Shown here: piece after piece, positions 1 through 64,000 of the stretch
Layout: every line of letters starts with the position of its first letter
Numbering within the stretch: position 1 is the stretch's first letter
Assembly: GCF_001044425.1 (NCBI RefSeq)
Contig: NZ_LFML01000074.1
Span: 1 to 64,000 of the forward strand
Direction: 5' to 3'
DNA: 64,000 nt
From: Streptomyces roseus
GTDB lineage: Bacteria; Actinomycetota; Actinomycetes; Streptomycetales; Streptomycetaceae
Translations under genes and position numbers: made by a program
Notes under the pieces: generated by a model
The model's input: the letters and a program-made list of their open reading frames with translations, nothing else
Told to the model about the DNA's origin: nothing
Database searches by the model: none

Positions 1-448
1 GGTCACCGGCGCCCCGCCCGGGTCGGCCGCCCCGTCCGGGCCGGCCGCGCCCGCCCATCCCTCCGTACCGGCGCAGCGCCGCCCCGCCCCCGAGGTGACC
101 GTCGCCGACCGGACCGCCGAGCAGATCGCGGTCGAGCTGGGGGGCGTCACCCGGTTCGTGGCGATCGCCGACATCGCGTACGTCGAGGCCCAGGGCGACT
201 ACGCGCGGCTGCACACCGACGAGGGCAGCCACCTGGTCCGCATCCCGCTCTCCACGCTGGAGGAGCGCTGGGCCGCCCGCGGGTTCGTCCGCATCCACCG
301 CCGCCACCTGGTGGCGCTGGGCCGCATCGACGAGCTCCGGCTGGACGCCGGCACCACCAGTGTCCGCGTCGGATCGGCCGAGCTCCAGGTCAGCCGCCGC
401 CACGCCCGCCAGCTGCGCGATCTGCTGATGCGCCAGGCCACCGGATAG
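1..448 (+). CDS. LytTR-family response regulator, C-terminal part (5' end outside window)
   Basis: The reading frame is open to the first base of the window, so only the end of the gene is seen. After an Ala/Pro-rich linker it encodes a complete LytTR DNA-binding domain of about 100 residues, with the motifs YVEAQGDYARLHT, FVRIHRRHLV and LQVSRRHARQLRDLL. LytTR domains bind direct repeats as the output of AlgR/LytR-type response regulators; the receiver domain would lie upstream. The LytS-type kinase at 2820-4055 and the symporter between them make a kinase-regulator-transporter set, so this protein probably controls the symporter gene. The target is inferred. Confidence 0.85.
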   Translation, partial: VTGAPPGSAAPSGPAAPAHPSVPAQRRPAPEVTVADRTAEQIAVELGGVTRFVAIADIAYVEAQGDYARLHTDEGSHLVRIPLSTLEERWAARGFVRIHRRHLVALGRIDELRLDAGTTSVRVGSAELQVSRRHARQLRDLLMRQATG

Positions 449-677
449 CGCGCCGGGGCGCGCCCGCGACCCGCCGGCCCGGTCGGCGGGCCGTTCGGCC
501 GACCGGCGGCCGGGCGGACCGCCGACCGTCCGGCGCGCGCGGGAACCGTTCGTCGCACCGGAGGTGACGTACGGCGCCCCGACGCTGCCGTCGGTCGCAG
601 GGCGGCCCCGTCCGCCCGCTGCCGACCCGGCGCGGACCTATGGTGGAGCCGCCGGGAACGAGCGGGGGGTGGTGCGC

Positions 678-953
678 ATGGCGGAGATCCAGGCGCTGCT
701 CGACGCGCTGACCGCGCTGCCCCGGACCCCGCCCGCCGGGCCCGCCGAGGCCGAGTCGCTGCTCGCGAGCCTGCGCAGCGCGGCCGCCCGCTGGGCCGAG
801 GTCCTGTACGAGGCGAACGAGGGCGTCGGCCGGCAGCTCCCGCCCCGCGCCGAGGCGGCCCTGACCCTGGCCTTCCGCCGCGCCGAGGACTCGTACGTGG
901 AACTGGAGATCGCGCTGCGCGACTGCGCCGAACACCGCGATCCCGCGCTCTGA
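678..953 (+). CDS. Small conserved hypothetical protein (91 aa)
   Basis: A short, largely helical and acidic/Ala-rich protein beginning MAEIQALLDAL, with no signal peptide or membrane segment. I chose the ATG at 678, but GTG codons at 669 and 672 are in frame and a G-rich stretch that could serve as ribosome-binding site lies just ahead of them. A TATGGT hexamer about 35 bases upstream could be a -10 element. It sits between the LytTR regulator and the symporter on the same strand. I do not recognise the family. Codon bias and location support a real gene, but its function is unknown. Confidence 0.55.
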   Translation: MAEIQALLDALTALPRTPPAGPAEAESLLASLRSAAARWAEVLYEANEGVGRQLPPRAEAALTLAFRRAEDSYVELEIALRDCAEHRDPAL

Positions 954-1068
954 CGCGCCTTTTCGGCCGATGGGAGGGGTGGCGATCGGCCCGGTTCGCG
1001 TCTGTTGCCGGGTCCGGGGGCGTGCGTAGACTCCGGTACCCCCTCCCCCGGGCGATGAGGACGGAGCC

Positions 1069-2823
1069 GTGAACCAGACGTACGCGCTGACCGCGGTCAC
1101 CGTCGTCGTCCTGGTCACGGTGCTGGTCGGGGCCCTGGGGCTGCGGATATCGCGGACCACCTCCGACTTCTACGTCGCCTCGCGGACGGTGGGCCCCCGG
1201 CTCAACGCGGCGGCGATCAGCGGGGAGTACCTCTCCGCGGCCTCCTTCCTCGGGGTGGCCGGACTGGTGATGCTCCAAGGGCCCGAGATGCTCTGGTACC
1301 CGGTCGGCTACACGGCGGGGTACCTGGTCCTGCTGGCACTGGTGGCGGCCCCGTTGCGGCGCTCGGGGGCGTACACGCTGCCGGACTTCGCCGAGGCCCG
1401 CCTGGAGTCGCTGACGGTGCGCCGGGTCTCGGTGCTGTTCGTGGTCGGGGTGGGCTGGCTGTACCTGCTGCCGCAGCTCCAGGGCGCCGGGCTGACCCTG
1501 GAGATCCTGACCGGCGCCCCGCACTGGGTGGGCGGGGTGGTCGTCGCGTTCGTGGTGATCGCGGCCGTCGCGGCCGGCGGGATGCGGAGCATCACCTTCG
1601 TGCAGGCCTTCCAGTACTGGCTCAAGCTCACCGCCCTGCTGGTGCCCGCCTTCTTCCTGCTCGCCGCGTGGGCCGGGGACGGGGCGCCGCGCGCCTCCTT
1701 CGACGCCCCCGCCGTCTTCCGCGAGCACACCGCCGTCACGCTGGCCGAGGACGTACGGCTCTCGCTGGACGCGCCGCTGGCGCTGAAGGTCACCGGTCAG
1801 GTCGACGGCCGCGGGTACACCGCCGCCCCTCTGACGCTGGAGCCGGGGGAGCACGCCGTACGGGCCGGGGCGCGGCTGGAGTTCGCCCCGCAGACCCCGG
1901 TTCCACGGACCCGGGCCGCCTCCGGGCCCGACACCGCGCGCTGGTCGCAGGCCAAGGAGGGGGACCGCCCGGCGCTCGGCCTGTACGCGACGTACGGGCT
2001 GGTGCTGGCCACCTTCCTCGGCACGATGGGCCTGCCCCATGTGGCCGTGCGCTTCTACACGAGCCCGAACGGCCGCGACGCGCGGCGCACCACGCTGGTG
2101 GTGCTGGGTCTGCTCGGCTGCTTCTACCTGCTGCCGCCGGTGTACGGGCTGCTGGGCCGGACCTACGCGCCCGAGCTCGCCCTGACAGGGGACGCGGACG
2201 CGGCGGTACTGGTGCTGCCGGAGCGGATGGTGGGCGGGGTACTCGGGGATCTGCTGGGGGCGCTGGTGGCCGGGGGTGCCTTCGCCGCGTTCCTGTCGAC
2301 GGCTTCGGGGCTGACCATGGCGGTGGCCGGGGTGCTGCACCAGGACGTCCTGGCGACGCGCGGGGTCGGGACGTTCCGGATAGCGGTGCTCGTGGCGGTG
2401 CTGGTGCCGCTGGGCGGGAGCGTGCTGCTGTCGGACGTGCCGGTGGCCGACGCGGTGGGGCTGGCCTTCGCGGTGTCGGCCTCGTCCTTCTGCCCGCTTC
2501 TGGTGCTGGGCATCTGGTGGCGCGGGCTGACCCCGCCGGGAGCGGTGGCCGGGCTGGTCATCGGGGGCGGGGCGGCGCTGGGCGCGGTGCTGGCGACCCG
2601 GGCGGGGCTGCCGCCGGCGGGCTGGATGCACACGCTGATGGCGTGGCCGGCGGCGTGGTCGGTGCCGCTGGGCTTCCTGACGATGGTGCTCGTCTCGCTG
2701 GCGACCCGGTCGCGGATACCGGCGGGCACGGCGGCGACGCTGGCCCGGCTGCACCTGCCGGAGAGCGTGACGGGGGCCGGCTCCGCTTCCGGTTCCGGCA
2801 CCCGCGCGGGCGGTGCTCCATGA
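1069..2823 (+). CDS. Sodium:solute symporter (SSS family, cation/acetate symporter-like)
   Basis: This 584-residue integral membrane protein has about thirteen hydrophobic segments and the SSS-fold signature region around GEYLSAASFLGVAGL. It should import a small organic solute (acetate, pyruvate or similar monocarboxylate in ActP-like members) with Na+ or H+. Between two membrane segments, at roughly residues 205-300, there is a polar, Pro/Ala-rich insert of about 95 residues, which actinobacterial ActP-like proteins often carry. The GTG start follows a GAGGACGGA ribosome-binding region. The stop overlaps the start of the sensor kinase (ATGA), so the two are translationally coupled. The substrate cannot be read from sequence. 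Confidence 0.88.
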   Translation: MNQTYALTAVTVVVLVTVLVGALGLRISRTTSDFYVASRTVGPRLNAAAISGEYLSAASFLGVAGLVMLQGPEMLWYPVGYTAGYLVLLALVAAPLRRSGAYTLPDFAEARLESLTVRRVSVLFVVGVGWLYLLPQLQGAGLTLEILTGAPHWVGGVVVAFVVIAAVAAGGMRSITFVQAFQYWLKLTALLVPAFFLLAAWAGDGAPRASFDAPAVFREHTAVTLAEDVRLSLDAPLALKVTGQVDGRGYTAAPLTLEPGEHAVRAGARLEFAPQTPVPRTRAASGPDTARWSQAKEGDRPALGLYATYGLVLATFLGTMGLPHVAVRFYTSPNGRDARRTTLVVLGLLGCFYLLPPVYGLLGRTYAPELALTGDADAAVLVLPERMVGGVLGDLLGALVAGGAFAAFLSTASGLTMAVAGVLHQDVLATRGVGTFRIAVLVAVLVPLGGSVLLSDVPVADAVGLAFAVSASSFCPLLVLGIWWRGLTPPGAVAGLVIGGGAALGAVLATRAGLPPAGWMHTLMAWPAAWSVPLGFLTMVLVSLATRSRIPAGTAATLARLHLPESVTGAGSASGSGTRAGGAP

Positions 2824-4055
2824 CCGGAGCACTGCTCACCGTGCTGGCCGTGGCCGGCGCGGCCCTGCTGCTGGGCCTGGGCTGGGCCGGCGGCCGCCGG
2901 CACGCCCGGCGCGGCGGGCGGGCGGGCGGCCCGGACCTGGGCACCCCCGTGGAGCGGGCCACCTTCCACACCCTGCACACGGCCTCGCTGGCCGCTCCCC
3001 CGCTGCGCGCCGGGCTCACCGAGGACGCCGCCCGCAAGGCCGCCAGACGGCTGCGCTCGCTGCTGGGCACGGAGGCCCTGTGCCTCACCGACCGGCGGTC
3101 CGTGCTGGCCTGGGACGGGCCGGGCGCCGACCACCACGAGCGGCGGGCGATGGCCCGGGTCGCCGTCATGCTGGACTCCGGCCGCAGCATGAGCGTGCGA
3201 ACCGAGTGCACCCGCCCCGACTGCCCGCTGAAATGGGCGGTGTTCGCGCCGCTCACCGGCGAGGACGGGGTGCTGGGCGCCCTCGTGGCCTACGGTTCCC
3301 GGGAGTCCGCGGTGCTCGTACGGGCGGCCACGGAGGTGGCCCGCTGGGTCTCCGTACAGCTGGAGCTCTCCGAGCTGGACCGCTCGCGCACCCGCCTGAT
3401 GGAGGCGGAGATCAAGGCGCTGCGCGCGCAGATCTCCCCGCACTTCATCTTCAACTCCCTCGCCGCGATAGCCTCGTTCGTCCGCACGGATCCGGAACGG
3501 GCCCGGGACCTGCTGCTGGAGTTCGCCGACTTCACGCGCTACTCCTTCCGCCGGCACGGCGAGTTCACCACCCTGGCCGAGGAGCTGCGCTCCATCGAGC
3601 AGTACCTGGCCCTGGCCGGCGCCCGGTTCGGGGACCGGCTGAAGGTGACCCTCCAGGTGGCGCCCGAGGTGCTGCCGGTGGCGCTGCCGTTCCTGTGCCT
3701 CCAGCCGCTGGTGGAGAACGCCGTCAAGCACGGGCTGGAGGACTCCACCGAGGAATGCCTGATCACGATCGCCGCGCGGGACGCCGGCGCGGAGGCGCTG
3801 ATCACCATCGAGGACAACGGGGTGGGCATGGATCCGGCCGTGCTGCGCCGGATCCTGGCCGGCGAGGGCGGCGGCTCCTCGTCCGGCATCGGGCTGACGA
3901 ACGTGGACGAGCGGATCCGCCAGGTGTACGGGGACGCGTACGGCCCGGTGATCGAGACGGGCGTCGGGGCGGGCATGAAGATCTCCTTGCGCATTCCCAA
4001 GTACCGTGCGGGCGTGCATAGTTCATGGCCCGGACAGCAGCCGCCCCGGTACTGA
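2820..4055 (+). CDS. LytS-type sensor histidine kinase
   Basis: A 411-residue kinase with one N-terminal hydrophobic segment (about residues 4-22), a GAF-like sensory region with a Cys pair in CTRPDCPL, a His_kinase (LytS) phosphoacceptor region with ISPHFIFNSLAAIASF, and a HATPase_c domain with LVENAVKHGL and GVGM/GIGL boxes. It should autophosphorylate on the His of SPHF and pass phosphate to the LytTR regulator at the window's left edge. It overlaps the symporter by 4 bp. Coupling a LytS kinase to a transporter resembles the bacterial carboxylate-sensing LytS/LytTR systems that use the transporter as co-sensor. The GAF ligand is unknown. Confidence 0.87.
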   Translation: MTGALLTVLAVAGAALLLGLGWAGGRRHARRGGRAGGPDLGTPVERATFHTLHTASLAAPPLRAGLTEDAARKAARRLRSLLGTEALCLTDRRSVLAWDGPGADHHERRAMARVAVMLDSGRSMSVRTECTRPDCPLKWAVFAPLTGEDGVLGALVAYGSRESAVLVRAATEVARWVSVQLELSELDRSRTRLMEAEIKALRAQISPHFIFNSLAAIASFVRTDPERARDLLLEFADFTRYSFRRHGEFTTLAEELRSIEQYLALAGARFGDRLKVTLQVAPEVLPVALPFLCLQPLVENAVKHGLEDSTEECLITIAARDAGAEALITIEDNGVGMDPAVLRRILAGEGGGSSSGIGLTNVDERIRQVYGDAYGPVIETGVGAGMKISLRIPKYRAGVHSSWPGQQPPRY

Positions 4056-4086
4056 CCACGGCCCGGCGGCAGCCGGGGGGACAGTC

Positions 4087-6933
4087 TTGGAGGTTCGCCG
4101 CGTGCGGGTCGGGCGGGAACGGCAGCGGGACGGGTTGCGGGACTGGGTGCGCGGCGGAGCGCGGGGCCGCGGCGGCCGCCTGCTCGTGGAGGGCGAACCC
4201 GGCGCCGGCCGGACGGCGTACGTGGACGAGGCGCTGGCGGAGGCGGCCGCCCTGGGCCTGCGGGTGCGCAGCGCCGCCGCCGAGCCGTTCGCCGCGGAGC
4301 TGCCGCTGCGGGCCGCACTGGACTGCCTGCACCCCGAGGGCGCCGGCCGGGCGGCCGTGATCGCCCTGCTCCGCGAGGCCAGGGCCGCGCAACAGCCCGG
4401 CGGGGCGTGGCTCGCCGCCGCGGACCTGCTGGTGTCCGGGGTCGGCGAGTGGTGTGCGCGGGGCCCCGTGCTGCTGGTGCTGGACGATCTGCACTGGGCG
4501 GATCCGGCCAGTCTGCTGCTGTGGCGGCGGCTGGGCCGGCTGGCCGACCGGCTGCCGCTGCTCCTCGCGGCGACCCGCAGACCCCTGCCCCGGCGCCCCG
4601 AGGTGGACGAGGTGTGCGCCGGGCTGGGCGCGGCCCCGGGCGGCCGCACGGTCCGGCTGGAGCCGCTGACCGGGGAGGAGTCGGCCGAGCTGCTGGGCGG
4701 TGTGCTGGGCGCGCCTCCCGGCCCGCGCCTGCGCCGGGCCGCCGCGCAGGCGGGCGGCAACCCCGCCCTGCTCCGTGAGCTGGCCGCGCACTGGTCCCCC
4801 CTGATCGAGACCACCGGCGCCGCCCTGGCGGAACTCCGCGTATCCGAGACGGAGTTGCCCGACCCGCCCGCTTCCCTCCCCCGGCGCCTCGGCTACCTCT
4901 CCCGCTCCGCCTACACCACCCTGCGCCATGCCGCCCTGCTCGGACCGGCCTTCACACCCCGCGAGCTGGCCCTCGTACAGGCCCGGCCGGCGCGCGAGGT
5001 GCTGGCCGAGCTGGAGGAGCCGCTGCTCGCCGGGCTGCTGGAGGACACCGGCGAGCAGCTGCGCTTCCGGCATCCCGCGCTGCGCCTGGCCCTGTACGCC
5101 GAACTGCCCCGGGCCGCCCGCTCCGCCCTGCACCAGGAAGCCGCCGCGGCCCTCGCCGGGGCCGGGCACGATCCGGCCCGCACGGCCGAACAGCTCCTCG
5201 CGGGCGGGGCGCTGGACCGGCGGGCCGTGCAGTGGCTGGCGGACTCGGCGCCCTCCCTGATCGCGGCGGCGCCCGGAGCCGCCGCCGAACTGCTGGAGCG
5301 GGCCGTCGGGCAGGCCGACCGCGCGGACCGGGAGGCCCTGGAGGGGAGCCTCGCGGACGCGGCCCTGATGCTGCGCCGCCCCGAGTCGGCGGGGCTGCTG
5401 GCCACCTTGCACGAGCGGGCCGCGGATCCCGGGGCCCGCGCGGCGCTGGCCTTCAAGCTGGTGTCGGCGCTGATGATCCAGGGGGACATGGGGAGGGCGC
5501 TGGCCGTCACCGAGGACGCGCTGGCGGAGCCGGTCCCCTCCCCCGCGCTGCGCCTGCGGCTGGAGGCCTGCCGGGTGCTGGCCCTGGCCGAACGGGGCTC
5601 CGCGGCCCAGGCCCGCGCCCTGGCCGTACCGGTGGTGGCGAAGGCGGCCCGGCTGGGCGATCCGCTGTGCGGGGCGGAGGCCCATCACGCGATGTCCTTC
5701 GCCCTGTTCCACCTGGGCCGGGGTCGGGAGTCGCTGCGCCACGTCGCCGAGGGGATCGCCTGGGCCCGGCGCGGCCCCGAGGCCAACGACATGCGGCTGC
5801 TGCTCTTGGCCAACCAGGCCGAGGGCCATGAGCGGTTCGACGAGCCCGAGCCGGTCGCGGCGGCGCTGCGCGAGGCGCGGGAGCTGGCGCTGGCCACCCG
5901 TTCGACGGGCCGGCTGGTGGTGACGGAGGCCCTGCAGGCCGCGTTCGACTACCGGCTCGGCGACTGGGACGCGGCGCTCGCCGGGGTCGACCGCGCGGAC
6001 GGACTGCCCGTCTCGGACGGCTGGCTCCCGGTGGTGGTGCACGGGCTGCGGGCCCTCGTACGGGGCCACCGGGACGAGCGTGAGGCGGCTCGGGCCGAGC
6101 TCGCCCGGCTCCCGCCGGCCGCGTTCGAGGCCCCGGCGGCCCGCCGCTACAGCGGGCACGTACTGCTGGCCCGAGCCCTGTTGGCGGAGCGGGCGGGCCG
6201 CCCGGCCGACGCGGTGCGCGAGCTGCTGCCGGCGCTGGCGGACGGCCCGGTGGAGGCCCGGGCGTACGAACGCCCCTGGATCCTGTCGGAGATCGTCCGG
6301 CTTGCCCTGGAGTGCGGGGACACGGCCACGGCCCGGGCCGCGGTGGCGGCCTGCGGTCGCACGGCGGCGGCCTTGGCCGAGTACCCGGGGCCGGCGCTGG
6401 CGCTGCTGCGCTGCGAGGGGCTGTTCGCGCAGGACCCGCAGCTGCTGGCGCGGGCGCTGGAGCGGGCGCGGCGCGGCGGCCGGCCGCTGGTGCTGGGTCA
6501 CGCGTGGGAGGACCTGGCGGTGGCCCGGGCCTGGCAGGGCGATCTGGCGGCGGCCCGGTCGGCGCTGGCGCAGGCGGTGGCCGCGTACGAGGACCTGGGC
6601 GCGCGGTGGGACGTCGTGCGGGCCGACGCCCGGCTGCGGAGCCTGGGGGTGCGGCGCGGCAGCCGCTCGGCGCGGCGGCGGGTGGCGAACGGGTGGGAGG
6701 CGCTGACTCCGGCGGAGCTGAAGGTGGCCCTGCTCGTCGCGCAGGGGCGTTCGAATCCGGAGATCGCGAGCGCGCTGTTCCTGTCCGCCCGGACGGTCCA
6801 GACGCACGTCTCGCACATCCTGGCGAAGCTCCAGGTCCGCTCGCGGGCGGCGGTGGCGGCTCAGGCGGCGACGCGGCGGTCGGGCCCGGAGGCGGCGCCG
6901 GAGCCGGGGCCGGCGCCCGGGCCCGGGCCGTAG
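4087..6933 (+). CDS. Large LuxR-family (LAL/MalT-type) ATPase transcriptional regulator
   Basis: About 948 residues from a TTG start at 4087, preceded by a run of six Gs; the frame stays open to 4006 and a GTG at 4102 is another candidate. It has an N-terminal AAA-type NTPase with Walker B VLLVLDDLHWAD near residues 128-140, a long TPR-like alpha-helical middle, and a C-terminal LuxR helix-turn-helix (residues about 868-930, LTPAELKVALLVAQGRSNPEIA, TVQTHVSHILAKL). The Walker A is GEPGAGRT (about 36-43), with Arg where the family has Lys, so nucleotide hydrolysis may be weak or lost. LAL regulators activate pathway genes in Streptomyces; the target is unknown. Its 3' end overlaps the opposite-strand sigma gene by 73 bp. 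Confidence 0.87.
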   Translation: MEVRRVRVGRERQRDGLRDWVRGGARGRGGRLLVEGEPGAGRTAYVDEALAEAAALGLRVRSAAAEPFAAELPLRAALDCLHPEGAGRAAVIALLREARAAQQPGGAWLAAADLLVSGVGEWCARGPVLLVLDDLHWADPASLLLWRRLGRLADRLPLLLAATRRPLPRRPEVDEVCAGLGAAPGGRTVRLEPLTGEESAELLGGVLGAPPGPRLRRAAAQAGGNPALLRELAAHWSPLIETTGAALAELRVSETELPDPPASLPRRLGYLSRSAYTTLRHAALLGPAFTPRELALVQARPAREVLAELEEPLLAGLLEDTGEQLRFRHPALRLALYAELPRAARSALHQEAAAALAGAGHDPARTAEQLLAGGALDRRAVQWLADSAPSLIAAAPGAAAELLERAVGQADRADREALEGSLADAALMLRRPESAGLLATLHERAADPGARAALAFKLVSALMIQGDMGRALAVTEDALAEPVPSPALRLRLEACRVLALAERGSAAQARALAVPVVAKAARLGDPLCGAEAHHAMSFALFHLGRGRESLRHVAEGIAWARRGPEANDMRLLLLANQAEGHERFDEPEPVAAALREARELALATRSTGRLVVTEALQAAFDYRLGDWDAALAGVDRADGLPVSDGWLPVVVHGLRALVRGHRDEREAARAELARLPPAAFEAPAARRYSGHVLLARALLAERAGRPADAVRELLPALADGPVEARAYERPWILSEIVRLALECGDTATARAAVAACGRTAAALAEYPGPALALLRCEGLFAQDPQLLARALERARRGGRPLVLGHAWEDLAVARAWQGDLAAARSALAQAVAAYEDLGARWDVVRADARLRSLGVRRGSRSARRRVANGWEALTPAELKVALLVAQGRSNPEIASALFLSARTVQTHVSHILAKLQVRSRAAVAAQAATRRSGPEAAPEPGPAPGPGP

Positions 6934-7451
6934 CCGGGCATGGCCTCGCGCAGGGCCCGCAGGGCGTAGTACGTACGGGACTTGACGGTCCCGGCGGGGA
7001 CTCCGAGCGCACGGGCGGCCTCGCACACCGAGGCACCGCGGAAGTAGATCTGCACCAGAACCGCGCGGTGCTCCGGGCTGAGGGTCTTCAGCGCCTCGCG
7101 GACGTCGAGGGCGGTGACGGCCTGCTCGGTGCCGTCCTGCGCGAAGGGCGCGTGGATGTCGAGGGCGTCCGGCCCGACCTCGGCGGGGCGCACCTGGCGG
7201 GCCCGGCGGGCGTCGATGGCGAGGCGCCGGCCGACGGTGTAGAGCCAGGGCCGCATGGAGGCGTGGTCGCTCTCCAGCACCTCGGGGTGTTTCCACGCGC
7301 GGAAGAGGGTCTCCTGGAGGAGGTCCTCGGCGCGGTGCCGGTCGCCGAAGGTGAGACCGAGGAGGAACCCGTAGAGGGCCTTGCCGTGCTCGCTGTGCAG
7401 GCGTGCGAGGGCGTGGGCGTCGGTGCGGCGGCAGAGGGTGGTGGTCGTCAC
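6861..7451 (-). CDS. ECF-type RNA polymerase sigma factor
   Basis: This 196-residue protein has a sigma-70 region 2 (about 15-85, with DLLQETLFRAWKHPE and MRPWLYTVGRRLAID) and region 4 (about 110-170, with LSPEHRAVLVQIYF and GVPAGTVKSRTYYALRAL), and no region 3, as in ECF factors. The C-terminal 25 residues are Gly/Pro-rich low complexity and lie over the 3' end of the LuxR gene on the other strand. ECF sigmas redirect RNA polymerase to stress or envelope promoters. No zinc-finger anti-sigma gene is adjacent, which is unusual for this class. The GTG start at 7451 is the first in frame. The regulon is unknown. Confidence 0.88.
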   Translation of the reverse strand: MTTTTLCRRTDAHALARLHSEHGKALYGFLLGLTFGDRHRAEDLLQETLFRAWKHPEVLESDHASMRPWLYTVGRRLAIDARRARQVRPAEVGPDALDIHAPFAQDGTEQAVTALDVREALKTLSPEHRAVLVQIYFRGASVCEAARALGVPAGTVKSRTYYALRALREAMPGYGPGPGAGPGSGAASGPDRRVAA

Positions 7452-7583
7452 GGGGTGCCCCTTCCAGGTCGGATGACCTGAGCGTGACGGAGCCGGCGCC
7501 CGGAGTTATCCGCCGCATGGCGTATCCGCCCGCCACCTGCGCCGACCGGTCGAACGGCACGCCGAACGGTCCCGCACGACGCC

Positions 7584-7626
7584 GGTGGCCCCGGACCCGT
7601 CCGCGAGGGACGGGCCCGGGGCCACC
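7584..7626 (-). terminator. Strong hairpin terminator after guaB1
   Basis: The arms GGTGGCCCCGGACCCGTCC and GGACGGGCCCGGGGCCACC pair over 19 bp with one mismatch around a 5-base loop (GCGAG). The hairpin lies 15 bp beyond the guaB1 stop on the minus strand. It has no long U-tract, as is usual for Streptomyces terminators. Confidence 0.7.
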
Positions 7627-7640
7627 GGGAAGTGCGGGGA

Positions 7641-9176
<1,536 letters not shown>

Positions 9177-9267
9177 TCATGCCGCCCGGGCCGATCGTCC
9201 AGGACATTCCGGGCCCCGTGGTCTGTTCCTACGGGACCCTCGGCTCTCCCCGCGGGGCTTTGGTCCC

Positions 9268-10407
9268 TTACGGCACTTTGGTCCTCTCGCGGTGCACCGG
9301 ACCGGGCCGGTGCGCCAGGGGCAGGATCGATCCTCCGTACCGGGCGGCCGTGAACTCGGCGGCGATCGACAGGGCCGTCTCTTCAGGTGTGGCGCCGCCG
9401 AGGTCCAGTCCGATGGGCGAGCGCAGGCGGGCGAGCGCGGCCGCCGGCACCCCCTCCTCGCGCAGCCGCCGCTCGCGTGCGGCATGGGTGCGCCGCGATC
9501 CCATGGCGCCGACGTAGCCGAGCGGGAGGCGCAGGGCGAGGGCCAGCAGCGGTACGTCGAACTTGGCGTCGTGGGTCAGGACGCAGACCGCCGTACGGGA
9601 GTCCACCCGTCCGGCCTCCCGTTCCGCGGCCAGATGGCGGTGCGGCCAGTCCACGACCACCTCGTCGGCGTCGGGGAAGCGGGCGGGGGTGGCGAAGACG
9701 GGCCGGGCGTCGCAGACGGTGACCCGGTGGCCCAGGAAGGACCCGATCCGGGCGAGGGCGGAGGCGAAGTCGATGGCCCCGTAGATGATCAGCCGGGGCG
9801 CTTCGGCGGCCGATTCGACCAGCAGCGTCAGCGGCTGCCCGCACAGCCCGCCCGCGGTGCCGAGTTCGGCGGTCCCGGTCCGCCCGGCCAGCAGCAGGTC
9901 CCGTACGTGCACGGCGGCGGCCCGGTCCAGGGCCGGCCCCCCGCCCAGGCAGCCCTCGTACGATCCGTCCGGGTGGACGGCGAGGGCCCGGCCGAGCTGC
10001 GGCGGCGGGCCGGAGACCACCCGGGCCAGCGCGGCGCGGCCCCCGCCGGCGGCGGCTTCCAGCACGGAGCCGAGGACGGGCCGCACCGGATCCTGCCCGC
10101 GCACCGGCGTGACCAGCACGTCCAGGATCCCGCCGCAGGTCAGGCCGACGGCGAAGGCGTCGTCGTCGCTGTACCCGAAGCGGTGCAGGCCGCCTTCGCC
10201 CGAGGCGATGGCGTCGAGGCACAGCTCGTGCACGGCGGATTCCACGCAGCCCCCGGAGATGGAGCCGAGCGCGGTGCCGCCCGCGTCGACGGCGAGCGAG
10301 GCGCCCGGGCCGCGCGGCGCGCTCCCGGTGACGGCGACCACGGTGGCCAGGGCGAATTCCCGGTGCGCGGCACACCACGCGCGTAGCTCCTCGGCGATGT
10401 CGAGCAT
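9268..10407 (-). CDS. XdhC/CoxI-family molybdenum-cofactor maturation protein
   Basis: A 379-residue protein with the N-terminal XdhC_CoxI domain (VTGSAPRGPGASLAVD, GSISGGCVESAVHEL, GLTCGGILDVLV) and a C-terminal XdhC Rossmann domain (LIIYGAIDFASALARIGSFL, FDVPLLALALRLPLGYVGAMGS). XdhC binds and sulfurates molybdenum cofactor and inserts it into xanthine dehydrogenase or CO-dehydrogenase-type hydroxylases. The likely client is the CoxL-like enzyme at 16560-18965 on the same strand. The ATG overlaps the stop of the transposase-like gene (TGATG), so the two are translationally coupled. The catalytic chemistry is known for the family; the client is inferred from proximity. Confidence 0.88.
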   Translation of the reverse strand: MLDIAEELRAWCAAHREFALATVVAVTGSAPRGPGASLAVDAGGTALGSISGGCVESAVHELCLDAIASGEGGLHRFGYSDDDAFAVGLTCGGILDVLVTPVRGQDPVRPVLGSVLEAAAGGGRAALARVVSGPPPQLGRALAVHPDGSYEGCLGGGPALDRAAAVHVRDLLLAGRTGTAELGTAGGLCGQPLTLLVESAAEAPRLIIYGAIDFASALARIGSFLGHRVTVCDARPVFATPARFPDADEVVVDWPHRHLAAEREAGRVDSRTAVCVLTHDAKFDVPLLALALRLPLGYVGAMGSRRTHAARERRLREEGVPAAALARLRSPIGLDLGGATPEETALSIAAEFTAARYGGSILPLAHRPGPVHRERTKVP

Positions 10408-11732
10408 CAGCGGATGTACTCGCGTCTCGCGCTCTGGCCGGGGATCAGCGGCCGCGGCGGCAGCACCGGAGGGCCGGTCCGCGGTACGGGAGCGGGCGCT
10501 CCGGTGCGCGGCCGGACGGCCGGGACCACGCCGACGACGGGCCGCCCGGGGGCGGGGTGGCCCTCGGGGACCCGGCCCCTGGCGCCGAGCAGTTTCGACG
10601 CGTGGGCGACGCTCGCGAGGGTGGCGTGGTGGTGCCAGCCGCGGAAGGAGCGGCCCTCGAAGTCGCGGATGCCCACGGGTTCGCAGGTCTCGGTGAAATC
10701 GAGGGACACCCGGTCGGTGAGCTTGGCGAGCAGGAAGAGCTGGGCCAGCGGCCGGTCCCCGATGTTGGTGATCCAGAACTCGGAGGGCAGCAGGGCGGCT
10801 TCGGTCCAGGCGCCGACGAGCAGCAGCGGGGTCGGCGGCATCGGCAGGGGCCGGTCCTCGCCGGGGGTCGCGAGGATGGCGGCCGAGGTCAGCAGGGTCA
10901 CCGCTCCCTCGGCGCGGCCGTGCCGGGTCCACTCCACGACGCGGCGCTGTGAGCGCAGGGAGTCGATGAGTTCGCGGGCGGGTGCGGTGTGGGGTCCGGG
11001 CTTGTGGCGGCCGGCGCCGCCGAAGGAGACGGGCAGTGAGCCGTCGACCTTGAAGACGAAGGGGATGTCCTGCAGGGCGAAGGACTCGATGCTCTGCGGG
11101 ATGTCGCCGTTGGCGACCTCCATCACCACGGGGCGGCGCTGGAGTTGCCAGGTGGCGGCCATCCGCTGGACGGCGTGTACGGCGTCCTGGGCGGGGGTGA
11201 GCGAGCGGGCGGTGTCGGGGATGCCGGCCCGCCGGCGGCGCATCAGCTCGTTCGTCCAGGGCCCCGGGAGGGTGAGGGTCCATTCGACGGGGAAGCTGGC
11301 CTCGCTGGAGGCGAGCCAGATGCCACTGGCCTGCTGGCAGTTGGCGGTGCGGCCGAGCTGGGGGACGAACTGCCGGCCGACCCCGACGGAGCGGTCGCCG
11401 GCCTTCTCGATGACCATGGGCTGGACCACCCAGGCCAGCGGGCGCTGGGCGGTGCGTTCGAGGTACTGCGCGAGGGAGCGGCGCACTGGGGTCCAGTCCC
11501 AGGGGGACTTGCTGATGAACTGCTGGAGGCTCTGCTCGACGGAGCTCGCGCCCGTTCCGGCGATGTTACGGATTGTTTTCTTCCCGCTGGTCCGCACGAG
11601 GCCGTTGAGATAAACGCGGGCCCAGTTTCGCTGGTCCCGCCGGGGTAAGGATTCGAAGAAAAGAGAGATCAGGACGTCAATCAATTCGGAGATTTCCTTC
11701 GTGGACTCCTCCGGCAGGACTACGCGAGCCAT
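10407..11732 (-). CDS. Domesticated IS701-family transposase-like protein (catalytic residues replaced)
   Basis: This 441-residue protein follows the IS701-type DDE transposase fold: LPRRDQRNWARVYLNGL (29-45), SVGVGRQFVPQLGRTANCQ (115-133), PGPWTNELMRRRRAGIPD, and the C-terminal hallmark FEGRSFRGWHHHATLASVAH (358-377). The first catalytic Asp-Asp is replaced by Glu-Lys (residues 109-110 in VIEKAG), and the second Asp, normally in a VxDxxYGD motif, is Glu205 in VVMEVANGD. No terminal inverted repeats or target duplication are visible, and it is coupled to xdhC. It has a good ribosome-binding site (GGGGGAGG). It is therefore probably a host protein derived from a transposase, perhaps DNA-binding; function unknown. 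Confidence 0.8.
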   Translation of the reverse strand: MARVVLPEESTKEISELIDVLISLFFESLPRRDQRNWARVYLNGLVRTSGKKTIRNIAGTGASSVEQSLQQFISKSPWDWTPVRRSLAQYLERTAQRPLAWVVQPMVIEKAGDRSVGVGRQFVPQLGRTANCQQASGIWLASSEASFPVEWTLTLPGPWTNELMRRRRAGIPDTARSLTPAQDAVHAVQRMAATWQLQRRPVVMEVANGDIPQSIESFALQDIPFVFKVDGSLPVSFGGAGRHKPGPHTAPARELIDSLRSQRRVVEWTRHGRAEGAVTLLTSAAILATPGEDRPLPMPPTPLLLVGAWTEAALLPSEFWITNIGDRPLAQLFLLAKLTDRVSLDFTETCEPVGIRDFEGRSFRGWHHHATLASVAHASKLLGARGRVPEGHPAPGRPVVGVVPAVRPRTGAPAPVPRTGPPVLPPRPLIPGQSARREYIR

Positions 11733-11803
11733 CTGGGCCTCCCCCGCGACCACTAGATCCAATACCCTACTTGACCGTACTGAGCGGCCGTAGGCCCCGG
11801 CGG

Positions 11804-12451
11804 CTACTTCCTGAGGTCGCTCACAGATTCGAGCCGCTCTTCCTCTACCACGAGGGGGATGGGGATCTGGTTCGCCGCATAGTAGAGCGCGATCAGGAAG
11901 TGTGCGGCGAGAGTGAGGGGAGCGGAGAAGAAGGACAGGAGGACGGTCATGGGGTACGCCACGGCGCCGAGGCCGAAGCGCACCCGGGTGGCCCGGGCGC
12001 CGTCCCTGTCCACCCGCTCGTGGAAGAGGTGGCCGACCCGTGTGACGTACCACCAGAAGGCCAGGAACGCGAGCGCGTAGGCGACGGTGACCGAACTGTA
12101 GAGGACCGCGGCGGCGTTGGCGGAGCCGCCCTCTTCGACGAGGTGCTCGGCCAGCACGGTCGTGGTGTACGGAATCACCGACACCACCATCAGCACCAGG
12201 AGATTCAGGAACAACAGCGGCCGGTCGACCCGCTTCAGGTGGCTGAAGATGGTGTGGTGATTCACCCACATCACACCGATGATGAGGAAACTCACCACGT
12301 ATGCGGCATAGTGCGGCCACTGCTGCGCCACCCCGTGCCAGAAGTCCGATCCCTTTTCCTCCGGAACCTTTAATTCCAGGACCAGAATCGTGATGACGAT
12401 CGCGAATACGCCGTCACTGAAAGCCTCGACACGTCCGGTTTCGCGTTCCAT
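11804..12451 (-). CDS. TMEM175/DUF1211-family potassium-channel-like membrane protein
   Basis: A 215-residue protein with about six membrane segments and the family signature near the N-terminus, RVEAFSDGVFAIVITILVLEL; the FSD motif lies in the first, pore-lining helix of bacterial TMEM175 channels. Further features are the VNHHTIFSHLKRVDR motif and hydrophobic helices through residue 205. Bacterial TMEM175 homologues assemble as tetrameric, K+-selective leak channels. The ATG at 12451 follows a GGGGAGG ribosome-binding site. It lies alone between two minus-strand genes, separated upstream by a hairpin terminator. The channel role is by family; no regulation is visible. Confidence 0.87.
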   Translation of the reverse strand: MERETGRVEAFSDGVFAIVITILVLELKVPEEKGSDFWHGVAQQWPHYAAYVVSFLIIGVMWVNHHTIFSHLKRVDRPLLFLNLLVLMVVSVIPYTTTVLAEHLVEEGGSANAAAVLYSSVTVAYALAFLAFWWYVTRVGHLFHERVDRDGARATRVRFGLGAVAYPMTVLLSFFSAPLTLAAHFLIALYYAANQIPIPLVVEEERLESVSDLRK

Positions 12452-12527
12452 GACCTCCCCTTTGCCATTTCACAGGGCAAGCGTTCCGGCCGACGCCGTT
12501 CCGGTCGCCGCAGGAGCTTGTACGTAC

Positions 12528-12554
12528 GGGGAGGGCGCTGCCTTCGCCCTCCCC
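12528..12554 (-). terminator. Hairpin terminator at the end of the 24-gene run
   Basis: A perfect 10-bp stem, GGGGAGGGCG with CGCCCTCCCC, around a 7-base loop, placed 26 bp after the stop of the last gene of the minus-strand run (12580). It separates that run from the channel gene downstream. Confidence 0.7.
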
Positions 12555-12579
12555 GCACACGCTACCCAGATATCGTTGG

Positions 12580-12921
12580 TCAGCCGCCGAAACCGGCGGT
12601 CTGGCGCCAGATCCGGCCATCGCGGACCACGAGTGTCCCGAACGCGTGCTCCGGTTCGCCGTTCAGATTCATGATCGCGCGGTAGAAGATCGTGTCGTCG
12701 GTCTCGATGTACTCCTGGAGCTCCACCAGCGTCGGCTTCACCGTCAGGTAGCCCGTGAACGTCTCGCGCACCGCTTCGATGCCGACCGAGGCGCCCTCGA
12801 AGCGCAACAGCACCGCGTCGTCGGTGTAGTTCTTCATCACCGCCTCGATGTCCAGGGCGGCCAGGGCGTCCATCTGGCGGACGAACACCGGGTGCAGCTT
12901 GGAGATGTCGTACTTGGCCAT
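12580..12921 (-). CDS. SnoaL/NTF2-like small protein (fourth in window)
   Basis: A 113-residue NTF2-fold protein: N-terminal helix HPVFVRQMDALAALDIEAVMKNYTDDAVLLRF, the usual xxYxxDAV element, then antiparallel strands ending in VVRDGRIWRQTAGF. SnoaL-like proteins act as small isomerases, cyclases or ligand-binding pockets, and no catalytic residue set can be assigned here. The ATG at 12921 has a GGAG ribosome-binding site. It is the last gene of the long minus-strand run, 17 bp after the sensor kinase gene and directly before a hairpin terminator. Co-transcription with the kinase is likely; substrate unknown. Confidence 0.8.
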   Translation of the reverse strand: MAKYDISKLHPVFVRQMDALAALDIEAVMKNYTDDAVLLRFEGASVGIEAVRETFTGYLTVKPTLVELQEYIETDDTIFYRAIMNLNGEPEHAFGTLVVRDGRIWRQTAGFGG

Positions 12922-12938
12922 GTCGACTCCAGTCTCTT

Positions 12939-14453
12939 TCAACGGGTGGTGGAGCTGTCGGAGGTGGGCTCGTCGGGTGGTGCGGCGCAGGCGGCGGCCG
13001 TGGTGAGCGGCAGCCGGACGACCATCCGGGTCTCGCCGGGACGTGAGCGGGCGGTGATCGAGCCGTGGTGCCGCTGGGTCACGATGCGGTAGCTGAGGTG
13101 CAGGCCGAGGCCGGTGCCCTTCCCCACGTCCTTCGTCGTGTAGAAGGGTTCGAAGATCCGCGGCAGGGAGTCCTCGGGGATGCCCCGCCCGGTGTCGGCG
13201 ATCTCCACGACCAGGCAGACGCCTTCGGCCCGGACCCTCAGGGTGAGGGTGCCGGCGCCCTCCATGGCCTCGGCCGCGTTGTCGACCAGGTTGGTCCACA
13301 CCTGGTTCAGCTCGCTGGGATAGCCCGTCAGTTCGGGCAGGCCCGGTTCGTACTCACGCACGATGGCGATGCCGGCCAGCTTGGCACGCAGCACGACCAG
13401 CGTGTTCTCGATCCCGTCGGCCACCGCGAAGCGCTGTTCGGGGGCCCGGTCGAGATTGGCGTAATCGCGGGTGGCGGCGACGAGTTGCGAGATCCGGGGA
13501 CCGGCCGCGCGCAGCTCCGCGGCGAGCGAGCGGATCTCCAGCAGGGCCGCGAGGTGGTCGAGGGCGGCGGGCAGGGCCGGCTCCGAGACCCCTTCCAGCC
13601 GCTCCAGCAGCCAGCCCAGTTCCAGCCCGAGGTCCGAGATCCCGGAGCCGAGCAGCCCGGGCCGCTCCGTGCCCGCCTCCTCGGCCCAGTCGGCGATCTC
13701 CTCCTCCGCGTCCGCCTGGGCGAACGGGTCGGTGGTGGTGGGCGGCGGCAGCTTGTCGAGCTCCTCGGCCAGCCGGTCGAACACGGAGCGCTCCGCACCC
13801 GTCGCGGCGGCGCCCCAGGCCTGGGCGGTCCGGGTGAGGCCCTCCAGGGCGGGCGCCAGCTCCTGCGCGGCCCGGGCCACGGCGGCCGCGGGGTTGTTCA
13901 GCTCGTGCGCGAGGCCTGCGGCCAGGGTGCCGAGCGCCTCGACGGTGGCCCGCTTGCGGGCCTGCACCTCGGAGGACTTGATCCGCCAGGCCAGTACGGG
14001 GATCAGGACGGCCGCCACCCCGTGGCAGCGGGTCAGCATCTCGAAGAACACGGGTTTCGGGTACGCCACGACCGTGGTCGCCGGGCCGCTCGCGGCGGCG
14101 GTGGCCACGTAGGACCCGTCCGTCAGCAGCGGCAGCTCGCCGGTGAAGCGGTGCGCGGCGGAGGGTTTGCCGTCGTGCTCCTCCGCCGCGGCGCTCTCCT
14201 CCTCGGTGGAGTGCCGGGTCAGCACCTCCTCCCGGCCGTCGACCACCTTCGTGACGACGAGCCCGCCCGCGAGCAGCACGTGGAAGCCGTCGGCCTCCTC
14301 GCCGTCCCGGAAGAGGACCTCCCCGTCGGCGAGCACCCGGGGCTCGGAGACGGAGACCAGCCAGTCCAGCTGGTCCTCGGTGAGCCCGGCGAAGATCTCC
14401 AGCCCGAGCAGGGCCGACCGCAGCTCCGCGGTGCTCATGTCGGCAGCCTTCAT
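12939..14453 (-). CDS. Sensor histidine kinase with N-terminal cyclic-nucleotide-binding-type domain
   Basis: This 504-residue soluble kinase has an N-terminal cNMP-binding (CAP_ED) domain at about residues 10-145 (LEIFAGLTEDQLDWL, ADGEVLFRDGEEADGFHVLL, GELPLLTDGSYVATAAASG), a HisKA region with AGLAHELNNPAAA (phosphoacceptor about His183), a long helical insert, and a HATPase_c domain (NQVWTNLVDNAAEAM, IADTGRGIPE, GTGLGLHLSY). No membrane segment is present, so it senses a cytoplasmic signal. It overlaps the MFS gene by 4 bp. Homologous kinases usually sit beside a receiver-thioredoxin-reductase fusion; here that fusion is at 36872-38605, about 22 kb away, and is the probable partner. Confidence 0.88.
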   Translation of the reverse strand: MKAADMSTAELRSALLGLEIFAGLTEDQLDWLVSVSEPRVLADGEVLFRDGEEADGFHVLLAGGLVVTKVVDGREEVLTRHSTEEESAAAEEHDGKPSAAHRFTGELPLLTDGSYVATAAASGPATTVVAYPKPVFFEMLTRCHGVAAVLIPVLAWRIKSSEVQARKRATVEALGTLAAGLAHELNNPAAAVARAAQELAPALEGLTRTAQAWGAAATGAERSVFDRLAEELDKLPPPTTTDPFAQADAEEEIADWAEEAGTERPGLLGSGISDLGLELGWLLERLEGVSEPALPAALDHLAALLEIRSLAAELRAAGPRISQLVAATRDYANLDRAPEQRFAVADGIENTLVVLRAKLAGIAIVREYEPGLPELTGYPSELNQVWTNLVDNAAEAMEGAGTLTLRVRAEGVCLVVEIADTGRGIPEDSLPRIFEPFYTTKDVGKGTGLGLHLSYRIVTQRHHGSITARSRPGETRMVVRLPLTTAAACAAPPDEPTSDSSTTR

Positions 14454-15712
14454 GGGGTGCTCCCTTCGGCCCGGGTGCGGGCGGCCAGCCGCAGCGTGAC
14501 GAACAGGGCCAGCGCGCAGACCCCGGCGACGGCGGCCATGAAGCCGACCGAGGTGCGGTGCAGACCGTGGATGTTGGTGAGCATTCCGGCGAGGACCGCC
14601 GGCACGCTCATCGCCAGGTACGCGAAGACGTAGACGGCGGCAGTGAGTTCGCCTCGGTGCGCCGGCTCGGCGAGCGTGCTCAGCGCCCGGAAGGAGCCGA
14701 GGAACGCCGCGCCCCAGCCCCCGCCGAGTACGGCGGTGCCCACGAGGAACACGGGGGCCGAGCGCAGTCCGAGCGCGAGCAGGACCAGGCCCAGGCCGGC
14801 CAGCAGCCCGCACAGGCCGAGGACCGCCGTCCGCAGGGGCTCGACGCGGCCGAGCAGGAGCTGGGCCGCGGTCGCCGCGCCCGCGAGCAGGGCCACGGTG
14901 GCCCCGCCGACCAGGTAGTTGGAGCTCCCGAGCAGGGAAAGGGCCAGGTGCGGCCCGAGCGAAAGGTAGAAGCCGCCGACCGACCAGACGGCGACGATGG
15001 TCAGGACGAGGACGGCGAAGCGGCCCCGTACGGCGGCCGGTACGTGGATGCGGCGGGCGCTGATCCGCATCCGGCCGCCGGAGCGCGCCTCGGGAGCGCT
15101 CTCACGCATCCTGAACACCCCCACCAACGTCACGGCGAAGGCGGCGACCAGCAGCAGGTAGCTGAGCACGGTCGGGGCGGGCGCGTACTGGACGAGCAGC
15201 CCGGCCCCGATCCCGCCGAGCCCGATCCCCACCGTCGGCCCCGCGCTGTTGACCTGGGCGCCGAGCGCCGGCCGCGAGCGCGGGGCGAGTTCGAGCAGGG
15301 CGGCGCCCATCGCCCCGGTGGCCAGTCCCACCGCGAGCCCCTGTACGGCGCGGGCGGCGAGCAGCAGCCCCGGCCCCTGTGCCCCGGCGAACAGCCCCAT
15401 GGAGACGATCGCCAGGACCAGGCCGCCGCCGAGCACGGGGCGCCGGCCCAGGGTGTCCGAGAGGGATCCGAAGAGCAGGAGGCCGATCAGGACGGTCACG
15501 GCGTACAGGGCGAAGACCACCGTGATCATGCCGGAGGACAGGCCCCATCTCTGCTGGTAGAGCACGTAGAGGGCGGAGGGTACGGACGAGGAGAGCATCA
15601 GCAGGACGAGCACCGCCCCAACCACCCAGAAGCCGGAGCCTCTGGGGGTCGCGGCCGCCTCGGCGGCCGGACCGGCCGGTTCCCCCGTGGTCGTCCTGGA
15701 CAATTCGGCCAC
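14450..15712 (-). CDS. MFS transporter
   Basis: A 420-residue, roughly 12-helix major facilitator protein. It shows the MFS motif A region GSLSDTLGRRPVLGGGL between helices 2 and 3 and hydrophobic helices throughout. MFS drug:H+ antiporters and small-molecule exporters have this architecture; the substrate is not predictable. The GTG at 15712 follows GGGGAG at 8 bp spacing and fits better than longer upstream frames. Its stop overlaps the kinase start (ATGA). It lies between coxM and the sensor kinase, which suggests export of a compound made or modified by the molybdenum hydroxylase, but that is inference. Confidence 0.87.
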   Translation of the reverse strand: MAELSRTTTGEPAGPAAEAAATPRGSGFWVVGAVLVLLMLSSSVPSALYVLYQQRWGLSSGMITVVFALYAVTVLIGLLLFGSLSDTLGRRPVLGGGLVLAIVSMGLFAGAQGPGLLLAARAVQGLAVGLATGAMGAALLELAPRSRPALGAQVNSAGPTVGIGLGGIGAGLLVQYAPAPTVLSYLLLVAAFAVTLVGVFRMRESAPEARSGGRMRISARRIHVPAAVRGRFAVLVLTIVAVWSVGGFYLSLGPHLALSLLGSSNYLVGGATVALLAGAATAAQLLLGRVEPLRTAVLGLCGLLAGLGLVLLALGLRSAPVFLVGTAVLGGGWGAAFLGSFRALSTLAEPAHRGELTAAVYVFAYLAMSVPAVLAGMLTNIHGLHRTSVGFMAAVAGVCALALFVTLRLAARTRAEGSTP

Positions 15713-15738
15713 TGCGTCAACTCCCCGTGGTGGGCGGT

Positions 15739-16563
15739 TCAGGCGAGGGCCTGGTCTGCCCTCTGCAGCGCGCGGGCGGCGAGCACCCCCGCGAGGTGGC
15801 CGAGGTACTCGGCCGAGGTACCGCGCCCGGGGACGAACAGCTCCCTGGGCTCGGCGCGGAAGGCCGCGAGCACGGCCTCGGTCGTGTACGGGCCCCCGCG
15901 CAGCCGCTCCTCCACCCCGCGCAGGCGCAGCGGGCGGGCGGTGGCTCCGGTGACCGCGATGCGCGGCCCGTCGGGGGTGATCCGTACGGCGGTGGCGCAG
16001 ACCGGGTAGAGCGTGGCCGGGTCGGCGGTCTTCTCGAAGGCCGCGGCCCGCCCGGCGGCGGGCACCAGCAGTGCGGTGACCACGGTCCCGGCCGGCGCCC
16101 CGGACTCCGCGAACTCCTCGGCGGGCACGGTCCACCGGCCTCCGGGGCCGGCCAGTTCGACCCGGGCGTCCGCGGCGAGGGCCGCGACGGCCAGGTCGGT
16201 GGCGCGGCCTCCGGCGGCGAGGTTGCCGCCGGCGGTGCCGAGGTTGCGGACCTGGGGGTCCCCGTTGGCCCGGGCGGCGGCCGCCACCTCGGGAGCCTCG
16301 GCGAGGACGACCGCGTGGGCGGCCAGCTCGGCGAGGGTGGTCAGCGCGCCGATCCGGATCCCCTCGGCGCTCCGTCCGACACCGCGGAGCTCTTCGAGGT
16401 GGCGTACGTCGACGAGCAGCCGGGCGCTCTCCTCCCCGGCGCGCAGGGCGGGCAGCAGGCTCTGGCCGCCGGCCAGCACCTTGGCGCCCCGGGTGCCGCC
16501 GAGCAGGGCCAGGGCCTCGTCGAGGCCGACGGGCCGGACGTAGTCGAACTCGGTGAGGATCAC
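15739..16563 (-). CDS. CoxM-type FAD-binding subunit of molybdenum hydroxylase
   Basis: A 274-residue FAD-binding subunit of the CO/xanthine dehydrogenase family. It has the N-terminal FAD-binding motif VLAGGQSLLPALRAG (about 32-46), the second FAD motif LGTAGGNLAAGGRATDLAVA (about 105-125), and a C-terminal CO_deh_flav_C domain (ending with a short linker and HLAGVLAARAL). It passes electrons from the [2Fe-2S] subunit to FAD and on to an acceptor. The GTG start overlaps the coxL stop by 4 bp (GTGA). The second motif is less conserved than in characterised CoxM. Together with coxL and coxS it makes a complete hydroxylase. Confidence 0.88.
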   Translation of the reverse strand: MILTEFDYVRPVGLDEALALLGGTRGAKVLAGGQSLLPALRAGEESARLLVDVRHLEELRGVGRSAEGIRIGALTTLAELAAHAVVLAEAPEVAAAARANGDPQVRNLGTAGGNLAAGGRATDLAVAALAADARVELAGPGGRWTVPAEEFAESGAPAGTVVTALLVPAAGRAAAFEKTADPATLYPVCATAVRITPDGPRIAVTGATARPLRLRGVEERLRGGPYTTEAVLAAFRAEPRELFVPGRGTSAEYLGHLAGVLAARALQRADQALA

Positions 16564-18965
16564 TGGGCTTCCCCTCTCAGGCGGCGCCAGACCTTCTCGG
16601 GGGTGAGCGGCATGTCGATGTGCTGTACGCCCAGGTCGGACAGGGCGTCGACGACCGCGTTGACGACGGCGGCGGCGGGCGGCACGGTGGCGATCTCGCC
16701 GGCGCCCTTGGCGCCCAGCGGGTTGTGCGGGCTGGGCGTGGTGGTCTTGCCGAGGGTGAAGAACGGCACGTCCGTGGCGCGCGGCAGGGCGTACTTGGTG
16801 AGGTCGGAGCTGAGCAGCCGCCCCTGTTCGTCGTATACGGCGGCCTCCATCAGCGCCTGGCCGAGGCCGTGCGTGATGCTGCCCTCGATCTGTCCGAGGA
16901 CGATCTTGGGGTTGCCGATGTGGCCGGCGTCGTCGACGGCGGTGTAGGCGACCACCTCGGTCTCGCCGGTGAGTTCGTCGACCTCGACGACCGCCACGTG
17001 CGTGCCGAAGGGGTAGTTGAAGTCCGGCGGGTCGAAGTGGGTGGTCTCGTCGAGGGCGGGCTCGATCTCGTGCGGCAGCCCCCAGCCGTACCACATCGCC
17101 ATGGCCAGGTCGGCGAAGGTCTTGGCGTTCTCCTCGTTGCCTTCCTCGTAGACCTTGCCGGCCGCGTAGACGGCCTTCTCCTCGGGGATGCCGAGGAAGA
17201 CGGCTCCGGCCTTGACCAGCTTCGCCTTGATCTTGCGGGCGGTGAGGGCGACGGCGGGCGCGGCCATGCTGTAGGAGCGGGAGCCGTAGGTGCCCTGCCC
17301 GTACGGGGCCCGGAGGGTGTCCCCCTCGTACACCTGGACCTGCGCCGGGTCGATCTCCAGCTCGTCCGCGGCGACCTGCGCGAAGACCGTGTGGTGGCTC
17401 TGGCCGGTGGAGGCGGAGCCGACGGTGACCGTGACCTCGCCGGTCGGGTTGACGCGGATGTTCGCGCTCTCCCAGGTGCCGCCGAGCATGCCCTCCTGGG
17501 ACATCCGGGTGGAGGGGCCGACCCCGCAGATCGCTACGTAGGTGGCGATGCCCACGCCGAGCCGCTTGCCGCGGGTGCGGGCCTCGGCCTTGCGGGCGGG
17601 CATGTCGGCGTAGCCCGACAGCTCCAGCGCCTTGTCGAAGTTGACCTGGTAGTCCCCGGAGTCGTACGTCCAGCCGAGACCGTTGTCGTAGGGGAACTTC
17701 TCGTTCGGCACGAGGTTCTTGCGCCGTACGGCGGCCGGGTCCATGCCGATCTCGGCTGCGAACCGGTCGACGAGCCGCTCCATCAGGAAGGCCGCCTCGG
17801 CCCGCCCGCTGCCGCGCTGGGCGCCGAGCGGGACGGTGTTGGTGAAGGCGGCGTACACCTCGCAGAAGGCGGCCGGGATCTCGTACATGCCGCTGATGGA
17901 GCGGCCCATGAGGGCGGTGGCGACACCGGGGCCGATGGTGGAGGGGTACGCGCCGAGGTTGGCGTAGCTGGTGGCCCACAGGCCGGTCATCCGGCCGTCG
18001 CGGGTGCCGGCGAGCACCACGTGCTGGCGGTGGTCGCGGCCCTGGACGGTGGAGTTCATCAGCCCGGTGCGGGTGTCCACCCATTTCACGGGCCGGCCCA
18101 GTGCCTTGGAGAGCACCAGGACCAGCGCCATGTCGGGGTAGAGGTACCCCTTGGTGCCGAAGCTGCCGCCGACGGTCGGGGCGATCACCCGCAGCTTGTT
18201 GAACGGGATGCCGAGGACCAGCGCGGCGAGCAGGAACCGGTGGTTGTGCGGGCCCTGGGTGGAGGCGTACAGCGTGTACTCGTCGGTGGCGGCGTTGTAG
18301 TCGCCGACGGCGCCGCGCGGCTCGATGGGGCTGTTGATGGTGCGCTGGTTGACCAGGTCGAGTTCGACCTTGACCTCGGCCTCGGCGAGGGCCGCTTCGG
18401 CGCGGTCCTTGTCGCCGCAGGTCCAGTACGCGTTCAGGTTGCCCGGTACGGCCTCGTGCAGCTGGGGCGCGCCCTCGGCGAGCGCCGCGTCGGCCCGGGT
18501 GACCACGGGCAGCGGCTCGTACTCGACGGCGATGGCGGCCAGCGCGGCGGCGGCCTGGCGCGGGGTCTCGGCGACGACCACGGCGATCGGGTCGCCGACG
18601 TGGCGGACGGAGTCGCCGGTCAGGACCGGCCGGGCGCCGGGGAGCCCGTACGGGTGGGGCGGGAAGTGGCTCTCGACCCCGCCGGGGATCCAGATGCAGG
18701 GCAGCGGCATCACGTCGGTGAAGTCGGCCGCGGTGGCCACCTTCAGCACGCCGGGCATCTGCTCCGCGGCCTTGGTCTCGATGGAGAGGATCTTCGCGTG
18801 GGCCACCGGGCTGCCGAGGATCGCCATGTGGGCGGTGCCGGGCAGGTTGACGTCGCCCACGTACGTGGCCTCGCCGCGCAGCAGCTGCGGATCCTCGCGG
18901 CTGTCCATCGGCCGGCCCAGTACGCCCGATCCCTGGAGGGGTGCCTCCCCCGTCACTGCGGTCAT
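16560..18965 (-). CDS. CoxL-type molybdopterin-binding large subunit (aldehyde/CO dehydrogenase-like)
   Basis: An 801-residue molybdenum hydroxylase large subunit. The N-terminal Ald_Xan_dh_C domain begins with LGRPMDSREDPQLLRGEATY, and the Mo-binding domain carries GGSFGTKG, the active-site loop PLGAQRGSGRAEAAF, the region STGQSHHTVFAQVAADELE and the C-terminal GAKGAGEIATVPPAAAVVNA with its catalytic Glu. True form I CO dehydrogenases have AYxCSFR in the loop; here it is AQRGSGR, nearest the form II AYRGAGR type, so CO is not the expected substrate and an aldehyde or heterocycle is more likely. It starts 5 bp after coxS. XdhC at 9268-10407 is the probable maturation factor; CoxDEF-type genes are absent. 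Confidence 0.87.
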   Translation of the reverse strand: MTAVTGEAPLQGSGVLGRPMDSREDPQLLRGEATYVGDVNLPGTAHMAILGSPVAHAKILSIETKAAEQMPGVLKVATAADFTDVMPLPCIWIPGGVESHFPPHPYGLPGARPVLTGDSVRHVGDPIAVVVAETPRQAAAALAAIAVEYEPLPVVTRADAALAEGAPQLHEAVPGNLNAYWTCGDKDRAEAALAEAEVKVELDLVNQRTINSPIEPRGAVGDYNAATDEYTLYASTQGPHNHRFLLAALVLGIPFNKLRVIAPTVGGSFGTKGYLYPDMALVLVLSKALGRPVKWVDTRTGLMNSTVQGRDHRQHVVLAGTRDGRMTGLWATSYANLGAYPSTIGPGVATALMGRSISGMYEIPAAFCEVYAAFTNTVPLGAQRGSGRAEAAFLMERLVDRFAAEIGMDPAAVRRKNLVPNEKFPYDNGLGWTYDSGDYQVNFDKALELSGYADMPARKAEARTRGKRLGVGIATYVAICGVGPSTRMSQEGMLGGTWESANIRVNPTGEVTVTVGSASTGQSHHTVFAQVAADELEIDPAQVQVYEGDTLRAPYGQGTYGSRSYSMAAPAVALTARKIKAKLVKAGAVFLGIPEEKAVYAAGKVYEEGNEENAKTFADLAMAMWYGWGLPHEIEPALDETTHFDPPDFNYPFGTHVAVVEVDELTGETEVVAYTAVDDAGHIGNPKIVLGQIEGSITHGLGQALMEAAVYDEQGRLLSSDLTKYALPRATDVPFFTLGKTTTPSPHNPLGAKGAGEIATVPPAAAVVNAVVDALSDLGVQHIDMPLTPEKVWRRLRGEAQ

Positions 18966-18970
18966 CTCCC

Positions 18971-19582
18971 TCACACCTCCTTGCCGGACGCGGACGCCGA
19001 CGCGGAGGCGGACACGGACGCCGGCGCGGGCTCGGATGCGGACCCGGCGGACCCGGACCCGGCGGCCGCGGAGACGGCGGCGGCGCCGCTGATCTCCGCG
19101 GGTATCTCGGCCCGGGCGGCGGAGCACGCGCGCTGCACGCCCCGTACGACGCTGTGGTAGCCGGTGCAGCGGCACAGGTTGCCGGTGAGCCACTCGCGGA
19201 TCTCGGGCTCGGTGGGCGCCTCGCGGTCGGCGGTGTTCTCGACGAGCTCGCCGAGGGCCATGACCATGCCGGGTGTGCAGAACCCGCACTGGGTCCCGTG
19301 CTCCTGGCGCAGGGCCTCCTGGAGGCCGCTGAGTTCGCCGCCGCGCGTGGTGACGCCCTCGATCGTGGTCACGCGGGAGCCCGCCGCGGCGGCGGTGAGG
19401 ATCAGGCAGCTCTTGACGGAGCGCCCGTCGAGCTGGACGACGCACGTGCCGCACTGCCCGGTGTCGCAGCCGACCTTGGTGCCGGTCAGCCCGAGGCCGT
19501 CGCGGAGCCGTTCGACGAGCAGTTCGTTCGGCTCCGCCGCGAACTGCTCGGGTCTTCCGTTCACGTTCAGTGAGAGATCCAT
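18971..19582 (-). CDS. CoxS-type [2Fe-2S] subunit of molybdenum hydroxylase
   Basis: A 203-residue iron-sulfur subunit. The plant-ferredoxin-type cluster is at CDTGQCGTC plus a later Cys in SVKSCLIL, and the second cluster uses CGFCTPGM and LCRCTGYHSVV. Both clusters have all their ligands. The last 40 residues are an Ala/Ser/Pro-rich tail with repeated Ala-Ser dipeptides that the family does not need; the DNA there is repetitive. It relays electrons from the Mo centre to FAD. The start overlaps the upstream F420-reductase-like gene by 16 bp, which suggests translational coupling. Confidence 0.9.
   Translation of the reverse strand: MDLSLNVNGRPEQFAAEPNELLVERLRDGLGLTGTKVGCDTGQCGTCVVQLDGRSVKSCLILTAAAAGSRVTTIEGVTTRGGELSGLQEALRQEHGTQCGFCTPGMVMALGELVENTADREAPTEPEIREWLTGNLCRCTGYHSVVRGVQRACSAARAEIPAEISGAAAVSAAAGSGSAGSASEPAPASVSASASASASGKEV
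18985..19060. repeat. Imperfect hexanucleotide-like GC repeats in coxS 3' end
   Basis: Short repeats of the form CGGACG/CGGAGG encode the Ala-Ser-rich tail of the CoxS-like protein. They look like replication-slippage products and are probably variable in length between strains. Confidence 0.5.
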
Positions 19583-20211
19583 GCCAGCGCCTGCGCTTCC
19601 GTGAGCGGCCGGTTGAAAAGGGGCCCGCCGGGCTGCTGGAGAATTCCCCCGGAGTGCAGCGGGCCGGTGTCGACGGGAGCGAATCCCAAATCCGCGATGA
19701 TTCCCGCGACGATTTCCTTCGCCTTCTCGTCATCGCCCGCCGTGAAAAGGGCCAGGCGTTCGCCCTCCGCTGCGCTCCCCTCGGACTTCGTCCGGAAGGG
19801 GCCGCCGGCGACGGCGAGAGTCTCGAAATGCATGGTGTTCAGGGATTTCACGACCCGGGCGCCGGGATACCACTCGGCGACGAGTTCGCTGGAGGCGCGG
19901 CCGCCCAGATCGGCGGGCTTGCCGCCGGCGCCGAACGCGTTCGTGGCGTCCACCAGCACCTTGTCCTGCACGGCCGCGGCCGGAAGGAGCCCGCGGACGC
20001 TCGCGTACGGCACCATCAGCACCGGCAGTTCGGCCTGGTCGGCGGCTTCGGCGGGGTGCGCCGCCGAGGCCGCCGGGCCCAGTTCGGCCACCAGGGGGCC
20101 GAGGGACTGCGGCCCGCGGGCGTTGGCCAGCACGACCTCGTGCCCGGCCGCCACCAGGATCCGCGCGAGGGTGGAACCGATCCGCCCGGTGCCGATGATG
20201 CCTGTGCGCAT
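19567..20211 (-). CDS. F420-dependent NADP oxidoreductase-like Rossmann protein
   Basis: A 214-residue Rossmann protein starting RTGIIGTGRIGSTLARILVA, with dinucleotide-binding GTGRIG and then VVLANARGP; Arg after the second strand favours NADP(H). The body matches the F420_oxidored (PF03807) family: VKSLNTMHFETLA, and the C-terminal GILQQPGGPLFNRPLTEAQA. Members reduce F420 or NADP+, or act as general NADPH-dependent reductases; which applies here cannot be decided. Several codons near its 3' end are less GC-biased than in neighbours. It overlaps coxS by 16 bp, so it may supply or accept electrons for the hydroxylase pathway. Confidence 0.82.
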   Translation of the reverse strand: MRTGIIGTGRIGSTLARILVAAGHEVVLANARGPQSLGPLVAELGPAASAAHPAEAADQAELPVLMVPYASVRGLLPAAAVQDKVLVDATNAFGAGGKPADLGGRASSELVAEWYPGARVVKSLNTMHFETLAVAGGPFRTKSEGSAAEGERLALFTAGDDEKAKEIVAGIIADLGFAPVDTGPLHSGGILQQPGGPLFNRPLTEAQALAWISH

Positions 20212-20229
20212 TGCCGCTCCTCCTCGGTC

Positions 20230-20260
20230 GATCGCCGAATCGGTGGATCGCCGAATCGGT
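20230..20260. repeat. Tandem direct repeat upstream of the F420-reductase-like gene
   Basis: Two exact copies of GATCGCCGAATCGGT, one base apart (16-bp period), in the 107-bp gap between the aldehyde dehydrogenase and the F420-reductase-like gene, which is the largest gap of the minus-strand run. The rest of the gap is further short CCGGT/GGCCGG repeats. It could be an operator for an internal promoter or a slippage repeat. Confidence 0.55.
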
Positions 20261-20318
20261 CTTCCGGTCATCCGGTCGGGCCGCCGGTGGGCCGGCCCGC
20301 CGGTCGGTGGGCCGGCGC

Positions 20319-21803
20319 TCAGTCCATGCCGATCCAGACCGACTTGGTCTGCGTGTAGCTCTCCAGGGATTCCGGTCCGCACTCGCGCCCGTATCCGGAG
20401 GCCTTGTAGCCCCCGTACGGCACGGAGGGGTCGTACTGGTTGTAGCAATTCACCCAGACCGTTCCGGCCTTGATCTGGGAGGCCACCCGGTGGGCACGCC
20501 GCAGGTCCTTGGTGTGGACGCCCGCCGCGAGCCCGTACGCGCTGTCGTTGGCGATCCGGATCGCGTCTTCCTCGGTGTCGAAGGGGATGATCGACAGGAC
20601 CGGGCCGAAGATCTCCTCCTGGGCGATCCGCATGCCGTTGTCGACGCCGGTGAAGATCGTCGGCAGGAAGTACAGGCCCTGGCTCGAGGCCCCTTCCGGG
20701 GTCCAGCCGGTGCCGCCCGTACGCAGGACGGCGCCTTCCTTCTCGCCGATCTCGATGTACGAGCTGACCTTCTCGAACTGGCCGCGGTGGGCCAGCGGCC
20801 CGAACAGGGTCTCCGGGTCGCGCGGGTCGCCGGGCTTGAGGGCGGCGGCCCGGCTCACCAGCCGTTCGACCAGTTCGTCGTGGATGGGGCGCTGGAGCAG
20901 CAGGCGCGAGCCGGCGGTGCAGATCTCGCCCTTGTTGTAGTAGATGCCGAAGAAGGCGAGCTCCTCGGCGGCGTCGAGGTCGGCGTCGGCGAAGACGATG
21001 TTGGCGGACTTGCCGCCGAGCTCCATCGTCACTTTCTTCAGGGTGCCGGCCGACTTGCGGATGATCGTCTGGCCGACCGCGGTGGAGCCGGTGAAGGCGA
21101 TCTTGTCGATGTCCGGGTGCCCGGTGAGGGTCTCGCCGAGTTCCACGCCCGGACCGGTGATGACGTTCAGCACGCCGTCCGGGATCTCCGCCTCCTGGAA
21201 GAGTTCGGCGATCTTCAGCGCGGTGAGCGGGGTGGCCGGTGAGGGCTTGTGGACGACCGTGTTGCCCGCCGCCAGCGCCGGTGCGATCTTCGTCATCGAC
21301 AGCAGGAGCGGGAAGTTGAACGGGGTGATGGCGCAGACCACGCCCAGCGGTTCGCGCAGGGTGTACGCGAGCTGCCCGCCGGCCGGGGCCCGCGAGGAGC
21401 CGTCGACCCGGGTGACGGCGCCGGCGTAGTAGTGCATGAGCTGGGCGGCCATGGGGGCGTCGACCGTGCTGGAGAAGGCGAACGGCTTGCCCATGTCCAC
21501 CGTCTCCAGCAGGGCTATCTCCTCCAGGTCGCGCTCGATGAGCTCACCGACCCGGTTCAGTCGCAGCGCGCGTTCCTGGGCGGAGAGTCTGCTCCAGGGA
21601 CCTTCCTCGTACGCCGCGCGGGCGGCGGCCACGGCCGCGTCCGCGTCGGCGGCGGCGGCCTGCGCCACCGGTACGATCTCCTGCCCGTCCACGGGACTGA
21701 TGTCCGGCTCGGTACGGCCGTCCTGGGCCGAGACCCATGTGCCGCCGATGAACAGCTTCCCGGGGTTGGCCAAGGGCTGGTCGCTGAGCGCGCGCTTGGT
21801 CAT
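20319..21803 (-). CDS. NAD(P)+-dependent aldehyde dehydrogenase
   Basis: A 494-residue ALDH-superfamily enzyme. Key elements are ITPFNFPLLLSMTKIAPALA, the NAD-binding FTGSTAVGQ, the catalytic Glu in MELGGKSANIVF (about 262), the catalytic Cys in GEICTAGSRLLL (about 296), and EEIFGPVLSIIPF. It oxidises an aldehyde to its acid in the cytoplasm. It resembles betaine-, phenylacetaldehyde- and indole-acetaldehyde-type dehydrogenases, so the substrate is open. The ThDP-dependent lyase upstream in the same run (33859-35502) would release an aldehyde from a 2-oxo acid, which makes a two-step route plausible. ATG at 21803. Confidence 0.92.
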   Translation of the reverse strand: MTKRALSDQPLANPGKLFIGGTWVSAQDGRTEPDISPVDGQEIVPVAQAAAADADAAVAAARAAYEEGPWSRLSAQERALRLNRVGELIERDLEEIALLETVDMGKPFAFSSTVDAPMAAQLMHYYAGAVTRVDGSSRAPAGGQLAYTLREPLGVVCAITPFNFPLLLSMTKIAPALAAGNTVVHKPSPATPLTALKIAELFQEAEIPDGVLNVITGPGVELGETLTGHPDIDKIAFTGSTAVGQTIIRKSAGTLKKVTMELGGKSANIVFADADLDAAEELAFFGIYYNKGEICTAGSRLLLQRPIHDELVERLVSRAAALKPGDPRDPETLFGPLAHRGQFEKVSSYIEIGEKEGAVLRTGGTGWTPEGASSQGLYFLPTIFTGVDNGMRIAQEEIFGPVLSIIPFDTEEDAIRIANDSAYGLAAGVHTKDLRRAHRVASQIKAGTVWVNCYNQYDPSVPYGGYKASGYGRECGPESLESYTQTKSVWIGMD

Positions 21804-21835
21804 GGCTGCCTTCCGGTGTCGGGTGCGGGGGCGAT

Positions 21836-22576
21836 CTATCCCTTGGCGAGCTGCTCCAGGAACGTCTCGGCAAGGGCCTTGGAGGAGTACGGGTTCTGGC
21901 CGGTGGTGAGCTTGCGGTCCACCACCACGTGCGAGTCCCAGATCTTCTCGGCCTTCTCGTAGCGGGCGCCGAGCCGGGTGAGCTCGGCCTCCAGGATCAG
22001 CGGGAGGCGGCCGGCCATGTTGGTGACCATCTCCTCGCTGTGCGAGAAGGCCGTCATCCGGTAGCCCTCGAACGGCCAGCGGCCTTCGCCGTCGCGCAGG
22101 GCGAGGAGCGAGGTGTGGCCGTGGCAGACGGTGGCGAGCGGTTTGTCCTGGGCGATGGCCCAGCGCAGGATCTGGGCGAGCGCGTCGGAGTGGGGCAGGT
22201 CTCCGATGGCGCCGTGACCGCCGCTGACGTAGATGCCGTCGTACTCGGCGACGTCCTTCTCCCCCAGGGATTCGAGGGCGAGGGGGTTCTTGAGCTGGGG
22301 GGTGCCCTCGACGACTCTCACGTACTCGGCGGCGTTGGCCGCGTCCTCGTTCGGCGAGCCCTCGGGGCGGACCCACTGGAGGAACTGCGGGTCGATGCTG
22401 GTCTGGTCGACCGTGGGGGCCCGGCCCCCGATCGTCGCCACGTCCACGGTGTGGCCTGCGGCCTTGAAGAGGGTGTAGGGAACGACGAATTCCTCGGCCC
22501 AGAAACCCGAAGGGTGCTGTTCCCCGTCCAAGAGGTGGAGCGTTGCCTTGGCCGTCATGACGACGAGAATCTTCAT
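21836..22576 (-). CDS. DJ-1/PfpI superfamily protein (Hsp31-type), copy A
   Basis: A 246-residue class I glutamine-amidotransferase-like protein of the DJ-1/Hsp31 branch. The nucleophile elbow is ATVCHGHTSLLAL (Cys about 150), with an acidic N-terminal element FWAEEFVVPYTLFKAAGH and the oxyanion strand YVSGGHGAIGDLP. Hsp31-like proteins show glutathione-independent glyoxalase (methylglyoxal to lactate) and chaperone or deglycase-type activities. It sits 32 bp before the aldehyde dehydrogenase gene and 70 bp after the MinD-like gene. It is one of three DJ-1 family genes in the same run, which suggests carbonyl handling. Activity is inferred from family. Confidence 0.87.
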   Translation of the reverse strand: MKILVVMTAKATLHLLDGEQHPSGFWAEEFVVPYTLFKAAGHTVDVATIGGRAPTVDQTSIDPQFLQWVRPEGSPNEDAANAAEYVRVVEGTPQLKNPLALESLGEKDVAEYDGIYVSGGHGAIGDLPHSDALAQILRWAIAQDKPLATVCHGHTSLLALRDGEGRWPFEGYRMTAFSHSEEMVTNMAGRLPLILEAELTRLGARYEKAEKIWDSHVVVDRKLTTGQNPYSSKALAETFLEQLAKG

Positions 22577-22646
22577 GACTTCTCTCCTTGTTCTGGAATC
22601 GCTGCCGATTCAACACGCCCCCCGCAGGGGGCGTAAGGGGGGAGCG

Positions 22647-23390
22647 TCAGGCGCGCGATACTTCGTGAGGTGCGTCCAACGCGGAGATGATGGTGCGGAA
22701 TTCACCGACCAGGGGGTGGTCGGGATGGGCTTCGGCGAATATGCGTTCGCCGTACAGTGCGGCCATTTCCGGCACATACGGAAGGATTCCGGCCAGGGGG
22801 GCGCCGTACACCTCCTCGGCACGCCGGCGGACCTGCCGTCCGTCGATGCCCTCGGGAGCCATGCTCATGACCAGAGCCCGCCGGCAGGCCAGCCGCCCGG
22901 CCAGGGCGATGGTCTCCTCGACCCCCGAGAGGTCGATCCGGTCGGCCCGGGCCAGGATCATCAGGACGTCGGCGCTCGCCATCGCGGTCACCGACTCGTT
23001 GTTCAGCCCGGCGTGGGTGTCGAGCAGCAGCACGTCGAGCGCGTAGTGCTCGACCAGCCGGTCGAAGCCCTCGGGCAGCAGCCCGACGTCGTAGCCGCTG
23101 GTCATGAGCTCGCGCAGGGCCGCCGTCCCGGTCCGTGCCGGTACGACGTACAGCCCGGGCACGCCGACCGGCTGCGCCGCGGCCTCGATCTCACAGCGGC
23201 CGAGCAGGTAGTCGGCCAGGGAAGGACCCGGGCCGAGGCGGAAGAGCAGGTCCAGGGTGGGCGACTGGATGTCCGTGTCGACCACCCCCACCCGGCGTCC
23301 CCCGGCCGCGATGAGCAGGGCCAGGTTCGCCAGTACCGAGGACTTCCCCGTGCCCCCGCGGTGCGAGTGCACCACGATGGTCCGGGCCAT
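22647..23390 (-). CDS. MinD/ParA-like P-loop ATPase linked to partner-switching genes
   Basis: A 247-residue SIMIBI-class ATPase starting MARTIVVHSHRGGTGKSSVLAN. The deviant Walker A is RGGTGKSS, keeping the terminal Lys-Ser but with Arg in place of the ParA/MinD signature Lys; A' is VDTDIQSPTLDLLFRL and Walker B LDVLLLDTHAGL. There is no MinD C-terminal amphipathic helix or helix-turn-helix, so it is neither a plain MinD nor a ParA with its own DNA-binding domain. It overlaps the phosphatase gene by one base (TGATG). Such a gene is not part of classical RsbU/RsbV/RsbW modules. It may position or gate the phosphatase; this is inference. Confidence 0.83.
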   Translation of the reverse strand: MARTIVVHSHRGGTGKSSVLANLALLIAAGGRRVGVVDTDIQSPTLDLLFRLGPGPSLADYLLGRCEIEAAAQPVGVPGLYVVPARTGTAALRELMTSGYDVGLLPEGFDRLVEHYALDVLLLDTHAGLNNESVTAMASADVLMILARADRIDLSGVEETIALAGRLACRRALVMSMAPEGIDGRQVRRRAEEVYGAPLAGILPYVPEMAALYGERIFAEAHPDHPLVGEFRTIISALDAPHEVSRA

Positions 23391-24658
23391 CAGGCCACCG
23401 CCGTGCGGCCCGCGGCCGTGGTCCGGTCCGCGTGCGGCCCCCGCGCCGCACGTGGCCGGTGCAGGGCCAGCATGGTGACGTCGTCGTGCTGTTCGGCCGT
23501 GCCGGTGTGCTCCCGTACCGCCGTGTCCATGAGGTCGACCACCTCCCTGCCGCTCACCGGGGGGCCGGCGAGCAGCTCCAGCATCCGCTCGTCACCGAGG
23601 AAGCTGCCGTCGGGGCAGCGGGCCTCCGGCACCCCGTCCGTGAACACGAACAGGGTGTCGCCGGGGTTCAGCTGGGCGTAGCCGAGCGTGTACACGCAGT
23701 CCGGCAGCACCCCCACGGCGGGTCCTGTGACCTCCAGGGCGAGCGGGTCGCCGCCTTCGGCGCGCAGCAGCAGCGGCGCGTTGTGGCCCCCGTTGATGTA
23801 CACGAGGCTGCCGGTGGCGGGGTCGAGCACACCGAAGAACAGGGTGGCGAAGTACCCCTGCCGGAGGTGGTTGCGGGTCAGGTAGCCGTTGGTGGCGGTG
23901 ACCGCGTTGAGCAGGGGTGTCGCGCCGACGACCGGGATCCGCCTGCTGCCGCCGGCGCGCCCGCCGGCCACGAGGTGCTGGAGTCCGCTGTTCTCCGCGG
24001 TGTGCCGCAGCAGCGAGCGGATCAGCGCCATGAACAGCGCCGCTCCGACCCCCTTGTCGCAGACGTCGGCGACGACGAAGGCCAGGCGCCGGCCGCGGGA
24101 GATCTCGAAGACGTCGTAGAAGTCCCCGGCGACCTGCCGGGCGGGCCGGAAGCGGACGTCGATCTCCCAGCCCTCGGGCACCGGCAGCGATTCCGGCAGG
24201 AAGCCGGCCTGGATCTCCCGGCCGATCTCCAGTTCCTTCTCGTAGCCCATGAGTTCGGCGCGGGCGTCGGCTTCGCGCAGGGTGCGGCCGAGTCCGGCGC
24301 GCTCCGAACAGCTGTGCAGCCGGGCCCCGACGAGGGCGGGCAGGAAGGGCGGTACGAGGTAGTCGTGGCCCAGCCGGACGTGCTCCTCCAGCGCGGCGAA
24401 CTCCGTCACCGTCCAGACGACCACGATGGGGGCCCCGGCCCAGCGGCGCAGCCGCCGCACCGCCAGCCGCACCGACTCGCCGTCGGCCTCGGCCGGGGCG
24501 AGCAGGACGTCGGCGACGGGCAGGTCGTCCAGTGGTCCACCCCGCAGCTCCGCCAGCGTGCGGCCGACGAGCTCCGCGTCCATCGAGCGCAGCGCGTCGA
24601 GGAGTTCGAGCGGAGGCGGCGGGTACTCGTCGAGGATGATCACGGTCGTGGAGGGCAT
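23390..24658 (-). CDS. PP2C-type (SpoIIE/RsbU) serine phosphatase with degenerate receiver domain
   Basis: A 422-residue protein. Residues 1-120 look like a response-regulator receiver, but the phosphoacceptor Asp position reads ADVLLAPAEADG and the conserved Lys is replaced in DYLVPPF, so it cannot be phosphorylated normally. A coiled linker (LREADARAELMGYEKELEIGR) leads to a PPM/SpoIIE phosphatase with its metal ligands: RQVAGDFYDVF, FVVADVCDKGVGAALFMA, FVFTDGVPEA and QHDDVTMLAL. It should dephosphorylate the STAS antagonist encoded at 25110-25421 and so release a sigma factor from its anti-sigma. It carries an extra Gly/Arg-rich insert near residues 225-245. It overlaps the kinase gene by 19 bp. 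Confidence 0.88.
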   Translation of the reverse strand: MPSTTVIILDEYPPPPLELLDALRSMDAELVGRTLAELRGGPLDDLPVADVLLAPAEADGESVRLAVRRLRRWAGAPIVVVWTVTEFAALEEHVRLGHDYLVPPFLPALVGARLHSCSERAGLGRTLREADARAELMGYEKELEIGREIQAGFLPESLPVPEGWEIDVRFRPARQVAGDFYDVFEISRGRRLAFVVADVCDKGVGAALFMALIRSLLRHTAENSGLQHLVAGGRAGGSRRIPVVGATPLLNAVTATNGYLTRNHLRQGYFATLFFGVLDPATGSLVYINGGHNAPLLLRAEGGDPLALEVTGPAVGVLPDCVYTLGYAQLNPGDTLFVFTDGVPEARCPDGSFLGDERMLELLAGPPVSGREVVDLMDTAVREHTGTAEQHDDVTMLALHRPRAARGPHADRTTAAGRTAVA

Positions 24659-25113
24659 GGGTCCGTCCCCTCAGCGTTCACAGTCAGCGTGCTGATGTTG
24701 CGGCCGTCCCTGCGTACGTAGCTGAATTCGTCCACGCTGGTCAGCGCCAGGTGGATGCCGAGTCCGCCGATCCTGCGCCGCTCGGGGGGAATCCCGGGTG
24801 CGGGGGGCAGGCGGCCTTCGACCGGGTCGAACGCCGGCGCGGAGTCCGCTATGGAGATCTGCACCCGGCCGGGGCCGGAGCGGCCGCGGACGGTGATCCG
24901 CCCGTCGCCGCCCCGGTACCCGTGCATCACGATGTTCGTGGCCAGCTCGTCCACGGCCAGCCGGATCCGGTACGCGGGCCCCTTGCCCAGGCCCGCCCGG
25001 CCGGCCAGCCGCAGGACGAACGCGGCGATGTCGCCCAGTGCCCCCAGCGTGGCGGGCACCTCCAGCTCGGCGGACGTCCTCGCCAGTTCGACCATGTCAC
25101 TCATGCGTTTCAC
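24640..25113 (-). CDS. RsbW-like anti-sigma factor / serine kinase (HATPase)
   Basis: A 157-residue GHKL ATPase with the N-box AVDELATNIVMHGY (about 56-69) and the G-box region IGGLGIHLALTSVDEFSY. Single-domain HATPase proteins of this type bind a sigma factor and phosphorylate a STAS antagonist. The GTG at 25113 overlaps the stop of the STAS gene (GTGA); an ATG nine bases further in is the other start. No sigma-B/F-type sigma gene is in the run; the only sigma in the window is the distant ECF factor at 6861-7451, which is not the expected client. The sigma partner therefore lies elsewhere or the target is not a sigma. Confidence 0.87.
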   Translation of the reverse strand: MKRMSDMVELARTSAELEVPATLGALGDIAAFVLRLAGRAGLGKGPAYRIRLAVDELATNIVMHGYRGGDGRITVRGRSGPGRVQISIADSAPAFDPVEGRLPPAPGIPPERRRIGGLGIHLALTSVDEFSYVRRDGRNISTLTVNAEGTDPCPPRP

Positions 25114-25421
25114 TCATCGGAGAGCACGATGCTGCGGTCCAGCCCGGCCGTCCGGATGGTCCGGGACACGGGCTCGATCGCGCCGACCACCTTGATGGTC
25201 ACGTGGTTGGCCACCTTCTGCTGGGCGAAGACCAGGGACCGCAGTCCGGCGCTGGCCATGTAGCCGACACCGGCCATCCTGATCTCGACCGTGCCGGTGC
25301 CGTGCCCGGCGGCCTTCTCGATGGTCTGGTGGAAGTCCGGCGCGGTCTTGGCGTCCAGCTCGCCCGCCAGCTCGATCACGGTGGTGTCGCCCTCGATGCT
25401 CAGGGACACGGAAAGCGGCAT
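25110..25421 (-). CDS. STAS-domain anti-sigma factor antagonist (copy 1)
   Basis: A 103-residue single STAS domain related to RsbV/SpoIIAA: an opening strand LSIEGDTTVIELAGELDAKTAPDF, then VGYMASAGLRSLVFAQQ, where the Ser after Ala (about Ser60) occupies the phosphorylated position of the DSxG motif. The usual Asp before it is Ala. When unphosphorylated it should bind the RsbW-like protein encoded next door; the phosphatase two genes on would regenerate it. It lies 56 bp after glgX and overlaps the kinase gene by 4 bp. Confidence 0.9.
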   Translation of the reverse strand: MPLSVSLSIEGDTTVIELAGELDAKTAPDFHQTIEKAAGHGTGTVEIRMAGVGYMASAGLRSLVFAQQKVANHVTIKVVGAIEPVSRTIRTAGLDRSIVLSDE

Positions 25422-25477
25422 GTCAGGTCTCCTTCGGCACTGCGGTTGGAGCGTTCGGTCAGATCGGGTGGCGGCGG

Positions 25478-27609
<2,132 letters not shown>

Positions 27610-27613
<4 letters not shown>

Positions 27614-27972
27614 CGCACGGCCGCTGTCTTGAGCGGCGCCTTGGCCTTGGAGCGCGCGGCCGCCGCCTCGCCGGTCTCGAAGAAGTCGAGGAAACCGGTG
27701 GCCGACATGACGAACCGGACTTCCTCGCTCACCCCGTACAGGGTGACCCCGACCCCGGCGTGCTGGGCCTCGCGGTAGACGACGAGCAGGGTGCGCAGGC
27801 CCGCGCTGGACACGTACGTGACGGCCGTGAGGTCGATACGCAGCGGCCGGCCCTCGCGGACCAGCGGCAGCAGGGACTGCAGCAGCTGTCCGGAGGTCTC
27901 ACTGTTGATCTCGCCGGTGGCGACGAGGACGGTACCGCCCTTGTTGCGGCGTTCCTTGACGTTCAGAGACAT
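27610..27972 (-). CDS. STAS-domain anti-sigma factor antagonist (copy 2)
   Basis: A 120-residue STAS domain: GGTVLVATGEINSETSGQLL, then VTYVSSAGLRTLLVVYREAQ with a Ser-Ser-Ala-Gly phosphoacceptor element (about Ser55), and a basic C-terminal extension (ARSKAKAPLK). It is a paralogue of copy 1 but diverged, so the two probably answer to different kinases or the same kinase with different affinities. Its stop overlaps the glgX start by 4 bp, so the antagonist and the debranching enzyme are made together. It lies 37 bp after the AGE-family gene. Confidence 0.88.
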
Positions 27973-28009
27973 TGCTTTCCCCTCTAGTCGGGGCGCCCCC
28001 CGTTGAGCG

Positions 28010-29848
28010 CTATGAAGTCACCGGGCGCAGCCGGACCTTGACCTTGATCCGTCCCTGGACGTCCGGCAGCCTGACGGTCAGACCGTCGGCGTCGAAGTCC
28101 CGGTACGGCTTCTCGTCGATCTCGACGGACGCGATCTGCACGGAGCCGGCGGGCAGCAGGTCGGGTGAGACCCGCAGCACGCGGTCGGGCAGGTTGGTCG
28201 GGTCGGGCTTGAAGTGGAAGTCCATCTCCCGCTTGTTGATCAGCAGGTTGTTGTAGACGGCGGACAGGTAGCAGAGCTCCGCCGAGTGGTACATGGACAT
28301 CGAGTGGCTGCCCTTGAGCCGCTCCGTGCCGAGCAGGTACGGCGTACCGCTGGCGAGCACGTTGAAGTAGACGGCTCCCTCGTCGTGGTCGAGGAAGAAC
28401 GTGTTGTAGAAGGCCTCCGCCTGCCGGGCCTCGCGCAGGAAGGCGTCTCCGCCGACCGTGCCGTTCAGGATGAGGTAGGCGAGGATCGCCTGCTCCTGCT
28501 GCCACCAGGCCTTGCGGTCGTGCCAGGCGAAACGATACGTCTCCTGTCCGTCCTTGCCGACGGACTTGATGCGCTCCACGACGTCGTACCAGCCGCCGCG
28601 CTGCACGTCGCTGCCGACCGCCGGCATGATCTCGCCGATCTTCTTGGCGAGGTCCTGGTACGCCGGCTTGGCCTTCAGCGAGTTCATCCGCATCAGGTTC
28701 CAGGCGATCTTGAGGTTGTGCCCGACGACCGCGCGGTTCTGCTGCCAGCTGTGCGCGGTGTCGTGCGACCAGTCGCGGAAGAAGCGCTCCTGGACGAACG
28801 GGCTGTTCTTGTAGTCCGGGAACTTGTCCGCGATGGTGTCGAAGGTGTACTCCAGGAAATCGGCGTACCTCTGGTCGCCGGTCGCCAGGTACAGGTTGAT
28901 CAGGTAGGCGGGCGCGTGGTCGCCGACCGAGTTCCAGTTCTTGCGCTCGGCGTTCTCGCCGAGGGACTCGTGGTCCGCGCTGAACAGGATCGGGTCGATG
29001 TGCGAGTAGTAGCCGCCCTGCTCCTCGTCCTTGAAGAACTTGTCGAACAGCCGGATGGTGGCGTCCGCGTCGTTCTTGATCCGGATGTCACCGGTGACCC
29101 GGTACGTCTGGATCGGGCCGGCCAGCGCGTAGATCTGCTCGTACATCGGGATCGCGTCGTAGTCGTCGGAGAACTCCGAGGTGAACAGCTTGCGCTCGCT
29201 GTCCCCGTCGACGCTGATGCCGTGGTACCAGAAGACCACGTCCTCCTCGCTGTCCACGACCCGCATGTGCTTGCGCAGGTACTCGGTGCCGCGCTCGGCG
29301 ACCTCCAGGTACTCGTCTTTGCCCGTCAGGAGGTAGGCCGAGGCCATGCCGTAGACCAGGCGGGAGATCGTGTCGGTCTCCTGGACGTGGCTGGCGGTCT
29401 TGTCGCCGCCGAGCCGGATCTCGGTGCGGTACTCGGTGAAGTCCACCGGGCCGTCGCCGAACTGCGCCCGGATGTAGAAGTCGGCCAGCGACTCGATCTG
29501 CTTGACCCACCAGCTGGGCTCCTCGAACCGGTAGTCCTCGGCGCCGCGGCCCAGGAACACCAGCCGCTTGGCGTCGAAGCGCCCGCCGCGCTCCGGATAG
29601 TGGATGCCGTAGACGAAGAGGAACCGGCCCGGCGAGAGCATCTCGTCGATGTGCCCGGAGGCGTCGATGTACGGCTCGTCCAGGTTGCGGACCAGCTCCG
29701 CGCTCGGGTCGCCGGCCAGGGAGACGTCGAACTCCCGCCCGTCCGATGTCTTCAGCCGCAGCAGGCGGGACTCGGAGTCGAAGCGGCCGACGTAGCCCGC
29801 GATGGTGTCGGAGAAGGAGAAGCTCACGGCGTCCGCCATGTCATGCAC
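28010..29848 (-). CDS. AGE-family (N-acylglucosamine 2-epimerase-like) protein with N-terminal extension
   Basis: A 612-residue protein. From about residue 105 on it forms the (alpha/alpha)6 barrel of AGE/cellobiose-2-epimerase enzymes, with RFFRDWSHDTAHSWQQNRA, VVGHNLKIAWNLMR, RGGWYDVVERIKS and the C-terminal GSHSMSMYHSAELCYL supplying the likely catalytic His residues. The family interconverts or isomerises sugars such as glucose/mannose/fructose and N-acylglucosamine. The first 100 residues are strand-rich (GYVGRFDSESRLLRLKT, FLFVYGIHYPERGG) and are not part of the family core, as is the short C-terminal beta region. A second ATG nine bases in (MADAV) is equally possible. It overlaps the VOC gene by 8 bp. 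Substrate unknown. Confidence 0.8.
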   Translation of the reverse strand: MHDMADAVSFSFSDTIAGYVGRFDSESRLLRLKTSDGREFDVSLAGDPSAELVRNLDEPYIDASGHIDEMLSPGRFLFVYGIHYPERGGRFDAKRLVFLGRGAEDYRFEEPSWWVKQIESLADFYIRAQFGDGPVDFTEYRTEIRLGGDKTASHVQETDTISRLVYGMASAYLLTGKDEYLEVAERGTEYLRKHMRVVDSEEDVVFWYHGISVDGDSERKLFTSEFSDDYDAIPMYEQIYALAGPIQTYRVTGDIRIKNDADATIRLFDKFFKDEEQGGYYSHIDPILFSADHESLGENAERKNWNSVGDHAPAYLINLYLATGDQRYADFLEYTFDTIADKFPDYKNSPFVQERFFRDWSHDTAHSWQQNRAVVGHNLKIAWNLMRMNSLKAKPAYQDLAKKIGEIMPAVGSDVQRGGWYDVVERIKSVGKDGQETYRFAWHDRKAWWQQEQAILAYLILNGTVGGDAFLREARQAEAFYNTFFLDHDEGAVYFNVLASGTPYLLGTERLKGSHSMSMYHSAELCYLSAVYNNLLINKREMDFHFKPDPTNLPDRVLRVSPDLLPAGSVQIASVEIDEKPYRDFDADGLTVRLPDVQGRIKVKVRLRPVTS

Positions 29849-30287
29849 CGTCCTTGTCGTGTGAGCGGTCGTCCTCGAATCCCTGACTGACCTCGACGAT
29901 CACCCCGTCGGGATCGCGGACCCACACGGTCCGCCACCCGCAGATGAAGTCGTCGAAGTCCAGCGGGCCCAGGGTCACTTCGGCCGCGTCCCCCAGCTCC
30001 GCCAGGAACGCGTCCACGCTGTCGGTCTGGAAGGCCAGGTGGCGCATCCGGCCGGGGGCCTGCGGCCCGTCGTCCTGCGCCGGCCGGGCCGGGCCGGTGT
30101 CCGCCGCGAAGAGCTCCAGGTACGCGTCCCCCTTGCGCAGGAACACGATCTTGGCCTCGCCGAGGTCGACGACCCTGGCCCGGGTGAAGCCGAAGTACCG
30201 GGTGTAGAAGTCCTCCGTCGTCTTCTGGTCCGCGCAGTTCAGGCCCACGTGCGACCAGACCATGGCGCGCTCCCCGGCGCCGGGCAT
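29841..30287 (-). CDS. VOC-family (glyoxalase/bleomycin-resistance/dioxygenase) protein
   Basis: A 148-residue vicinal-oxygen-chelate protein with paired beta-alpha-beta-beta-beta modules: VWSHVGLNCADQKTTEDFYT at the start and MRHLAFQTDSVDAFLAEL in the second half, ending WVRDPDGVIVEVSQGF. His in SHVGL, Glu in YLELF, His in RHLAF and Glu in IVEVS are at the positions that bind metal in glyoxalase I-type enzymes, so a metal site looks intact. It could be a glyoxalase, an epimerase or a dioxygenase-like enzyme. The ATG at 30287 overlaps the DJ-1 stop (TGATG). Confidence 0.82.
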   Translation of the reverse strand: MPGAGERAMVWSHVGLNCADQKTTEDFYTRYFGFTRARVVDLGEAKIVFLRKGDAYLELFAADTGPARPAQDDGPQAPGRMRHLAFQTDSVDAFLAELGDAAEVTLGPLDFDDFICGWRTVWVRDPDGVIVEVSQGFEDDRSHDKDGA

Positions 30288-30898
30288 CAGGCGCTCCCCC
30301 GGCCCCGCCCCGCCGCGATCAGCTCGATGATCCGGCGGGCGAAGAGGTGGTGATGGGCGCCGGTGCGGCCGGTGACCAGGTCGCCGTCGACCACCACGTC
30401 CTCGTTGACGTACTCGGCGCCCATGTTGCGTACGTCGCCGATGAGGTTGTTGTGGCAGACCAGCTTGCGGCCCTGGATCTTGTCCGGGATCGAGGCGGCC
30501 AGCCACATGCCGTGGCAGATGATCCCCTTGAGGACCGTCGGCTCCTCGAACGCCCGGCGCAGCAGCTCCGTCGCCGGGGCCAGTACGTCCACGTCCTCGG
30601 TGTAGCGCAGCCGGTCGGCCACCATGCCCGAGGGCACGATGATCGCCGCGTACCGGCGCAGCTCCTCGTCGCTCAGCCCCTCCAGGGACTTGTCGGCGGT
30701 GAACGGAGCCCGGTACTCGTGCCCGGAGAAGGTGATGGAGTCGTTGCCCCACAGCCGGGTCAGGAAGTCGACCTCGGCGCCCTCCTCGGCGAACCGGTGG
30801 CCGTAGTAGAAGATCTCCGGCTCGTAGAAGTCGCTCTCGACCAGGACCGCGATCCGGGTCCCGCTCAGCGCGCCCTCGCGCAGTACGGCGTCAGGCAC
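30287..30898 (-). CDS. DJ-1/PfpI superfamily protein, copy B
   Basis: A 203-residue DJ-1/PfpI-type protein with an acidic first element RIAVLVESDFYEPEIFYYGH (Glu at the position that tunes the active-site Cys) and the nucleophile elbow KGIICHGMWLAAS (Cys about 127). The C-terminal part reads GRTGAHHHLFARRIIEL. Members include proteases, glyoxalase III and deglycase-like proteins. It is coupled at both ends: 8 bp overlap with the GMC gene and a TGATG overlap with the VOC gene. Placed beside a VOC protein it may act on the same reactive carbonyl, but this is inference. Confidence 0.85.
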   Translation of the reverse strand: MPDAVLREGALSGTRIAVLVESDFYEPEIFYYGHRFAEEGAEVDFLTRLWGNDSITFSGHEYRAPFTADKSLEGLSDEELRRYAAIIVPSGMVADRLRYTEDVDVLAPATELLRRAFEEPTVLKGIICHGMWLAASIPDKIQGRKLVCHNNLIGDVRNMGAEYVNEDVVVDGDLVTGRTGAHHHLFARRIIELIAAGRGRGSA

Positions 30899-32504
30899 GG
30901 GAGGTCCCCCTCAGGAAGTCGGCCGCGCGCTCGGCGATCATCGCGATGGCGGTGTGGCAGTTGCCCGACGGGACGGCGGGCATCACGCTGGCGTCGACGA
31001 CGCGCAGGTTGCGTACGCCGTGCACCCGCAGCTCGGGGTCGACGACCGAGAGGTCGTCGATGCCCATGCGGCAGGAGCCGGCCTGGTGGTGGTAGCTCTC
31101 CGACTTCTGCCGGGCGAAGGTCCGCAGGTCCTCGTCGGAGACGAAGCCGGGGCCGGGCTGGAGCTCCTGCTTGTACCAGGGCGAGAAGGCCGAGGTCGCG
31201 AAGATCTCCCGGGCCAGCTTGATCCCCTGCACCATCCGCTCCAGGTCCCACCGGTCGCCCAGGTAGTTCGGGTTGATCAGCGGGTGGGCCAGCGGATCGG
31301 CGCTCGCGAGCCGGATCCAGCCGCGCGAGACGGGCCGTACGACACCGGGGAGGATGCTCACCGTGTTCGGGTGGTCTTTGCCGACGATCACGTCGAACGG
31401 GACGTGGACGAAGGCGATCTGCAGGTCGGGAGCGGGAAGACCGGGACGGGACGAGAGGAACAGAGCGCTCTCCGACAGGTTCTGCGCCGGGGGCGGGAGC
31501 TCCTGGGTGACCTCGGCCATCAGCCCGGTCAGTACGTGGTTGTGGAAGTTCTCGCCGACCCCCGGCAGCGCGGCGACCGTCTCGATGCCGTGCTCGCGCA
31601 GCTGCCCGGGGTCGCCGATGCCGGAGAGCAGCAGCAGCTTCGGCGACTCGATCGCGCCGGCGGCCACGATCACCTCGCGGCGGGCCCGCACGGAGTGGAC
31701 TCCGGGCTCGGCGGCCCTGCGGTGCGCGTCGCCCACGGTCCGGCCCGGGAACTCGGCCGCCGGTGCGAGCTGCGTGTACTCCACGCCCGTGCAGGTGTCG
31801 CCGTCGAAGAGCAGGCGGGTGGTCTGGGCGCCGGTGCGCAGCGTCAGGTTGGACCGCTCCAGCGCCGGTTCCAGGTAGGCCGCGAGGGCGCCCTGGCGGC
31901 GCCCGTCGGCCACGTCGATGTGGTGCCAGCCGGTGCCGAAGAGGCCGCGCCGGGGCCCGTCGGTGTTGAAGTCGGCGATCTCCTGGTGGCCGAGTTCCAC
32001 GGCAGCGTCGATGAAGGCGCGGGAGACCGGGTTGGGGCCGTGCTGTCCGGCGTTGGTGATGCGCTGCGGGCCGCGGGTGCCGGTGGTGGGCGCGGTGGCG
32101 TCCTCCTGGCCCTCCAGGAGGGCGAAGTAGGGCAGGACGTCCTCGTACGCCCAGCCGGCGGCGCCCTGGTACGCCCAGTTGTCGAAGTCCGAGGCGTGGC
32201 CGCGGATGTGCATCATGATGTACAGGTTGCTGCTGCCGCCGGGGGCCTTGCCGCGCGGTTCGTAGGTGCGGCGGCCGTCGAGACCGGGCTGCGGGACGCT
32301 GGTGTAGCCCCAGTCGACGGGGCCGCCGAGCAGCTTGTACCAGGAGGACGGGTCGTCCACCTCGGGCGGGATGCGGTTGCCGCCCGCCTCCAGGACCAGG
32401 ACGGAGGCGTCCGGGTCCTCGGAGAGCCGGTTCGCGAGGACGCTGCCCGCGGTGCCGGATCCCACGATGACGTAGTCGTACTCTTCTCTCTCCGCGTTTC
32501 CCAC
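30891..32504 (-). CDS. GMC-family FAD-dependent oxidoreductase
   Basis: A 537-residue flavoprotein with the FAD-binding Rossmann motif DYVIVGSGTAGSVLANRLSE (about 10-29), the ADP-binding Glu in VLVLEAGG, the GMC signature APGGSSNLYIMMHIRG (about 86-101), and the C-terminal active-site region ESYHHQAGSCRMG with the His pair. GMC enzymes oxidise alcohols or sugars (choline, glucose, aryl alcohols) to aldehydes or ketones. Size and the lack of a signal peptide fit a cytoplasmic dehydrogenase rather than a secreted oxidase. Its product aldehyde could be handled by the DJ-1, VOC and ALDH proteins of the run. Confidence 0.9.
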   Translation of the reverse strand: MGNAEREEYDYVIVGSGTAGSVLANRLSEDPDASVLVLEAGGNRIPPEVDDPSSWYKLLGGPVDWGYTSVPQPGLDGRRTYEPRGKAPGGSSNLYIMMHIRGHASDFDNWAYQGAAGWAYEDVLPYFALLEGQEDATAPTTGTRGPQRITNAGQHGPNPVSRAFIDAAVELGHQEIADFNTDGPRRGLFGTGWHHIDVADGRRQGALAAYLEPALERSNLTLRTGAQTTRLLFDGDTCTGVEYTQLAPAAEFPGRTVGDAHRRAAEPGVHSVRARREVIVAAGAIESPKLLLLSGIGDPGQLREHGIETVAALPGVGENFHNHVLTGLMAEVTQELPPPAQNLSESALFLSSRPGLPAPDLQIAFVHVPFDVIVGKDHPNTVSILPGVVRPVSRGWIRLASADPLAHPLINPNYLGDRWDLERMVQGIKLAREIFATSAFSPWYKQELQPGPGFVSDEDLRTFARQKSESYHHQAGSCRMGIDDLSVVDPELRVHGVRNLRVVDASVMPAVPSGNCHTAIAMIAERAADFLRGTSRA

Positions 32505-32517
32505 GAGTCGGCCCCCC

Positions 32518-32889
32518 TCAGCCCTGGCCCAGCACCTGGAAGGGGACGGTGTCGTGGTAGTTCGCCATGTACGCGATCTTTCCGTCCACGATCCGGAAGA
32601 AGTTCATGACCTCGGCCTCGATCGTCTCGCCCGCGGGGCTGACGGCGCTGAGGTGGGAGACGGCGGCGGCCTTCTCCCCGTCGACGAGGAAGTGCACGGG
32701 CTCGTTCCGGAAGACCCGGTACATCGTTCCCATGCCCTTCATCATCGAGCGCAGGACCTCCAGGCCCTCGATGTGTCCGGCGAGCTGCTCGTCCATGACC
32801 TGGTCCTCGGCGAACAGGTCGCACCAGCGGTCCCAGTCCCCGGCGTTGGCGTACTCGTAGTACTTCTCAAGGATCTGTCGTGCGTCCAC
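32518..32889 (-). CDS. SnoaL/NTF2-like protein 1
   Basis: A 123-residue NTF2-fold protein: the N-terminal ILEKYYEYANAGDWDRWCDLFAED is the standard opening helix with the WxxxFAED element, followed by the curved sheet (FRNEPVHFLVDGEKAAAVSH, FFRIVDGKIAYMANYHD). It resembles limonene-epoxide-hydrolase/SnoaL-type small isomerases or hydrolases. It lies 13 bp before the GMC gene and 13 bp after SnoaL-like protein 2, so a dedicated role in the same pathway is likely. Catalytic residues cannot be assigned. Confidence 0.82.
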   Translation of the reverse strand: MDARQILEKYYEYANAGDWDRWCDLFAEDQVMDEQLAGHIEGLEVLRSMMKGMGTMYRVFRNEPVHFLVDGEKAAAVSHLSAVSPAGETIEAEVMNFFRIVDGKIAYMANYHDTVPFQVLGQG

Positions 32890-32902
32890 AGCGCTCCTCC
32901 CC

Positions 32903-33358
32903 CTATCGGTCGCGGCGGGTTCCGTCGGGCGCGAACGGCGCCCAGAACTGGCTGAACGCGGTCGCCGAGTCCCCGAAGAGCCCGTCGCGGCCCTCGATGA
33001 TCCGCCCGTCCCGCCAGCGCATGAAGTGGAAGACGGGGTAGTCCATCCGCTCGTACGGGGACTGGCTCGCCCGGTCGGCTCCGTCGCGCAGGGCGACGTT
33101 GCGGCAGACGTCGGCGCTGCAGTCCTCGCCGACGAGGACCGCCTGGATGTCCATCCGGAAGGTGCCGCCGGTGAGCTTGTGGGTCTGCCCCATCAGCTCC
33201 AGGAAGGCGTCCAGGCTCTCGTACCAGCCGGCCAGCGGGTGGCTTCCCGGCACCAGCCAGCGCAGGTCCTCGGCGTAATACTCCAGGATGCGGGCCCGGT
33301 CCCCGGAGCCGAGTGCGGCGTACGCCGCCTCGACCCGCTCCCGTGTCACTTCGGTCAT
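32903..33358 (-). CDS. SnoaL/NTF2-like protein 2
   Basis: A 151-residue NTF2-fold protein: VEAAYAALGSGDRARILEYYAEDLRWLVPG is the opening helix, with HPLAGWYESLDAFLELM and a sheet ending FHFMRWRDGRIIEGRDGLFGD. This sub-type (SnoaL-like polyketide cyclase/ketosteroid-isomerase-like) is often found beside oxidoreductases. It carries a Cys pair in CSADVCRN that its two neighbours lack. It lies 34 bp after SnoaL-like protein 3 and is not a recent duplicate of it by eye. Function unknown. Confidence 0.82.
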   Translation of the reverse strand: MTEVTRERVEAAYAALGSGDRARILEYYAEDLRWLVPGSHPLAGWYESLDAFLELMGQTHKLTGGTFRMDIQAVLVGEDCSADVCRNVALRDGADRASQSPYERMDYPVFHFMRWRDGRIIEGRDGLFGDSATAFSQFWAPFAPDGTRRDR

Positions 33359-33392
33359 CGTCGCTCCTCCTTCGCCTGCCCTGCTCCCGCGC

Positions 33393-33824
33393 TCAGAGCG
33401 AGCCGGAACCGGGCATCGGGGCCAGGTCGTTGACGGTGTACTGCTTGATCAGCGGTCCGTCGGGACCGGCCACGACCGTCCAGGTCTGGTCGGCGTCGAA
33501 GCCGAGCCACTCGCTGCGGGCGGCCGGCGGGTCCCAGATCTTGGCCTGCCAGTTGACCAGGACCCGGACGACGGCGCGGTCGCCCTCGATGACGGGCTCC
33601 ACCTTCGTGACGGTGTGGACCTCGTCGAAGAAGCGGTGGGTGACGGCCTCGTACCAGCGGCCGAAGCCCTCGTGGCCGATGAAGGTGTCCTCGGGGACCT
33701 TGAACTCCAGGTCCTCGGTGATCATGGCCAGCACCTGTTCGGGCGACAGGTGCCGGTCCAGGGCCACGTACCAGTTCTCCGCGAAGGCGCGGATCGCGTC
33801 CTCGGTCAGCCGCTCGGCGGGCAT
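33393..33824 (-). CDS. SnoaL/NTF2-like protein 3
   Basis: A 143-residue NTF2-fold protein: AIRAFAENWYVALDRHLSPEQVLAMITEDLEFKVP, FIGHEGFGRWYEAVTHRFFD, and a sheet ending DQTWTVVAGPDGPLIKQY. The ATG at 33824 is chosen because it directly follows a GGAGGAGACGC ribosome-binding region; longer upstream frames lie inside the ThDP gene. It is the first of three adjacent SnoaL-like genes, all close together on the same strand. The substrate is unknown. Confidence 0.82.
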   Translation of the reverse strand: MPAERLTEDAIRAFAENWYVALDRHLSPEQVLAMITEDLEFKVPEDTFIGHEGFGRWYEAVTHRFFDEVHTVTKVEPVIEGDRAVVRVLVNWQAKIWDPPAARSEWLGFDADQTWTVVAGPDGPLIKQYTVNDLAPMPGSGSL

Positions 33825-33858
33825 GCGTCTCCTCCTGTCCGTGGTGGTGTGCGGTGCG

Positions 33859-35502
33859 TCAGATCTGTACGTCGACCAGGAACGGTCCGGGGTGCTCCAG
33901 CATCCGGGCCACGGCGGCGACCGCCTCGTCGGGCTTCTCCACCCGCGTCCCTTCGGCGCCGAGCGCCCGGGCCAGCCCGGCGAAGTCGATCTCGGGGTGG
34001 GAGAGGTCGAAGGAGCCCGGGAAGCCGTGCTCCGGGATGTCCCGCTCCCGCCAGTACTGGGCGATGTTGTCGTCCAGCAGCCGGTACTTGCGGTTGTTGC
34101 AGACCACGAACTTGGCGTCGATGCCGTGGCGGACCGCGGTCCACAGCGCCTGGTACGTGTACATCGACCCGCCGTCGCCCGCGAAGCCGACGACCAGGCG
34201 GTCCGGGCGGGCCAGCTTGGCGCCGACCGCCCCTGGGAAGCCCACACCGAGGGAGCCGCCCCGGGTGAGGTGGTAGTCGCCCGGGCGCTCCGGGGGCAGG
34301 TACCGGGTGACCAGCGGCGAGGTGGTCAGCGCCTCGTCGAAGACGATCAGGTCCCCGCCGGTGCGCTCGGCCAGGGTCCGCAGGAAGACGGCCATCGGCG
34401 TGCCGTCCTGCCCGGCGTCCGTGCCCCGGGCGGACAGCGCCCGCTCCCGGGTGCGGGCGTCGAGCCGGGCGGCCGCGGCCGCCCGCCGCTGCGGGCTCAG
34501 CCTGCGCTCCAGTACGCCGGCCAGCGCGCGCAGCGCCTGCTTCGGGTCGGCGGCCAGGCCCAGGTCCACCGGATGGTTCTTGGCGATCTCGTAGGCGTTC
34601 AGGTCGATGTGGACGACCTTGGCGCCGGCCCGGAAGGGGTTCTCCAGCTCGGGGAAGACCTCCGGGAAGATATAGGTGCCGACGATCAGCACCCCGTCGG
34701 CGCCGGCGACGAGCTCCTTGCTGTGCGGGCCGAACATGTGGCCGCTCTGGCCGCGCCGCAGCGGGTGCGAGGCCGCGATGTTCACCTCGGAGGAGTCCAC
34801 CTCGTACACGTCCGCGCCCAGCAGCTCGGCGACGGCGACGAGTTCGCGCTGGGCCCCGGAGAGCGAGACCCCGTCCCCGACGAGGATCACGGGCCGCTCG
34901 GCGGAGGCGAGCAGCTCGGCCGCCCGTCCCACCGAGGCCGGGGAGGGTGCCACGTCGGTGAGCGGTACCTGGGCGGGCAGGACGGGCTCGGAGTTCAGCT
35001 CGTCCAGTACGTCCATCGGCAGCGCCACGAAGACCGGGCCGCGCGGCGGGGTCAGGGCGATCTTGACCGCCCGGCGGACGGTGCGCAGTACGGAGTGCCG
35101 GTCGGTGACCCGGGTCGCGTACTTGGTCACCGGCCTGGCCATCGCCACCAGATCGGACGCCATCTGCGCGTCCATGGCGTCGTAGCGGACCCCGGCGTCG
35201 CCGGCGACCACCACGAGCGGGGTGTGGCCGCGCAACGACTGGTACATCATCCCGATGCCGTTGCCCAGCCCCACCCCGGAGTGCAGTTGGAGCAGGGCGG
35301 CGCCGCCGGTGGCCCGGGCGTAGCCGTCGGCGATGCCGGCGGCCACGGTCTCCTGGAGGGCGAGGACGTAGCAGAAGTCCTCCGCCGCGTCCACCGCGTC
35401 GAGGAATCCCTGTTCCACCGTCCCCGGATTTCCGAACATCACATTCAGGCCGTCGGCCTTGAACTGCTCGATCAGCCTTTCCCGTCCGGGAGTGGCTTCC
35501 AT
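33859..35502 (-). CDS. ThDP-dependent enzyme of the benzoylformate-decarboxylase/acetolactate-synthase type
   Basis: A 547-residue ThDP enzyme with three domains: N-terminal pyrimidine-binding (VMFGNPGTVEQGFLDAV, with the activating Glu in LALQETVAAGIADGYARATG), central (VGRAAELLASAERPVILVGDG), and C-terminal diphosphate-binding with VGFAGDGGSMYTYQALWTA and VVCNNRKYRLLDDN (GDGx23-N type Mg-ThDP motif). Overall layout and the short N-terminus match benzoylformate decarboxylase (MdlC) rather than AHAS catalytic subunits. It should decarboxylate a 2-oxo acid to an aldehyde or carry out a carboligation. No mandelate racemase or dehydrogenase genes are nearby, so benzoylformate itself is doubtful. 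Starts 8 bp after the DJ-1 gene. Confidence 0.87.
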   Translation of the reverse strand: MEATPGRERLIEQFKADGLNVMFGNPGTVEQGFLDAVDAAEDFCYVLALQETVAAGIADGYARATGGAALLQLHSGVGLGNGIGMMYQSLRGHTPLVVVAGDAGVRYDAMDAQMASDLVAMARPVTKYATRVTDRHSVLRTVRRAVKIALTPPRGPVFVALPMDVLDELNSEPVLPAQVPLTDVAPSPASVGRAAELLASAERPVILVGDGVSLSGAQRELVAVAELLGADVYEVDSSEVNIAASHPLRRGQSGHMFGPHSKELVAGADGVLIVGTYIFPEVFPELENPFRAGAKVVHIDLNAYEIAKNHPVDLGLAADPKQALRALAGVLERRLSPQRRAAAAARLDARTRERALSARGTDAGQDGTPMAVFLRTLAERTGGDLIVFDEALTTSPLVTRYLPPERPGDYHLTRGGSLGVGFPGAVGAKLARPDRLVVGFAGDGGSMYTYQALWTAVRHGIDAKFVVCNNRKYRLLDDNIAQYWRERDIPEHGFPGSFDLSHPEIDFAGLARALGAEGTRVEKPDEAVAAVARMLEHPGPFLVDVQI

Positions 35503-35510
35503 GATTCCCC

Positions 35511-36335
35511 CTACCACCCGTAACGGGTGAGACCGTCCTCCAGGACTTCCACGATCTTCTGCCCCGTCAGATAGGAATCGGGGGTGGAACGGCCGGTCAC
35601 GAACGGGTAGTCGACGATCACCGAAAGCGGGTGACCGAAATTCCCGTGGTACGCGCCGCGCGGCCCGGTGGCATCGCGCAGGATGTACTCCAGCGGGTAC
35701 GGCGGCGGACCCATGTTGAAGTCGGTACCGAGGAATCCGGTGCCGTCCTTGTAGTCGTATTCCTTGCAGTGGCCGGTGACGTGCTTGCCCCAGATGATGC
35801 TCTTGCGGTCGCCCCAGTCCCGGGCGAAGGCCAGGCAGGCCACGCCGTAGCACTCGGCGGCCACGACCTTGCCGGCGTTCTTGAAGGCCAGGATCAGCGC
35901 GTGGACGCGCTCGTTGTTGGCGAGGTCGACGATGGGGCCGCTGCCGCCGACGATCAGGAGCGCGTCGTAGCCGGCGATGTCGGCTTCCAGCTTCTCCAGA
36001 TCGCGGTGGTACCCCTCCAGCTTGCGCAGGTAGCCCTCGTCGCTCGTGTACGGGCGCTCGGGTGCCCACGCCTCGATGTCCAGCGGCGTGTCCAGCCGGC
36101 TCGACTGCTCGAACTCCCGCCCCAGCCGGGCGTTCTCCTCGGTGGTGACCGAGCGTCCCAGCGGAGGGTCGATGTAGTTCGCGTCGAGGCTCGGCGGAAG
36201 AGCGTGCGGACGCTTTCCGGTCGGCGTGGCGAATACGACTTCGTAGCCCCGCTCATCGAACTTGGATACCGGGCCTATCAGTTCTTCGGCCCAGTAACCG
36301 TGTTCGGAGACAATGACCAGAATCTTTCTGCTCAC
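35511..36335 (-). CDS. DJ-1/PfpI superfamily protein, copy C (head of the run)
   Basis: A 274-residue member of the larger DJ-1/Hsp31 branch: KILVIVSEHGYWAEELIGP at the N-terminus, a central strand LLIVGGSGPIVDL, and the nucleophile elbow VVAAECYGVACLAFA (Cys about 168). The GTG at 36335 is preferred because it has a GGAGG ribosome-binding site five bases upstream; the frame continues upstream for 55 codons but into the repeat-rich promoter region. It is the first gene of the 24-gene minus-strand run and is divergent from the UBP zinc-finger gene. Activity (glyoxalase, chaperone or other) is inferred from family only. Confidence 0.85.
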   Translation of the reverse strand: MSRKILVIVSEHGYWAEELIGPVSKFDERGYEVVFATPTGKRPHALPPSLDANYIDPPLGRSVTTEENARLGREFEQSSRLDTPLDIEAWAPERPYTSDEGYLRKLEGYHRDLEKLEADIAGYDALLIVGGSGPIVDLANNERVHALILAFKNAGKVVAAECYGVACLAFARDWGDRKSIIWGKHVTGHCKEYDYKDGTGFLGTDFNMGPPPYPLEYILRDATGPRGAYHGNFGHPLSVIVDYPFVTGRSTPDSYLTGQKIVEVLEDGLTRYGW

Positions 36336-36416
36336 GGATTCCTCCAGGCGCCGCCTGTTGTCGTTGGCGTGACCCACACTGCTTGTGCCCGAGGGCTGCG
36401 TCAAAGCGCCCGTATG

Positions 36417-36502
36417 CGACTTCATGAGGTGGGAGGGCAGGTCGCGGGGGCACCTCACGTAGTCGCTTCGGGAGGTCATGAAGTAGCCGCGAGACTTCAT
36501 GA
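36417..36502. promoter_or_regulatory. Four-copy inverted-repeat operator in a divergent intergenic region
   Basis: ACTTCATGA occurs exactly at 36419-36427 (+), 36476-36484 (-) and 36494-36502 (+). A fourth, degenerate copy is at 36451-36466, where CACCTCACGTAGTCGC matches the reverse complement of GCGACTTCATGAGGTG (36417-36432) at 14 of 16 bases. Copies 1-2 and 3-4 form two inverted pairs; the second has 9-bp arms around a 9-bp spacer. The region lies between the DJ-1 gene (-) and the UBP zinc-finger gene (+), so it probably controls both. The binding protein is unknown. Confidence 0.7.
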
Positions 36503-36602
36503 CATCGGCCGAATCGCTGAACCATTACGGGGGCACCGCCCTATGGTCTGGAGGCGCCGTGAATCACGGGTGCGCGAAGGACTGAGGAGAGGGACGGGGA
36601 CG

Positions 36603-36875
36603 ATGACGACGGACCTGTTGTGCACACACATCGATCGGATACGTCCGGTGAAACCAGGAACCGAGGGCTGCGAGGAGTGCCTCGCCCTCGGCGACAGCTG
36701 GGTGCACCTGAGGATGTGCCTCAGCTGCGGGCACGTCGGATGCTGCGACTCCTCCAGGAACCGGCACGCAACCAAGCACTACCGCGCCACGGAGCACCCC
36801 ATCGCGGCCTCGCACGAGCCCGGCGAGGCGTGGGCCTGGTGCTACGCCGACAAGCTGATGCTGGACGCGGCATGA
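36603..36875 (+). CDS. UBP-type zinc-finger protein
   Basis: A 90-residue protein consisting almost only of a UBP-type zinc finger. Cys and His ligands are in CTHIDRIRP, GCEECLALGD, MCLSCGHVGCCDSS and RHATKHYRATEHPI. In eukaryotes this fold binds the C-terminus of ubiquitin; Streptomyces has no classical ubiquitin, so here it probably binds another C-terminal peptide or acts as a redox/zinc element. The ATG follows GAGAGGGACGGGG. Its stop overlaps the start of the receiver-reductase gene (ATGA), so the two proteins are made together. This pairing recurs in actinobacteria. Confidence 0.88.
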   Translation: MTTDLLCTHIDRIRPVKPGTEGCEECLALGDSWVHLRMCLSCGHVGCCDSSRNRHATKHYRATEHPIAASHEPGEAWAWCYADKLMLDAA

Positions 36876-38605
36876 GCGCGGCCCCGGAGAGCGCCACCGC
36901 CCCCGTGACCACCCCCGCGGGCGGGGCCGCGGCGGAACGGGCCGAGAGCAGGAAGCCCGTCATCCTGGCCGTGGACGACGATCCGCAGGTGCTGCGGGCC
37001 GTCCGCCGCGACCTGCGCAGCGCCTACGGCGACCGCTACCGGGTGCTCGGCGCCTCCTCCGCCGCCGACGCCCTCAAGATCCTGGACTCCCTCGACGAAC
37101 GCGGCCACGATCCGGCGCTGTTCCTCGTGGACCAGCGGATGCCCGACGTGACCGGCGTGGAGTTCCTGCTGGAGGCCGTCAGCCGCTTCCCGGACGCCCG
37201 CCGCGTGCTGCTCACGGCGTACGCGGAGACCGACGCGGCGATCACCGCCATCAACCGGGTCCGGCTGGACTACTACCTGCTCAAGCCGTGGGACCCGCCG
37301 CACGAGCGGCTCTTCCCGGTGCTGGACGACCTGCTCTCCGACTGGCTGGCCACCTACCGCCCCGCGTACGACGGCATCATCGTCGCCGGGCACCTCGTCT
37401 CCCCCGGCACGCACGCCGTGCGGGACTTCTTCACCCGCAACGGCCAGCCGTTCCGCTTCCTGAACGTGGAACGGGATCCCGAGGCGCTGACCCTGATCGC
37501 CGCCCAGCCCGACGCGGTGCTGCCCCTCGTCCGCTTCCCCGACGGGGCGGTGCTCTCGGCGCCCTCCGACACCCTGCTGGCCCAGCGCCTCGGGCTCGCC
37601 ACCACCGCCTCGCGCCCGCACTACGAGTGCGTGATCGTCGGCGCGGGTCCGGCGGGTCTGGCGGCCGGCGTCTACTCGGCCTCGGAGGGCCTGTCCACCC
37701 TGATGCTGGACTCCCGCGCCCCGGGCGGCCAGGCCGGCACCTCCAGCCTGATCGAGAACTACCTGGGCTTCCCGTCCGGGCTCTCCGGCGGCGACCTGAC
37801 CCGCCGCGCCACCATCCAGGCCTCCCGCTTCGGCGCCGAGATCCTGCACCCGGTGGAGGTGGTCTCGCTGACCCGGGACGACCCGGCGAAGATCCTGACC
37901 CTGGCCGACGGCACGGAGATCAGCGCCGAGACGGTGCTGTTGGCCACCGGGGTCTCGTACAACCGCCTGGAGGCCCCGGGCGCGGACCGCTTCGAGGGCG
38001 CGGGGCTCTACTACGGCGCGGCGACGACGGAGAGTTCGGCGTGCATCTCGCAGCACGTGTTCATCGTGGGCGGCGCCAACTCGGCCGGGCAGGCGGCGGT
38101 GCACTTCGCCAAGTACGCGGCCCGCGTGACCATCCTGGTCCGCGCCGAATCGCTGGACGCGAGCATGTCCCGCTACCTGATCGACGAGATCGACCGCACC
38201 CCGAACATCGAGGTCAAGGTCCGCACGACGGTGGTCCGGCTGGACGGCGAGGAGCACCTGGAGCAGCTGACCCTGCACGACGCGGCGACGGGTGAGGACA
38301 CGCGGGTCCCGGCCCGGTTCATGTTCACGTTCATCGGCGCCCGCCCGCACACCGACTGGCTCTCGGGCGTGGTCGAGCGCGACGAGTACGGCTTCGTGCT
38401 CACCGGGTCCGACCTGATCGCGAACGGCGGGGAACTCCCGGCGGAGTGGAGCCTGGAGCGCGCTCCCTACCCGCTGGAGACGAGCGTCCCCGGCGTGTTC
38501 GCGGCCGGTGACGTACGGGCCCACTCGGTCAAGCGCGTGGCCTCGGGCGTGGGCGAGGGGGCGATGGCGGTCTCGCTGATCCACCGGTACCGCTCGATGG
38601 GCTGA
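36872..38605 (+). CDS. Response-regulator receiver fused to thioredoxin-reductase-like flavoprotein
   Basis: A 577-residue fusion. Residues 28-150 are a receiver domain (VDDDPQVLRA, phosphoacceptor Asp87 in LVDQRMP, Lys138 in LLKPW). After a linker domain (about 165-245) comes a TrxR-like module with FAD motif VIVGAGPAGLAAGVYSASEG (from about residue 255), GGQAGTSSLIENYLGFPSG, and NADPH motif IVGGANSAGQAAV (about 398). At the redox-disulfide position there is only one Cys (Cys391 in ESSACIS) instead of CxxC, so it cannot be a normal thioredoxin reductase. Phosphorylation probably switches its NADPH/FAD chemistry. The likely kinase is the cNMP-domain kinase at 12939-14453. Confidence 0.9.
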   Translation: MSAAPESATAPVTTPAGGAAAERAESRKPVILAVDDDPQVLRAVRRDLRSAYGDRYRVLGASSAADALKILDSLDERGHDPALFLVDQRMPDVTGVEFLLEAVSRFPDARRVLLTAYAETDAAITAINRVRLDYYLLKPWDPPHERLFPVLDDLLSDWLATYRPAYDGIIVAGHLVSPGTHAVRDFFTRNGQPFRFLNVERDPEALTLIAAQPDAVLPLVRFPDGAVLSAPSDTLLAQRLGLATTASRPHYECVIVGAGPAGLAAGVYSASEGLSTLMLDSRAPGGQAGTSSLIENYLGFPSGLSGGDLTRRATIQASRFGAEILHPVEVVSLTRDDPAKILTLADGTEISAETVLLATGVSYNRLEAPGADRFEGAGLYYGAATTESSACISQHVFIVGGANSAGQAAVHFAKYAARVTILVRAESLDASMSRYLIDEIDRTPNIEVKVRTTVVRLDGEEHLEQLTLHDAATGEDTRVPARFMFTFIGARPHTDWLSGVVERDEYGFVLTGSDLIANGGELPAEWSLERAPYPLETSVPGVFAAGDVRAHSVKRVASGVGEGAMAVSLIHRYRSMG

Positions 38606-38660
38606 GAGCGAACACCGATCCGCTTGCGATCAAGCCGGCATCGGATGCAACGTTGATTAC

Positions 38661-39179
38661 ATGATTACAGCCGAGCAGAGCGAGCAGCTTCGCACGTGGT
38701 TCGCGGACCGCCTTCCGGTGGACGTGTACGAGTCCCTGATCGACGTCTCGGTCGACCGCGAGGAGATCACGGTCGTCGGCACCATCCCGGCGACCGAGTC
38801 CGTCAAGGAGTTCCGCGAGCGCACCCGTGAGCAGCGCATCGAGGTCGCGCGGGAGGCGGAGGAGCTCTACCGCCGCAAGGTCGCCTGGGCCGTCCAGTCC
38901 GGCGACGACCGCGTCCTGTTCACGCACCTGGCGGTCCCGGTGATGACGCGCCTGCGCCAGCCGGAGCGCCAGGTCCTCGACACCCTGGTGGCGGGCGGAG
39001 TCGCCCGCAGCCGGGCCGACGCCCTCGCCTGGTGCGTGCGTCTCGTCGGCCGCAACACGGACGAGTGGCTGACCGAACTCCGCGACTCCCTGGCCAAGGT
39101 CCAGCAGGTCCGCGCGGCCGGCCCCGACGTCTCGGACGCGTCCGGGGCCCCCGACTCCAAGAAGTCTGCGTCGGAATGA
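38661..39179 (+). CDS. Conserved hypothetical protein (172 aa)
   Basis: A soluble, charged, mainly helical protein: residues 1-60 contain an alpha/beta-like element (QLRTWFADRLPVDVYESLID, EEITVVGTIP), residues 60-140 are helical with many Arg and Glu (RTREQRIEVAREAEELYRRK), and the C-terminus is a disordered Asp/Ser-rich tail. No membrane or signal segment. It starts at an ATG with no strong ribosome-binding site directly upstream. It lies on the same strand as the ABM-monooxygenase and globin genes but with an 83-bp gap. I do not recognise the family, although the codon use is that of a genuine gene. Confidence 0.7.
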   Translation: MITAEQSEQLRTWFADRLPVDVYESLIDVSVDREEITVVGTIPATESVKEFRERTREQRIEVAREAEELYRRKVAWAVQSGDDRVLFTHLAVPVMTRLRQPERQVLDTLVAGGVARSRADALAWCVRLVGRNTDEWLTELRDSLAKVQQVRAAGPDVSDASGAPDSKKSASE

Positions 39180-39262
39180 GGAAAGCCCTCCCCACCCGGG
39201 CATGATCACGCAAGTCTGACAGCGAGCCGACCGGCACCCGATCACAGGGAGAGGCACGCCCC

Positions 39263-39598
39263 ATGACCACCACCGTCGAATACATCCGCTACCGGATCGC
39301 ATTGGACGACCAGCAGGCCTTCGAGGACTCGTACCGGCAGGCCGCGCAGGCCCTGGCCGCCTCGCCCGAGTGCATCGACTACGAGCTCGCCCGCTGCGAG
39401 GAGGAGAACGACCGGGAGCGCTACATCCTCCGCATCCGCTGGACGTCGGTCGACGCCCACCTGAACGGATTCCGCAAGGGCGAGCACTTCCCGGCGTTCT
39501 TCAGCGCGATCCGCCCGTACGTGAAGGCCATCGAGGAGATGCAGCACTACCGCGTCACCGACGTGGCCGGCCCCGGAAAGGCCGCACCCCAGTCATGA
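39263..39598 (+). CDS. Antibiotic-biosynthesis-monooxygenase-type (ABM) small protein
   Basis: A 111-residue dimeric alpha+beta barrel protein: VEYIRYRIALDDQQAFEDSYRQA, SPECIDYELARCEEENDRERYILRIRW, and HFPAFFSAIRPYVKAIEEMQHY. The ABM fold includes quinol monooxygenases, haem-degrading enzymes (IsdG/HmoB) and anthrone oxygenases; no cofactor is evident. Its stop overlaps the truncated haemoglobin gene by 4 bp (ATGA), so the pair is co-translated. A haem- or oxygen-linked function, such as a partner of the globin, is likely but not shown. Confidence 0.85.
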   Translation: MTTTVEYIRYRIALDDQQAFEDSYRQAAQALAASPECIDYELARCEEENDRERYILRIRWTSVDAHLNGFRKGEHFPAFFSAIRPYVKAIEEMQHYRVTDVAGPGKAAPQS

Positions 39599-40074
39599 GC
39601 ACCACACCCGGCACCACCCCCACCATCTACGAGTGGATGGGCGGAGCGGAGGCGATGAACCGCCTCACGGACGCCTTCTACGCGCACGCCCTGCAGGACG
39701 AGATCCTGGCCCCGGTCTTCGCGGGCATGGACTCGGAGCACCCCCGGCACGTCGCCGTGTGGCTGTCGGAGGTCTTCGGCGGCCCCGCGCAGTACACGGC
39801 CCACCACGGCGGCCACCAGCACATGGCCACCAAGCACCTGGGCCGGGGCATCACCGAGCAGCGGCGCCGCCGCTGGGTGGACCTGCTGATGGACACGGCG
39901 GACGAGGTCGGCCTCCCGACGGACCCCGAGTTCCGCGCGGTGTTCGCGTACTACATCGAGTGGGGCACCCGCATGGCCCTGATCTACTCGGGCCCCAACC
40001 CCCCGCCGGTGGACGCGGCCAAGATCCCGGTCTGGTCCTGGGGCCAGACGCCCCCGTGGATCCCGAAGGGCTAG
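39595..40074 (+). CDS. Group II truncated haemoglobin (TrHbO-like)
   Basis: A 159-residue group II truncated globin: TIYEWMGGAEAMNRLTDAFYAHALQDEIL at the N-terminus, then HPRHVAVWLSEVFGGPAQYT, with HHGGHQHMATKHLGRGITE supplying the proximal His region, and the WSWG element of TrHbO near the C-terminus (VWSWGQTPPW). Such globins bind O2 and NO with haem and are tied to oxidative and nitrosative stress. The gene is coupled to the ABM gene before it and ends before a bidirectional hairpin. The function is by family. Confidence 0.88.
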   Translation: MSTTPGTTPTIYEWMGGAEAMNRLTDAFYAHALQDEILAPVFAGMDSEHPRHVAVWLSEVFGGPAQYTAHHGGHQHMATKHLGRGITEQRRRRWVDLLMDTADEVGLPTDPEFRAVFAYYIEWGTRMALIYSGPNPPPVDAAKIPVWSWGQTPPWIPKG

Positions 40075-40090
40075 GCGACGGCCGGACCCC

Positions 40091-40119
40091 GTGGGGCGGA
40101 GGCGAGACCTCTGCCCCAC
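40091..40119. terminator. Bidirectional hairpin between globin and barstar genes
   Basis: The arms GTGGGGCGGAGG and CCTCTGCCCCAC pair at 11 of 12 bases around a 5-base loop (CGAGA). It lies between converging genes, 16 bp after the globin stop, and can serve both strands. Confidence 0.65.
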
Positions 40120-40146
40120 ACCCGTCTCCGGGCCGCCCGCCCCGCG

Positions 40147-40551
40147 TCACGGCCGGGGCGACCCCGGCCGAGCGCACTCGTCCGGCGGGGGCGTCTGCGC
40201 CAGCAGGACGTCCAGCGCCCCGTCCCCGGCGTCGCGCCACCACTGGAGGGCCTCCTCGACGACCTCCCGCAACGTCTGCCACTCCCCCGGCCAGGCATCC
40301 GCGTACGGCTGCCAGCACGTCACCACCACCAGCCGTCCCGGAGCCGGCGGCAGCCAGGACAGGTCGATCAGCGCATCCCCCAGCGCGTCCCAGTTCCCCC
40401 CGAACCACCGCGGCACGGACAGTGCCGCCCCCCAGCGCCGCAGGAGCTCCGCCTTGCCGTGCACTCCGGCCAGGTCCACCCGGAGCGTCGTCCAGCCCGC
40501 CTCCTCGGCGGCGGCCAGCGCCGGCCCGGGCGGTCGCGGATCCAGGGTCAT
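40147..40551 (-). CDS. Barstar-family ribonuclease inhibitor
   Basis: A 134-residue barstar-like protein: VDLAGVHGKAELLRRWGAAL, then RWFGGNWDALGDALIDLSWLP, the defining barstar helix and loop with NWDAL, then a strand VVVTCWQ and a helix EWQTLREVVEEALQWW. Barstar occludes the active site of barnase/RNase Sa-type guanyl ribonucleases. The start overlaps the stop of the RNase gene by 4 bp, so inhibitor and enzyme are translated together. The Asp residues in the family's inhibitory helix are retained. Confidence in the pair is high because both partners are recognisable. Confidence 0.92.
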   Translation of the reverse strand: MTLDPRPPGPALAAAEEAGWTTLRVDLAGVHGKAELLRRWGAALSVPRWFGGNWDALGDALIDLSWLPPAPGRLVVVTCWQPYADAWPGEWQTLREVVEEALQWWRDAGDGALDVLLAQTPPPDECARPGSPRP

Positions 40552-41042
40552 CGCAGGACCGCCTTGAAGGTCTCGTAGTGGTCGTCCGTGTAGTAGAACT
40601 CCCCGCCCTCACCGGTCACGATCCGCCGCGCCCCGCGGTCGCGCTCCCCCGGCGTCCTCACCGTGAACTCGTGGTAGTAGCCGCGCTTCTGCTGCGGCAG
40701 GACCTTCTCGAAGTTCCCGAACACGGTGCCGTCCTGCCGGTACGCGTACGGCCCGCCCTTGTCGATGAGCGCGAGCACGTCACGCGCCTGCACCGGCAGC
40801 GCGTCCGCCCGTACGGTCGCCATCCCCTTGGCCCAGGCGGGCGGCGCCACGGAAGAGCCGGGCACCGAGGATCCCGGCACCGAAGTGCCCGGCACCGCTG
40901 AACCGGGCACGGAAGCCGATGCGGGAGCGGACGGCGCAGCGTTCTGCCCACCGCACCCCGCCACGCCGGCCAGCGCGACGCACAGGAGCAGGGCCTCCGC
41001 GACGCGACGCAGCAACGACCGGGGCACGTCCCTGAAGATCAT
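40548..41042 (-). CDS. RNase Sa-like guanyl-specific ribonuclease, predicted lipoprotein
   Basis: A 164-residue protein. Residues 1-30 form a signal peptide ending in the lipobox VAGC (Cys30), so a membrane-anchored lipoprotein is predicted rather than a freely secreted RNase. Residues about 44-68 are a VPGS/VPGT repeat linker. The RNase domain (about 72-164) keeps all catalytic residues of RNase Sa: Glu125 in GYYHEFTV, Arg136 and Arg140 in ERDRGARR, and His155 in YYTDDHYETF. The two Cys of the RNase Sa disulfide are absent. It cleaves RNA after G. The downstream barstar gene protects the cell. Confidence 0.9.
   Translation of the reverse strand: MIFRDVPRSLLRRVAEALLLCVALAGVAGCGGQNAAPSAPASASVPGSAVPGTSVPGSSVPGSSVAPPAWAKGMATVRADALPVQARDVLALIDKGGPYAYRQDGTVFGNFEKVLPQQKRGYYHEFTVRTPGERDRGARRIVTGEGGEFYYTDDHYETFKAVLR
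40848..40907. repeat. Four 15-bp tandem repeats encoding the VPGS linker
   Basis: Four imperfect 15-bp units starting CAC(C/G)G and ending CCGG, together encoding the Val-Pro-Gly-Ser/Thr repeats of the RNase linker on the minus strand. Unit number could vary between strains. Confidence 0.65.
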
Positions 41043-41127
41043 GCACCGATCGTGCCAAACATCCGATTCGCTCGCGAATCGCCCGCACGCCCGACCACCT
41101 GGTGACGGCGACCGGACGGCGACGGCT

Positions 41128-41349
41128 TCAGAGCGCGGACATCTTGGTGTAAGGACTCAGAATTCTCTTCTGGACCGACCCGAAGTCGACCAGGACAGCG
41201 ATCCCCTCCTCGATACCGACGACACGGCCGAGGCCGTGCTCATCGTGAGAGACCCGGTCGCCGACGCTGAACTGCCGGAGCGGCGGTTCCACGGGGGCCT
41301 TGAACGGGCTGGACGGCAAATGGCGGCGAGGTACTGCGGACTTTGTCAT
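41128..41349 (-). CDS. Small SH3/Tudor-like domain protein (CarD/UvrD-C-like fold)
   Basis: A 73-residue protein: a basic N-terminus (MTKSAVPRRHLPSSPF), then FSVGDRVSHDEHGLGRVVGIEEGIAVLVDFGSVQKRIL in one beta-barrel. The pattern GDRVxHxxxGxGxVxxxE resembles the small barrel at the C-terminus of UvrD/PcrA helicases and the RNA-polymerase-interacting domain of CarD/TRCF. I chose the ATG at 41349 over a GTG 11 codons upstream because the extra residues do not look conserved. It may bind RNA polymerase or DNA; function not established. Confidence 0.75.
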   Translation of the reverse strand: MTKSAVPRRHLPSSPFKAPVEPPLRQFSVGDRVSHDEHGLGRVVGIEEGIAVLVDFGSVQKRILSPYTKMSAL

Positions 41350-41496
41350 TGAGACCAGTATGCGCCCCACAGCGCCCCGCACGGGCCGCCGTTCGGATCT
41401 CGATTACGGCACCATCCGCCCCAGGACCCGTACCGGGCCCGGGCAGGGCAATGCCGCGGGGGTGTCCGGAAGGAACCGCGAACGACCCGGGCGGAC

Positions 41497-42543
41497 TCAG
41501 TCGTCCGGGTCGGCCCGGTCCAGCGCGGGCCGCAGCCCCGGCTCCGACTCGGTGAGCAGGTAGTCCGCGACCGCCGTGTCGGTGACCAGGCTGGTCACGA
41601 GCCCGGAGCGGAGCACCGCCCCGATCGCGGACGCCTTGCGCAGGCCGCCCGCGATGGCCACGACCTCGGGAATCCGCCGCAGCCGGTCCGCCTCGACGGT
41701 GATGCAGCGCTCGCCGAGGTCCCGGCCCACGCGCCGCCCCTCGGCGTCGAACAGGTGGGCGGACATCTCGGCCGCGACACCGAGCGAGGCGTAGTGGGCC
41801 CGCTCCTCGTCCGTGAGCATGTCGTGGACGGTCGAGATCCCCGGCTCCCACGAGCCGATCGAGACCGCGGCGACCGTCACCTTGTCGAAGTACTCGAAGG
41901 CGCGGGCGATCCCCGTCTGGTTCCGCAGCGCGGCCGCGGTCGCCGGGTCGGGGAGCAGCATCGGGGCGTAGATGGGGTGGGCGTCGCCGCCCGAGACCTG
42001 GGCCGCGCGCCGTACGGCCTCCACGGACCCGCGCTCGGCCGTACCGGCGTCGTACACGCCCGTCAGCTGCACCACGGTGCACGGGGGCAGCCGGTGCAGG
42101 GAGGCGGCCATGTGGATGGTCGAGCGCCCCCACGCGAGGCCCAGTACGTCGCCCTCGTTGACGAGCTCGCCGAGCAGGTCGGCGGCGACCGCGCCGAGGT
42201 TCTCCGGATCCGGCGCGTCCTCGGTCGCGTCGGCCGGGGACTCGACGACGACGGCGTGCCGCAGCCCGTACCGGGCGCGCAGCGCGTCGGACCGCTCCGC
42301 GTCGAGCTCGGCCGGCACCCGGATCTCGATGCGTACGAGGTCGCGCTCCAGGGCGGTCTCCAGGACCCGGGCCACCTTGAAGCGGCTCACGCCGAACTCC
42401 TCGGCGATCTGGATCTTGGACTTGCCCTCCAGGTAGAAGCGGCGCGCCATGGCAGCCGCCTGCACCAGCTCCGCGGGTCCCATCCGCAGGGCTGACCGTC
42501 CCGCCGACATTGCAGACACCGCGTTCTCCTCACTGCTGTTCAC
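41497..42543 (-). CDS. SorC/DeoR-type transcriptional regulator
   Basis: A 348-residue regulator with an N-terminal helix-turn-helix (KSKIQIAEEFGVSRFKVARVLETA, about 41-64) and a SorC sugar-binding domain (GLAWGRSTIHMAASLHRLPP, VTVAAVSIGSWEPGISTVHDML, ERCITVEADRLRRIPEVVAI AGG region). SorC-type proteins bind sugar phosphates. It is placed 91 bp before rpe, the pentose-phosphate epimerase, on the same strand, which fits a sugar-phosphate-responsive regulator of this or another carbohydrate operon. The start is an ATG followed by a long N-terminal linker. Confidence 0.88.
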   Translation of the reverse strand: MNSSEENAVSAMSAGRSALRMGPAELVQAAAMARRFYLEGKSKIQIAEEFGVSRFKVARVLETALERDLVRIEIRVPAELDAERSDALRARYGLRHAVVVESPADATEDAPDPENLGAVAADLLGELVNEGDVLGLAWGRSTIHMAASLHRLPPCTVVQLTGVYDAGTAERGSVEAVRRAAQVSGGDAHPIYAPMLLPDPATAAALRNQTGIARAFEYFDKVTVAAVSIGSWEPGISTVHDMLTDEERAHYASLGVAAEMSAHLFDAEGRRVGRDLGERCITVEADRLRRIPEVVAIAGGLRKASAIGAVLRSGLVTSLVTDTAVADYLLTESEPGLRPALDRADPDD

Positions 42544-42634
42544 ACTCTCGACTCGCCGTTCATCCTGTCAGATCCGGCGGCCGTTGATCAGCCTGGACAG
42601 CTCCCGTTCACCGAGCCGTCCACGAACTCTCGTC

Positions 42635-43321
42635 TCAGTGCTCGCAAGCCCAGGGCGCCGCGGCGATCGCGACGTCCGCCTGCTCCCGCAGGGTCCGTAC
42701 GGCCGCGGCCGGGTCGACGGCCCCGTAGACCGCGCTTCCGGCGACGAACACGTCCGCGCCGGCCTCGGCGCACCGCTCGATCGTCGTGGCCGAGACCCCG
42801 CCGTCGACTTGGAGCCACAGCTCCAGTCCGTGCTTGGCGATGAGCTCCCGGGTACGCCGGATCTTGGGGAGCATGATGTCGAGGAAGGGCTGGCCGCCGA
42901 AGCCGGGCTCGACCGTCATGATCAGCAGCATGTCGAGCTCGGGGAGGATGTCCTCGTACTGCTCGATCGGCGTGGCGGGCTTGAGCGCCATGGACGCCCG
43001 CGCCCCCTTCGCCCGGATCTCCCGCGCGAGCCGCACGGGCGCGGCGGCGGCCTCGGCGTGGAAGGTGACCGACCCGGCGCCGGCCTCGACGTACTGCGGG
43101 GCCCAGCGGTCCGGGTTCTCGATCATCAGGTGCAGGTCCAGCGGGATGTCCGTGGCGCGGCTCAGCGACTCCACGACGGGCACACCGAGGGTGAGGTTCG
43201 GGACGAAGTGGTTGTCCATGACGTCGACATGCAGCCAGTCGGCCCCCTCGACGGCCTTCGCCTCCTCGGCGAGTCGGGCGAAGTCGGCGGACAGGATGCT
43301 GGGATAGATCTGAGCGGCCAT
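42635..43321 (-). CDS. rpe: Ribulose-phosphate 3-epimerase
   Basis: A 228-residue TIM-barrel enzyme interconverting D-ribulose-5-phosphate and D-xylulose-5-phosphate in the pentose phosphate pathway. Catalytic motifs: [25 protein letters not shown] with the metal-binding His and Asp, [25 protein letters not shown] and LQVDGGVS with the second catalytic Asp, and the phosphate site GSAVYG. Length and motifs match the family. The ATG at 43321 is the first good start. It belongs to the housekeeping block with rsmB and fmt. Confidence 0.95.
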
Positions 43322-43413
43322 GCCCCAAGCCTGCCATGCCGTGACGCACTTCCGGCCACGACCCCGGAACTGGGCCGCGACTCCCGCCCCGCCGACCCCC
43401 TCGCGTTCCCGCC

Positions 43414-44874
43414 CTACCCCGTGCGCCGGATCAGCGCCAGGTACATCGCGTCCGTCCCGTGCAGGTGCGGCCACAGCTGTACGTCCGGGCCGTCGCCCAG
43501 GGCCGGGACGCCCGCCACGTACGGCCTGGCGTCGATCAGTTCGGCGTCCACCGGCGAGGCACCCGCCCCCCGGCCGCGCAGGACGTCGTCCACGACGACC
43601 CGGGTCTCGGCCAGGTGCGGGGAGCACGTCGCGTAGCCCACGACCCCGCCCACCCGGACCGCCGACAGGGCCTCGCGCAGCAGCGCGCGCTGGAGGGGGG
43701 CGAAGCCCTCCAGGTCCTCGGGGCGCCGCCGCCACCTGGCCTCCGGGCGGCGGCGCAGCGCGCCCAGCCCGGAGCAGGGGACGTCCATCAGGACCCGGTC
43801 GAAGGAGCCCGGCCGCCACGGCGGCCGGGTGCCGTCCGCCGTGATGACCTGGTACGGGCCGGGGTTGCCGGCCAGGGCCCGCTCGACCAGCCGGGCCCGG
43901 TGCGGCTGCTTCTCGGAGGCCAGCAGGAACGCCCCGCGCTGCGCCGCCAGCGCGCCCAGCAGGGCCGCCTTGCCGCCGGGCCCCGCGCAGCCGTCCAGCC
44001 AGCGCTCGTCGCGGCCCTCGACCGGTGCGGCCGCCAGGGCCATCGCCACCAGCTGGCTGCCCTCGTCCTGGACGCCGGCCCGCCCGTCGCGCACCGCCTC
44101 CAGCGCGCCGGGCTCGCCGCCCTCGGCCATCCGCACGGCGTACGGCGACCAGCGCCCCGGCAGCGCCGAGTCCTCGCCGAGCGCCTCCACCAGCTCCTCC
44201 GTCGTGGACCGGCCGGGCCGCGCCACCAGCGTGACCTCGGGCCGCTCGTTGTCGGCTTCGAGCAGGTCCTCGATGCCGGCCCGGCCGCCGCCGAGGGCGT
44301 CCCACAGGGCGCTGACGACCCACCGCGGGTGCGAGTGGTACACCGCGAGGTGCTCCTCGGCGTCCTCCTCGTACGGCGGGGCCACGCGCTCCAGCCAGCC
44401 GTCCAGATCGTGCGCGGCGATCTTGCGCAGCACGGCGTTCACGAACTTGGCGCGCCCGTCCCCGAGCACCACCCGGGCCAGCTCCACGCTGGCCGACACC
44501 GCCGCGTGCGTCGGGATCCGGGTCCCCAGCAGCTGGTGGGCGCCGAGCGAGAGCACGTCCAGCACCGGCGGGTCCACCTCCCCCAGCGGCCGGTCGATGC
44601 ACGCCTTGATCACCGCGTCGTACGTGCCCTGCCGGCGCAGCGTCCCGTAGACGAGCTCGGTGGCCAGCGCCGCGTCCCGCGCCTCGAAGCCCTCGGTCTG
44701 GCGGGCCTTGCGCAGTAGCGGGGGCAGGACGAGGTTCGCGTACGCGTCGCGCTCGTCCACGGCCCGCAGCGCCTCGAAGGCCAGCAGCCGGACGGGGTCC
44801 TTCTTGGGGCGGCGGTACGGCTTGGCCTGCCGCTGGCCTGCGGCGCTGCGCGGGGGACGGGACTGATCGCTCAC
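43414..44874 (-). CDS. rsmB: 16S rRNA (cytosine-C5)-methyltransferase RsmB/Sun
   Basis: A 486-residue SAM-dependent methyltransferase that modifies C967 (E. coli numbering) of 16S rRNA. It has a basic N-terminal leader, a NusB-like domain (about 28-165, [33 protein letters not shown]), and the catalytic domain with SAM motif [14 protein letters not shown] and the two Cys of m5C enzymes in [14 protein letters not shown] and [13 protein letters not shown]. The GTG start is at 44874. It is 59 bp after fmt on the same strand, a typical Fmt-RsmB-Rpe order in actinobacteria. Confidence 0.94.
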
Positions 44875-44933
44875 GTGAAAGGTGCTCCGGGTTTACGGGT
44901 GTACGAAAGACGGCCGGCGTGTGCCGGTACGGA

Positions 44934-45878
44934 TCAGCCTACGTCGGCGCCGCCGAGGCGCTCGCCCGGAGCGATCCGCACCCCGCGCGCCCAGTCGGCG
45001 CCGCGCATCGGCTTCTTGCCCTGGGGCTGGACCCAGAGCAGCTCCACGGCGTGCGAGCCGGTTCCGGCGTACACGTTGTTCTTGGCCGGGGCGAGTTCGC
45101 CGGGAGCCAGGTCCGTGCGGTCGGCGACCAGCCCGACGGAGATGAGCTTGAGCCGCTCCCCGCGGAAGACGGTCCACGCGCCGGGCGCGGGCGTGCAGCC
45201 GCGCACCACGCGGTCGGCGCGCATCGCGGGGGCGTTCCAGTCGATCCGGGCGTCCTCGACGGTGATCTTGGGCGCGAGCGAGACGCCGTCGGCGGGCTGC
45301 GCGACGGCGCGCAGGGTGCCGTCCTCGATGCCGTCCATGGTGGCGGCCAGCAGCCCGGAGCCGGCGAAGGCCAGGCGAGTCAGCAGGTCGCCGCTGGTGT
45401 CGGTGGGGCGGATCTCCTCGGTCAGGTGCCCGTAGACGGGTCCGGTGTCCAGGCCCTCCTCGATGAGGAAGGTGGAGGCGCCGGTGACCTGGTCGCCCGC
45501 CATGATCGAGTGCTGGACGGGGGCGGCCCCGCGCCACGCGGGCAGCAGCGAGAAGTGCAGGTTGATCCAGCCGTGGCGCGGGATCTCCAGGGCGCTCTTG
45601 GGGATCAGGGCGCCGTACGCGACGACCGGGCAGCAGTCCGGGCCGATCTCGCGCAGCCGGGCCTGGAAGGCGGGGTCGCGGGGCCGGGCGGGCTTGAGGA
45701 TCTCGATGCCGGCCTCTTCGGCGCGCTCGGCGACCGGGCTGGCGACGAGCCGGCGGCCGCGGCCGGCCGGTGCGTCGGGGCGGGTGATGACGGCCGCGAC
45801 CTCGTGCCGCCCTGAGGCGATGAGGGCGTCCAGGGCGGGCACGGCGACCTCGGGGGTGCCTGCGAAGACGAGCTTCAC
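44934..45878 (-). CDS. fmt: Methionyl-tRNA formyltransferase
   Basis: A 314-residue enzyme that formylates initiator Met-tRNA using 10-formyl-tetrahydrofolate. Motifs: [17 protein letters not shown] at the N-terminus, [20 protein letters not shown] with the catalytic Asn-His and the SLLP loop (about 107-126), [15 protein letters not shown], and a C-terminal tRNA-binding domain with [12 protein letters not shown]. Length is normal. The GTG start is supported by GAGGTAGGACC upstream. It is followed by rsmB and rpe. Confidence 0.95.
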
Positions 45879-46220
45879 TGGGGTCCTACCTCGCTATCTC
45901 GGCTGTCAGCAGCGCACCAGTCTATGGTCCCGGTGCCGAGCGGGCCGCCCGGGCCGGTGGACGGTGCCCGACAGGTGGCCGGCGGATGCCCGACGGGGCG
46001 CCGTCGGCGCCCTTCGGGGGGTGCCGGACGGCTCCGTACACCCCATCAGGGGGCGTACGCAGACACACGCGCCTCTCGCATATGCCGACACGCCCCCGGT
46101 GCGTGACTTCAATGCCGTATGACGCGTTGGTCAAAGGAGATTGACCGAAACCGGGCCGCGCGATGAGATCGGTGTCTGCGGCCCGATCCGCTCTTCAGCA
46201 CCGGTTCGAGAGGCTTCTTC
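45879..46220. other. 342-bp divergent intergenic region, fmt / helix-turn-helix gene
   Basis: No coding potential is seen in this stretch. It holds short GC-rich inverted repeats near 45950-46060 and a GGTCAA-N6-TTGACC palindrome at 46129-46146, described separately. I can identify no clear sigma-70-type promoter or tRNA. Confidence 0.5.
46129..46146. promoter_or_regulatory. GGTCAA-N6-TTGACC palindrome upstream of the helix-turn-helix gene
   Basis: A perfect 6-bp inverted repeat with a 6-bp spacer, about 75 bp upstream of the gene at 46221. The right arm also resembles a -35 TTGACC. It may be an operator, possibly for the downstream DNA-binding protein itself. Confidence 0.4.
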
Positions 46221-46742
46221 ATGGCCGACCACGCCACCCACGACGCCCAAGCACGGGCCAGTCTGCACCTCCTGGTGCGGGACATCGAGCGGGTTCGCCG
46301 GCAGGTGGATGCTCTGCGTACGCTCACCGCCCAGCTCGGCAACGTGTACCGCCCGCGCCGCTCCGGTCCCTCCACGGGCTTCGTCGTCTACGGCCGGGCC
46401 CCCGCGCCCACCGTCCGTCTCGCGCAGGAGCTGCGGGACAGCGTCGAGACGCTGGTGACCGCAGCGGTGGACTTCGACCGATCGCTCGGCTTCTCGTGGG
46501 ACGCCGTGGGTTCCGCGCTCGGTGTCACCAAGCAGGCCGTGCACCGGCGGTACGGTGCCCGGCGGGCCCAGGCCGCCGAGTCCGCGGAGCCACTGGCCGA
46601 GGGCACGACCACGCGGACCCTCGGGCCGCTGCCCACGGTCCCGGCCGCCCGCTCGGTGCCGCCGCAGCCGCTGCGCGAGGAGTCCCAGGCCGCGACCGCG
46701 CCCCGCGCCGCGGCAGCCTTCCCGGGTCCCCGCAACGGCTGA
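46221..46742 (+). CDS. Hypothetical protein with a helix-turn-helix-like segment (173 aa)
   Basis: A soluble protein with a helical N-terminal half ([29 protein letters not shown]), then a region beginning at about residue 85 with [31 protein letters not shown], which has the pattern of a sigma-70 region 4/TrfB-like helix-turn-helix ([18 protein letters not shown]). The last 60 residues are Pro/Ala-rich and disordered. It is divergent from fmt and convergent with priA. It probably binds DNA; no regulon is known, and the palindrome upstream suggests autoregulation. Confidence 0.78.
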
Positions 46743-46826
46743 CCCGCCGCCGGCCGCCGGGACGCCGACTCTCCGACGGCCGGCAGGCCCGACGCCGTGA
46801 CCCGCCCCACCCCGCCCCCGCTGAGG

Positions 46827-46857
46827 ACGCCCCCGAGGCCGTCCCCACCGGGGGCGT
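46827..46857. terminator. Bidirectional hairpin between the helix-turn-helix gene and priA
   Basis: ACGCCCCC pairs with GGGGGCGT (8 bp, loop about 15) between two converging genes, 20 bp from the priA stop. The loop is long, so confidence is moderate. Confidence 0.45.
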
Positions 46858-46877
46858 TCGGCTGCACCCCGCCGGGC

Positions 46878-48998
46878 TCAGCCGATGTCCGGCGGGTCGA
46901 TGCGGATGCGGACCGCCTCCGACGCCGGGACCCCGCGGGCCAGTCGCGCCGCCTGGGCCGACTTCAGGGCGGCCGCCAGGGCGGCCCCGCTGCCCGGCGG
47001 GACACGGACCAGGGCGCGGTCCTCCCGCGAGGGCTCCCCGCGCCGCCCCGGTACCGGGACCGGACCCAGCACCTCCGCGTCCGGCGGCAGCCCGGCCCCG
47101 GCCAGGAAGGCCTCCACCGCTTCGCCCCGGCCGGCCACGGCCGCCATCCGCGACACCGGCGGGAACCCGAGCTGGGCCCGCTCCGCGAGCTCCCGGACGG
47201 CATGGCCCACCGGGTCCCACCGCACCAGCGCCTGGACCGGCCGCAGCGTCGGCTCCGCGACCACGACGACCTGGCCCTCCCCCCGGACCAGCGAGGCGGC
47301 CGCGATCCACCGGCGCAGCGCGTCCTCCCCGGCCCGCAGGTCGGGCCGGGTCAGCATCGCCCAGCCGTCCAGCAGCAGCGCGGCCGCGTACCCGGCGCCC
47401 GCCGCGACCGGCTCGGCCCCCGGGGTGCACACGACCAGCGCGGGCCGGTCCGGCACCTCGTCCAGGATGTGGTCGCGCCCGGAGGTCCGTACGGGCACGG
47501 CGGGGAAGGCCCGCCCGAGCTCCTCGGCGGTCCGCCGGGCGCCCACCACCTGGGCGCGCAGCCGGAACGAGCCGCACTCCTCGCAGTGCCAGGCGCTCTC
47601 CTGCCGGCCGCACCAGCCGCAGTGCAGGTCCCGCGCGTCGGGGGCCTCCAGCGGGCCCGCGCAGACCGTGCAGCGGGCGGGGGTTCGGCAGCGCTCGCAC
47701 GCCAGCCGCGGTGCGTAGCCGCGCCGCGGCACCTGGACCAGTACCGGCCCGGTCTTCAGCCCCTCCCGTACGGTCTCCCAGGCCAGGGTGGGCAGCCGGG
47801 CGGCGCGAGCCGCCCCGTCCCGGGCCAGGAGCTCGTCGCCCACGGTCCGGATCCGGGGCGCGCAGGCCCGGACCGTCTCGCGGTCGGCGACGAGCGGCCG
47901 GGCCCAGCCCGACTCGACCAGCTGGGCTGCTTCGACGGTGCAGCTCGTGCTCCCGGCGAGGAATCCGCAGCCGTCGCTGACCGCGCGCAGCTCCAGTACC
48001 TCGCGGACGTGCGGGAAGGGGGCGCGGTCCTCCGCGTGGCTGGAGTCGCCGTCGTCCCAGACGGCGACCAGCCCGAGGTCCCGTACGGGCGCGAACATCG
48101 CGGCCCGGGTGCCGACGACGGCGCGCACCGAGCCCCGGCTCACGGCGAGCCACTGGCGGTAGCGCTTCTCGGGGCCCGACTCGGCGGTGAGCAGCGCATG
48201 CCTGCCCTCGCCGAGCAGGGCGGTGAGCGCCGCGTCGACCCGGGCGGCGCTGCGCCCGTCGGGGACGACGGCCAAGGCGCCGCGGCCGGAGGCGAGGGTG
48301 GCGGCCATGGCCCGGGCCAGCTCGTCGGCCCAGCCGGGGCCGGGCAGCGCGGTCCACACGGCCCGCGGGGCGGCGCCGGTGGCCAGTGCCCGCAGGAAGG
48401 CGGGGCCGGCCCCGTACCGCGCCCAGCCACCCGGTTCGGGCGCGGGGGGCGGGGGCAGCGGCTCGGGCGACGGCTTGGCCTCCGCGCGGGCGCTGCGCGC
48501 GGGCAGGGCGAGCTGGAGGACGTCGGCCAGGCTGCCGGCGTACCGGTCGGCGACGGCGCGGGCGAGGGCGAGCACGGACGGGCCGAGGACGACCTCGGGC
48601 GAGACGACCTGGGCGAGGGCGGCGAGGGCTCCCTCGTAGTCGGACTCGGCGCGCCGCTCGACGATGAACCCGTCGATGAGGCCGCCGCCCTCGCGGCGGC
48701 CGCCGTGGACGCGGTGGCCGCCGGCCCCGAAGCGGACGCGCACGCGGACGCCGGGGCGGGCGGCCTCGGAGAGCTCGGCGGGGACGGCGTAGTCGAAGAG
48801 CCGGTCGAGGTGGAGCACGCCCTTGTTGACCAGGACGCGGGCCACGGGCAGTTCCTCGGCGACGGCGGCCCCGCGCCAGGTGCGCGGCTTGGCCTTGGGC
48901 GCCTTGGCCTTCGCCTCGGCGACCATCTCCCGCATCAGCGCGAGCTGCTCCGGCGGGCCCCCCGCCCCGGTTGCGCTCTCGCCGTCGTCGCTGCTCAC
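46878..48998 (-). CDS. priA: Primosomal protein N' (PriA-like), helicase motifs degenerate
   Basis: A 706-residue PriA homologue. The N-terminal 3'-DNA-binding domain (VARVLVNKGVLHLDRLFDYAVP, VHGGRREGGGLIDGF) and the zinc-binding core are intact, with Cys residues in CERCRTPARCTVC, HCGWCGRQ and HCEECGSF. The helicase motif I (GKT) is missing: the equivalent region reads ALPGPGWADELARAM with no Gly-Lys-Thr, and motif II reads VWDDGDSSH instead of DEEH. This matches actinobacterial PriA proteins, which are thought to have lost helicase activity but keep DNA-structure recognition at stalled forks. It lies between the helix-turn-helix gene and metK. Confidence 0.92.
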   Translation of the reverse strand: MSSDDGESATGAGGPPEQLALMREMVAEAKAKAPKAKPRTWRGAAVAEELPVARVLVNKGVLHLDRLFDYAVPAELSEAARPGVRVRVRFGAGGHRVHGGRREGGGLIDGFIVERRAESDYEGALAALAQVVSPEVVLGPSVLALARAVADRYAGSLADVLQLALPARSARAEAKPSPEPLPPPPAPEPGGWARYGAGPAFLRALATGAAPRAVWTALPGPGWADELARAMAATLASGRGALAVVPDGRSAARVDAALTALLGEGRHALLTAESGPEKRYRQWLAVSRGSVRAVVGTRAAMFAPVRDLGLVAVWDDGDSSHAEDRAPFPHVREVLELRAVSDGCGFLAGSTSCTVEAAQLVESGWARPLVADRETVRACAPRIRTVGDELLARDGAARAARLPTLAWETVREGLKTGPVLVQVPRRGYAPRLACERCRTPARCTVCAGPLEAPDARDLHCGWCGRQESAWHCEECGSFRLRAQVVGARRTAEELGRAFPAVPVRTSGRDHILDEVPDRPALVVCTPGAEPVAAGAGYAAALLLDGWAMLTRPDLRAGEDALRRWIAAASLVRGEGQVVVVAEPTLRPVQALVRWDPVGHAVRELAERAQLGFPPVSRMAAVAGRGEAVEAFLAGAGLPPDAEVLGPVPVPGRRGEPSREDRALVRVPPGSGAALAAALKSAQAARLARGVPASEAVRIRIDPPDIG

Positions 48999-49097
48999 AG
49001 CAGCATTCTTGCAAATGGCACCGACAGCGGGCGCTCCCCCGGGACCGGGGCGCCCGGGCGGCGGTCGGCGGTCGGCCGTCGGCCGTCGGCGGACGCG

Positions 49098-49137
49098 GTA
49101 CGGCCCCGGACCAGGGAAGGCAGGTCCGGGGCCGTAC
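49098..49137 (-). terminator. Hairpin terminator after metK
   Basis: GTACGGCCCCGGAC pairs perfectly with GTCCGGGGCCGTAC (14 bp) around a 12-base loop; ACGC/GCGT on either side extend it after a one-base bulge. It lies 41 bp after the metK stop. Just beyond, at about 49060-49090, CGGTCGGC-type 7-bp repeats follow. Confidence 0.7.
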
Positions 49138-49178
49138 GCGTTCGCCGTGGGGCGGGGTGGCCCGGAGGCGGGCGGCGC

Positions 49179-50387
<1,209 letters not shown>

Positions 50388-50584
50388 AACGCTCCCTGGG
50401 GTTGCAGCGGCTGCTGGCTGATCATTTGGCGGAACCACACCGGGGGCTGCGCCCGATCACGTTCCGAGTGTGCAGTTTATCGGTCGCCACCGTTTGCCGG
50501 ACCACCTGTCTCGCCCAATGGGAGCCATGTGACCTGCGGCACTCCATTCTGGCTCATGGAATCCGCTACGAGAAGGGTCGTCGC

Positions 50585-51817
50585 TCAGGCGCGTCGGGGG
50601 GCGAGTCGCGGGGCGATCCGGTCCCACAGCACGTCGGCCAGCGCCTCCTTCGGACCGTAGGGAACCGGGATTTCCGTCCCGTCCGAGGCCAGGATGACCG
50701 CCTCGTTCTCCTCGGAACCGAAGGTCTTGGCTACGCCGACCTCGTTCACGACGAGAAGATCACATCCCTTGCGGAGCAATTTGGCCCGGCCGTTCGCGAG
50801 CACGTCGTCGGTTTCGGCGGCGAAACCGACCACGACCTGGCCTTCCCTGGCGCGCTCGGCCGAGATCTCGGCGAGGACGTCGGGGTTGCGGACCAGGGCC
50901 ACGGGGGCCGGGTCCTCCCCGTCCTTTTTCTTGATCTTGCCGCCGGCGTACTCCGCCGGCCGGAAGTCGGCGACGGCGGCGGCCATCACCACGGCGTCGG
51001 CGTCCGCCGCCGCCTTGAGCACGGCCTCGCGCAGCTGCAGGGCCGTCCCGACCCGTACGACGTCCGCCCCGGCCGGGTCGGCCAGCGCGGTGTTGGCCGC
51101 CACCAGGGTGACGCGGGCTCCGCGGGCGACGGCCGTACGGGCCAGCGCGTAGCCCTGCTTGCCGGAGGAGCGGTTCCCGAGGAAGCGGACGGGGTCGAGG
51201 GGCTCCCGGGTGCCGCCGGCGCTGATCACCACGTGCCGGCCGGCCAGGTCGGGGCCGGCCGCGCCGCTCGCCGGACCCCGCCTCCCGAGGACGTGGCGGC
51301 AGACCTCGAAGATCTCCTCGGGGTCGGGCAGCCTCCCCTTGCCGGTGTCCTTGCCGGTGAGCCGGCCCACGGCGGGCTCGATGACGACGGCCCCGCGGCG
51401 GCGCAGCGTCGCCACGTTCTCCTGCGTGGCCGGGTGCTCCCACATCTCCGTGTGCATGGCGGGGGCGAACACCACCGGGCAGCGGGCGGTGAGCAGCGTG
51501 TTCGTGAGCAGGTCGTCGGCGAGGCCGTGGGCTGCCTTGGCGAGCAGGTCGGCGGTGGCGGGGGCGACGACGACCAGGTCGGCGCCCTGTCCGATGCGGA
51601 CGTGCGGGACCTCGTGGACGCTCTCCCAGACCTCGGTCCCCGCCGGGTTGCCGGAGAGGGCGGCCCAGGTGGCCTCGCCCACGAAGTTCAGGGACGCGGC
51701 CGTGGGGACGACCCGTACCTCGTGCCCGGACTCGGTGAGCCGGCGCAGCAGCTCGCACGCCTTGTAGGCGGCGATCCCGCCGCTGACTCCGAGCACGACC
51801 TTCGGCTTACCCACCAC
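50585..51817 (-). CDS. coaBC: Bifunctional phosphopantothenoylcysteine decarboxylase/synthetase CoaBC
   Basis: A 410-residue bifunctional coenzyme A enzyme. The N-terminal CoaC flavoprotein (about 1-185) has VVLGVSGGIAAYKACELLRRL, ADLVVVAPATADLLAKAA and APAMHTEMWEHPATQENV; the C-terminal CoaB domain (about 190-410) has ISAGGTREPLDPVRFLGNRSSG, AVADFRPAEYAGGKIKKKDG, VRNPDVLAEI and VVGFAAETDD. It couples 4'-phosphopantothenate to cysteine with CTP, then decarboxylates the product. Length is normal. It is in the rpoZ-coaBC-metK order seen in actinobacteria. Confidence 0.95.
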   Translation of the reverse strand: MVGKPKVVLGVSGGIAAYKACELLRRLTESGHEVRVVPTAASLNFVGEATWAALSGNPAGTEVWESVHEVPHVRIGQGADLVVVAPATADLLAKAAHGLADDLLTNTLLTARCPVVFAPAMHTEMWEHPATQENVATLRRRGAVVIEPAVGRLTGKDTGKGRLPDPEEIFEVCRHVLGRRGPASGAAGPDLAGRHVVISAGGTREPLDPVRFLGNRSSGKQGYALARTAVARGARVTLVAANTALADPAGADVVRVGTALQLREAVLKAAADADAVVMAAAVADFRPAEYAGGKIKKKDGEDPAPVALVRNPDVLAEISAERAREGQVVVGFAAETDDVLANGRAKLLRKGCDLLVVNEVGVAKTFGSEENEAVILASDGTEIPVPYGPKEALADVLWDRIAPRLAPRRA

Positions 51818-51855
51818 ACACGCCCTCTCGCTGATCGTCGTACGTGTCTATGACA

Positions 51856-51894
51856 CACCACAGGCCCGGCAGATGTTCTGCCGGGCCTGTGGTG
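51856..51894 (-). terminator. Perfect 18-bp hairpin between rpoZ and coaBC
   Basis: CACCACAGGCCCGGCAGA and TCTGCCGGGCCTGTGGTG pair perfectly (18 bp) around a 3-base loop (TGT), 18 bp after the rpoZ stop on the minus strand. Very stable; it probably ends the gmk-rpoZ transcript or attenuates read-through into coaBC. Confidence 0.8.
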
Positions 51895-51912
51895 AAAGGA
51901 ATTCCGGGTGCC

Positions 51913-52185
51913 TTACTGGGCCGGGGCCTCGATGGCCTCGGAGGTCAGCAGACCCGCGTTGATCTCGCGCAGCGCGATCGAAAGCGGCTTCTCGTGGACG
52001 TGGGTGTCCACCAGCGGGCCGACGTACTCCAGCAGGCCCTCACCGAGCTGCGAGTAGTACGCGTTGATCTGACGCGCGCGCTTGGCCGCGTAGATCACGA
52101 GGCTGTACTTCGAGTCCGTGGCCTCGAGCAGCTCGTCGATCGGCGGGTTGATGATGCCCTCGGGCGCGGTGATGGAAGAGGACAC
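51913..52185 (-). CDS. rpoZ: RNA polymerase omega subunit
   Basis: A 90-residue omega subunit with the conserved [44 protein letters not shown] pattern (only part quoted: [16 protein letters not shown] and AAKRARQIN), which binds the C-terminus of beta-prime and helps assembly; in many actinobacteria loss of rpoZ stops antibiotic production and aerial mycelium formation. It is 63 bp after gmk, forming the gmk-rpoZ pair. Confidence 0.95.
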
Positions 52186-52248
52186 GCTCTACCTTCCGAA
52201 GAATGGGTGAATGATCAAGCATTGACCGAAATGAACAACGGTCAACGA

Positions 52249-52812
52249 TCAGACAACTTCCATCAAGGCTAGCAGCTCGCGCGCCACGTCCTCGACGGAG
52301 GTGTTGACCAGGGTGGTGTCGAACTCGGACTCGGCAGCCAGTTCGACCTTGGCGGACTCCAGCCTGCGCTGGATGACCTCCGGTGATTCGGTGCCGCGGC
52401 CGGTGAGCCGGCGGACCAGTTCGTCCCAGCTCGGCGGCGCGAGGAAGACGAGCTGCGCCTCCGGCATGGACTCGCGGACCAGCCGCGCGCCCTGGAGGTC
52501 GATCTCCAGGAGAACGGGCTCGCCGCTCTCCAGTCGTTCCGCCACCGCGCCGCGCGGTGTGCCGTAGCGGTTGCCCGCGAACTCGGCCCACTCCAGCAGC
52601 TCGCCGTTGGCGATCAGCTTGTCGAACTCGTCGTCGTTGACGAAGAAGTAGTGGACTCCGTGTCGCTCACCGGGCCGCGGCTTGCGGGTGGTGGCCGACA
52701 CCGAGAGCCATACCTCGGGGTGGACCTTGCGCATATGCGCGACGACCGTGCTCTTGCCGACCCCCGAGGGGCCGGAGAGCACGGTCAGCCGCGGACGAAC
52801 CTCTGCTGCCAT
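52249..52812 (-). CDS. gmk: Guanylate kinase
   Basis: A 187-residue enzyme phosphorylating GMP to GDP. The P-loop is [16 protein letters not shown]; other motifs are [16 protein letters not shown] and [17 protein letters not shown], with the LID region [18 protein letters not shown] chose the ATG at 52812 (MAAEVRPRL), directly before the P-loop domain, rather than the long upstream frame. With GuaB1 and rpoZ it belongs to the nucleotide and ppGpp-linked housekeeping block. Confidence 0.95.
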
Positions 52813-52873
52813 AGAGCGATTATCCAGGTTCTCGGGACTGCCTGAGAACGCCGGAAGCACTTCGGGCAACGCG

Positions 52874-53197
52874 TCAGCCGGCAGGAGTGCCGAACTCACG
52901 CTCCAGAGACGCGATCTGGTTGGAACCGAGACCTCGGACACGCCGGGACTCGGAGATGCCGAGGCGCTCCATGATCTGCTTGGCGCGGACCTTGCCCACG
53001 CCAGGCAGGGACTCCAGCAGGGCGGAGACCTTCATCTTGCCGATGACGTCGTTCTCCTGGCCCGTCTTGATGACCTCTTGGAGCGAGGCGCCGGAGTGCT
53101 TGAGTCGATTCTTCACCTCGGCCCGCTCCCGGCGAGCCGCGGCGGCCTTTTCGAGCGCGGCTGCGCGCTGTTCAGGGGTAAGGGGCGGAAGAGCCAC
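52874..53197 (-). CDS. mihF: Actinobacterial integration host factor (mIHF/sIHF)
   Basis: A 107-residue nucleoid-associated protein, not related to HU/IHF of proteobacteria. It starts at a GTG (53197) with [18 protein letters not shown], followed by the conserved helix [18 protein letters not shown] and the helix-two-turn-helix region [21 protein letters not shown] and [13 protein letters not shown]. It bends DNA and is important for phage integration, chromosome compaction and development in Streptomyces (sIHF). It sits between pyrF and gmk, the standard place in actinobacteria. Confidence 0.96.
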
Positions 53198-53405
53198 GCC
53201 TACGTCACCTCGGATGTCGAACTGTCGGATACGGACCAGTGGGGAGCCCAAGGGCGCCACACCAGGCGAATGCCCGAACAGCGGTGAAACTCGTTCGCTG
53301 CTCGTCACTCTGCTCGGAGACTAGCGGCCATGACCGCTCCAGTCAGCGAGAACGGACGAAAAGTCCTGGTCAGCCTCCACTGAACCGTACATCACAGACA
53401 AACCA

Positions 53406-53423
53406 CCCCGGTTTTGTCCGGGG
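53406..53423 (-). terminator. Hairpin after pyrF at the end of the pyr operon
   Basis: CCCCGG pairs with CCGGGG (6 bp, 6-base loop), followed on the minus strand by TGGTTTGT, a partial T-rich tail. It lies 41 bp downstream of the pyrF stop and upstream of mihF, so it may end the pyr operon transcript. Confidence 0.5.
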
Positions 53424-53464
53424 AAAGACGTTCGATTTTCGTCAGGCCGTACGACGCGAGGTGT

Positions 53465-54318
53465 TCAGGCGGAGACCGCCGCGCGGATTTCGTCCGCGAA
53501 CCGGGTCGCCGAGGCGCGCAGGGCGGCGGCGTCCGGGCCGTGCTTCAGCACGCCCCGCGAGACGTTCGGGACCACGTTGCGGACGGCCGCGCCGAAGACC
53601 GCCGGGAGGTCGGCCGCCGTCGCGCCCTGGGCACCGATGCCAGGGGCCAGCAGCGGACCGTTGATGTCCAGGTCGAAGGAGGACAGGTCGCCGAGCGTGG
53701 CACCGACCACCGCTCCGAAGGAGCCCATCGGGGCCGCGCCCGCGTTCTCCGCCGCGAGGTGGCCGAGCATCGTCGCACCGATCGTGCGGCCGTCCTCGCG
53801 CACCGCGCGCTGGACCTCGGCGCCCTCCGGGTTCGAGGTGAGCGCGAGGACGAAGAGTCCGGCGCCCGAGCGGCGGGCCAGCTCCACGGCCGGCTCCAGC
53901 GAGCCGTAGCCCAGGTACGGGGAGACCGTCAGGGCGTCGGAGAACAGCGGGGAGGACGGCGAGAGGAAGGTCTCGGCGTACGCGGCCATCGTCGAGCCGA
54001 TGTCCCCGCGCTTGGCGTCCATCACCACGAGCGTGCCGGCGGCCCGCGCGTCGGCCACGGTCTGCTCCAGCACCGCGATGCCCTTCGAGCCGAAGCGCTC
54101 GAAGAAGGCCGCCTGCGGCTTGAAGACGGCCACGGAGTCGGCCAGCGCCTCGACGACCGTGCGGGAGAACTTCTCCAGGCCCGGGATGTCGTCGTTCAGG
54201 CCCCAGGACGCCAGGAGGGCGGCGTGCGGGTCGATGCCCACGCACAGCGGGCCGCGCGCGTCCATCGCCGCGCGCAGGCGGGTGCCGAAGGGGGTCACGG
54301 GGGTCTGCGGGGTCTCGG

Positions 54319-54322
<4 letters not shown>
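53465..54322 (-). CDS. pyrF: Orotidine-5'-phosphate decarboxylase (type 2)
   Basis: A 285-residue last-step enzyme of UMP synthesis, of the longer type 2 form typical of actinobacteria. The active site is in LVVMDAKRGDIGSTMAAYAE (Lys and Asp of the DxKxxD signature), preceded by CVGIDPHAALLASWGL and followed by LGYGSLEPAVELARR and APGIGAQGATAADL. The start is a GTG that overlaps the pyrD stop by 4 bp (GTGA). Its expression is coupled to pyrD and so to the pyr operon. Confidence 0.95.
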
Positions 54323-55428
<1,106 letters not shown>

Positions 55429-55457
55429 GTCGAGAAGATCCCTTGTGCGCTCATGAC

Positions 55458-55498
55458 GAGGGGGACACCGACGCGCGGCGCGCATCCGTGTCCCCCTC
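55458..55498 (-). terminator. Hairpin between carB and pyrD (terminator or attenuator)
   Basis: GAGGGGGACAC and GTGTCCCCCTC pair perfectly (11 bp) around a 19-base loop in the 83-bp gap between carB and pyrD on the minus strand. It is the only such structure inside the pyr block, so it may reduce downstream expression or separate two transcripts. Confidence 0.5.
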
Positions 55499-55511
55499 CT
55501 CGTACGGGCTG

Positions 55512-58812
<3,301 letters not shown>

Positions 58813-58820
<8 letters not shown>

Positions 58821-59970
58821 GCTCGGCCTCCATCTGGGCGGTGCTCATCAAAGACGTGAAACGGTCGAAGAGGTAGGCGGCGTCGTGCGGGCCGGCTGCC
58901 GCCTCGGGGTGGTACTGGACGGAGAAGGCCGGCTGGTCGAGCAGCTGGAGGCCTTCGACGACCTGGTCGTTCAGGCAGACGTGGGAGACCTCGGCGCGCC
59001 CGTAGGGGGTCTCGGACACCTTGTCGAGGGGCGCGTCGACGGCGAAGCCGTGGTTGTGCGCGGTGACCTCGACCTTGCCGGTGGTGCGGTCCTGGACCGG
59101 CTGGTTGATGCCGCGGTGGCCGTACTTCAGCTTGTAGGTGCCGAAGCCGAGCGCGCGGCCCAGGATCTGGTTGCCGAAGCAGATGCCGAAGAGCGGGGTC
59201 TTGCGCGCGAGGACGCCCTGCATGACGGCGACGGGGCCGTCTGCGGTGGCCGGGTCGCCCGGGCCGTTGGAGAAGAACACGCCGTCCGGATTGACCGCGT
59301 ACACGTCCTCGACGGTGGCGGTGGCGGGCAGTACGTGGACCTCGATGCCGCGCTCGGCCATCCGGTGCGGGGTCATGCCCTTGATGCCGAGGTCGACGGC
59401 GGCGACGGTGAACTTCTTCTCGCCGATCGCGGGGACGACGTACGCCTCCTTGGTGGCGACCTCGGCGGCGAGGTCGGCGCCCTTCATCTGCGGGGCGTCC
59501 TGGACCTTCGCCAGCAGTACGGCGTCGTCCATGACGGCCTCGCCGGAGAAGATGCCGACGCGCATGGCGCCGCGCTCGCGCAGGTGGCGGGTGAGGGCGC
59601 GGGTGTCGATGCCGCTGATGCCGACGACGCCCTGCCGCACGAGCTCCTCGTCCAGCGTGCGCTGCGAGCGCCAGTTGGACGGGATGCGGGCGGGGTCGCG
59701 CACGACGTACCCGGCGACCCAGATGCGGGAGGACTCGGGGTCCTCGTCGTTGACGCCGGTGTTGCCCACGTGCGGGGCGGTCATCACGACGACCTGCCGG
59801 TGGTACGACGGGTCGGTGAGGGTCTCCTGGTAGCCGGTCATGCCGGTGGAGAACACGGCCTCGCCGAAGGTCTCCCCCACGGCGCCGTAGGCGCGGCCGC
59901 GGAAGATCCGACCGTCCTCCAGGACGAGTACGGCGGGAGCTTTGGCTGCTCCCCTGGTGGAGGTCGTCAT
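58813..59970 (-). CDS. carA: Carbamoyl-phosphate synthase small (glutaminase) subunit
   Basis: A 385-residue class I glutamine amidotransferase supplying ammonia to CarB. The N-terminal CPSase_sm_chain domain starts [17 protein letters not shown]; the C-terminal amidotransferase has the nucleophile Cys in [17 protein letters not shown] and the His-Glu pair in [15 protein letters not shown]. The usual Gly-His after the nucleophile is Gly-Asn here. It is followed by carB (8 bp overlap) and preceded by the PH-like gene (4 bp overlap). Confidence 0.96.
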
Positions 59971-60548
59971 CGTTCGGCGCCTTCCGTCGTGATGGATTGG
60001 TTCATGAGATTGACGGCTTCGACCCATGCGGCGTGTTCGGCCGCGCGGTCGGAGCGGAATCCGGAGTCGATCAGCTTGTCGCCGTGCGCCCAGGTGACGA
60101 CGAGGAGACCGCCCTCGGTGAGTACCTTGCCCGCGATTCCCTTGTCGAGGCGGGCGCCGCGCAGCTGCGCGGCCGGTACGAAGAAGTCGGTGGCACCCGG
60201 ACGGACCACGTCGAGGCCCGCGTCGGTGAGGGTGAGCTCGACCCGGCTGCGCACCCCCAGACCGTGGGCGACGATCCGGTCGAGCCACTGCCCCGCAGTG
60301 GTGGACCCGTGGTAGCGGCCGGTCAGGGCCAGCCGGTGCTCGGGGAGGCCGCCGGGGGCGACGGGCAGCTCCGGCAGATCGCTCTGCAGGGCGCCGCGCC
60401 ATTTCCAGCCCTGCCGCATCAGCCAGTACACGAACGCGATGAAGACGAGCAGGCCGACCACCCACGCGATGCGTGCGCCCCAGTCCGTCACCTCCGCCGA
60501 CTGTCGCTCGGCGGCCTCTGCGGCCAGTTGGATCACTGCAGGTGTCAC
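59967..60548 (-). CDS. PH-like membrane protein of the pyr operon
   Basis: A 193-residue protein with one membrane helix near residues 27-45 ([18 protein letters not shown]) and a cytoplasmic PH-like beta domain ([50 protein letters not shown]). It is not an enzyme of pyrimidine synthesis, yet is conserved at this place, between pyrC and carA, in actinobacteria. The GTG start overlaps pyrC by 4 bp. It might anchor the pyr enzymes or sense lipids; function unknown. Confidence 0.85.
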
Positions 60549-61831
60549 GCCAGAATCCCGTCCACGACCGTTGCCCGGCCCCGCAGGAAGGTGTGAGTGA
60601 CGCGTCCCGGCAGCTCACGGCCCTCGTAAGGCGTGTTGCGGCTGCGGGAGGCGAAGTGTGCGGGGTCCACCACACCACGGTACGAGGTATCGACCAAGGT
60701 CAGGTTCGCGGGTTCACCTGCCGAGACGGGGCGGCCGTGGTGGTCCAGGCCGCCGATGCGCGCCGGGGCGAAGGACATGCGCTCGGCGACGCCCGCCCAG
60801 TCGAGCAGTCCGGTCTCCACCATCGTCTGCTGGACGACGGAGAGCGCGGTCTCCAGGCCGACCATGCCCATGGCGGCGGCGGCCCACTCGCAGTCCTTGT
60901 CCTCGTGCGGGTGCGGGGCGTGGTCGGTGGCGACGATGTCGATCGTGCCGTCGGCGAGCGCCTCGCGCAGGGCCGTCACGTCGCGCTCGGTGCGCAGCGG
61001 CGGGTTGACCTTGTAGACCGCGTTGTACGAGCGGACCAGCTCGTCGGTGAGGAGCAGGTGGTGCGGGGTGACCTCGGCGGTGACGTCGATGCCGCGGGAC
61101 TTGGCCCAGCGGACGATCTCGACGGAGCCGGCGGTGGAGAGGTGGCAGATGTGCACGCGGGAGCCGACGTGCTCGGCGAGGAGGACGTCGCGGGCGATGA
61201 TCGACTCCTCGGCGACGGCCGGCCAGCCGCCGAGGCCCAGCTCTGCGGAGACGACGCCCTCGTTCATCTGGGCGCCCTCGGTCAGGCGGGGCTCCTGGGC
61301 GTGCTGGGCGACGACTCCGCCGAAGGCCTTCACGTACTCCAGGGCGCGGCGCATGATCACGGCGTCGTCCACGCACTTGCCGTCGTCGGAGAAGACGGTG
61401 ACGCGGGCGGCGGAGTCGTGCATGGCACCCAGCTCGGAGAGCTGCTTGCCCTCCAGGCCGACGGTGACGGCGCCGATGGGCTGCACGTCGCAGTAGCCGG
61501 ACTCCTTGCCCAGGCGCCAGACCTGCTCGACGACGCCGGCGGTGTCGGCGACCGGGAAGGTGTTCGCCATGGCGAAGACGGCGGTGTAGCCGCCGGAGGC
61601 GGCGGCCCGGGTGCCGGTCAGGACCGTCTCGGAGTCCTCGCGGCCGGGCTCGCGCAGGTGGGTGTGCAGGTCGACGAGGCCGGGCAGGAGGACCTGGCCC
61701 TCGGCCTCGATGACGGTCGCGCCCTCGGCGGACAGGCCGGTGCCCACCTCCGCGATGGTCTCGCCGTCGATCAGGACGTCCTGCGCCTCGCCACCGAGTA
61801 CCTTCGCCCCGCGGATCAGGATCTTGCTCAT
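60545..61831 (-). CDS. pyrC: Dihydroorotase (class I, PyrC)
   Basis: A 428-residue amidohydrolase closing carbamoyl aspartate to dihydroorotate. Zinc-site motifs: [19 protein letters not shown] at about 50-70 (His-x-His), AHAQEP and [14 protein letters not shown] later, and the catalytic Asp in [14 protein letters not shown]. It is of the bacterial class I type found fused or associated with PyrB. Starts right after pyrB (2 bp gap) and overlaps the PH-like gene. Confidence 0.96.
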
Positions 61832-61833
61832 GA

Positions 61834-62823
61834 TTACTTGCTCTCCTCGGTACGGGGCGTGCTGGCGGTGGTGACGGCGGGCTCGGAGCCTCCGAGCAGC
61901 AGGTACAGCACGGCCATCCGGGTGGAGACGCCGTTGGCGACCTGCTCGACGGCCGTGCAGCGGTCGGAGTCGGCGACCTCGGCGGTGATCTCCATGCCGC
62001 GGTTCATCGGGCCGGGGTGCATCACGATGGCGTGCTCGGGCATCTTGGCCATGCGGTCGCCGTCGAGCCCGTACCGGCGGGAGTACTCGCGCTCGGTCGG
62101 GAAGAAGGCGGCGTTCATGCGTTCGCGCTGCACACGCAGCATCATGACGGCGTCGGACTTCGGCAGCACGTCGTCGAGGCTGTACGAGACCTCGCAGGGC
62201 CAGCTCTCGACCCCGATCGGGACCAGGGTGGGCGGGGCCACGACGGTGACCTCGGCGCCGAGGGTGTGGAGCAGCTGCACGTTGGAGCGGGCGACGCGGC
62301 TGTGCAGGACGTCGCCGACGATGGTGATGCGGCGGCCGTTCAGGTCCTTGCCGAGGCCGGCGTCCCGGCCGACCAGGCGGCGGCGCATGGTGAAGGCGTC
62401 CAGCAGGGCCTGGGTGGGGTGCTCGTGGGTGCCGTCGCCGGCGTTGACGACGGCGGAGTCGATCCAGCCGGAGGTCGCGAGCCGGTAGGGGGCGCCGGAG
62501 GCGTGGTGGCGGATGACAACGGCGTCGGCGCCCATGGCCTCCAGGGTCAGCGCGGTGTCCTTGAGGGATTCGCCCTTGGAGACCGAGGAGCCCTTGGCGG
62601 AGAAGTTGATGACGTCGGCGGACAGCCGCTTGGCGGCCGCCTCGAAGGAGATCCGGGTGCGGGTCGAGTCCTCGAAGAAGAGGTTGACGACGGTGAGGCC
62701 GCGCAGGGTGGGCAGCTTCTTGATCGGCCGGTCCGCGACGCGGGCCATCTCCTCGGCGGTGTCGAGGATGAGGACGGCGTCGTCGCGCGTGAGATCGGCG
62801 GCCGAGATGAGGTGGCGCTTCAT
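61834..62823 (-). CDS. pyrB: Aspartate carbamoyltransferase catalytic subunit
   Basis: A 329-residue transcarbamoylase joining carbamoyl phosphate and aspartate. The carbamoyl-phosphate loop is [19 protein letters not shown], with further motifs [30 protein letters not shown], and the aspartate-binding region [11 protein letters not shown]. The PyrI regulatory subunit is absent, as expected for the PyrR-regulated type. It is 128 bp after pyrR, a GC-rich spacer without an obvious separate promoter, and is coupled closely to pyrC. Confidence 0.96.
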
Positions 62824-62951
62824 CAGGGTGCTCCGTTGGTCGATGAGGTCAGAGCGGGGGGAGGTGCGGGGCGGCGGGGCCAGGGGGTGCGCGGGCCCTG
62901 CGGGCAGGCTCGCGCGCGGGCCCCCGCGGTCGGGGCCCTCACGTGTACCGG

Positions 62952-63584
<633 letters not shown>

Positions 63585-63691
63585 TTAAAGGACGTCTGAT
63601 GTACGCGGTCCACGTTACCAGGGCCCGGACGGGGAACCGGCACGGGGCCCGGGCGGCGCCCCTCGTCCGTGGGCGTGCGACAGCATTCGGC

Positions 63692-63721
63692 TTGACGCAT
63701 CCAAGTAACGCTGCGTAACCT
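63692..63721 (+). promoter_or_regulatory. bldD promoter with overlapping BldD box
   Basis: TTGACG (63692-63697) and TAACCT (63716-63721) are 18 bp apart and form a plausible sigma-70-type promoter. GTAACGCTGCGTAAC at 63705-63719 is a 15-bp palindrome that fits the BldD consensus tnACnCWGnGTnAn at every defined position, so BldD bound there would cover the -10 region. A second partial palindrome, GTAACCTCACAGTGAGTTAC (63715-63734), follows. The known autorepression of bldD fits this. Confidence 0.75.
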
Positions 63722-63813
63722 CACAGTGAGTTACCAGGCCGCGCGGCGGAGCCGCACGTGGTCCATGTCGTCAGTGCCCATGTCGTCACAGCGTCACAGC
63801 GTCCGGGAGCGTT

Positions 63814-64000
63814 ATGTCCAGCGAATACGCCAAACAGCTCGGGGCCAAGCTCCGCGCCATCCGCACCCAGCAGGGCCTCTCCCTCCATGGTGTCGAGGAG
63901 AAGTCCCAGGGCCGGTGGAAGGCCGTGGTGGTCGGGTCGTACGAGCGCGGGGACCGCGCCGTGACCGTCCAGCGCCTCGCCGAGCTGGCGGACTTCTACG
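63814..64000 (+). CDS. bldD: BldD developmental regulator, N-terminal part (3' end outside window)
   Basis: The ATG at 63814 opens a frame that runs to the end of the window (62 codons): MSSEYAKQLGAKLRAIRTQQ, then LSLHGVEEKSQGRW, SYERGDRAVTVQRLAELADFY. This is the helix-turn-helix (XRE-type) DNA-binding domain of BldD, the cyclic-di-GMP-controlled master repressor of sporulation genes in Streptomyces. GGGAG lies five bases upstream. The C-terminal c-di-GMP-binding domain lies outside the window. Divergent from pyrR, as in other streptomycetes. Confidence 0.93.
   Translation, partial: MSSEYAKQLGAKLRAIRTQQGLSLHGVEEKSQGRWKAVVVGSYERGDRAVTVQRLAELADFY

Follow-up and report, generated by a model that had tools for sequence, protein, structure and literature searches.

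A candidate operator array between two divergent Streptomyces operons and a transposase-derived protein as its proposed regulator

Four near-palindromic sites lie between two divergent operons of stress-related genes, headed by a DJ-1/ThiJ-like gene and a UBP-type zinc finger gene, in the 64,000-nucleotide stretch of Streptomyces roseus DNA analysed here (the window). We propose that the protein binding these sites is an IS701-like protein encoded about 25 kb away in the same island, and on sequence comparisons we put the probability of this reading at roughly 0.7. The protein would descend from an IS701 transposase whose overall fold was kept while the catalytic aspartate pair was lost, and no terminal repeats were seen around its gene. 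Its multimers would bind beside two promoters, at intervals of 21 and 33 bp that correspond roughly to whole turns of the helix, so that the array would jointly control the DJ-1 operon and the operon of the UBP protein and a receiver-reductase fusion (RR-reductase). The operator targets appear to resemble the inner part of the IS701 terminal inverted repeat (TIR). A domesticated DDE transposase would then regulate host genes via operators that look like transposon ends.

The array and its conservation

The earlier note on this DNA had described three exact 9-mers and a fourth, nearly matching copy. The 9-mer ACTTCATGA indeed occurs exactly three times in the window, at 36419-36427 (+), 36476-36484 (-) and 36494-36502 (+), all within the span claimed. 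The fourth copy (36450-36465, -) shares 13 of 16 bases with the first, and not 14 as had been stated. The same note read the copies as two inverted pairs. This agrees with the + - - + orientation of sites A to D, but every site is itself an imperfect palindrome, and the array is better described as four near-palindromic sites on roughly one helix face.

With at most one mismatch, the 9-mer had 15 matches in the window against 2.65 expected, a number reached in none of 100 shuffles. The core ACTnCnTGAnnT is present four times in the 267-bp intergenic region, where mononucleotide shuffles (n=20,000) gave a mean of 0.0037 and a maximum of 1. Across the 7.83-Mb genome, single copies are not enriched: ACTTCATGA was found 28 times versus 37 for its reversed control, and ACTnCnTGAnnT 128 times versus 154. 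The signal is therefore the clustering and not the lone site.

Conservation is stronger proof that the array is real than the counts in the window. Our genus sample comprised 150 genomes, its own included, and nine others had a close UBP orthologue (84-94% identity). All nine also carried DJ-1 (92.7-98.9%) and an adjoining RR-reductase. In the intergenic alignment of these ten Streptomyces genomes, all four sites were present in every genome and ACTnCnTGAnnT was common to 40/40 site copies (ten genomes, four sites each). Site starts were spaced 33, 21 and 21 bp apart in nine genomes and 33, 20 and 21 bp in one, close to multiples of 10.5 bp. Retention of the sites in all genomes with both operons (10/10) supports the earlier proposal that the array serves two divergent operons. 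The comparison of related strains suggested with that proposal gave retention in these ten genomes and in most of 27 close loci. Four sites at a matrix score of at least 14 were found in 23 of the 27 (L087-L111, L113 and L116, from the best 80 of 118 DJ-1 loci), three sites in three and two sites in one. Judged by its sequence, the array very probably functions as an operator, for which we predict both binding and control.

The same counts bear on whether the sites are left over from old IS701 insertions and play no part in regulation. Their resemblance to IS701 ends, described below, would fit such a reading. Decay would not preserve core positions that are invariant in all 40 copies at fixed spacing, and the aligned intergenic DNA contains no CTAGTAG ends; we regard this reading as extremely unlikely.

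The -35 boxes of the two predicted promoters (Table 1) are invariant across the ten genomes. Sites A and D are centred about 55 bp upstream of the start points inferred for the DJ-1 and UBP promoters from the usual geometry. With both predicted -35 boxes downstream of these outer sites, position favours activation over repression, and the regulator of the array more likely acts as an activator.

Two other stretches of this intergenic region are conserved. Positions 36336-36375, from the DJ-1 start to the predicted -10 box, are almost invariant in ten genomes, beyond what would be expected of an ordinary leader. A conserved, nearly palindromic block close to TTCGGCCGAATC (36504-36516) lies between site D and the -35 box predicted for UBP.

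Table 1. Sites, predicted promoters and island genes in the window
Feature	Positions	Strand	Remarks
Site A, core 12-mer	36419..36430	+	10/10 genomes; centre 89.5 bp 5' of DJ-1 start
Site B, core 12-mer	36452..36463	-	kept in 10/10 genomes
Site C, core 12-mer	36473..36484	-	kept in 10/10 genomes
Site D, core 12-mer	36494..36505	+	kept in 10/10 genomes
Predicted DJ-1 operon promoter	36376..36404	-	TTGACG, 17 bp, CAGTGT; transcription start inferred
Predicted UBP operon promoter	36518..36547	+	TGAACC, 18 bp, TATGGT; transcription start inferred
Further site	11804..11819	+	centre 79.5 bp 5' of IS701-like gene; 16/16 bases identical in 11/11 genomes
Further site	22658..22673	+	centre 89.5 bp 5' of second DJ-1 gene
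IS701-like protein (DDE_5), 441 aa	10407..11732	-	catalytic Asp pair lost; proposed regulator
Histidine kinase with cyclic-nucleotide-binding domain	12939..14360	-	start uncertain
Second DJ-1 gene (DJ2, HchA-like)	21836..22576	-	
SpoIIE phosphatase, RsbW-like kinase and STAS genes of the island	23390..25421	-	
Thiamine-diphosphate enzyme, benzoylformate decarboxylase-like	33859..35505	-	
DJ-1/ThiJ-like gene (DJ1)	35511..36335	-	heads leftward operon
UBP-type zinc finger protein	36603..36875	+	heads rightward operon
Receiver domain fused to thioredoxin reductase-like domain (RR-reductase)	36872..38605	+	Pfam

Island sites and candidate regulators

The core ACTnCnTGAnnT occurs six times in the 64 kb, in sites A-D and at 11806 and 22660, always upstream of island genes. 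The site before the IS701-like gene, compared in the ten aligned genomes plus genome G046, overlaps the final codons and TAG stop of a TMEM175-like gene. The site before the second DJ-1 gene overlaps the 3' end of a ParA-like gene, reads ACTTCGTGAGGT in two of ten genomes and ACTTCGTCACGT in the other eight, and lies at the same distance from its gene as site A from DJ1. Together these two sites suggest an island regulon, and self-control of the IS701-like gene, in the window's clade.

Beyond the island, ACTTCNTSASGT is found at 14 places in the genome, three of them in the island; by ORF calling, ten of the other 11 are coding and one is near a contig edge. Given the missing enrichment of single sites and the nearly all coding places of ACTTCNTSASGT outside the island, we rejected a genome-wide regulon. 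The global regulator offered in the earlier note is not supported. Like sites recur at other promoters of the island, which also encodes the IS701-like protein, and the note had not connected this protein with the sites. The absence of genome-wide enrichment of single sites points to a regulator belonging to the island. At 20/20 other UBP loci, the matrix score never exceeded 10.3.

Compared over about 40 kb, the island is conserved, with 24/24 tested window proteins in nine of ten genomes and 23/24 in G012, where the exception, the sorC-like gene, is located elsewhere. In Pfam scans of the island proteins, the DDE_5/IS701 protein was the one protein within the island assigned to a DNA-handling family. 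A SorC-like protein with a Sugar-bind domain (41497-42543) and a CarD-like protein are encoded at the border of the island. Of the regulator-like genes, that of the SorC-family-like protein lies closest to the array, at about 5 kb, and its product could in principle be the regulator. It is a core gene, present in 30/31 genus genomes of which most have no DJ-1, and lies more than 5 Mb from the island in G012. It was found at 0/53 distant DJ-1 loci (best 80 of 118) and nowhere in stretches L167-L186 or L191-L193, and palindromes persist in both sets. We give this candidate next to no chance.

Direct control of the array by the island kinase and RR-reductase, or by a partner response regulator, would suit the position of these genes within the island and the divergent orientation of RR-reductase and DJ-1 in several distant loci. 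Pfam found no DNA-binding domain in the RR-reductase, and the island scans revealed no response regulator carrying an output domain. We therefore consider direct control very unlikely, and the earlier suggestion that the regulator is a product of the redox kinase system is not supported. The kinase and RR-reductase could instead provide the signal input to the IS701-like protein.

One genome counts against the IS701-like protein as regulator of the array. In G046 (L194, G046:C223, 5987-13039), a deletion from the reductase gene into the kinase gene has removed the DJ-1/UBP stretch. The island is cut to sorC, ABM, an unknown 172-aa gene, the reductase 3' end, a partial kinase, the TMEM175-like gene and the IS701-like gene. 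Despite the loss of DJ-1 and UBP, G046 retains the IS701-like gene and its upstream site.

Other parts of the island were recorded alongside. A barstar-like gene and a ribonuclease gene (barnase-type family) are immediate neighbours at 40150-41042, next to the rightward operon. The block at 23390-29848 encodes a SpoIIE phosphatase, an RsbW-like kinase, two STAS proteins and ParA-like, GlgX and GlcNAc-2-epimerase-like proteins, and recurs with DJ-1 in many distant loci.

Similar sites are found before DJ-1 in other actinobacterial families. GTDB species genomes were scanned with DJ-1, and the best 80 of 118 loci comprised 27 close and 53 distant ones. The DJ-1 proteins of Streptomyces sp. NRRL S-244 and S. 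flavotricini share 98-99% identity with that of the window. In 22 distant loci (best 80 of 118), the 350 bp upstream of DJ-1 contain palindromes close to ACTT-N4-AAGT (at least 7 of 8 bases), a count that, like the operator matrix derived from such sites, leaves out L156 and L166 (AT-rich genomes). In 14 of these 22 a palindrome begins 90-117 bp ahead of the aligned start of DJ-1. Genera with an upstream palindrome include Microbispora, Sphaerisporangium, Nonomuraea, Saccharothrix, Amycolatopsis and Actinomadura. Across the 53 distant loci (best 80 of 118), palindrome density was 0.80/kb in noncoding (57) versus 0.16/kb in coding DNA (90). Without the two AT-rich genomes, in which the ORF caller missed genes, the densities were 0.74/kb (40) and 0.16/kb (90).

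The spacing of the window's array also has counterparts. Sphaerisporangium melleum has three sites at exactly 21-bp steps, and L153 and L157 have site pairs 42 bp apart. The matrix built from sites A-D scored at least 18 within 350 bp upstream of DJ-1 in 6/53 distant loci (best 80 of 118) versus 7/1718 control windows. Counting against the proposed regulator, S. natalensis (L124) combines DJ-1 and a weak site with no IS701-like match near DJ-1. Far from the actinobacteria, a cyanobacterial MAG (Desmonostoc, L166) encodes a 68% identical DJ-1 adjoined by a TPP enzyme.

The IS701-like protein and the ends of its mobile relatives

The IS701-like protein is linked to DJ-1 well beyond the window. 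In 25/26 distant genomes, the contig with DJ-1 also carries a homologue, at a distance of 0.6-27 kb; S. natalensis is the exception. This homologue is the genome's best in 24 of the 25 and the second best in L155. DJ-1 is present in 21/150 genomes of the genus sample, and an IS701-like match is on the same contig in 19 of the 21 (among the matches listed). The other two are assemblies of about 1000 contigs. In all ten aligned genomes, the gene has the same neighbours.

By sequence, the protein belongs to the IS701 family, matching NF033540 (NCBIfam) at 294 bits (cut-off 150) and DDE_5 at 139.6 bits. We compared its residues in 52 cluster-linked rows, which include three duplicate pairs and many near-copies, with those in 18 mobile rows, defined by terminal repeats and including two copies of one element. 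All 18 mobile rows have Asp-Asp at positions 104-105 of the window protein. Asp is found at 104 in 1/52 linked rows and at 105 in 0/52 (P in 33, E in 18 and S in one), and the window protein reads QP. Asp 189 is present in 18/18 mobile versus 18/52 linked rows. CTAGTAG-type repeat pairs were found around 0/11 island orthologues in the stretches searched; such repeats are present at L187-L190 and at 14/20 further homologues picked as likely mobile. The closest other homologue in its own genome is 37% identical (among the matches listed). Of the features of an active IS701 mobile element, the protein thus has the family membership, and catalytic residues, flanking repeats and a multicopy or variable position were not found. 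The features of a transposase-derived factor that were found are linkage to host genes under sequence conservation and target sites resembling the ancestral ends.

In a tree calculated without six near-identical rows, 17 mobile rows and two unclassified ones form one branch, and the linked rows are scattered over several. Because the tree needs at least four to five label changes and its long branches make the finer order unsafe, we do not claim a single origin for the linked proteins. The window protein is predicted to have a Tn5-transposase fold. The ColabFold model (11 sequences) had a mean pLDDT of 76.4 and a pTM of 0.77, and its best structural matches were Tn5 transposase-DNA complexes (E 2e-12, 410 columns, 13% identity, TM about 0.5).

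Other Streptomyces IS701-like proteins (L070-L086 and G000:C127:36019-37302) share about 37-44% identity with the window protein. They may be further retired transposases in other neighbourhoods, and most unclassified IS701-like rows likewise have no Asp pair. Around homologues of at most 46% identity (loci L068-L086), no score exceeded 15.7 within 1.5 kb (19/19), compared with 24.4 for the island site. In the distant clusters, a TIR-matrix match of at least 14 lies before or at the start of the IS701-like gene in 3/24 rows. Self-control as a general rule was therefore dropped.

We then compared the operators with the ends of the mobile elements. The ends of the mobile rows read CTAGTAG, or one change from it, followed by a core close to kRCTTsGTyAGGT. 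The operators set beside them were ACTTCGTCAGGT, ACTTCGTGAGGT and ACTTCATGAGGT, and the closest single pair was TACTTCGTTAGGT of L214 and TACTTCGTGAGGT upstream of the second DJ-1 gene. A TIR matrix was built from 15 distinct 13-mers of mobile IS701 ends, with no operator in training. Its best match in the whole locus fell within 350 bp upstream of DJ-1 in 25/27 close and 19/53 distant loci (both from the best 80 of 118), a start-codon match at L138 being the difference between 19/53 and 20/53. None of 300 column-permuted matrices reached either count (close, mean 1.5 and maximum 21; distant, mean 3.0 and maximum 14). In 34/53 distant loci (best 80 of 118) the top match lay elsewhere than upstream of DJ-1, which counts against the proposed reading. 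Within a clade, loci and elements are not independent of one another, and all these counts overstate the number of separate observations.

Of two tests in reverse, one was positive and one at chance. A matrix of 31 distant operators, picked by palindrome alone, had its top match at an end in 11/18 mobile rows (permuted mean 1.9; 11/1000 as high), and both ends were among the top four matches in 18/18. With the A-D matrix, an end was the top match in 1/18 mobile rows, which equals chance. The operators of the window's clade seem to have drifted from the IS701 ends.

A conventional helix-turn-helix regulator encoded elsewhere might bind ACTT-N4-AAGT, with the IS701-like gene as a passenger or target. 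Short promoter palindromes are typical of such regulators, and in 7/23 distant stretches an XRE gene (MmyB-type by Pfam, one tested) lies near the IS701-like gene, as does an AAA-type NTPase gene in 7/23. Against this stand single sites without genome-wide enrichment and the lack of any helix-turn-helix family recurring in all distant clusters. Pfam scans found no XRE gene in the window's island, and the likeness of the sites to IS701 ends would be left unexplained. We consider such a regulator unlikely.

If the IS701-like protein is the regulator, the window would hold a bacterial DDE transposase turned into a promoter-specific regulator that continues to recognise a form of its former transposon-end sequence, and both halves of the domestication, protein and target sites, would be readable in one system. 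The wider reading, to which we give about even odds, is an actinobacterial family of transcription factors derived from DDE transposases. Dead IS701 proteins would have become fixed in metabolic or stress clusters, and their operators would be transposon-end cores that had been captured and multiplied, set at promoters at intervals of about two or three helical turns. If so, many proteins named 'IS701 family transposase' would be regulators hidden by this automatic label. They could be sought as dead single-locus transposases with the terminal repeats of mobile relatives at neighbouring promoters. The proposal also names a candidate switch for the widespread DJ-1/TPP/GlgX/STAS-SpoIIE cluster.

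Comparison with known systems

Arrays of short palindromes upstream of stress or development genes are known in actinobacteria for OsdR/DevR and BldM (PMC5069765, PMC4125116). The consensus sequences in the available parts of these sources, AGGGCCGATCGGCCCT and TCACcCgnncGgGTGA, do not match ACTT-N4-AAGT by eye. On this mismatch with the published consensus, we rejected OsdR/DevR and BldM (group I and II)/WhiI as regulators of the array. Active IS701 elements are described in Geobacillus (PMC8024623), and the available part of that source contains nothing comparable. Our literature search, confined largely to papers outside subscription journals, covered bacterial DDE-derived transcription factors, IS701 proteins as Streptomyces regulators and IS701 ends, and listed no published bacterial case.

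With the IS701 family transposases (NF033540), the window protein shares sequence family and fold. It differs from them in the missing Asp pair, in that no terminal repeats were found and in its fixed place in a conserved cluster. Some transposases are known to bind their own ends and promoters, and the Tn5 inhibitor is a non-transposing relative, produced by the same element, that limits the transposition of that element. Tn5 transposase and its inhibitor (1muh, 1b7e) are the best structural matches to the predicted model of the window protein. The inhibitor acts on its own element, whereas the array sites lie at host promoters.

The plant transcription factors FHY3/FAR1 derive from MULE transposases (PMC13306707). 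As far as the available part of that source goes, they resemble our proposal in being transposase-derived DNA-binding regulators of host genes, and differ in being eukaryotic and from another transposase family. TldR proteins are nuclease-dead, TnpB-like, linked to host genes and act as RNA-guided transcription factors, according to the part of the source available (PMC13418256). On that account, TldR and the IS701-like protein are both transposon-derived nucleases that have lost catalysis and are linked to non-transposon genes, and TldR is a transcription factor. TldR is RNA-guided and derived from TnpB, whereas the window protein is of the DDE_5/IS701 type with a predicted Tn5-like fold, and its candidate sites resemble the terminal repeats of its relatives. 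By analogy, TldR is the nearest bacterial parallel to the regulator proposed here.
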